From positions 1-35,663 of the IMG/VR virus record IMGVR_UViG_3300040751_001914: 35,663 nucleotides of DNA; one strand, given 5' to 3'. This document shows positions 1-35,663 of the stretch, piece by piece. Position 1 is the first letter of the stretch; each line of letters opens with the position of its first letter. Made by a program: the position numbers and the translations under genes. The notes under the pieces are model-generated. The model did not search any database, was not told the origin of the DNA, and saw only the letters and a program-made list of their open reading frames with translations. Source of the stretch: a virus.

Positions 1-353
1 GGTTCGGTCACCACAGTAACACCTGGTACATGTTTACCAAATACTACACTGTGGATATCTCTTTTATCTTTATAATATAAATCGTGATTACCTGGAAAAA
101 AGTAAAACTTATCAAATGCTTTACCTAGTTTTTCCAGTGAACGTAGACTAGCATCCATAGTGGTTAGATTTAACGCACTTCTGTTGTGATGCCAATCTCC
201 TGTAAAGATACCAACGTCACACCCGTTTGCTTTGGCTTGTTCAATATACCAATCTACAAATCGTTCGCAATCGTCGTTGTGAATTTTACTGTTTGACTTT
301 AAGCCAAAGTGAATATCAGTAAACACTGCGGCCTTTTTAAATAATTGTGTCAT
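1..353 (-). CDS. 47: gp47-like recombination nuclease subunit (SbcD/Mre11-type metallophosphoesterase), 3' end outside window
   Basis: The reverse strand reads 117 codons from an ATG at 353-351 and runs off the left edge, so only the N-terminal part is present. Metallophosphoesterase motifs are in order: D13-x-H15 in FTDIHFG, G52-D53, and GNHD at 88-91 followed by LYYKD. The spacing and the GNHDLYYK block resemble T4 gp47, the nuclease subunit that pairs with gp46 ATPase to process DNA ends in recombination-dependent replication. This family binds two metal ions through these Asp/His/Asn residues. The start is supported by a purine-rich AAGGAAAGG just upstream and by a promoter behind it. It follows gp55 on the same strand across a 57-bp gap. 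The alternative is another phage calcineurin-like phosphoesterase, because the capping domain and partner gene are not visible. Confidence 0.82.
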   Translation of the reverse strand, partial: MTQLFKKAAVFTDIHFGLKSNSKIHNDDCERFVDWYIEQAKANGCDVGIFTGDWHHNRSALNLTTMDASLRSLEKLGKAFDKFYFFPGNHDLYYKDKRDIHSVVFGKHVPGVTVVTE

Positions 354-378
354 GCCTTTCCTTATACTAATCTAATAC

Positions 379-408
379 ATTATACGAGAAAACTGTGGTG
401 TTTGTCAA
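379..408 (-). promoter_or_regulatory. Consensus sigma70-type promoter for the gp47-like gene
   Basis: On the minus strand TTGACA (408-403) is followed after 18 bp by TATAAT (384-379). Both hexamers match the bacterial sigma70 consensus at all positions. Transcription would begin near 372, about 20 nt before the ATG, and the leader carries AAGGAAAGG. It sits in the 57-bp gap after the gp55 stop codon. This fits an early or middle gene read by unmodified host polymerase. Confidence 0.8.
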
Positions 409-410
409 CC

Positions 411-1265
411 TTAATAGTCTGCTTTTGGACGTCTAATACTCTTATAGAATTCTGCAAGTTTTTCTTTATCTTCTTTAAACACATTTTCATTCTGTCTAGT
501 AAACGAAGGATTAAGATTATTTTCCTGTAGGATGTCGTCTCTAATGTTTTGATTTTTCTTTTCTATGTTTAGTACTCTTGTAAAACTGTTTGTAACTGCG
601 GCAGTATAGTAAGCAAAAGGATTTTCACTTTTACTTTCGTCAAACTGTAGTCCAATCTGTGAAAGTTGTAATACTGCTTGGGCTCGCATTTCGTCGTTGT
701 ATGTGTAACCACGCCAGTTCGAACGTGTACCATACCTATCAGCAAGTTTTAGGAACATACGTCCTAGTTCTTCACTAACTCTACCATGCGTTTTGCTAAA
801 GTGTCCGTTGTTCATTCCGCCAACCCAATGGCTTTTACCAACACAGATCAAGTTATCATTTTCATCAAATTTCCAATGTTGAAAAGGAGGAAAGTTAACT
901 TTGGTGTGTTTGTCTGCTACTGTTTTTGTTTTGCGTTTACGTCCAGGTTCTTCCGGAATATGATCAAATGTCATAATCCTAAAAATTAAATCTGTTTTTG
1001 CAACTTTACGCCAATCTGGCAGTACATCTGCTTGTTTTGTTTTTTTATCGCCTGCTTCTCTAGCCGCTTCATATGCGGCCTTACCAATACGATCAGCACG
1101 ATTGCGTTTTGCTTCTGCAATGGTTAATCGATTGACTTTGTCTAAACTAGGTAATATGATATCAAATCTCGCATACACATCGTCTGTATACGAACTAAAA
1201 CTGTTTTTGCTTATATGGATCTGTCTAAGTAGATCTCTATTGTTTAAATATTTTACTTTTCTCAT
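411..1265 (-). CDS. 55: gp55-like sigma factor for late transcription
   Basis: A 284-aa protein. Residues 8-16 (NNRDLLRQI) resemble the N-terminal helix of T4 gp55 (NNKELLQAI). Residues 167-245 resemble its sigma2-like core, including LADRYGTRSNWRGYTYNDEM, the FDESKSENPFAYYT block and the following FTRVLNIEKKNQNIRDD. In T4, gp55 replaces sigma70 on RNA polymerase and recognises TATAAATA late promoters with the sliding clamp as co-activator. T4 gp55 has 185 residues; this one carries roughly 110 extra residues between the first helix and the core (about 25-160), rich in Lys/Arg and containing PDWRK and FRIMTFDHIP. The start ATG at 1265-1263 has GGAG upstream and a promoter at 1289-1317. Divergent from the virion genes it should activate. 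The match is from memory; the core match is strong. Confidence 0.88.
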   Translation of the reverse strand: MRKVKYLNNRDLLRQIHISKNSFSSYTDDVYARFDIILPSLDKVNRLTIAEAKRNRADRIGKAAYEAAREAGDKKTKQADVLPDWRKVAKTDLIFRIMTFDHIPEEPGRKRKTKTVADKHTKVNFPPFQHWKFDENDNLICVGKSHWVGGMNNGHFSKTHGRVSEELGRMFLKLADRYGTRSNWRGYTYNDEMRAQAVLQLSQIGLQFDESKSENPFAYYTAAVTNSFTRVLNIEKKNQNIRDDILQENNLNPSFTRQNENVFKEDKEKLAEFYKSIRRPKADY

Positions 1266-1288
1266 AAGAATCTCCGTATGTAAGTCTT

Positions 1289-1317
1289 ATTATAAACTAC
1301 GTAGTTAATAAATGCAA
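1289..1317 (-). promoter_or_regulatory. Sigma70-type promoter for the gp55-like gene
   Basis: On the minus strand TTGCAT (1317-1312) and a perfect TATAAT (1294-1289) are separated by 17 bp. The start site would be near 1282, about 17 nt before the ATG. The -35 element overlaps the oppositely directed late-type motif at 1316-1323 by 2 bp. The spacer contains a perfect 12-bp palindrome at 1295-1306. Confidence 0.7.
1295..1306. promoter_or_regulatory. Perfect 12-bp palindrome AACTACGTAGTT in the gp55 promoter spacer
   Basis: The dyad lies exactly between the -35 and -10 hexamers of the gp55 promoter, where a repressor operator would be effective. Perfect 12-bp palindromes are expected several times by chance in a window this long, so only the position makes it notable. 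No repressor gene is seen nearby. Confidence 0.3.
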
Positions 1318-1323
1318 TAAATA
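1316..1323 (+). promoter_or_regulatory. T4-type late promoter motif AATAAATA upstream of the virion gene cluster
   Basis: AATAAATA differs from the T4 late consensus TATAAATA at one position. It lies 26 bp before the ATG of the first plus-strand gene, leaving room for a start site near 1330 and the AAAGGAA ribosome site at 1333-1339. A second, weaker copy (TAATAAAT) begins at 1306. This is the expected target of the gp55-like factor encoded on the other side of the intergenic region. Confidence 0.55.
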
Positions 1324-1349
1324 TATTTGCCAAAAGGAACCAAAATGAT

Positions 1350-2150
1350 ATGACAACAGAAAGTGATACACAACAGCAAGGTGGAAAAGAACAAGGAACC
1401 GGCAATGACGGTTTGACGTCTTTCGGTACTAGACTTGTTGAAAACCTAAAAGATGCTACAGGATTAACTGGAGCAATTGATAGATTGCAAGGGTTAACGG
1501 CTGATAAACTAGGACCACCGCCTGTCAAAAAACAAGTATTTTCACTAACTGGTCGTATCGAAGAAGATCCTAGAATCAAAATTAAAATTCCTGGTAGTTA
1601 TTTGAAAGGTCCTGCAGGACGTTTAAGCGAAGACGGCGGAGTAGTATTTCCGTACACGCCTCAAATTGTAGTTCAAACACGAGCCAATTATAATGCTTTA
1701 AGTCCCACACATAGTAATTATGCTTTCTATGCTTACCAAAACTCACAAATGGATGCAATATCAATTGTAGGAACTTTTACTGCACAGAATATAGATGATG
1801 CAAGATATATGCTCGGAGCAATCCATGCCTTGAGAGCAGTTACTAAAATGAACTTTGGTAGTGGTGAGAATATCGGTGCACCACCGCCTGTTTGTCAACT
1901 ATCAGGTTATGGAACCTATCAGTTTAATAATTTACCTGTTGTAATATCAAGTTTCTTTTACACACTAAACGAAGACGTTGACTATATTGCATCAGACTCA
2001 AATGGTAATAACGATGACATTACAGCAATGCCAAGCAGAGCAGAATTTACTATAGAATGCTTACCAGCATTTTCAAGAAGAGATCAAGCGGCATTTAATA
2101 TTGACGAATTTATTCAAGGTAATCTTACAAAAGATAAAGGAATGGTATAA
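1350..2150 (+). CDS. Baseplate tube-junction / tail-tube cap protein, gp48-like
   Basis: A 266-aa protein, first gene of the plus-strand virion cluster. Residues about 1-60 are polar and probably flexible. From about 65 it reads as a beta-rich tube-type domain: a PYTPQIVVQTRANY strand, a segment DAISIVGTFTAQNIDDARYM, then MNFGSG, and a C-terminal block with SRAEFTIECLPAFSRRD. That arrangement is typical of myophage tail-tube-like junction proteins such as gp48 and gp54, which cap the baseplate hub and start tube polymerisation. Its position immediately before gp53 supports gp48. The start has AAAGGAA 11 nt upstream, and an in-frame-stop mini-ORF (ATG ATA TGA) begins 5 nt before the ATG. The stop overlaps the next start (TAATG). 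gp54 or another tube-initiator is possible. Confidence 0.55.
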   Translation: MTTESDTQQQGGKEQGTGNDGLTSFGTRLVENLKDATGLTGAIDRLQGLTADKLGPPPVKKQVFSLTGRIEEDPRIKIKIPGSYLKGPAGRLSEDGGVVFPYTPQIVVQTRANYNALSPTHSNYAFYAYQNSQMDAISIVGTFTAQNIDDARYMLGAIHALRAVTKMNFGSGENIGAPPPVCQLSGYGTYQFNNLPVVISSFFYTLNEDVDYIASDSNGNNDDITAMPSRAEFTIECLPAFSRRDQAAFNIDEFIQGNLTKDKGMV

Positions 2151-2455
2151 TGGCAAGTTACAAAAAAACTAGTTTATATGGAACAACGCCAAATAGAACT
2201 CCAGGCATTTTGGATGTTTTAGATTATAGACCAATGCCTTTTTTAATTGACGATGTAAAATATGAAATCAAACCTCAATATAATTATCGACCAGATCTTT
2301 TAGCAAGTGACCTGTATAATGATCCAGAGTTATGGTGGGTTTTTAAGTCAAGAAATCCTTCAGTACTAGATGATCCTATATTTGATTTTGTAGCAGGAAT
2401 AGAAATTTATATTCCGTCAAAAAACACAATTGGTAGAATAATTGGAGGCGCATAA
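2150..2455 (+). CDS. 53: Baseplate wedge subunit gp53
   Basis: A 101-aa protein with the gp53 signature in its centre: Y-x-x-RPDLLASDLYNDPELWW, then VFKSRN, a DDPIFDF motif and a C-terminal IYIPSK strand. In T4, gp53 (196 aa) joins neighbouring wedges around the hub and has a LysM-like fold. This compact form is about half that length, which I recall as common in marine T4-like phages. Both ends are coupled: its ATG overlaps the preceding stop and its stop overlaps the following ATG. It belongs to the inner baseplate with gp25 and gp6 further downstream. Confidence 0.8.
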   Translation: MASYKKTSLYGTTPNRTPGILDVLDYRPMPFLIDDVKYEIKPQYNYRPDLLASDLYNDPELWWVFKSRNPSVLDDPIFDFVAGIEIYIPSKNTIGRIIGGA

Positions 2456-5400
2456 TGTCTGAATCAGGTGCAACTCCTAGTCTTGATATTCAAAGACTCA
2501 GAACTGACGGAGCATATTGGTCTGAGCAGATGGATGCTGGTAACATACCTACGCAGTTAATAAAAGATGGGATTGTTCCAATTGGATATTCTAGAGAAGG
2601 CGGCCGGACCCCTACATACATGGCTAATGGACCAAATCCTATTCCTGTTACAGGAGTAAACAGGCCTGGCACAAGTACAATTGACCCTAGTTTAAATAGA
2701 TTTCCTATAATGAATTCTGATGGCACAGTGCGAGGACCAGGCCAACAACCTAGGCCTAGGCCAAGTATAAACAGTGAAGAAATAGATATTAATAATATAG
2801 TTGTTGATATAGATAGTATACTTTATGACGTTGACTATGTTGCCGATACAACATCAACTATTTCTGAAAACTTTGAAGCACCTGATACACCAAGAACCGA
2901 ACCTTCAGCATCGGACAGCGACCCTGCTTGGCAACGATTGTACGACGAAGTAGACGGAAGACACAATCTATTACACGATTACAATTCCTACAACTACATT
3001 ATTACACTGGTTGCTATATCAGATGATCAAGTCAAAGATGCAAGTTCTTACAAAGGTAGAATTGTATCTGGCGGCAATATAGAAAGCAATGACTTTTACG
3101 TTATTGCAAAATCAGGTGGATTTAGAAGAGATAAATCAAGTGTATGGATGTCTAGAATTACCACAGATGCAAACGGTAATCCAGAAACACAAAGCGTGTC
3201 TCCAGGAAATTACAAGGATCTAGGTTATGAAGATATAGGTGTTAGTGCAATGGGAGAAGGTGACAGAGATAAAGATCTTTTTATTGATGACTTAATCTTT
3301 GATACTCGTCCTGGCATTAATGATATGGGACATTCTAATTTAACCACAGGTCGATTTAATGTAACAGAACCACACGGAGTGGGCGGGTTTTACAAAGAAT
3401 TATGGGCCGGTGCAAGACATGCAGGACATCTTGATTACCTAGGAGCACCTTTTTTATTAGTAATAAGTTTTGTTGGAAGAAAAGTTGGAGAAGACGGAGC
3501 AGAAGTTCCAGATAGGACCACACGTTATATTCCTATTTTGTTAAAAGGTAGTCAAATGAGTGTTGATGCTTCCGGAGCAAAGTACAGTGTAGAATTTATG
3601 GGATATAATTCAGGAGGAGCAAGTGCAAGTGCGGCTTCTACGTGGGACGTAATTGAACCAAGAATTAATACTATCGAAACAGTAGAAAGTATTGCTTGCA
3701 GTGTATTTCATGCTAACACACTAGCACATCAAAAAATTATGGACGAAATGCAAGCAAGTTCAGACAATGAAACAAAAACAGAAATTGCTCGAAGAATGCA
3801 AGACCAAGATGCAATACAAGCATCAATGTCTCAAAGCGGTTTAGGAGCAAATACTCCTGTGGTAAAATATCAAGGACACAAATACTACTGTTGGTTTCCT
3901 GAGGACTTTAGTGGAGCGTTTGCTTCGCAACCAGGAAACTTTCAAAGCAGTCTTTGGGAAACACAAGTAGAAGCGATGTTAGCCCAAGGAGAAAGTTTTA
4001 GAGGAGATGTGGTTAGTATAGATGGTAATCCTAATCAAATATCTAGAGCAGGCCTTAATGACGAAATTAGTCCAGTATCAGGTGTGGCTATTGATGAGCA
4101 TGAAAGAAAAGTTCAAGCAAACCAAGATGAACAAAATAGGCTTAATACAGAACTATCTACTACACAAGGTCAGTTTAATACACAAGTAGAAATTTTTAAT
4201 CAAAAACGTGAACAACTTGCTAATGTAATCAAAAACTCACAAGGTGTTAGAGAAGACGACCTTGAAGCATCATTACGTTCAGATTTATTAATCAGACCAA
4301 ACACTGCTGAAGCCGAAGTAAAAAGCACTGTAGATGAAGCACAAGATCAGGCAATAAATTTTGCTGTACAATTTGCTGGAGTTCCAGACGGTCCTCCAAG
4401 TGGAAGAACACCACCACAACAGCCTGGATTAACAGAAGCAGAAATAACACAAGTTATTACACTTAGAAATGAGATTAATACAGCCGCACAGCAGATCAAT
4501 TCATTAAGAGGTACGATTGCTAGAGTAGAAAAGAAAATAGAAGATCTTGAAGCAGAAGCATCAACATATCCAAACCTTACATATAATATACAAAGAGGCG
4601 GATCTGCATGGTCGTTTAAAAAAGGTGTAAACCTAAAAACAGTTTTAGATATACTAGTTACTAATAGTCAATACATGCAGATATTCCAACAAGACGCTAT
4701 TTTAAATCAAATTGAACAAAGTGAATATATTCCGTGGTACAATATTACAATTCACACAGTACCGATTGCATTTGACGTTTCTACAATGAGGCCAGTATAT
4801 GAAATACATTATGTATTATCACCGTATAGTATACACTACAGCAAAATGCCTGGAGTTAACATAATTTTTAGCACTAAAAAATTAAGAAAACGTGCTGTTA
4901 GAGAATACAATTATATTTTTACAGGTAAAAATATTGATGTTTTAAATTTTGATATCAAGTATAATAATCTATTCACTATGCCTTTGCTATTGAGGCCACC
5001 TAATCCTGAAGCATTAGGAGCAACAACCCGCAGAGAAGAAATTGTTAATACATATCTTAGTGCTCAAGATCAAGCCATAGAACGAATTAGTACTAGGATT
5101 TCAAGTAAACTAGGTGAAACTGGTTTTACACCAGCACAGGCGGCTAGAGAAAAAGTAAACTATAGAGATATAGAAATAACAAATAGAAATAATATAGGTG
5201 TAGCACTAAAAGAATTTTTATATAATCCTCCGTTTGAACAAGCGTTGATTAGAGCACAAATAGAAATTGTTGGCGACCCGGTATATGTTATTGGTAGCGG
5301 AATTACAGAAAGACCAATTGTAGCAATAGATGACATTATTACTCGTGACGGTGAAATGAATACTTTTACTAGAGAAGCAGACATAATTTTTAAATTTCGT

Positions 5401-5619
5401 AATGGAGCAGATACACCGACAGCAAGCGAATTAAAAAATGGCCAATATCTACAGCAACTTCAACCTGGCGATTATGATGGTCTTTATCAAGTTATAAAAA
5501 TTGAAAATAAATTTAGTGAAGGTGTTTTCACACAAACTCTTTCTACAATTAGACGTAAGAATCAAGAGCAAGATTATGAAGTAACACAACAAGAACGACA
5601 AGATAACGCCGCACGTTAA
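2455..5619 (+). CDS. Large baseplate hub-like structural protein (gp27-position)
   Basis: A 1054-aa protein between gp53 and the spike gene. Residues 1-115 are Pro/Gly-rich with a PRPRP linker near 99. Residues about 165-420 form a beta-rich domain. Two probable coiled coils follow (about 548-600 and 661-706; for example NRLNTELSTTQGQFNTQVEI), separated by a Pro-rich loop. The C-terminal 350 residues are beta-rich, with DVLNFDIKYNNLF and a terminal DGLYQVIKIENKFSEGVFTQ strand pair of the type that ends hub proteins (gp27 and related late-control D proteins). I infer it is the hub that carries the gp5 spike, but gp27 has only 391 residues, so it is greatly enlarged and not proven homologous. 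A strong GGAGG lies upstream, and its ATG overlaps the gp53 stop. Confidence 0.5.
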   Translation: MSESGATPSLDIQRLRTDGAYWSEQMDAGNIPTQLIKDGIVPIGYSREGGRTPTYMANGPNPIPVTGVNRPGTSTIDPSLNRFPIMNSDGTVRGPGQQPRPRPSINSEEIDINNIVVDIDSILYDVDYVADTTSTISENFEAPDTPRTEPSASDSDPAWQRLYDEVDGRHNLLHDYNSYNYIITLVAISDDQVKDASSYKGRIVSGGNIESNDFYVIAKSGGFRRDKSSVWMSRITTDANGNPETQSVSPGNYKDLGYEDIGVSAMGEGDRDKDLFIDDLIFDTRPGINDMGHSNLTTGRFNVTEPHGVGGFYKELWAGARHAGHLDYLGAPFLLVISFVGRKVGEDGAEVPDRTTRYIPILLKGSQMSVDASGAKYSVEFMGYNSGGASASAASTWDVIEPRINTIETVESIACSVFHANTLAHQKIMDEMQASSDNETKTEIARRMQDQDAIQASMSQSGLGANTPVVKYQGHKYYCWFPEDFSGAFASQPGNFQSSLWETQVEAMLAQGESFRGDVVSIDGNPNQISRAGLNDEISPVSGVAIDEHERKVQANQDEQNRLNTELSTTQGQFNTQVEIFNQKREQLANVIKNSQGVREDDLEASLRSDLLIRPNTAEAEVKSTVDEAQDQAINFAVQFAGVPDGPPSGRTPPQQPGLTEAEITQVITLRNEINTAAQQINSLRGTIARVEKKIEDLEAEASTYPNLTYNIQRGGSAWSFKKGVNLKTVLDILVTNSQYMQIFQQDAILNQIEQSEYIPWYNITIHTVPIAFDVSTMRPVYEIHYVLSPYSIHYSKMPGVNIIFSTKKLRKRAVREYNYIFTGKNIDVLNFDIKYNNLFTMPLLLRPPNPEALGATTRREEIVNTYLSAQDQAIERISTRISSKLGETGFTPAQAAREKVNYRDIEITNRNNIGVALKEFLYNPPFEQALIRAQIEIVGDPVYVIGSGITERPIVAIDDIITRDGEMNTFTREADIIFKFRNGADTPTASELKNGQYLQQLQPGDYDGLYQVIKIENKFSEGVFTQTLSTIRRKNQEQDYEVTQQERQDNAAR

Positions 5620-5626
5620 GCCGCAC

Positions 5627-5634
5627 AAGGAGGA
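5627..5634 (+). promoter_or_regulatory. Full-consensus Shine-Dalgarno AAGGAGGA
   Basis: It lies in the 20-bp gap after the hub-like gene, with 5 nt to the ATG at 5640. It is the strongest ribosome site in the window and fixes the start of the 234-aa gene. It predicts higher translation than for the neighbours with weak sites. Confidence 0.8.
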
Positions 5635-5639
5635 TAAAA

Positions 5640-6344
5640 ATGAGTTTTTATAATACAGAACCAATTGAAGCAAGTAAACCTGCTGGAGAAGAAAATTTAT
5701 CTAAACATACCCAACCTAATATTTGTGCAATTCCTTCTAATGCTGATCAGTTTGTAGATCAATCAGATTCGTCAAGAGCAACAGGAACAACTTCGGTTGG
5801 AAATGGTTTTATAAGTGCAGGCAAAGCCACAGTTAAAGGTGTGACAGAGTTTGCTAGTGATGTAGGAGATGCAATTGGTAAAGTGCAGAGTGGTATTGCT
5901 CAAGCACAAGCAATAGCAACAGATCCTGTAAGTTTTGTTGCCGGACTAGCAGAAGAAGCCACAGGGTATAGCATACCTACTAGTCCACAAGGTGTTTTAG
6001 ATCTATTATCAAAGTTTTCTAAACCGCCCGTTTCCAGTGACGGTAGAACAGATATATCAAAAGAAAAATCAGAAGGGGAAAGTATCATAGATGAGATTGG
6101 TGATGTTGCATCTCTAACTGCCGACGAATTAACAGGTGCTATCAGCAGTGTTGGAACTGCTATTTCACAAGTAACCAGTGCAGTAGGCGAAGTTGTTAGT
6201 CCTATAACTGAACTAGCAAGTTTAGGTGGAGTACCAGTTGATAATGTAATCAGCCAATCTGTAAATAAAGTAACATCGCCTGTACAAAGTACATTAACAA
6301 AAGTACAAAATGTAACAGACGGAACACAAGGAATAATAACATAA
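5640..6344 (+). CDS. Unrecognised small-residue-rich protein between hub and spike genes
   Basis: A 234-aa protein I cannot assign. Residues 1-55 are polar. Residues about 58-115 and 155-234 are rich in Ala, Val, Ser, Thr and Gly, with a repeating amphipathic pattern (VTEFASDVGDAIGKVQSGIA; AISSVGTAISQVTSAVGEVV) suggesting helices that could pack as bundles or coils. The segment about 120-155 is charged and Pro/Ser-rich. No signal peptide or clear membrane span is evident. Its place between the hub-like gene and the spike, and its very strong ribosome site, suggest a baseplate component or assembly factor made in quantity. A hub chaperone or tape-measure-like role is a guess. The stop overlaps the next ATG. 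Confidence 0.6.
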   Translation: MSFYNTEPIEASKPAGEENLSKHTQPNICAIPSNADQFVDQSDSSRATGTTSVGNGFISAGKATVKGVTEFASDVGDAIGKVQSGIAQAQAIATDPVSFVAGLAEEATGYSIPTSPQGVLDLLSKFSKPPVSSDGRTDISKEKSEGESIIDEIGDVASLTADELTGAISSVGTAISQVTSAVGEVVSPITELASLGGVPVDNVISQSVNKVTSPVQSTLTKVQNVTDGTQGIIT

Positions 6345-8290
6345 TGTCAATGTTTTCAAGTCAACTAAAAAATGCAAGGCCGTTACGTCAACGAGAAATG
6401 GATGTCATTGCGGCAGAATCTTTTCAAAGTATTATAGTTGCAGAAGTAAGAGAAACAGGCGGCGCAGGAACATTTAGAGTTAGAGAATATGGAACTACTA
6501 CAGATACAAATTTAGTAACTGTTAGACCTTTAACACCGCACGGTTCTTACAAACCTGCTACTGCTGGTGGCGATGATATAGAAAATTTTGAAGATAGCCA
6601 AACTGCAAGTGGTATGGTTGCTCCAACTCCTCAAGTAGGTACAATGGGAGTTGTAATTAGAGCCAATCAAAGTTCTACACAAGGATATTGGTTAGGAGCA
6701 ATTATTCAACCAGGCCTGGGACAAACAATACCTGAACCAGCAAGAAGTGATAATGCTATAGGCAGTGATGCAGACGATTTAGCAAGTCCAGTTGGATTAC
6801 CTGCAGGAGAATTAAATCGTAGTGCATACGATGGTAGAGTTCCGGAAGATAGAGCAAGACGTGCAATTCATCCTTTTGCAAGAGTTTTACAAAGACAAGG
6901 ACTACTAGTTGACACAATTAGGGGACAAACTACTAGTAGTATGTTGCGTGATACAGATAGTAGAATACTTGGTTTTAATACACCTGGCGGTGTAGGCACA
7001 TCACAAGATTTAACATCTAACCCTAACGCAGTTGGAGTAAATGAAAGACAACCTGTAGCATTAACTAGATTAGGCGGTCATTCGTTTACAATGGATGATG
7101 GTGATAGAGAAGGAGCAAACAATCTTGTAAGAATACGTTCAAGTAAAGGTGCACAAATACTATTTCATGATAGTGAAGAATTAGTTTATATTGCTAACCA
7201 AAACGGAACAGCATGGATAGAAATGACTGCTGATGGAAAAATTGATATGTATGCTAAAGACAGTGTAAGCATACACAGCGAAACAGATTTTAATTTCCGT
7301 GCAGACAGAGATATTAATTTTGAAGCAGGTAGAAATCTAAATCTTAAAGGAGTCAAAAGAACACAACTTGAAGGTGATAATTTAAGAGTTGTTGCAAAAC
7401 TTGATGGAATTATAGATATTAGAGGAAGTCTTGATGTAACAGCAACACAAACTAGAGTTGCAGGAAATGACGTAAGTTTAAACGCTGACAACTTGAACAT
7501 TGCAACTAAGTTGAATACTGAAATACGTTCAGGAGAGTTAGATTTAGTTTCGCAGTTTGGACAGAGATACAGTGCAGGTACAGGAGTTGAAATAAAAACA
7601 AATGTACTAGAAAATCAGTTATGGAATGCACAAACATATAATCCTGAAAAAGTTTATTATAAAGATAATACTGTTATTTTTGGAACAAAATTTTTCAAAG
7701 CATTACAGCAAACACTTGCTCCAAACACACCAGGAGTTCCTATTCCTCCTGCTCCAGGACTGTATTGGGAGGAGATAGAGCCAGTGACACCATTAACTCA
7801 GCATGGTGATTTTAAAGTTGACACAAACATTGCAGGACCTTTGCCGGGCCAAATACAACTTTTTAGTAAAGATGCTGTTAAAATTACTGCTACTGAAGGA
7901 ACAATTGATTTACTAGCAGTTGCACAAAATATCAATTTACAAACTCCTAAAACAGTTTATATTGATGGCAATCAAGCAGTGCATCTTAACAAGCCTGGTC
8001 CTGGTGCAATAACAGCAACACCGATACCGGTTTCAGCACTTGCTACAAACATACCATTCCCTTTCCATCCAAGTGCAGAAGGTACAGCCAATGTTGGAGA
8101 ACTAGGTGTATTTGAAAATCCTACAACAGATACTTCTAGACCTTGGAATGAATCATACTATGCAGGGGAAAATCCTGTTTATAGTATTATGTTGAGAATT
8201 CCGCAACACGAACCGTGGGCTAAACACGAAGGTGCTGATAAACAAGAGACAAATACTGCCGCAACAGACAGAGAAACTGCTGGTAGGTAA
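6344..8290 (+). CDS. 5: Baseplate central spike gp5-like (OB-fold plus beta-helix, no lysozyme domain)
   Basis: A 648-aa protein. Residues about 28-130 form an OB-like domain (IIVAEVRETGGAGTFRVREY; GTMGVVIRANQSSTQGYWLG). Residues 140-235 are a linker that does not resemble T4 lysozyme. From about 243 (GGHSFTMDDGD) comes the gp5/VgrG gateway, followed by a regular beta-helix of short repeats (GKIDMYAKDSVSIHSETDFN and so on) to about 420. The helix is interrupted at about 425-480 by an aromatic segment resembling CBM5/12 chitin-binding domains (W427, YNPEKVYYKDN, FFKALQ, YWEEIEP), then resumes to about 560. In T4, gp5 forms the trimeric membrane-piercing spike and its lysozyme domain cuts peptidoglycan. 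Here cell-wall cutting must come from another protein or be dispensable. Start overlaps the preceding stop; a second ATG two codons in is possible. Confidence 0.82.
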   Translation: MSMFSSQLKNARPLRQREMDVIAAESFQSIIVAEVRETGGAGTFRVREYGTTTDTNLVTVRPLTPHGSYKPATAGGDDIENFEDSQTASGMVAPTPQVGTMGVVIRANQSSTQGYWLGAIIQPGLGQTIPEPARSDNAIGSDADDLASPVGLPAGELNRSAYDGRVPEDRARRAIHPFARVLQRQGLLVDTIRGQTTSSMLRDTDSRILGFNTPGGVGTSQDLTSNPNAVGVNERQPVALTRLGGHSFTMDDGDREGANNLVRIRSSKGAQILFHDSEELVYIANQNGTAWIEMTADGKIDMYAKDSVSIHSETDFNFRADRDINFEAGRNLNLKGVKRTQLEGDNLRVVAKLDGIIDIRGSLDVTATQTRVAGNDVSLNADNLNIATKLNTEIRSGELDLVSQFGQRYSAGTGVEIKTNVLENQLWNAQTYNPEKVYYKDNTVIFGTKFFKALQQTLAPNTPGVPIPPAPGLYWEEIEPVTPLTQHGDFKVDTNIAGPLPGQIQLFSKDAVKITATEGTIDLLAVAQNINLQTPKTVYIDGNQAVHLNKPGPGAITATPIPVSALATNIPFPFHPSAEGTANVGELGVFENPTTDTSRPWNESYYAGENPVYSIMLRIPQHEPWAKHEGADKQETNTAATDRETAGR

Positions 8291-8307
8291 AGGAGTTAAA
8301 TAACAGT

Positions 8308-8748
8308 ATGGGACAGTATAAACAAATAACACTTAAATCACAAAACAGTAATAATCCTGCTAAACAAACACGATCGCAGTTATATAGAGGCACAAGTACT
8401 GTAAACGAAAACAGTAAAAGTTTTGCTTTATACGATCAAGAACTTATCAAACAGGATATACTGAACCATTTTAACATTAAAAAAGGTGAAAAGATTTATA
8501 ATCCTAACTTTGGAAGTGTAATTTGGAATACTTTATATGAACCATTAGATCGAAAAACTAGAGAGATTTTGCTTGCTGATGTTGAACAGGTAATTGCATC
8601 AGATCCTAGGGTACAGGCCAGAACCATTGACATTATCGAACGAGAGTACGGAATACAACTAAACATAGAATTAGAGTTTGTAGCCTATTCTCAGATAGAA
8701 AAAATAGTCTATACATTTGATAGAGAAAATGGTCTTAGTACTGTATAA
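8308..8748 (+). CDS. 25: Baseplate wedge subunit gp25
   Basis: A 146-aa protein; T4 gp25 has 132. Residues about 40-146 carry the gp25 fold signature: LIKQDILNHFNIKKGEKIYN, then PNFGSVIWNTLYEP, a helix LLADVEQVIASDPR, and a beta hairpin ending in EYGIQLNIELEFVAY. gp25 starts sheath assembly on the wedge and is also the TssE homologue of type VI secretion. The N-terminal 35 residues are a polar extension. AGGAG lies 13 nt before the ATG in a 17-bp gap. It is followed by gp6 as expected for the wedge module. Confidence 0.9.
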   Translation: MGQYKQITLKSQNSNNPAKQTRSQLYRGTSTVNENSKSFALYDQELIKQDILNHFNIKKGEKIYNPNFGSVIWNTLYEPLDRKTREILLADVEQVIASDPRVQARTIDIIEREYGIQLNIELEFVAYSQIEKIVYTFDRENGLSTV

Positions 8749-8771
8749 AATAAAATACGCAGTTTATAATT

Positions 8772-8784
8772 TAAGGTAAATACT
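8772..8784 (+). promoter_or_regulatory. Intergenic motif TAAGGTAAATACT (copy 1), possible weak late promoter
   Basis: It lies in the 39-bp gap before gp6, the largest gap in the plus-strand baseplate block. The same 13 bases recur at 34099-34111 before the last fibre gene. The TAAATA core resembles the late motif, and a TATAAT occurs at 8765-8770 without a good -35. Here a start site would fall almost on the ATG, so the AAGG may simply be the ribosome site. Confidence 0.25.
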
Positions 8785-8787
8785 TGC

Positions 8788-11700
8788 ATGGCAACTTATG
8801 ACAGACAAAATTCGCTTTTAGTAAATCAAGATTGGACTAAGATCTATAGATCTTTTACTGATGCTGACTTTACATCCTATGATTTTCCTACTATTCGTAG
8901 GACTATGATTAACTATCTACGCAAAAATTATCCAGAAGATTTTAACGATTATATTGAAAGTAGTGAATATTTGGCGCTGATTGATGTTATTGCATATCTT
9001 GGCCAAAGTTTGTCATTTAGAGCAGATCTAAACGCTAGAGAAAATTTTATTGAAACTGCTCAAAAGAAAGAAAGTGTTTTAAGATTAGCAAGATTAGTTG
9101 GATACAACAACAAAAGAAATATCTGTGCAAGTGGAAATCTTAAAATTACAGGAGTTCAAACAACTGAAAACTTAAGAGACAGTTCAGGCGTAACATTAAG
9201 AAATAGATTTATTCTATGGAACGATGACTCTAATGCTAATTGGTTAGAGCAAATTATTACGATTATGAATAATACGTTTTCAGGAACAACTACATACGGA
9301 AAACCCACTGCGTCAGACACTGTAGGCGGAATTAAAACTGATGTTTATAGAATAAACACACGAACTAGCGATGTGCCTTCATTTAAATTTTCTAAATCTA
9401 TTTCTGGAATTAATACACAATTTAATGTTGTCAGTGCAAGACTGTTTAATCAAAACATTAGAGAAGAAACACCCCTTCCAGGTAACAACTTAGGAATTTT
9501 ATATAGAAATGATAAAAGAGGCAACAGTTCAGAAAACACTGGATTTTTCTTACACTTTAAACAAGGGGAACTTTTTACTTCAGGATTTCAAATAAATGAT
9601 CCAAGTGCAAACGAAGTTATTAATTTAGATACAAATAATATTAACAATACAGATGTTTGGTTATGGCAACTAGATGCTAACGGTAACTTTGTTAGACAGT
9701 GGACTAAATTAGATAACACTATTGGTAGTAATGCAGTTTACAACTCAGTTGCTAGAGACAATAGATCTATATACACTGTAATTTCAAGAGATAATGATCA
9801 AGTTAGTTTAAATTTTGCTGATGGCAGTTTTGGAGATCTTCCAAGAGGTAATTTTAGAACTTACTATAGAGTTTCAAATGGTTTATCATATAGTATTAAA
9901 CCAGCAGAATTGCAAAATATTGTAATTGATATTCCTTATATTAGTAAAAGTGGACAACAAAATACATTGACTATTCAGTGTGCATTACAAAGCACAGTCA
10001 CAAATGCTTCTGCTACTGAAACAACACGTTCAATTAGACAAAATGCACCACAAGCCTATTACACACAAAATAGAATGGTAACTGGTGAAGATTACAATAC
10101 TTTTCCATTAACTTCAAATCCACAAATTGTAAAAACAAAAGCAGTAAACAGAGCAAGCAGTGGAATTAGCAGACAGTACGAAATTAAAGATCCAACTGGA
10201 AAGTATTCAAGCACAAACATTATTGCTGATGATGGAATACTTTACAAAAACGATTATGAAATAGATTTTAGTTTTACTTTTAATACTAGAAATGATATTT
10301 TAGGTGCTGTACGTAATCAAATAGAACCTATTATATCAGGCATAGGAACAAAGAGTTTTTATTATGATCAGTTTCCAAGAATTCAGACTGCTGGATTAAA
10401 CATTGATTGGGTGCAGTCAACTAGTGCAAGCACAAATAGCACAGGTTATTTTAGAAATACTGTTAACGGTGCACCAATTACAGTTGGTGAATTTACAGGC
10501 AATAACTTTAGATTTATTGCTGTAGATTCTATGATTAAATTTGTTCCACCTAGTGGCAGATATTTCTTACCTAATGGTGAACTTACAACAACAAAAACTA
10601 AAACAACTAGAGATTATATATGGACAAAAGTATTAAATGTAGTTGGTGATGGATCAAACGGAGGTGTTGGCGCATTAGATGACGGAACAGGTCCTGTTAT
10701 ATTAAGTGAAAAGATTCCTAATCTTTCAATACCAAGCGAAATTGTTCCAAATATTGTAACAGATTTACCTAGTGATATTGAAACAGAGATTGTTGATCTA
10801 GTTTTTAATTACAAGAGTTTTGGAATTCGATATGATCAGCAAACGCTTACATGGAAGATTATTGCAAATGCAAATGTAAACACTGTTGATTCTTTTAGTT
10901 TAGACAGACAAGGCGACTTATCAGGTACTAAGTCCGATAAAAGTTGGTTTGTACTATTTGAAACAGATGGCGAAACATACACTGTTACTTACAGAGGATT
11001 AGATTACAGATTTGAAAGTGAAAACCTTGTACAGTTTTATGTTGATGCAAGAGGAAAAACAATCGACACAAAAACTGGGTTGGTAATTAAAGACCAAATT
11101 AAAGTTCTTAAAGTTAACGAAGATCCTGTAACAGATACAATTTTAGATAAAGACTATCAATGGGAAATTACAGGAACAATAAGAAATCCAGACGGCTATG
11201 AAGATGTTAACAGAGTAGAAGTTAATTTGTATGATAGTGACGATGATGGCATGGTTGACGACCCTGATAGTTTTATCAATTTGGTTGGTCCTGAATCTAT
11301 TGATGCAAGGGGTTATAGAGATAAGTTTGTATTCTTTCAAAACACAGTTGTTGGAAACACCACAGTTGCTAAAAAAGTAGATGCAAGTAGTTTTGTTATA
11401 TTTGATAGTGAGACTAGTATTCCTGCATTAAGTGATTACACTAATGGTCAGTTATTTTATTTTTACGGGTCAACTGAAAATATAATCAAAAGTTATAATT
11501 CTACAACAGGAGCACTTGATTTAGAAAACTCATACTTTGCAAAACCGGGTAGAGATAACATCAAATTCCAATATATTCATAATGCAGAAAATGATCGTAG
11601 ATTAGATCCTAGTAAAACAAACATTATTGATTTATATGTGTTAACACAAAACTATGATAATTCATATAGGCAAGCAATTTATAACGGTAGTGAACTACCA

Positions 11701-12258
11701 GAAGCACCCAGTTCTGAACAACTAAGAAGTCAGTTTGAGCCTGCATTACAAAATGTTAAATCTATTAGTGATACAATGATTTTCCATAGTGTAAAATATA
11801 GACCATTGTTTGGTCCTGGAGCAGACACAGATTTACAAGCACAATTTAAACTTGTAAGAACTGCTCAAAGTGTTATAAGTGATAATCAATTAAAAAGCGG
11901 TGTGATTAACGCAATTAACAGTTTCTTTACTTTAAGGAATTGGGATTTTGGTGATACTTTTTTCTTTACAGAATTAGCAACATTTATTCATAATTTTATG
12001 GCACCAGATTTGGCTAACATTGTAATTGTTCCTAGAAGTAATAACCAATCATTTGGAAGTCTTTTCCAAATTATTAGCAAGTCTGATGAAATTTTCATTA
12101 GCAGTGCAACAGTTGACAACGTAGAAATTATTGATAGTATAACAGCCTCTAATCTACAAGCAAGCGGCAATGTTATTAGTAGCGTTGAATCAGTAGGTAC
12201 TGTTTCCGTTACATCAAGTTCAAGTAATACTTCAAGTAACGGAGGTTCTATCTACTAA
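8788..12258 (+). CDS. 6: Baseplate wedge subunit gp6 (gpJ-like), enlarged
   Basis: A 1156-aa protein; T4 gp6 has 660. The N-terminus has the gp6/gpJ signature: NYPEDFNDYIESSEYLALID, then VIAYLGQSLSFRADLNAREN and ESVLRLARLVGYNNKR. Residues about 350-480 contain the central baseplate-J-type strands, including QNRMVTGEDYNTFPL. The C-terminal region about 970-1120 has TLRNWDFGDTFFFTELATFI, a wedge dimerisation-type segment. In T4, gp6 dimers form the continuous ring that holds the wedges around the hub. Residues 816-827 fit a DxDxDGxxxxxD calcium-loop pattern inside an inserted region. The C-terminus is a Ser/Thr/Asn-rich tail. The stop overlaps the start of the giant gene (TAATG), so the two are probably translationally coupled. 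Confidence 0.9.
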   Translation: MATYDRQNSLLVNQDWTKIYRSFTDADFTSYDFPTIRRTMINYLRKNYPEDFNDYIESSEYLALIDVIAYLGQSLSFRADLNARENFIETAQKKESVLRLARLVGYNNKRNICASGNLKITGVQTTENLRDSSGVTLRNRFILWNDDSNANWLEQIITIMNNTFSGTTTYGKPTASDTVGGIKTDVYRINTRTSDVPSFKFSKSISGINTQFNVVSARLFNQNIREETPLPGNNLGILYRNDKRGNSSENTGFFLHFKQGELFTSGFQINDPSANEVINLDTNNINNTDVWLWQLDANGNFVRQWTKLDNTIGSNAVYNSVARDNRSIYTVISRDNDQVSLNFADGSFGDLPRGNFRTYYRVSNGLSYSIKPAELQNIVIDIPYISKSGQQNTLTIQCALQSTVTNASATETTRSIRQNAPQAYYTQNRMVTGEDYNTFPLTSNPQIVKTKAVNRASSGISRQYEIKDPTGKYSSTNIIADDGILYKNDYEIDFSFTFNTRNDILGAVRNQIEPIISGIGTKSFYYDQFPRIQTAGLNIDWVQSTSASTNSTGYFRNTVNGAPITVGEFTGNNFRFIAVDSMIKFVPPSGRYFLPNGELTTTKTKTTRDYIWTKVLNVVGDGSNGGVGALDDGTGPVILSEKIPNLSIPSEIVPNIVTDLPSDIETEIVDLVFNYKSFGIRYDQQTLTWKIIANANVNTVDSFSLDRQGDLSGTKSDKSWFVLFETDGETYTVTYRGLDYRFESENLVQFYVDARGKTIDTKTGLVIKDQIKVLKVNEDPVTDTILDKDYQWEITGTIRNPDGYEDVNRVEVNLYDSDDDGMVDDPDSFINLVGPESIDARGYRDKFVFFQNTVVGNTTVAKKVDASSFVIFDSETSIPALSDYTNGQLFYFYGSTENIIKSYNSTTGALDLENSYFAKPGRDNIKFQYIHNAENDRRLDPSKTNIIDLYVLTQNYDNSYRQAIYNGSELPEAPSSEQLRSQFEPALQNVKSISDTMIFHSVKYRPLFGPGADTDLQAQFKLVRTAQSVISDNQLKSGVINAINSFFTLRNWDFGDTFFFTELATFIHNFMAPDLANIVIVPRSNNQSFGSLFQIISKSDEIFISSATVDNVEIIDSITASNLQASGNVISSVESVGTVSVTSSSSNTSSNGGSIY
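8839..8854. repeat. Perfect 16-bp palindrome AAGATCTATAGATCTT inside gp6
   Basis: Located 17-22 codons into gp6, where an mRNA hairpin could affect early elongation. About one such palindrome per two windows of this size is expected by chance at uniform composition, so function is doubtful. Confidence 0.3.
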
Positions 12259-15200
12259 TGGCATTTAGTGATAACAATAATGTTCCTGTAAATTCAGTGA
12301 ATAAAGACAAGTATAGAAATAGTGCAACACTATTACCTTTGTTCTTTAGAACAGAAGCAAATAAAAAGTTCTTAGGCTCCACCTTAGATACTTTAATATC
12401 TAAAGGACAGTTAGAAAAAATTAACGGTTACGTAGGTAGCAGATATGCTAAAACTGTAAAACCTAATGATAGATATATAACAGAACCAACTTCTAATAGA
12501 AGAAGATACAATCTATTACCGAGTGTTGTTATTAGAGATGAGTTTGATGATAGAACAGAATGGTTAGCAACTTATGATGATCTAATTAATCAACTAGATT
12601 TTTTTAACGGAAATACAGAAAATCACAATAAACTATTTTCTAGTAAGTATTATGCTTGGAATCCGCATATTGATTTTGATAAAATTTCTAACTACAGACA
12701 GTATTATTGGTTACCTCAAGGACCAAGTCCTGTTACAATTACAGGTCTTGCAGAAGGCAGTGTAAGTTCGTTCAATGTTACAAATCAAAACAGTAGTGCT
12801 TGGGTATTCACTCCAGACGGAAGCAGTTCTAATCCTGTTATCAAATTATATAGAGGTGCAACTTATAAGTTTGAAGTAAATGCACCTGGGCATCCTTTTT
12901 ATATTAAACTTGCTAGAACTACAGGCGATTTAGATCAGTACGAAGATGGTATTACTAATAATGGTACAGAAAACGGAGCAGTTGTTTTTACTATTCCAAA
13001 AGGTGCTCCAGACATACTTTATTATACTTGCGGCAATCATCAAGAAATGCAAGGTATTTTTGAAATTAGAGATGCTGTTGACGAACTTAATATTGATATT
13101 CCAACAGAAATTTTAGGTAAAAAAGAATATACAAGTTCTAATGGTGTTGTTTTTACTAACGGATTAAAAGTAAATTTTACAGGAGATGTTACTCCGAGTA
13201 GATACAAAAACAAAAACTTCTATGTTGACGGAGTAGGAAAAGAAATAGTATTATTACCTGTAAGTGAATTTGATACACCAGAAGGTTACAGTCAAAATTT
13301 TGATTATGAGTTTGACATTGAAAGTTTTGACGAAACACCTTATGATGACGCAGAAAGTTCTGCAGAAACTCCTGAGTATGTTACAATTAACAGAGCCAGT
13401 ATAGATAAAAACCCTTGGAGTAGATATAATCGTTGGTTCCATAAAGAAGTTATTGAAGTAACAGCAAAGTATAATAATACAAATGCTGTATTTGATGAAG
13501 ACAGTAGAGCAAAGCGTCCCATTATTGAGTTTTTACCTAATATACAACTTTATGATTTTGCCACACAAGCATTAGGTAATATAGATCTTATTGATACAGT
13601 TACTACTGATGCCTTTAGCGAAATAGAAGGACATATTGGTTATTATATTGATGAAGTAGATCTTGTAAAAGGTATGAGAGTTACTTTTAATGCAGATCCT
13701 GATATAACTGTACGTGGAAAAATATACGAAGTTGATTTTGTTAATCACGGTGGCCAATCAAGAATCCATTTAAAAGAAGTAGAAACAGCAACACAAGGAC
13801 ACGGGTTAGTTGTAACTAATGGTACAAACAATAAAGGCACAAGTTGGTATTACAACGGCAGTGATTGGTTAAAAGGACAGCAAAAAACAGAATTAAACCA
13901 AGCACCTAAATTTGATTTATTTGATGCTAGTGGCGTAAGTTTTACTGACACAAAATACGGAGTGCAAAATTTCCAAGGTAACGAACTTGTAAGTTACAAA
14001 ATAGGCACAGGAGAAAATGATCCTGTATTAGGTTTTCCAATCGAATATCAAAACGTAGCAAACATTGGCGATATAACATTTGAATTTGATTGGGACGATA
14101 AAAGTTTTACATATACTGAAAATGGCGTTTCGTATGTGCAAGACACTGCGGCAGGCGTAATTAAAGTAAACAAAAGTTTAACTGAAAGCGTTTTTGAGTC
14201 AGGATGGAGTTTAGTTGAAAATAAACTAAATCAAAGAATTATTCAATTAAATGATACTGTAAATCCTACAACAATTTTAGAAATTACTGCAATCAAAGAT
14301 CCTGGATTATATCTTACTGAAGATGATATTATTGTGGAATATTCTGGCAACATCTTAAAACCACAAACAGGTTTTACATTATCACGTAGTAATAATAACA
14401 AAAAATTATTTTTAAATTTTAACGAAACAATTCTAGCAGATAATAGACTTGTTACTAAAATAAAAACAGATAGATTACCTACACAGTTTGGTTTTTATGA
14501 ACCACCTGTTAATTTGCTTAACAACAGTGAGAATAACGATTTACAAACTTTTACTTTAGGAAGTGTAAGTAGTCATGTTCAAACTATATTTGAAAATGAT
14601 ATTAGGGTTGAAGGTAAATTTAATAATACGTCTAATGCTAGAGATGTAAGCGATCTTTATAAATTTGGAAACAGATACGTTAAACATCAAGGAAGTTTAC
14701 TGCCTGCTATTTTTGGACTAGTTGATGCAGAATCTAATGTTATTAAATCTATTAGAAAGAATGCATTAGATTACAGTGTATTCAAACAACAGTTTTTACA
14801 AGTTTTTGAAGCAACAGAAGTTACAGGAAATCCTGCAGATGATGTAGATGCAATGCTGTACAGTATGTCTTTAAATAAAAATACCGAAAGTGCTTACTAT
14901 TACAGTGATATGGCAGGATTTGGCCGCAGTTTAACAAAAACTGAATATACAGTAAATGCATTTGAACAACAGATTTTTGGAATACAAAGTAATTACAATT
15001 TAACTGAGATTTCAAACAGAAGTGTTTATGTTTATTTTAATGGTGAACATTTAATTAATAATGTTGATTATGAATTTGATGCTACTGACAACACAGTACT
15101 ATTAAAAAGAGAAACAGCCATAGGTGATGTTGTAAAGATTTATGACTATAACACTGTTGGTAATATTATTCCTAGCACTCCAACTAAATTAGGACTCTAT

Positions 15201-18200
15201 CCAAAGTTTACGCCTGTAATATATACAGATGATACTTATGTAACCCCTACAAAAATAATTCAAGGACACGACGGTAGTAAAACAGTTGCATATGATGACT
15301 ATAGAGACGAGTTAATTCTTGAATTAGAAAAAAGAATATACAACAACATCAAGGTAGAATACAAAAGAAATGTGTTTGATAATAACGAATTTTTACCTGG
15401 TGCATTTAGAAAAACAGAATTTAATGTAGATCAAGTTACAAAAATTTTAACAGATGATTTTAACTATTGGGCAAACTTATATGGTGTAGATTATCTTAAT
15501 AACTTAACATCAGTCGAAGGCGAAGTTTTTTCTTATAATCTTAGCAGTGCAATTGATACTGTAAACAGTGAAAAACTACCAGGATACTGGAAAGGAATTT
15601 ATAAAAAATTCTTTGATACTGATAGACCGCATACTGCTCCGTGGGAAATGTTGGGGTATAGTGAAAAACCGACTTGGTGGGAAGATCGTTATGGTCCTGC
15701 ACCATACACAAAAGGAAATAATATTCTATGGCAAGACCTTGAAAAAGGGTTTGATTATGGTCTAGGCAAAGTAAATCCGATTTACACAAGGGAAGGATTA
15801 AGTAAGAATATTCCTGTAAATGACTATGGAGAATTATTAAGTCCTATCCAAACAAACTTAGTATCAGGATTTATTACAACTAATTTAAACAATAACTGGG
15901 TATTTGGAGATTATGGTCCAGCAGAATATGCATGGAGATCTAGCAGTTGGTATCCATATGTGCAACAAATATTACTTGCACTATTAAAGCCTGCTAATTA
16001 TCTTACCATACAGTATGATACAAGTCAAAATTTAAAATCATTAAGTGATAATGTAATTTACAAAGATACAGGAAAAATAATAGACTTTACTGATACAAAA
16101 GTTCATAATTTATTTTATAACAACGAAAGATATTTTGGTGCAGGGTATCATGTATTTGTAGTGGATTACTTAAAATCTAAAGATCAAAATGTGCTAGAAG
16201 CCTATGCAGATAGACTTAGTAAAACTAGTATGAATGTAACTTATAAAACTGGTGCGTTTGTTAATAAAGAAAGACTTAAAGTATTATTAGAAAGCAGTAA
16301 TCCAAATACACCAGATAAAAGTATATTCTTACCAGATGAAAATTTTGAGATAACGTTTAGAAAATCTAATCCTGTGTTTACTGCAAACATTTCTGGTATT
16401 ATTGTTGAAAAGGTAGATAATGGATATCTAGTAAAAGGTTATGATAGATATTCTCCGTCATTTAAAATTTACAAGCCAATTTTATCACAACAAAATCAAG
16501 CAGTAAATGTAGGCGGTGTAAGTGCTAACTTTGTAATTTGGCAAGAAGAAAAGTTTTATGGAACTGCACAGATTGTTCAATACGAAGATTCTTATTATAG
16601 AGTAAAAGAAGATCACACTACTAATCAGACGTTTGATCCTACACTTTATACTAGATTGCAGGAACTGCCATTAACTGGCGGAGCAAGTGTTCAAAAGCCT
16701 ACAATGTTTGAAGAAACTGTTTCTGAAATCCCTTATCAAACAGTTTTACCTAACAAACAAGAAGTTTATAATTTACTTTTAGGATATGAAAAATATCTTA
16801 CTAGCATTGGTTTTGAATTTAACAATGTAATAAATGAACTTGGCGAAGTTAGTGATTGGAGTTTAAGTGGTAAAGAATTTTTATATTGGACTACACAAAA
16901 TTTTGCTAAAGGTAGTGTAATTACACTTGCACCGTTTGCTCGTAAGGTTGAATTTAAATTCCAAAATGGTCAGGTAGATAATCTTTTAGATAGTTTTTAT
17001 GAGTACAGCATTTATAATGCAGGCGGCAATCCTATATCTAGAAATTATATTAGTACTATTAGAGAAAGTGGTAAATTCCAATTACTACCTAAAGAAACAC
17101 AAGAAGGTATATTTAATGCACAACTTAATCTTGTACAAAAAGAACATGTAATTGTGTTTGATGATAAAAGTGTTTTTGGTGATATCATTTATGATCAAGA
17201 AGCAGGTTATAGACAAGAACGTATAAAATTTATTGGATTTAAAACTACAGAATGGGATGGCGACATATATTCTCCAGGGTTTGTTTATGATGAAGCAAAG
17301 ATTGCTCCATGGGCATCTTTTAAAGATTATAACTTAGGGGATGTTGTAAAATATAAATCTAAATATTATAGTGCAAAACAGTTTCTTCCAGGAGAAGAAA
17401 CGTTTGATTATAACAAGTGGTTATATCTACAAAACGACCCAACAGCAGAACTTCTACCTAACTTAGATTTTAAAATTAGTAGTTTTCAAGATTTTTATAA
17501 TTTAGATACAGAAGTATTTGACGAAGCATCATCTAAATTATCACAACATTTAGTTGGGTATCAAAAACGTTTTTATCTTGATAATTTAATTCAAGATAAT
17601 CTTGCACAATACAAGTTCTATCAAGGGTATATAAAAGAAAAAGGAACTAAAAATGCAATAGATGCTATTAGTAGATTAAAAATCGATGATGTACAAACAG
17701 ATATTACATTTGATGAAGAATGGGCATTTAACGTAGGAAGTTTAGGAAGTAGTGCTACAGTTAAAGAATTAGAATTTGCATTAGATGAAAGATTAAATAT
17801 TGAAAATCCACAAGCATATGATTTTGCAAGCAGTATCACTGCAAATACAACGCCAGGAAATAATATTCAGTTATTAGCAAATGCTATCGCTGTTAAACCT
17901 GCAGACTATGACAATAATCCTTGGCCAGTAACAACACTAGATTCTACCGCAGGCATTACTAGTGATTATGTAAATGTTTTGCCAGTAGCAGGATACCCTA
18001 GAATTGATGATATTCCTACAACAGCATTTAGTTTTAATGATATGATAGGAAGTAATATTATTAATCAGTTAGATGATAGTGATCTAGTTTGGGTAGCAAA
18101 AGATAAAGATAACGACTGGAATGTATATCAACTTCAAACTATTCCTGCTAGGGTAATACAAACAGATGATGTAAAAACAGAATTTTCAGATAATGAAATT

Positions 18201-21200
18201 ATTCTTAATACAGATATTGTGCATAATCTTACCCAAGGACAGATTATAAGCATTAAGAGTTTTAGTGAAGATGTAGACAATGTTTACATTGTTAAGAGAG
18301 TAACAAGTACAACGCAATTTGTTGTAGATGGTCCAGATGCAAGTGTTACTATTGAAGACAGTACCTCAGGAGAAATATTAGAATTCATTAGTAATAGAAT
18401 TAATCAACCTGATGATATTAACAACATTAAAAACGTAACAAAAATTGAAAATGATTCACTTGTTTATGCAGACGATGACGGTACTGGTAAATGGGCAGTA
18501 TATCAAAAAACACGAGCATGGAAAGAAAACAAGTGGGGTGCTCCAAACTTAATTGAACAACAAAAGTTTGGATACAATATAACAACAGCAAATCAAGGAA
18601 GAACTATTGTTGTAGCGGCTCCTACACTTGGTGATGAAGGCCAAATTTATATTTTAAATAGAGAGTTTAACACAGGTATTGAAACTCTACAAACAACTCA
18701 AGGTTTTGCAATTTCTTTTAATTCTAGTGATAACATTGTAAGTGATGCTGGTATACCGGCGTTAGGAAGCAGTTTAGCAATTAGCAACGACGGTACTGTA
18801 TTAGTTGCTGGAGCATCAGAATCTAGTAATTTCAAAGGTGCAGACGATAGCACATACGGTAATGGATTTAGAGTAAGTGTAGGTGACTTTACTGTAGAAC
18901 CTAGTCCTTATTCAAGAGAAGGTGTAGTTACTTTACACACTTATGACACAGAAGAAAACTTATTCAAGTTAAACTATGTTATTGGTTCTAGCGAGCCTGA
19001 AGACGATTTACATTTTGGTGCAAGTGTTCTAGTTTCAAATACAAAATTACTAGTAGGTGCTCCGGGTAAAACAAATTATCAAGGTAAGGTTTACATTTAC
19101 GATAAAACAACTCGACCTGACGGTAGTACACTTGATTGGGATCTAAGTGATCATCACATTTTGTCTATTCCTAACAGCAGAGATGGTGATAAATTTGGTT
19201 CAGCAATGACAGCAACATCAGATTTAAGTATAATTGCAGTAAGTGCCCCGGGATACGAAGAACAAGGCGACGATAGCACAGCAAATAAAGGTGCAGTATT
19301 CATTTACAGTTTGAATAGTAATAATGAATATCAATTACTACAAACTATTAGCAGTGCTACATTTAATGAAATTGATTCTGGAGATAGTTTTGGATACGCT
19401 ATGGATATGAGCGATAACGGTAATACTCTTATTGTTAGTGCGCCATACGACGATGCTAATGCTATTAATAGTGGCGCTGTTTACTACTTTAAGAAAACAG
19501 GCGATGATAGCAGTCAAAATTTATACACATATCAACAAACAATTTTCAGTCCATTAAAAGCAGTCCAAGAACAGTTTGGAGCCAATGTAAAACTTAATGA
19601 AACTGGTACAAGTTTTGCTGTTTGGAGTCAGCACGGCAAAAACAGACTAGAAACATCATTTGATAAATTTACTAGGTTAGACGATAGTTCATTAGAAGAA
19701 ACTACAACCGAAACTACGTTTGATTCTAACAGCATGAACATTATTGATGAGAATTATGCAAGCGGAACTGTTTATACTTACACATTGGTTAATACAAAGT
19801 TTGTTTATGGTCAACAACTTAGCAGTGATACAACAAACGAATTTGATGAATTTGGTAGAGGTTTAGCATTTATTGGTAATTCGTTAATGGTGGGTGCACC
19901 AAACTCTAAAGTTAGTGCTACTAACCTAACACCAATTGGTAGTTTGTTTGTATATCAAAAAACTGGTTCAGGAGGCTGGAATAAATTACGTTCACAGACG
20001 CAACCAACCAATCCTTACAGTGTTAAAAAAGCATTTACTTACAATACTTTAAAAAATGAAGTAAAAGACTTTTTAGAAACGTTAGATCCTGTAAAAGGAA
20101 AAATACCCGGTTTAGCAGAAGCAGAAATAAGTTATAAATCTTCAATTGATCCTGCTTCATACACACAAGGAAGCGGAACTGTTACAGTAAAACCAACAAC
20201 AGCATGGACAGAAAATCATGTTGGTGAAGTTTGGTGGGATCTTTCAACTGTTGCATATGTTTGGTATGAACAGGGTGATACAGAATATAGAAAAGCAAAC
20301 TGGGGAACATTATTTCCTGGATCTACAATAGATGTGTATGAGTGGGTAGAATCTACACTTAAACCTAGTCAGTGGGCCGAACTATCAGCAACTGGTCAAG
20401 GGTTTGCAAGTGGTATTAGTGGAACACCTAAATACGGTGATGACACAGTTGTTATTAAAAATATATATAACAGGACTACAAGTAGTTTTGAAAGACGATA
20501 TTACTTTTGGGTAAAAAACAAAGTAGATGTACCAAATTTAGAAAACAGAAACTTGCCTGTTGTTGAAGTAGCAAACATAATAACTGATCCTCAGGCTTAT
20601 GGAATTAAAAGTATTCAGTTACTTAATAAAAATTCACTAAGTTTAAGTAATATTAAAACTACTTTAGACGATAAAAATATATTCATTAATATACAATACA
20701 GAGAAGTAGAAACAGACTTACCTGAACATAATGAATGGCAAATTATTGGTGAAAATCAATACAAAAAAATTGATAATGAATTACTAGTTAAAAAATTAAT
20801 TGATAGTGCTGTTGGATACGATAGCCAAGGTAATCCTGTGCCAGATACAGCGTTACCGGTTCAACGAAAGTATGGTTTACAGATAAGACCAAGACAGAGT
20901 ATTTTTGTAAATAGACTTTCAGCGTTAAAAGAATTAGTAACATATGTTAACAATATAATGATAAAAAACAGAATTGTTGACACAAAAAATATAGATGCAT
21001 TGTTTGAAAAAGATCCTCTACCTGCCGCAGGAAGTGGAAAATGGGATATTCAGATTGATGACCATGCAGACCTTTCACAAGTAGGTACTGAAGAACTTAA
21101 AACAGCAACAGCAACAGCAGTATTGAAAAATGGAAAAATACAGTCAATCAATATTACTAATCCTGGATTTGGTTATAAAAATGCTCCTGAAATTTTAATT

Positions 21201-24200
21201 ACAGGTGACGGGTCAGGTGCTAAATTAAAAACAAATATTGATAGTAACGGAAAAGTTACTAGTGTAGAAGTACTCAAAAAAGGTCAAAATTATAAAACTG
21301 TTAACTTAGAGTTTAGAAGATTCCGTGTATTAGTTACTTTAGATGAAACTGCTAACAATAACTGGGCAATATATGAGTGGCAAGCAGAAACTAGAATTTG
21401 GAATAGAACAAACACACAAACATTTGATTTATCACGTTTTTGGTCCTACAAAGATTATATTGTAGACGGGTTTGATATTGATAGCATAATAAATTATAAA
21501 GTTTCTGCAACATACGAACTTAATACTATTAGTCCTAATGAAGGAGAATTAGTACAAGTTGATAATGCTGGCGACGGTAATAAAATAATTTTACAAAAAG
21601 TAATACAAAACGGATCGTTTTCAGATGAATACGATTTAATGTATAAAGCAAAATCAACAATACAGATAAACACTAACATTTACAATTATGAAGAATTAAA
21701 TTTTGGTTTCGCAGGATTTGAAAATTATGATGTAAATCTATTTGATAGTGAGCCTATCACAGAAACACGCAGAATCTTAGAAATAATTAGAGATGATATA
21801 TTTGTTGACGATCTTAAAGATAATTGGAATAAACTTTTCTTTATAGCAATTCGTTATATATTTGCAGAACAAAACTTTGTAGATTGGGTATTCAAAACAA
21901 GTTTCATTACAGTAGACAATAAATTAGGTGGATTTAGTAAAAAACTAAATTACAAAGTAACAGACCCTGGCTATATTGAAAGATATGTTGAAGAAGTAAA
22001 ACCATACAAAACAGTAATAAGAAACTTCTATAATAGTTTTAATGAATTAGAAACTAGTAATATAGGAAATACTGACTTTGACTTACCAAGTTATTGGGAC
22101 AATACAAATAAAAAGTTTGTTGTACCTAAAATTACAAGTGATGTTATTACGCAGGAACCCTATGTAAACTGGTTTGATAATTACAAGTTTAAAATTGGAA
22201 AAATTAATGTAACAGACGACGGTGCAGGATATACAGAACCACCAATTGTTGTTATTAGTGGCGGTAGAACTAACAAGCCTGCAATTACCGAAACACAGCA
22301 GTTTAGACCACTTGTAACTACAGATTATACTGATAGTAGATTCTTTGTTAAAACAACAAGTATTCCTGATCACGGTTTTGCTAGAAATCCAGGAGTTAAT
22401 ACTGTAACAGCACAAGACTTTACTTTTGAAATTACAAGAACTCCGGTTGAGGCATTAGACAAAGTTGAAACACCGCTTGGTACTATTGGTGTTGCTGTTA
22501 ATGGAGTTGTTATTTTCAATCCAAAAGCGGCTTTAACAGAACAACGTGGTAATGTTGATTATCAAATTAATGCAGTTTACAGCCACGACGAATTAGGAAT
22601 TGATGACGGTAGCGGCCACCCCCAAGAAGATGGCATTTATCACTATCACAGCGATCCTCGTTTAATGTACGAAAAAGATCCTAACAATCATTCACCTTTA
22701 CTAGGTTATGCACTTGACGGATATCCAATTTATGGACCTTATGGTTGGGATACTACAACAGGTAGAAGTAATCCAAGGGTAATAAAATCAAGTTACAGAT
22801 TAAAGACTACACCTAGAACTGATGGCAGTGATCCAGATGGAAGATACATTGAAGATTTTGAATATGTTGCAGGTCTAGGAGATTTAGATCAACATAATGG
22901 TAGAACCTGTAACACACCAGAATATCCAAATGGAATATATGCATATTTTGTTACAGTAGATCCTACTGATACAGATGTTGCTGTATATCCATACATTATT
23001 GGACCAACTTATTATGGTGCACCTATATTGCCTAATGGTAATAAAACATTGCCTGGAGAAGAATTTGAAGATGCATCAGCAGTAGCATATACTTCTAGAG
23101 GAATTGTAAGAGAAGTTGTTGTTACTAAACAAGGTAGTGGTTATGTAAGTGCTCCTACAGTAACACTTGCAGGCGGTGGTGGTGCCAACACAGTTACTAG
23201 TGAGGCAAAAGCATATGCAATACTAGAAAACAAAAAAGTACGTATTAATACTGTTAATATGAAGTTTGATAGAATTGCAACTAAGAAAGTAATTCAAACA
23301 CAAACACAGACTGATACATTTACTGCAACAGCAGGACAGATTAAATTTAAATTAACTTATCTACCTACTCTTGACAAACGTAAAATTAATATCAACATTG
23401 AAAATGAAACAGTTTATATTGAAAATTATGAAGTTAGTATAGTAACTGTTAAAGACAGAACGTACAAAAAGCAAGAAGGTTATATAATTTTAAATACACC
23501 TCCAGGAAAAAATGCTAGTGTTAGCATTGCTTACGAAAAATCAATCAGTCTTATGCAGGCAACTGATAGAATTGATTACTATTATGAACCTACATCAGGC
23601 ATGGCAGGTAAAGATCCTGCACAGTTAATGACTGGTGTTGATTATGATGGCGTTCAAGTACAAGGATTAGAGTTTGATATTAGTGTTGGCTGGGACGGCT
23701 TACCATGGTTTAGTCATGGTTGGGACACATTCTCAGGTACAAATACTGATTATGCTTTCCGTGCAGACGGAACTACTACAACATTTACATTACCGTATGT
23801 TCCGGAACAAGATCAAGAAATAAATGTTTACTTTGATAGTGTAAGACAAGATCCAACAAATACTCCAACTATTGTTGGTGACGGTGCAACAGACACATTC
23901 ACACTGAATATTGCCGCACAAGACGGAACACTAGTAGTGTTTAGGCAAACAGAATCGGATGGTAGTTTAGTACCAACAGACGTAAACAACCTAGATGCTA
24001 TTATACAAGGTGGCAACTTTAGTTACTCAACTGCAACAGGTACTAAACCTGAAGATGTTGACATTGACGGCGACGGATTTGTAACACCAGACACTAGTCA
24101 TGCACCAGAAGAAGTAGTTCCGGGTCAGGCATTTGACAGTTTAAGTATTAGCATTTACAATGCACCAGCAGATGGTTCACCGCTAATTGTTACAAATAGA

Positions 24201-26204
24201 TATTTTGGTAATAGTTTGTTAAGACGTTACAGTTTTGATTTGTATCCAGGTACAGAAGACAGTGTGTTTGTAACTGTAGCAGGAGAATATTTAGAAAACG
24301 GAACAGATTACACAATTGATTTCCAAAATAAAGAAATTGTTTTTGTTGATGCACCTGAAATAGATGAATTAGTAACAATTCAAACTCTAAATGTTGGTGG
24401 TGCAAATATTCTTGAAAGAAAACAGTTTACAGGCGACGGAAGCACAACTGAGTTTGAATTAACAGCCAAGTACGAAGATGTAGGAAGTGCATTTGTAACA
24501 GTTGATGGCGTTAGCAAAGAATATGTTATTAGAGAAAGCGATACAGGAAGTGCGTTAATTGATGTTAATAATCCTCCTCCAATAAGCAACAGTGTGATAC
24601 AAATTACAGGGTTAAGCACAACAGAAAAAACTTACAGTGAAATTGTAAAAGAATCAATTGCCGATGACGGTAGTAGCACAGCATACACTATGGCAAACAT
24701 TCCTGGTAACATTGCTCCGTATCATAACATGGTAATTGCAGAAGTAAAAGATCTAGACACAGGAATTATTACTAGACTGTTACCACCTGACACGGTTTAC
24801 TATGTAAGTAATGGAGTAACACAACAATACACTGTTAGCCAAGATCCAGAATATCCTGTATTCCAACTTGCACTAGGAGAAATTGAAGTTTATCTAAATG
24901 GTGCAAAACTTGTTCCAATTAGAGACTTTAACTTTGACACACAAACTAATCTTGTAACATTTAATCAAAATGTATTAACAAGTGGTGATGTAATTGCAAT
25001 TACAATTCTTAAAAATCACGAATATGAAATAAATGTTACTGGCGATAGTGCAGGTGATACAGAATCTAATTTAATTATTGTTAAAGATAGAGCAGAATTA
25101 CCTACAAATGCTGAATACCATGTTACTACATTTACAAATCATGACAGTAACTTGATTAGAAAAGAAGTGTTTAGTGGAAAACTTGGTGGAACCTACAAAT
25201 TAAGTCGTCCTGCTATTGATTCAAATTATGTTTGGGTTGAAGTAGACGGAACACCATTAGTTGCAGAACGTGATTATAAAATTTTAGATAATAATGTTAC
25301 TGTTGAAATTGATAATAAGTTCACAGTGTTACCAACTTCACGAATTACAGTAACTACATTTAGCGAAGAATTAAGTTTCAACTCAATTGGGTATAAAGTG
25401 TTTAATGATATGTTAAACAGAACACACTTTAAACGTATTAGTGAACAAGACAGCACAGAATTAGCACAAGATTTGAATATAAGTGACACAGAAATTGTAG
25501 TCAACGATGCTAGTTTCTTTGATACACCTTCACCTAGCGATAAAACACCTGGTGTTGTGTGGATTGATAGAGAAAGAATTGAATTTTACACAATTTCAAA
25601 CAATACCTTAGGACAAATAACACGCGGTACACTTGGTACTGGTATAAAAACAGTGCATACAGCAGGTACTAAAGTGTTTGATTCTGGTCCAGAACAAACA
25701 GTTCCATATAAAGAAACTGTAAATGTATACGAAAGTATTATACGCCCTGGATTACCAAATGGTAAGAAAGAACATGTTCTTGAAACAGTTAATATTTCAA
25801 GCAGTGCTAATGCACATGATCAAGTTGAAGTGTACTTAGGTGGTAGAAAACTGCAAAAACCAACAGTATCTACTAATCCAATTAAAGTACATGACATCGA
25901 AATTGCTTATGATAGCAACGAAGTAGACAGTGACGGTGTATCAAGCGATGTTACGCAAGTACCAGAGTTTACTATTGACCCAGTAGCAGATTCAAGTGGT
26001 AAAAATTACTATAAATTAACATTGAGGGATGAGCCTCAAGATGGTTTAGAACTAAAAGTAGTTCAAAGACAAGGTAGAGTATGGTACGAGCAAAGCGTTA
26101 ATACAGCGTCTAACGGCGCTACTTTACAACGTGCAGAGACTGCACAGGCTAAGTTCTTGCTTGAAAGAACCAGTGGCTTACCTGTAATAAATATTAGAGA
26201 ATAA
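12258..26204 (+). CDS. Giant multidomain baseplate/virion structural protein in the gp7 position
   Basis: A 4648-aa uninterrupted frame directly after gp6. The N-terminus (PLFFRTEANKKFLGSTLDTL, then INGYVGSRYAKT) resembles large baseplate proteins of marine myophages. In order: cupredoxin-like domain (about 190-272); beta regions; a Trp/Pro-rich module (about 1100-1255, DTDRPHTAPWEMLGY); chitin-binding-like motifs (1428-1471, 1685-1725); a seven-repeat FG-GAP propeller (2103-2585); a Trp-rich module (about 2650-2710, WWDLSTVAYVWYEQGD); GxGY beta repeats (about 2957, 3311, 3613) flanking a YHYH domain (about 3370-3595); a conserved-looking helical block (about 3150-3250, NFVDWVFKTSFITVDN); six or more fibre-type beta modules (about 3677-4380); and a terminal block ending near GRVWYEQ. 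GGAGG at 12241 and a TAATG overlap support the start. I infer the wedge periphery and host contact. Whether it is cleaved is unknown. Confidence 0.75.
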   Translation: MAFSDNNNVPVNSVNKDKYRNSATLLPLFFRTEANKKFLGSTLDTLISKGQLEKINGYVGSRYAKTVKPNDRYITEPTSNRRRYNLLPSVVIRDEFDDRTEWLATYDDLINQLDFFNGNTENHNKLFSSKYYAWNPHIDFDKISNYRQYYWLPQGPSPVTITGLAEGSVSSFNVTNQNSSAWVFTPDGSSSNPVIKLYRGATYKFEVNAPGHPFYIKLARTTGDLDQYEDGITNNGTENGAVVFTIPKGAPDILYYTCGNHQEMQGIFEIRDAVDELNIDIPTEILGKKEYTSSNGVVFTNGLKVNFTGDVTPSRYKNKNFYVDGVGKEIVLLPVSEFDTPEGYSQNFDYEFDIESFDETPYDDAESSAETPEYVTINRASIDKNPWSRYNRWFHKEVIEVTAKYNNTNAVFDEDSRAKRPIIEFLPNIQLYDFATQALGNIDLIDTVTTDAFSEIEGHIGYYIDEVDLVKGMRVTFNADPDITVRGKIYEVDFVNHGGQSRIHLKEVETATQGHGLVVTNGTNNKGTSWYYNGSDWLKGQQKTELNQAPKFDLFDASGVSFTDTKYGVQNFQGNELVSYKIGTGENDPVLGFPIEYQNVANIGDITFEFDWDDKSFTYTENGVSYVQDTAAGVIKVNKSLTESVFESGWSLVENKLNQRIIQLNDTVNPTTILEITAIKDPGLYLTEDDIIVEYSGNILKPQTGFTLSRSNNNKKLFLNFNETILADNRLVTKIKTDRLPTQFGFYEPPVNLLNNSENNDLQTFTLGSVSSHVQTIFENDIRVEGKFNNTSNARDVSDLYKFGNRYVKHQGSLLPAIFGLVDAESNVIKSIRKNALDYSVFKQQFLQVFEATEVTGNPADDVDAMLYSMSLNKNTESAYYYSDMAGFGRSLTKTEYTVNAFEQQIFGIQSNYNLTEISNRSVYVYFNGEHLINNVDYEFDATDNTVLLKRETAIGDVVKIYDYNTVGNIIPSTPTKLGLYPKFTPVIYTDDTYVTPTKIIQGHDGSKTVAYDDYRDELILELEKRIYNNIKVEYKRNVFDNNEFLPGAFRKTEFNVDQVTKILTDDFNYWANLYGVDYLNNLTSVEGEVFSYNLSSAIDTVNSEKLPGYWKGIYKKFFDTDRPHTAPWEMLGYSEKPTWWEDRYGPAPYTKGNNILWQDLEKGFDYGLGKVNPIYTREGLSKNIPVNDYGELLSPIQTNLVSGFITTNLNNNWVFGDYGPAEYAWRSSSWYPYVQQILLALLKPANYLTIQYDTSQNLKSLSDNVIYKDTGKIIDFTDTKVHNLFYNNERYFGAGYHVFVVDYLKSKDQNVLEAYADRLSKTSMNVTYKTGAFVNKERLKVLLESSNPNTPDKSIFLPDENFEITFRKSNPVFTANISGIIVEKVDNGYLVKGYDRYSPSFKIYKPILSQQNQAVNVGGVSANFVIWQEEKFYGTAQIVQYEDSYYRVKEDHTTNQTFDPTLYTRLQELPLTGGASVQKPTMFEETVSEIPYQTVLPNKQEVYNLLLGYEKYLTSIGFEFNNVINELGEVSDWSLSGKEFLYWTTQNFAKGSVITLAPFARKVEFKFQNGQVDNLLDSFYEYSIYNAGGNPISRNYISTIRESGKFQLLPKETQEGIFNAQLNLVQKEHVIVFDDKSVFGDIIYDQEAGYRQERIKFIGFKTTEWDGDIYSPGFVYDEAKIAPWASFKDYNLGDVVKYKSKYYSAKQFLPGEETFDYNKWLYLQNDPTAELLPNLDFKISSFQDFYNLDTEVFDEASSKLSQHLVGYQKRFYLDNLIQDNLAQYKFYQGYIKEKGTKNAIDAISRLKIDDVQTDITFDEEWAFNVGSLGSSATVKELEFALDERLNIENPQAYDFASSITANTTPGNNIQLLANAIAVKPADYDNNPWPVTTLDSTAGITSDYVNVLPVAGYPRIDDIPTTAFSFNDMIGSNIINQLDDSDLVWVAKDKDNDWNVYQLQTIPARVIQTDDVKTEFSDNEIILNTDIVHNLTQGQIISIKSFSEDVDNVYIVKRVTSTTQFVVDGPDASVTIEDSTSGEILEFISNRINQPDDINNIKNVTKIENDSLVYADDDGTGKWAVYQKTRAWKENKWGAPNLIEQQKFGYNITTANQGRTIVVAAPTLGDEGQIYILNREFNTGIETLQTTQGFAISFNSSDNIVSDAGIPALGSSLAISNDGTVLVAGASESSNFKGADDSTYGNGFRVSVGDFTVEPSPYSREGVVTLHTYDTEENLFKLNYVIGSSEPEDDLHFGASVLVSNTKLLVGAPGKTNYQGKVYIYDKTTRPDGSTLDWDLSDHHILSIPNSRDGDKFGSAMTATSDLSIIAVSAPGYEEQGDDSTANKGAVFIYSLNSNNEYQLLQTISSATFNEIDSGDSFGYAMDMSDNGNTLIVSAPYDDANAINSGAVYYFKKTGDDSSQNLYTYQQTIFSPLKAVQEQFGANVKLNETGTSFAVWSQHGKNRLETSFDKFTRLDDSSLEETTTETTFDSNSMNIIDENYASGTVYTYTLVNTKFVYGQQLSSDTTNEFDEFGRGLAFIGNSLMVGAPNSKVSATNLTPIGSLFVYQKTGSGGWNKLRSQTQPTNPYSVKKAFTYNTLKNEVKDFLETLDPVKGKIPGLAEAEISYKSSIDPASYTQGSGTVTVKPTTAWTENHVGEVWWDLSTVAYVWYEQGDTEYRKANWGTLFPGSTIDVYEWVESTLKPSQWAELSATGQGFASGISGTPKYGDDTVVIKNIYNRTTSSFERRYYFWVKNKVDVPNLENRNLPVVEVANIITDPQAYGIKSIQLLNKNSLSLSNIKTTLDDKNIFINIQYREVETDLPEHNEWQIIGENQYKKIDNELLVKKLIDSAVGYDSQGNPVPDTALPVQRKYGLQIRPRQSIFVNRLSALKELVTYVNNIMIKNRIVDTKNIDALFEKDPLPAAGSGKWDIQIDDHADLSQVGTEELKTATATAVLKNGKIQSINITNPGFGYKNAPEILITGDGSGAKLKTNIDSNGKVTSVEVLKKGQNYKTVNLEFRRFRVLVTLDETANNNWAIYEWQAETRIWNRTNTQTFDLSRFWSYKDYIVDGFDIDSIINYKVSATYELNTISPNEGELVQVDNAGDGNKIILQKVIQNGSFSDEYDLMYKAKSTIQINTNIYNYEELNFGFAGFENYDVNLFDSEPITETRRILEIIRDDIFVDDLKDNWNKLFFIAIRYIFAEQNFVDWVFKTSFITVDNKLGGFSKKLNYKVTDPGYIERYVEEVKPYKTVIRNFYNSFNELETSNIGNTDFDLPSYWDNTNKKFVVPKITSDVITQEPYVNWFDNYKFKIGKINVTDDGAGYTEPPIVVISGGRTNKPAITETQQFRPLVTTDYTDSRFFVKTTSIPDHGFARNPGVNTVTAQDFTFEITRTPVEALDKVETPLGTIGVAVNGVVIFNPKAALTEQRGNVDYQINAVYSHDELGIDDGSGHPQEDGIYHYHSDPRLMYEKDPNNHSPLLGYALDGYPIYGPYGWDTTTGRSNPRVIKSSYRLKTTPRTDGSDPDGRYIEDFEYVAGLGDLDQHNGRTCNTPEYPNGIYAYFVTVDPTDTDVAVYPYIIGPTYYGAPILPNGNKTLPGEEFEDASAVAYTSRGIVREVVVTKQGSGYVSAPTVTLAGGGGANTVTSEAKAYAILENKKVRINTVNMKFDRIATKKVIQTQTQTDTFTATAGQIKFKLTYLPTLDKRKININIENETVYIENYEVSIVTVKDRTYKKQEGYIILNTPPGKNASVSIAYEKSISLMQATDRIDYYYEPTSGMAGKDPAQLMTGVDYDGVQVQGLEFDISVGWDGLPWFSHGWDTFSGTNTDYAFRADGTTTTFTLPYVPEQDQEINVYFDSVRQDPTNTPTIVGDGATDTFTLNIAAQDGTLVVFRQTESDGSLVPTDVNNLDAIIQGGNFSYSTATGTKPEDVDIDGDGFVTPDTSHAPEEVVPGQAFDSLSISIYNAPADGSPLIVTNRYFGNSLLRRYSFDLYPGTEDSVFVTVAGEYLENGTDYTIDFQNKEIVFVDAPEIDELVTIQTLNVGGANILERKQFTGDGSTTEFELTAKYEDVGSAFVTVDGVSKEYVIRESDTGSALIDVNNPPPISNSVIQITGLSTTEKTYSEIVKESIADDGSSTAYTMANIPGNIAPYHNMVIAEVKDLDTGIITRLLPPDTVYYVSNGVTQQYTVSQDPEYPVFQLALGEIEVYLNGAKLVPIRDFNFDTQTNLVTFNQNVLTSGDVIAITILKNHEYEINVTGDSAGDTESNLIIVKDRAELPTNAEYHVTTFTNHDSNLIRKEVFSGKLGGTYKLSRPAIDSNYVWVEVDGTPLVAERDYKILDNNVTVEIDNKFTVLPTSRITVTTFSEELSFNSIGYKVFNDMLNRTHFKRISEQDSTELAQDLNISDTEIVVNDASFFDTPSPSDKTPGVVWIDRERIEFYTISNNTLGQITRGTLGTGIKTVHTAGTKVFDSGPEQTVPYKETVNVYESIIRPGLPNGKKEHVLETVNISSSANAHDQVEVYLGGRKLQKPTVSTNPIKVHDIEIAYDSNEVDSDGVSSDVTQVPEFTIDPVADSSGKNYYKLTLRDEPQDGLELKVVQRQGRVWYEQSVNTASNGATLQRAETAQAKFLLERTSGLPVINIRE
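12826..13073 (+). other. Cupredoxin-like domain within the giant protein (residues about 190-272)
   Basis: The segment starts with GATYKFEVNAPGHPFYIKL and ends with LYYTCGNHQEMQGIFEI. His212, Cys258, His261 and Met264 have the order of a type 1 copper site, with 46 residues from the first His to Cys and Cys-x2-His as in plastocyanin. The Met spacing is two residues shorter than in plastocyanin. Copper binding is not shown, and the fold may be purely structural. Confidence 0.5.
16539..16671 (+). other. CBM5/12-like aromatic motif 1 in the giant protein (residues 1428-1471)
   Basis: The pattern W, then YGTAQIVQYEDSYYRVKEDH, then a gap and LYTRL follows the W-x-Y-x-G-x-x-V-x-Y-x-x-x-x-Y order of small chitin/cellulose-binding domains. 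A similar segment lies at residues 1685-1725 and another in the spike protein. Carbohydrate binding is inferred. Confidence 0.35.
17310..17432 (+). other. CBM5/12-like aromatic motif 2 in the giant protein (residues 1685-1725)
   Basis: W1685 is followed by YNLGDVVKYKSKYYSAKQF and, after about 10 residues, YNKWLYL. This is the closest of the three copies to the CBM5/12 pattern (Y-x-x-G-D-V-V-x-Y-x-x-x-Y-Y-x-A, final W). It may bind glycan or only stabilise a fibre-like arm. Confidence 0.45.
18564..20015 (+). other. Seven-repeat FG-GAP beta-propeller domain in the giant protein (residues about 2103-2585)
   Basis: Seven repeats of the integrin-alpha FG-GAP type are visible, starting at residues 2104, 2169, 2253, 2313, 2378, 2440 and 2532. 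Each has FG or LG, a short strand, and a strand ending in a VGAP-like motif (VVAAP, VAGAS, LVGAP, AVSAP, IVSAP, AVWSQ, MVGAP), mostly followed by a G-x-V-Y-I-Y strand. Seven is the number needed for one closed propeller. Such domains usually bind proteins or glycans. Confidence 0.75.
21127..21311 (+). repeat. GxGY glycine-rich beta repeat, copy 1 (residues about 2957-3018)
   Basis: Pattern: K-I-x-S-I-x-I-T-N-P-G-F-G-Y-K-x-A-P-E-I-L-I-T-G-D-G-S-G-A. Related copies begin near 22192 and 23095, the latter two lying on either side of the YHYH domain. The role is probably structural. Confidence 0.55.
22365..23035 (+). other. YHYH domain in the giant protein (residues about 3370-3595)
   Basis: The defining Y3461-H-Y-H3464 lies in DGIYHYHSDP. 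Further family-like blocks are present: GTIGVAVNGVVIFNP before it, then LGYALDGYPIYGPYGW, GDLDQHNGRT and YPNGIYAYFVT. The His-rich pattern suggests metal binding, but the function of this family is not established to my knowledge. It is flanked by the second and third GxGY repeats, as if inserted in a beta scaffold. Confidence 0.8.
23287..25400 (+). repeat. Series of fibre-type beta modules in the C-terminal part of the giant protein
   Basis: At least six degenerate units are seen at about residues 3677, 3833, 3982, 4051, 4175 and 4300. Each has a start like FTGDGSTTEFEL or ADGTTTTFTL, then V-x-V-x-G-x-x-L/K-x-x-x-x-DY, then a strand I-x-F/V-x-x-x-P and an I-T-I-x-T-type strand. This is the pattern of repeated beta domains in phage tail fibres. 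Boundaries are approximate. Confidence 0.6.
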
Positions 26205-26207
26205 CCA

Positions 26208-26858
26208 ATGTCAGACAAGGATAAAACAGTGAAAACAACATATCAAAAGCCAAATGAAAATCAGGGTGTGCTTATGGAAGGGCACATTAAGATTAGTGAC
26301 CCTGAAACTAAGAAAGTTTATGTAGATAAAAGAAATGCAATTCATTATGAAAATATGAGTATCTCATTAGCAGAATCATTAGGTAATGAAGGACGTGGTA
26401 ACATTGTTGAAATGGCTTTTGGCAATGGTGGTACTACAGTTGATCCTACTGGCATTATTACATATTTGACACCAAACAACGTTGGTGTTAACGCAAGTTT
26501 ATACAATCAAACATACTATAAAACTGTAGATGATAACAACGTAAATAATACAGATCCAAGTAGAAACTTTATTGAAACTAGACACACATTAGGTACAACA
26601 TACACAGATATCTTAATTAGTTGTTTGTTAGATTACGGTGAGCCTAGCGGTCAAGAAGCATTTGATAATTCAACTGACATGGACGGAAACTATGTGTTTG
26701 ATGAACTAGGATTAAAAGCATACACACCAAATGGTGCAAACGAAGGAAGACTTTTAACACATGTAGTATTTCATCCAGTGCAAAAGTCATTGAATAGATT
26801 AATTCAAATTGATTATACGATTAGAATTCAAAGTTTAACAAACATAAGCGAGATTTAA
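26208..26858 (+). CDS. Virion structural protein of unknown family, baseplate-fibre junction candidate
   Basis: A 216-aa protein three bases after the giant gene and three bases before the first fibre gene. The N-terminus is charged (residues 1-20), followed by beta-rich sequence with MEGHIKISDPETKKVYVDKR, a glycine-rich GNGGTTVDP turn near 73, and a C-terminal strand pair HVVFHPVQKSLNRLIQIDYT. I do not recognise it as T4 gp8, gp9, gp10 or gp11. Its location where T4 has those genes suggests a small adaptor between wedge and fibres. The ribosome site is weak, so translation may depend on coupling to the very long upstream gene. ATG was chosen because it is the first in frame and sits close to the upstream stop. 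Confidence 0.65.
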   Translation: MSDKDKTVKTTYQKPNENQGVLMEGHIKISDPETKKVYVDKRNAIHYENMSISLAESLGNEGRGNIVEMAFGNGGTTVDPTGIITYLTPNNVGVNASLYNQTYYKTVDDNNVNNTDPSRNFIETRHTLGTTYTDILISCLLDYGEPSGQEAFDNSTDMDGNYVFDELGLKAYTPNGANEGRLLTHVVFHPVQKSLNRLIQIDYTIRIQSLTNISEI

Positions 26859-26861
26859 CGA

Positions 26862-28883
26862 ATGGCATATAGTGTAAACTTTACAGACTCGATTAATAAG
26901 AATCCTATTGTTATTGATGACAATAGTCGTAACACTGTTGACACTTCGTTAACCTTTATTGGACGTAACGAAGCCAGTTATGGTCAAGCGATTGCAGAAA
27001 ACTTTTTGCATGTACTAGAAAACTTTTCAAACAACACACCGCCAAACAATCCTATTGAAGGACAACTTTGGTATGATAGTGGAACAAACAGATTAAAAAT
27101 TAACGACTCAACCGCAGGAGCGGCAAACTGGAGACCAGCAGGCGGCCTTCATGTTGAAGCAGTTGAGCCTACCAATCCATTAACGGGAGATGTTTGGGTT
27201 GATACTACAAACAATCAATTATTTTTATATACAGGTGCTCAATTCCAGTTAGTAGGACCAAACTTTGCAGGAGGACTTAAAGCAGGTGCTCAAGCAGAAG
27301 AAGTAGTTGATACACAAAACATAACACATACAGTTATTAAAAATTATGTTAGTGATAAAGTTGTTACAATAGTTTCAAAAGATCAGTTTATTCCAAGACA
27401 AAAAATTGAAGGGTTTGTTGAACTGTTTCCTGGCATTAATATTTCGAGTACAGATTTTAACAATAATGGAATTGTATTAAACAAATTACATGCAACAGCA
27501 ACTAAAGCAGATGCTCTTAATGTTACACAACCTGCTATTGAAACTGTAAATGCAAACAACTTTTTAAGAACAGACATTACAGATACAATGAACGGTCAAT
27601 TGTTTGTGCGAAATGACGGTGGCGTAACAATTGGTGCAAATCAAATCTTTAACTTAGAAATTGCAAGTAACAATGCTGTAATTAAAAACAATTCATTAGA
27701 CGGCAACATTGATTTTAAAGTATTTCCTGAAGCAGATAGAGATGTTGTTACTGTTATGCGTGTTGACGGAAGAAACAAACGTATAGGTATTAATCAAGTT
27801 TCACCGACAGTAGCATTAGACGTAACAGGTAGCGGGCACTTTACTGAAGCATTACAATTAGCAAGCACAGATAGTGCAACGTCAACAACTACAGGCGCAT
27901 TACAAGTTGCTGGCGGTGCCGGCATTGAAGAAAATTTATACGTAGGCGGAAATGCTAATTTCCAAGGACATATTCAAGTAGGTGAGCAAGGTAGTGGTAC
28001 AGTTGCTATTCAGCCAACCGACGACGGAACACAATCATTTAATCAGCAGTTAGACATTGGTACAACAAATAACAAATTTAGAAATGTTTTTTCAGAAACT
28101 TTCACAGGAAGATTAGTTGGTAGTGTTGTAGGAGACGTATTTGGTAATGTAAACGGAACAGCAGATAGATTGATTGCTTCGACAGTATTTAAAATGGCAG
28201 GCCATGTTGCTGATTCAACAGGGTTTAGTTTTGATGGGCAAACGGGAGGCTCTGAAAAAACATTTAATGTTACACTTACACAAGATGCTATTTCGGATCA
28301 AGCAGAAGTTACAAATAACGAAAATGATGACGAATTATTAATTGTACGAGAAGGCCAAGGTCTAAAACGTGTACAACGATCAAACTTTTTTGCAGGTGCT
28401 TCACTTGTTCCAATTGGTGCTATTATGCCGTATGCAGGACCTATTAATAGTTTTGCAGATATTCCAAGCGGATACTTGTTATGTGATGGCTCTGAAGTTG
28501 CACAAGGTATCTATCCAGACTTGTTTGATGTAATTCAATTTACTTATGGTGCTGGTGTTAATCCAAGTACATTCAAACTTCCAGATTTACGTGGTAGATT
28601 CCCACTAGGTTTAGACAACATGGATAACGGAACAACAGTTAATGACGTTAGCGGGTCAGCAGTAGATGCTGGTGGCGGCGTTGCAAACAGAGTAAACAAT
28701 ACAAGTGCAAGATCATTAGGCGGCTCAGGCGGTAGTGAGAGCATTGATACAACAAATGTTGCATTTGGTAGTGGATCACAATATGATGACACTGCTGGTA
28801 GTGGACCATATCAGAATCAAAACGTAATGAATCCTTATTTGGCAATACATTATATTATTAGATCAGGGGAGCCAGCGGCATAA
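26862..28883 (+). CDS. Short tail fibre with phage tail collar domain, gp12-like (fibre paralogue 1)
   Basis: A 673-aa protein. Residues 1-135 are the module shared with three later genes: TLTFIGRN-type strand, YGQAIAENFLHVLENFS, NPIEGQLWYDSGTNRL and GDVWVDTTNNQLFLY. The middle carries TATKADALN and IGANQIFNLEIA blocks and fibre repeats. The C-terminus has a tail collar domain from about 514: LVPIGAIMPYAGP, SGYLLCDGSEV, FKLPDLRGRFPLGLDN, a Gly/Ser-rich stretch, and a final NPYLAIHYIIRSGE. In T4, gp12 short fibres with this domain extend from the baseplate and bind irreversibly to the cell surface. Whether this one works as a short fibre or a gp10-like stem is not clear. Its stop overlaps the next ATG. 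Confidence 0.82.
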   Translation: MAYSVNFTDSINKNPIVIDDNSRNTVDTSLTFIGRNEASYGQAIAENFLHVLENFSNNTPPNNPIEGQLWYDSGTNRLKINDSTAGAANWRPAGGLHVEAVEPTNPLTGDVWVDTTNNQLFLYTGAQFQLVGPNFAGGLKAGAQAEEVVDTQNITHTVIKNYVSDKVVTIVSKDQFIPRQKIEGFVELFPGINISSTDFNNNGIVLNKLHATATKADALNVTQPAIETVNANNFLRTDITDTMNGQLFVRNDGGVTIGANQIFNLEIASNNAVIKNNSLDGNIDFKVFPEADRDVVTVMRVDGRNKRIGINQVSPTVALDVTGSGHFTEALQLASTDSATSTTTGALQVAGGAGIEENLYVGGNANFQGHIQVGEQGSGTVAIQPTDDGTQSFNQQLDIGTTNNKFRNVFSETFTGRLVGSVVGDVFGNVNGTADRLIASTVFKMAGHVADSTGFSFDGQTGGSEKTFNVTLTQDAISDQAEVTNNENDDELLIVREGQGLKRVQRSNFFAGASLVPIGAIMPYAGPINSFADIPSGYLLCDGSEVAQGIYPDLFDVIQFTYGAGVNPSTFKLPDLRGRFPLGLDNMDNGTTVNDVSGSAVDAGGGVANRVNNTSARSLGGSGGSESIDTTNVAFGSGSQYDDTAGSGPYQNQNVMNPYLAIHYIIRSGEPAA

Positions 28884-30721
28884 TGAGTTATACAGTTAAT
28901 AAAACAGACGGAACAGTTTTAACCATTGTTGGCGATGGTACAATTGATAATACTTCTACAGATATTACACTTGTTGGTAGAAAATATAGTGGTTACGGTG
29001 AAGTACTTAACGAAAATATTGTAAAACTATTAGAAAGTTTTGCAAATAGAACAGCACCTAATAATCCTTTAGAAGGACAAATATGGTACGACACACTTGA
29101 AGGACGTTTAAAAGTTTATACAGGAAGCGAATTTAAGCCTACAGGTGGACCACTAGTACAGGATACTCAGCCTAACGGATTAGTTATTGGTGATTTATGG
29201 ATTGACAATGAAGCAAACCAGTTATATTTTTATGATGGCGTTGATTTAAGTCTAGCAGGACCTATCTATTCGCAAGCAGAAGGCAAACATGGCTGGATTG
29301 TTGAAAATGTAGTCGATCAAGGAAATAACGGGCGTTCAATTACAGCATTATGGGTGAATGGATTGCGTGTTGCAATCTTAAGTAGATACGAATTTACACC
29401 AGCAACAGCAATTAATGGATTTACTAGTGTTAAAGTTGGTCTAAACTTTAGTACAGCAGTAACAGGATTAAAGTTACATGGTACAGCAACATCAGCAGAT
29501 GCGGTTGCAGGCATTGCTCCTGGACAATTTTTACGTTCAGACGAAAGTGATATTACAACAGGTACACTAGGTGTACTTAATAACGGTGGTATCACAATAG
29601 GTTCATCTAGTAACTTTACACAGTTTATAGATACAGATACAGTAACATTTAAGAGCAACTTACAAGATAAAGATTGGCTATTACAAGTAAACTCTAGTGT
29701 GACAGGCGGATTAACAAATACAATTGATGTTGATGCGTCTTTGCTAAAAATAAAAATGTTTGAAGGTAGAGAAACTAGCACAGTTGAAATTGGCGGCGGT
29801 CTAATTGTCCAAGGCGATTTAACTGTAAGTGGTGATACAACACAAGTTAATGTTGCTACCCTTCAGGTAGAAGATAAAAATATTGAATTAGCATATGGTG
29901 ATACTCCTACTGATATTTTAGCAGACGGCGGCGGTATTACACTTAAAGGCGACACTAATCACACAATTAATTGGACCAATGCTACGCAAACTTGGACATC
30001 AAGTGATAACTTTGGTGTAGCAAGCGGTAAGCATTTTCATGTAGATGATAATTTAGTATTAAGTGGTGATACACTTGGTACGGGTGTTGTTAATTCAAGT
30101 TTAACAAATGTAGGTATACTAACAGAATTACAAGTTGATGACATTGATATTAACGGAAATACAATTTCAACAGTTACTACAAATGCAGATTTAAATATTG
30201 ATGTACACGGTACAGGTAATGTTGTATTCGATAACGAAGAAGGCAGTCCTGTAACACAAATTAAAGGTGTTAAAGATCCTACAGTGGCACAAGACGTTGC
30301 TACTAAAGCATATGTTGATAGAGAAATTGCTAATCAAACTATTGTTCTTACAATGAATGTAACAGGAATGGCAAATGAAAATATAGTTGACATTCCAAAC
30401 GAACTAGCAAAACTTGCTCCGCCTATAAATTATGAATTAGGAACTCAAGCAAGAATTTTATGTGAAACATTATCACTTGCAGGTACAGCAACTAGTATTA
30501 CAGTAAACACAAGCGGTGTTTCAACAGGATTAACAAACGAATTGTTAGCAAACCAAGTAGCAGTTGATAAAGACGGAAATACAAGCAGTGCGAGTGTTAT
30601 ACAGAGTTTAAGTTTTCCAAATGGTATTACGCCAAGTGGTAACAGTATTGCAGTAGCAAGAACAACAAAAATATTTGAAATCCAAGCAGGCCCACAGTGG
30701 GTTTATGTAAGTGATGTTTAA
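28883..30721 (+). CDS. Tail fibre protein (fibre paralogue 2)
   Basis: A 612-aa protein beginning with the shared module: TDGTVLTIVGDGT, TDITLVGRKYSGYGEVLNEN, NPLEGQIWYDTLEGRLKVYT, and GDLWIDNEANQLYFY. Residues about 170-300 contain TATSADAVAG, a LRSDESD block and GGITIGSSSNFTQF. Residues about 305-345 have the GDLTVSGDTTQVNVATLQVE block common in phage fibres, then a TKAYVDREI-type segment near 475. The tip is unrelated to the collar domain and contains LAPPINYELGTQARIL, which resembles a segment in paralogue 3. GGGGAG lies upstream, and the ATG overlaps the preceding stop. Likely a host-contact or linking fibre subunit; trimerisation is presumed. Confidence 0.75.
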   Translation: MSYTVNKTDGTVLTIVGDGTIDNTSTDITLVGRKYSGYGEVLNENIVKLLESFANRTAPNNPLEGQIWYDTLEGRLKVYTGSEFKPTGGPLVQDTQPNGLVIGDLWIDNEANQLYFYDGVDLSLAGPIYSQAEGKHGWIVENVVDQGNNGRSITALWVNGLRVAILSRYEFTPATAINGFTSVKVGLNFSTAVTGLKLHGTATSADAVAGIAPGQFLRSDESDITTGTLGVLNNGGITIGSSSNFTQFIDTDTVTFKSNLQDKDWLLQVNSSVTGGLTNTIDVDASLLKIKMFEGRETSTVEIGGGLIVQGDLTVSGDTTQVNVATLQVEDKNIELAYGDTPTDILADGGGITLKGDTNHTINWTNATQTWTSSDNFGVASGKHFHVDDNLVLSGDTLGTGVVNSSLTNVGILTELQVDDIDINGNTISTVTTNADLNIDVHGTGNVVFDNEEGSPVTQIKGVKDPTVAQDVATKAYVDREIANQTIVLTMNVTGMANENIVDIPNELAKLAPPINYELGTQARILCETLSLAGTATSITVNTSGVSTGLTNELLANQVAVDKDGNTSSASVIQSLSFPNGITPSGNSIAVARTTKIFEIQAGPQWVYVSDV

Positions 30722-30735
30722 GGAAATAAAGAGCG

Positions 30736-33129
30736 ATGCCATATCAAATAGATAAAACAGACGGAACGGTACTAATAACACTAGCAGATGGTGTTGTAGA
30801 TAATTCAACAGATTTACAATTAGTTGGCAGAAATGTTGCTGGGTACGGAGAACAACAAAACGAAAATTTTGTAAAACTTTTAGAAAATTTTGCAAGAGCA
30901 GATACACCTCCTACTAAACCGTTGATTGGACAGTTATGGTTTGATAAAAATGCAGATAAACTTCGTCCAAGTGTTTTTGACGGAGTACAATGGCGCAACC
31001 TTACAATTAATCAAGTGTCAGCAACAGAACCACAAGGTCAAAAAGAAGGCGATCTATGGTGGGATACTGTAAACAACAAATTGTATGTTTTTGTAGCAGA
31101 CGGTGATCAACATGTACTTGTTGGACCTGAAAGTGTTTTAGGATTTGGACAAACTCGTTGGAGTTCACAAAAATTAACTGATACAGGTGGTACAGATCAT
31201 CCAGTAAGTGTTGGATACGTAGACGGTGCTCCGTATATGGTAATGGCTGATGCCGCTTTTGAAATTGATCAAACAGCAACACCTCTTACAGGATTTACTA
31301 GAATTGGCGAAGGTATTACTGCTAAAGGCACAAATGCTGACGGTGTTACATCAGCAACAACAAGATTTTTTGGAACCGCTGGCGATGCAGATAGATTAGG
31401 TGGACGTTTAGCAAGTACTTGGGCAAATAGAAATGACAATGAAGATATTACAGGCGTTTACAGTTTTAAAAACGACGGCGGTATTAAAATTGGTGTTGAT
31501 AGTGAATTAGAAATCAAAATTGATGCTGGTTCTAGCATTGCACAAATTTATAACGAAGTTGGTACAGTTTTAAAACTTGGAGTAAACTATTCAGGCAGTG
31601 GTGCTGACAAAGAAGTAATTCAAATAATAGATAAAAATATCTTACCTTATGCTAACAATGAAGTAAGTTTAGGATCACCTAGCAAAAACTTTAGAAATCT
31701 TTATGCACAAGATGTTTATGCAAACTTTATTGGTACACTAAGTGGATCAATGGTTGGTACTACTACAGGTGCAAACAGAGGACAACTTCAAGACAGCACA
31801 GGACAAACTATTGTTGATCCTGAAACAGGTTTATCATACACAATTAACGTTGGTAATTCTCAAGCAACAAATGGCACAACAGTTGTTGACGTGGATGCAA
31901 CTACACAAGCACCTATTATTCCAGCAAGTGCAGGAACAAGAATTGGACGTTTTGAAGGTGTAGCGGCATGGGTAGATTATGGTGTTTACACAAATCAAAA
32001 CAATACACTTACAGGAACAAATACTTTTAATGGTACATCACAATTTAATGGTGCAGTTAATTTAACTTCTGCACAATCAACTAATGTTAATTTAAGTGTT
32101 GGTAGAATTGGTAGAGGTGCTATTACTACGCCTAGCGATCCTAATCAAAACATTGGAGATATGTTGATTGATAGGGTTACTATGCAAGACTCTAGAATTA
32201 ACAATCCTGATCTAAGAGCAGGAACTATTTCAAACGGAACCGTAATTGATGGTGCTGACATTGGTAAGAACGCACCAGCAATACAAGTCAAAGCACAAAA
32301 ATTTGTTGATGCTGTAGGTAGAGAAGTAACTCGTATAAGCAATGATGGACAATTTTTACAAAACAGTGCAACTAATTTAGTAACAGAACGTGCTATTAAA
32401 GAATATGTAGATACGGTATTCCAATCAACTGGACAGGATATTCAGTTCTATCTTGACACAAAAGATATGACACAAGCAGATGTTAAAACACAATTAACAA
32501 GACTTGCTCCACCAGAAAACTTTAAAGAAGGAACTATTGCAAGAATACTAGGAAGTTACTACTATGGTAACCTTGGTGTTAACGGTGCAGGTAATCCAAT
32601 TTATGTTAAAAAATATAGCACAGTATTTAGAGGTGGTATTGGTTGGATTGGCGGTAGAAACGTTGAAAGCGGTGCAGGAATTATTACAGATATTATTGAT
32701 AAGAAAGCCGCAACAGTTGGATACGAATTTCAACTAAGTGCAACAGGTAATATTCAAACAGATTCGCAAACGTTTCCTACTAATTCTACAGCAGGTACAT
32801 TTAGCACACTGCTAGGAAACGGCACACTAACAGGTTGGTTAGTATTTCCTAATGCGGCACTTAATGCAGATCAAGCAGATGAGTTTAGTACTGATGCAGT
32901 CCAAGGTGCACAAGTTGTTGTTGTAAGAAACGGATTAGTAGAAGCATATAGTTCTGCTTCAGGAACATTGCAGTTAGTAATTGGAAACGTAACCTATGAA
33001 CGTGCAGGTGCAAGCACTTGGAACAGTGCAGTTAACATTGCAGGATTTACAACCACAGTACAAGTTTATGCGTTTGACAGAACAAGTAGAACTAGTTCTG
33101 CGGCATGGGTTTACAAAGGTAATTTTTAA
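30736..33129 (+). CDS. Tail fibre protein (fibre paralogue 3)
   Basis: A 797-aa protein, the longest complete fibre. The shared N-terminal module is clear: IDKTDGTVLITLADG, LQLVGRNVAGYGEQQNENFV, IGQLWFDKNADKLR and GDLWWDTVNNKLYVF. It is followed by GDADRLGGRLAS and DGGIKIGVDSELEIKI. The middle has beta repeats rich in Asn/Thr/Gly (TLTGTNTFNGTSQFNGAV) and an ERAIKEYVD segment near 550. The C-terminal portion has LAPPENFKEGTIARIL, as in paralogue 2, then a long unique tip with few charges that ends AAWVYKGNF. The gap upstream is 14 bp with AAGGA. The stop overlaps the oxygenase ATG, so this fibre and the oxygenase are directly coupled. Confidence 0.75.
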   Translation: MPYQIDKTDGTVLITLADGVVDNSTDLQLVGRNVAGYGEQQNENFVKLLENFARADTPPTKPLIGQLWFDKNADKLRPSVFDGVQWRNLTINQVSATEPQGQKEGDLWWDTVNNKLYVFVADGDQHVLVGPESVLGFGQTRWSSQKLTDTGGTDHPVSVGYVDGAPYMVMADAAFEIDQTATPLTGFTRIGEGITAKGTNADGVTSATTRFFGTAGDADRLGGRLASTWANRNDNEDITGVYSFKNDGGIKIGVDSELEIKIDAGSSIAQIYNEVGTVLKLGVNYSGSGADKEVIQIIDKNILPYANNEVSLGSPSKNFRNLYAQDVYANFIGTLSGSMVGTTTGANRGQLQDSTGQTIVDPETGLSYTINVGNSQATNGTTVVDVDATTQAPIIPASAGTRIGRFEGVAAWVDYGVYTNQNNTLTGTNTFNGTSQFNGAVNLTSAQSTNVNLSVGRIGRGAITTPSDPNQNIGDMLIDRVTMQDSRINNPDLRAGTISNGTVIDGADIGKNAPAIQVKAQKFVDAVGREVTRISNDGQFLQNSATNLVTERAIKEYVDTVFQSTGQDIQFYLDTKDMTQADVKTQLTRLAPPENFKEGTIARILGSYYYGNLGVNGAGNPIYVKKYSTVFRGGIGWIGGRNVESGAGIITDIIDKKAATVGYEFQLSATGNIQTDSQTFPTNSTAGTFSTLLGNGTLTGWLVFPNAALNADQADEFSTDAVQGAQVVVVRNGLVEAYSSASGTLQLVIGNVTYERAGASTWNSAVNIAGFTTTVQVYAFDRTSRTSSAAWVYKGNF

Positions 33130-33620
33130 TGTATGAGATTGTTGATGAATATATTACAAACGTTGACGAAATCATGCAAAAAGTGTATGAACACGAAGAA
33201 CAAGGCAAATTTACAAATAGAGGCATAGGAGGCACTGACAAACACGCTACTATATATGGTGAAAGCCATTTTGCTAGTTTATATCAAAAAGATATGAATG
33301 AAGATTTAGTAGAAACTGTATGGAAAACACTACCTGAAAGTGAACGCAAATGGGTTTCGCAGATAGTAGTAAACAAATACAAACCTGGAGATTGGTTAGT
33401 CAAACATCAGGACAGTGCAGGCGGTTACTGGCAGTTTAAGTTAGTGTTTTTAACTGAAGGCAAGCCTCATTTTAAATACTGGGACAAAGGTGATACAGAG
33501 CATCTAGTTCAAGAAAAAAAAGGAGCAATGTTTAAAATGCCGATAGAAACATGGCATGAAGTAACAAAGATAGAAAAAGATGAAGAACCAAAATATAGTC
33601 TTTGTCTAATATGGGAATAA
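33129..33620 (+). CDS. 2-oxoglutarate/Fe(II)-dependent oxygenase
   Basis: A 163-aa protein with the core residues of the double-stranded beta-helix oxygenases: H93-Q-D95, distal H143 in ETWHEVTKI, and K155 in PKYSLCLIW as the likely 2-oxoglutarate-binding base (Arg in many relatives). The preceding strand VVNKYKPGDWLVKH and the intervening FKYWDKGDTEHLV fit the fold. These enzymes hydroxylate protein side chains, nucleobases or small molecules while decarboxylating 2-oxoglutarate. Single-domain versions are frequent in marine T4-like phages and their substrates are mostly unknown. Here it is coupled by TAATG to a fibre gene and lies among virion genes. This suggests a structural protein as substrate, but this is inference. 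No signal peptide is seen. Confidence 0.85.
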   Translation: MYEIVDEYITNVDEIMQKVYEHEEQGKFTNRGIGGTDKHATIYGESHFASLYQKDMNEDLVETVWKTLPESERKWVSQIVVNKYKPGDWLVKHQDSAGGYWQFKLVFLTEGKPHFKYWDKGDTEHLVQEKKGAMFKMPIETWHEVTKIEKDEEPKYSLCLIWE

Positions 33621-33624
33621 GGAT

Positions 33625-34101
33625 ATGGCAAAAGAAAAATTTAAAATGATGTTTAATGCTAAGAATGGTGCCCTATTAGGTCATTTACCTAAAGGAATGA
33701 GTACCTTTGGCTTAAACCCAGATGAAGTAAAAGTAAAAAATGTAGAATACGATCCAGATACAGAAATGTATATTGGAACACTAACTGAAGGTGGTGTAAA
33801 AAAGATTGCCGATCTAGATGAAGGTAAAGCATTTATTGATGAAGAAGTATTAAATGCAAATACAGCAGATAGTATTCATCAAAAGTACCCTATGCACAAA
33901 CAACTTAACATTATTATTGATATGTTAGATAAATGTGAGTATCCAAATACTCCTGAATTTGCAGAAATGGTTTCTTATATTAAAGACCTAAGAGAACGTA
34001 ATAAAGCAAGTAAAAAAGTATATGAAGAAAGCGATGCTTATGTTTATGCAGATAAAAAGATTATTGAATTAGATCGCAAAAAACGAATGGGCGAAGCATA
34101 A
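33625..34101 (+). CDS. Unknown 158-aa protein, possible fibre assembly factor
   Basis: I do not recognise this family. The N-terminal 60 residues look like small beta strands (KFKMMFNAKNGALLGHLP; VKNVEYDPDTEMYIGTL). Residues about 80-100 contain the IHQKYPMHKQLNIIIDML stretch. Its K/R-Y-P-x-x-K-Q-L-N-I pattern resembles short helices in phage tail-fibre-associated small proteins. The C-terminal 50 residues are a highly charged predicted helix with Lys/Glu repeats. AAGGA lies 5 nt before the ATG, and it follows the oxygenase by 4 bp. Position between two fibre genes suggests a chaperone or accessory for fibre assembly, or a partner of the oxygenase. Neither is demonstrated. Confidence 0.6.
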   Translation: MAKEKFKMMFNAKNGALLGHLPKGMSTFGLNPDEVKVKNVEYDPDTEMYIGTLTEGGVKKIADLDEGKAFIDEEVLNANTADSIHQKYPMHKQLNIIIDMLDKCEYPNTPEFAEMVSYIKDLRERNKASKKVYEESDAYVYADKKIIELDRKKRMGEA

Positions 34102-34111
34102 GGTAAATACT
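34099..34111 (+). promoter_or_regulatory. Intergenic motif TAAGGTAAATACT (copy 2), candidate late promoter for fibre 4
   Basis: Identical to 8772-8784. It starts on the TAA stop of the preceding gene and lies 17 bp before the ATG, giving space for a start site near 34116 and the GAGGA ribosome site at 34119-34123. The TAAATA core is like the late motif at 1316, but the first two bases differ from the T4 consensus. Chance recurrence of a 13-mer is possible. Confidence 0.3.
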
Positions 34112-34128
34112 GCTAGTAGAGGAATAAT

Positions 34129-35663
34129 ATGCCATATATCATTAACACATACAACGGAACACAAATTGCAGTAGTACAGGACGGTACTGTTGATAATACC
34201 ACTGATATAAAACTAGTAGGTAAAAACTACGCAGGGTTTGGCGAAATTATTAACGAAAACTTTGTTCATATACTAGAAAGTTTTGCAGGCGCTAACCAAC
34301 CACCTAATCCACTAGCAGGACAAGTATGGTATGATAGTGCTAACCGTGTTATTAAGTTTTATGATGGTAACAGATTTAGAATCGCAGGCGGTGCAGAAAT
34401 TGGTCCTAATCAACCAGTAGGACTAGCAAGAGGTGACCTATGGTGGGAAACAGACGGCGAACAGTTATATGTTTACAATGGTGAAGATTATATTTTAATT
34501 GGTCCTGTTAGCACAGGTGGTGAAGGTGTTTCACAGGTTACTTCAAGAGTCGTTAAAGATATTAGTGCTAACGATAGAACTATTCTAACATACACTGTTA
34601 ATGATGATGTAATGGGTATTACAGCAAAAGACGAATTTACTCTTGACAGTTCAAGAAACCCTATTGCAGGTTTTAGTCAAATTAAGAAAGGTTTTAATTT
34701 AGCAAGTGATGTTACAGTACCGGGAATTAGATACCATGGTACAGCAGTAAATGCAGATAACCTAGGCGGAATACCAGCGGCACAGTATGTTCTTAATAGT
34801 GGATTACAAAGTTTTGCTGATCTAGTTAAGTTTTTGAACGATGAAGGTCTTACAGTTGGTAACGGACAAGATTTAAAATTACATATTACAGGTGGCGATC
34901 AAGCCAACATTACTAACCAAGTAGGTAACACAATTAACTTTAGTGTTAACACAGGAACAGGTGCAACACAAGTTGCTAAATTTAATCAAAGTTCATTTAT
35001 TCCACCTGCAGATAACACAGGATCAATTGGAAGTATTTCAAATAGATGGGCAAGTATTTTCTGTGGTAGTATAGATTTAGCAAACGCAGGATTCCTTAAC
35101 GGAGACGTAACAGGTAATGTAACAGGTAATGTAACAGGAAACCTAACAGGTGATGTTACAGGTAATGTTACTTCAAATACTGGAACTAGTACATTTAATA
35201 ATGTTACTGTTAACGGAGTTTTAAATGCTAATGTACAAGGTACTACTGATATTGCAAGTAAGTTAGTTGTTGATAGCGGAACTGCTAGAGAAGCAAATAC
35301 TCTTTTAGTAAACAATAGTATTGTTGCTAGAGATTCAAACGGTGATATTAATGTTAATATAGTAAATGGTACTGCAACTAATGCTCAATCACTTAACGGT
35401 GCAAGTGCAAGTACTACGGCTACAGCAGGAACTATTGCACAGAGAGATTCAAATAAAGACTTAACAGCACGTAAATTTTTAGGTACAGCAACAGCGGCAC
35501 AGTTTGCTGATTTAGCAGAAATTTACGCAAGTGATCAAGATTATGAACCAGGTACAGTTTTAGTATTTGGCGGAGACGCAGAAGTAACAACTACAACTAT
35601 GTTCTGCGATCATAGAGTAGCAGGAGTTGTTTCAACAGAACCGGCACACTTAATGAATAGCAA
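34129..35663 (+). CDS. Tail fibre protein (fibre paralogue 4), 3' end outside window
   Basis: The frame opens at ATG 34129 with GAGGA upstream and stays open for 511 codons to the window edge. The shared module is present: DGTVDNTTDIKLVGKNYAGF, GEIINENFVHILESFAG, NPLAGQVWYDSANRVIKFYD and GDLWWETDGEQLYVY. Residues about 205-225 have HGTAVNADNLGG. A VTGN tetrapeptide repeat covers about 326-347. The visible C-terminal part (from about 458) has FADLAEIYASDQDYEPGTVL, then VAGVVSTEPAHLMNS. This is a module I recall from many marine phage fibres, often near an intramolecular chaperone or self-cleaving end. That end, if present, lies beyond the window. It probably forms a long or accessory fibre subunit. 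Confidence 0.75.
   Translation, partial: MPYIINTYNGTQIAVVQDGTVDNTTDIKLVGKNYAGFGEIINENFVHILESFAGANQPPNPLAGQVWYDSANRVIKFYDGNRFRIAGGAEIGPNQPVGLARGDLWWETDGEQLYVYNGEDYILIGPVSTGGEGVSQVTSRVVKDISANDRTILTYTVNDDVMGITAKDEFTLDSSRNPIAGFSQIKKGFNLASDVTVPGIRYHGTAVNADNLGGIPAAQYVLNSGLQSFADLVKFLNDEGLTVGNGQDLKLHITGGDQANITNQVGNTINFSVNTGTGATQVAKFNQSSFIPPADNTGSIGSISNRWASIFCGSIDLANAGFLNGDVTGNVTGNVTGNLTGDVTGNVTSNTGTSTFNNVTVNGVLNANVQGTTDIASKLVVDSGTAREANTLLVNNSIVARDSNGDINVNIVNGTATNAQSLNGASASTTATAGTIAQRDSNKDLTARKFLGTATAAQFADLAEIYASDQDYEPGTVLVFGGDAEVTTTTMFCDHRVAGVVSTEPAHLMNS
35104..35172 (+). repeat. 12-bp tandem repeat encoding (D/N)VTG units in fibre 4
   Basis: Units related to GTAACAGGTAAT occur in five to six tandem copies. 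The first two are nearly identical; later ones vary at third positions and in N-L-T-G and D-V-T-G variants. Short in-frame repeats of this kind can expand or contract by slippage without breaking the frame, changing fibre length. Confidence 0.8.

Follow-up and report, generated by a model that had tools for sequence, protein, structure and literature searches.

Homologues of the T4 wedge proteins gp6, gp25 and gp53 have been shown in phage CBB (PMC5259590). CBB also encodes a very large protein of the phrog_10938 family, whose named members are CBB_236, phAPEC6 gp245, GAP32_230, PA5oct gp128, Atu_ph07 gp180 and the protein of Phosso. Mass spectrometry of virions detected CBB_236 (21 unique peptides, 7.7% coverage; PMC5259590). 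Similarly, phAPEC6 gp245, a protein of 381.9 kDa whose gene we checked to be a homologue of the one described here, was found in virions (17 unique peptides, 7.6% coverage; PMC7247149), and the PA5oct record flags gp128 as ESI-MS/MS. All the virion evidence considered below comes from such homologues, and the published peptide lists carry no position in the particle. In pelagiphages, a VrlC protein has been proposed to replace gp7 (PMC7029224). In cyanophage Sf-CH8, a 4878-aa protein annotated as 'baseplate wedge subunit' (Sf-CH8_62, phrog_2885; positions 2456-17092 of record L140) is encoded between gp6 and gp8, and its N-terminal core matches the T4 gp7 core (probability 77-87%); it is a separate case of giant gp7. 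Since cyanophage virion proteins reach ~6,400-6,900 aa according to annotated coordinates, size alone does not make a protein such as the one studied here exceptional.

The window analyzed in this work is the whole 35,663-nucleotide stretch of IMG/VR virus record IMGVR_UViG_3300040751_001914. It carries a group of wedge-type genes followed by a single giant gene:

2150-2455, + strand: gp53-like baseplate wedge protein, same cluster (phrog_7145, 1.6e-20)
8308-8748, + strand: gp25-like wedge protein (PF04965, 4.6e-8; phrog_43)
8788-12258, + strand: gp6-like baseplate wedge protein, 1156 aa, immediately 5' of the giant gene (phrog_10646, 2e-298; phrog_219, 4e-23)
12258-26204, + strand: candidate giant baseplate gene, 4648 aa, ATG-started ORF with a stop-free translation
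26208-26858, + strand: 216-aa downstream gene, strongly conserved partner (12 of 12 relatives, 65-97% identity)

The identity of the upstream gene as gp6 is confirmed by its match to phrog_219, which is the T4 gp6 family, and the CBB gene found at the same place as the gp53-like gene carries the family annotation Phage_gp53 (PF11246). The ATG of the giant gene overlaps the gp6 stop codon by one base (TAATG), with a GGAGG ~12 nt upstream, and the predicted product reaches ~500 kDa. The ORF, its translation and this overlap bear out the first-pass annotation, which had placed a 4648-aa stop-free frame directly after gp6.

The window being a metagenomic contig, the frame could in principle be an assembly fusion, or a raw-read error could hide stops or frameshifts. 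An independent contig that is 99.4% identical (L009) differs from the window at 84 nucleotides, mostly at third codon positions, and aligns without gaps across all 4648 codons of the giant gene. Divided into tenths and compared with a more divergent relative (L107, 74% nucleotide identity), the gene gives dN/dS values of 0.06-0.14 in all parts and is under purifying selection from end to end. Furthermore, each of the 11 complete relatives retrieved from IMG/VR has an open frame (4367-4894 aa). Therefore, the giant gene is no sequencing artefact: the read-error objection raised in the first-pass annotation is ruled out, and an assembly fusion is already refuted, its likelihood being practically nil. 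One relative, L088, looks as if it carried three genes at this place (3291-16093), due to a frameshift and an in-frame stop. Since a 99.9%-identical copy (L095) is intact and open, a natural splitting of the gene was rejected.

Both tblastn and PHROG searches place the giant in phrog_10938, a family of jumbo myophages described as 'virion structural protein' after gp6 (1079 bits in the PHROG search). Colinear blast segments link it to all 10 cultured homologues, namely those of Phosso (4555 aa), Atu_ph07 (4449), Paride (3857), PA5oct (3857), SCTP-2 (3807), Vibrio 2.275 (3771), GAP32 (3341), CBB (3340), PBECO4 (3333) and XaC1 (3332). Moreover, at least 270 relatives are found in IMG/VR, on contigs up to 270 kb. 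The giant is thus a member of a known, widespread but understudied jumbo-phage family and not the single case that it had seemed to be. The gp25-gp6-giant order is found in most cultured jumbo phages that have a homologue. The exception is SCTP-2, in which gp6 is located ~92 kb from the giant gene; a 3096-aa gene (L006, 8624-17914) lies directly upstream of the giant homologue in this phage, and gp6 elsewhere in the genome. The cultured members resemble the giant in most of its scaffold and mostly in gene order, but they are mostly shorter and lack the propeller, the YHYH domain and the window-type cupredoxin described below.

The scaffold common to the cultured homologues amounts to ~2,300-2,400 residues, distributed in five blocks with approximate limits. 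Along the chain, the blocks and the other modules are the following:

12258-12752, + strand: scaffold block 1 (residues 1-165), shared by all 10 homologues of cultured jumbo phages
12759-13109, + strand: cupredoxin-like insert (residues ~168-284) with ligands H212, C258, H261 and M264 (Foldseek)
13305-14177, + strand: scaffold block 2 (residues 350-640), conserved in cultured homologues
14475-18257, + strand: scaffold block 3 (residues 740-2000), conserved in cultured homologues
16524-16649, + strand: chitin-binding type-3-like module 1 (residues 1423-1464; PDB profile search, E 0.001)
17283-17438, + strand: chitin-binding type-3-like module 2 (residues 1676-1727; PF02839, E 0.02, below cut-off)
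17613-17690, + strand: KFYQGYIKEKGT... motif (residues 1786-1811), candidate gp7-core equivalent (weak profile match)
18255-19967, + strand: FG-GAP beta-propeller insert (residues 2000-2570; PF14312, FG-GAP_2, 3.6e-15)
19995-20957, + strand: scaffold block 4 (residues 2580-2900), conserved in cultured homologues
21405-22127, + strand: scaffold block 5 (residues 3050-3290), conserved in cultured homologues
22290-23057, + strand: YHYH insert (residues 3345-3600; Pfam match 3390-3570, PF14240, 1.1e-50)
23355-26201, + strand: C-terminal tail of repeated fibre-type beta modules (residues 3700-4648; repeats; DUF2460-like, 1.1e-5, below cut-off)

The positions of the inserts vary among homologues and their order is kept. 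Most modules of the giant are lineage-specific additions, placed between the blocks of a conserved scaffold or in the long C-terminal tail, and do not represent a fusion of gp7, gp8, gp9, gp10 and gp11, as none of these profiles matches. Most modules that had been recognized from the translation alone are found again by profile or fold. For instance, the FG-GAP_2 match confirms the propeller, which is almost unoccupied among the 10 cultured homologues and is carried by aquatic relatives only. The PF14240 match likewise confirms the YHYH domain (172.7 bits for a curated cut-off of 25). This domain is present in all 11 near relatives, none of the 47 more distant ones has a match to residues 3351-3500, and the insert is flanked by two GxGY beta modules, with motifs at 3322 and 3626. 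Fibre-type modules are seen in the C-terminal part, with repeat units at 3710, 3846, 3994, 4200 and 4316 that were seeded by eye, so that their E-values are circular. The glycan-binding-like motifs are plausible, as two weakly matching chitin-binding type-3-like modules that both sit within the scaffold: the model of module 1 matches chitin-binding domains with a Foldseek probability of 1.00 but E-values of 0.07-0.13, and module 2 matches the chitinase module 2rts of the PDB with an E-value of 0.08. The whole protein has no direct sequence match in the PDB, its first 1150 residues giving chance-level matches only, and a search of viral structures returned mainly proteins of the giant's own family and modules of the cupredoxin type from cyanophages.

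The cupredoxin-like domain is supported by its fold, since Foldseek matches the insert to rusticyanin, pseudoazurin and plastocyanin with a probability of 1.00 (target TM-scores of 0.43-0.56 for small cupredoxins). The type-1 copper ligand set H212, C258, H261 and M264 is kept in 17/17 near relatives and in 0/66 more distant aquatic sequences; as there is some redundancy among these sequences and the near relatives form one clade, the comparison amounts to a single evolutionary contrast. In relatives at 30-43% identity, the cupredoxin fold is retained without the ligands, and the YHYH domain is absent. The cupredoxin in the form found in the window occurs in aquatic relatives and is absent in that form from cultured homologues. 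The same module is found in 233 phage records, nearly all of them cyanophages, and the H, C, H, M pattern is present in the three cyanophage proteins examined (from P-SSM2, Bellamy and Syn33). These gp9-like connectors and tail-fibre proteins (phrog_677) thus share module and pattern with the giant, but there the cupredoxin is part of smaller connector or fibre proteins.

How the giant relates to gp7 was examined by profile, family and fold. No significant match to T4 gp7 was found by hhalign against a 23-sequence gp7 profile, nor any to the family phrog_964, no gp7 domain was found by Pfam search, and the predicted-fold search gave no gp7 or TssG match, with models of low confidence near the KGT motif and in the N-terminal part. 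Among 16 scaffold windows compared with the cyanophage gp7 core, the one at residues 1740-1870 scores best (probability 18.8%, E 0.0013, not significant), and the KGT motif of the giant aligns in the same register with the cyanophage gp7 core and with T4 gp7. As controls, hhalign matched the gp6 of the window to T4 gp6 with a probability of 62% and the downstream collar fibre to gp12 with 65%. Fused T4 gp8, gp9, gp10 and gp11 were rejected, the probability being at most 13% for gp10, around a fibre-type beta module, and 2% or less for the others. The matches of phrog_438 fall on a repeated beta module and not on the parts that T4 gp8 shares, and gp8 was therefore rejected as a component of the chain. 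Homology to the giant or VrlC-type protein of Sf-CH8 was also rejected by the test used, as only YHYH and GxGY modules are common. Although Sf-CH8_62 too lies directly after gp6, its scaffold is not detectably homologous, a separate gp8 is kept and its core matches T4 gp7. In eight complete jumbo genomes that encode giant homologues, no member of the T4 gp7 or gp8 family could be detected, by a search that did recover T4 as positive control. The giant is therefore equivalent to gp7 in position and probably in function, similar in its gene position after gp6 and in the register of a KGT-type motif, but 4.5 times longer and not a proven homologue.

Downstream of the giant gene, the 216-aa gene is followed by a gp12-like collar fibre. 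Relatives that share only 31-39% identity in their giants have 216-aa proteins that are 65-70% identical, and the positional counterpart of this protein in PA5oct is flagged ESI-MS/MS in the record. These downstream genes match no gp7-gp11 profile, which agrees with the first reading of the window; this does not extend to the relative Paride, where a gp10 C-terminal-like gene lies a few genes downstream of the giant one. Four fibre-type proteins are encoded downstream (26862-28883, 28883-30721, 30736-33129 and 34129-35661). Their N-terminal ~70-100 residues are common to all four (phrog_15511, phrog_14394), which suggests a putative single docking domain for several fibres. The last of these genes contains a tandem 12-bp repeat, GTAACAGGTAAT (5.2 copies, 35107-35168).

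Because of its position next to gp6, the presence of homologues in virions, its colinear scaffold with optional inserts, the absence of the gp7 and gp8 families from the eight jumbo genomes, the weak KGT register and the gp7-like core of the cyanophage giant, we consider it likely that the giant is a structural wedge protein of the baseplate found where T4 has gp7, acting as linker and display arm and likely forming one chain. Counted against this reading are the lack of a gp7 profile or Pfam match, the lack of a fold match with models that are poor in the relevant parts, and the SCTP-2 giant, which is not beside gp6. We infer the location in the baseplate from gene order. The scaffold would bind gp6-like subunits in the manner of gp7 in T4 and in simpler contractile tails, where the wedge is a 2:1 complex, and a single chain could thereby link what gp7 and gp8 link in T4. 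The inserts (glycan-binding-like modules, propeller, cupredoxin, YHYH and fibre-type repeats) would be held out as a receptor-facing periphery, near which the separate collar fibres may attach. The proposal that one giant gene takes the place of gp7 and its neighbours stands in part: it is supported for the gp7 position, with gp7 and gp8 undetectable in the eight jumbo genomes and homologues in virions, and profiles of gp8 to gp11 find no match in the chain; that it builds an entire peripheral wedge arm was an overstated inference.

The many surface-type domains could instead point to a receptor-binding or side-fibre-like adhesin on the periphery of the baseplate, the gp6 wedge being completed by another protein, e.g. 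the product of the 216-aa downstream gene or a 1054-aa upstream protein. Such an adhesin would fit with a gp7 homology that cannot be demonstrated, with the unlinked gp6 of SCTP-2 and with a 216-aa neighbour that is better conserved than the giant. We nevertheless regard it as unlikely: the most conserved part of the giant is its long N-terminal and middle scaffold, the surface-type domains being variable inserts, its start overlaps gp6, and the gp7 and gp8 families are both missing from the eight jumbo genomes. Even less probable, in our opinion, is a polyprotein that is cut into several baseplate parts during assembly. The size of the giant and the low peptide coverage of its virion homologues (7.6-7.7%), which leaves room for missing parts, are compatible with cleavage, and in the CBB/PBECO4/XaC1/GAP32/phAPEC6 group the giant gene is followed by one for an ATP-dependent protease. 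However, no such gene follows it in the window, no gp8, gp9, gp10 or gp11 profile matches along the chain, the inserts vary in position and keep their order, and the literature consulted reports no processing of the protein. Pfam search of the chain found no peptidase or intein family. One uncleaved chain thus seems the simpler reading, and the giant most likely stays so in the proposed wedge.

The most interesting new detail of the giant is the copper-type ligand set that occurs with YHYH. In a jumbo-phage comparison, YHYH domains were predicted to be tail-associated metal-dependent hydrolases (PMC7824862), which is itself a prediction. A functional blue-copper (type-1) site in the baseplate wedge, alongside a YHYH metal-binding domain, is a tentative and rather doubtful proposal for the clade of the window. 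If true, the baseplate would bind metal, and might serve as a sensor of metal or of the redox state, or as a cell-surface hydrolase. The retention of such a ligand set in a tail protein is undescribed in the literature searched. Furthermore, the scaffold-plus-insert anatomy of the giant is informative and offers clear targets for the structure of jumbo-phage baseplates.
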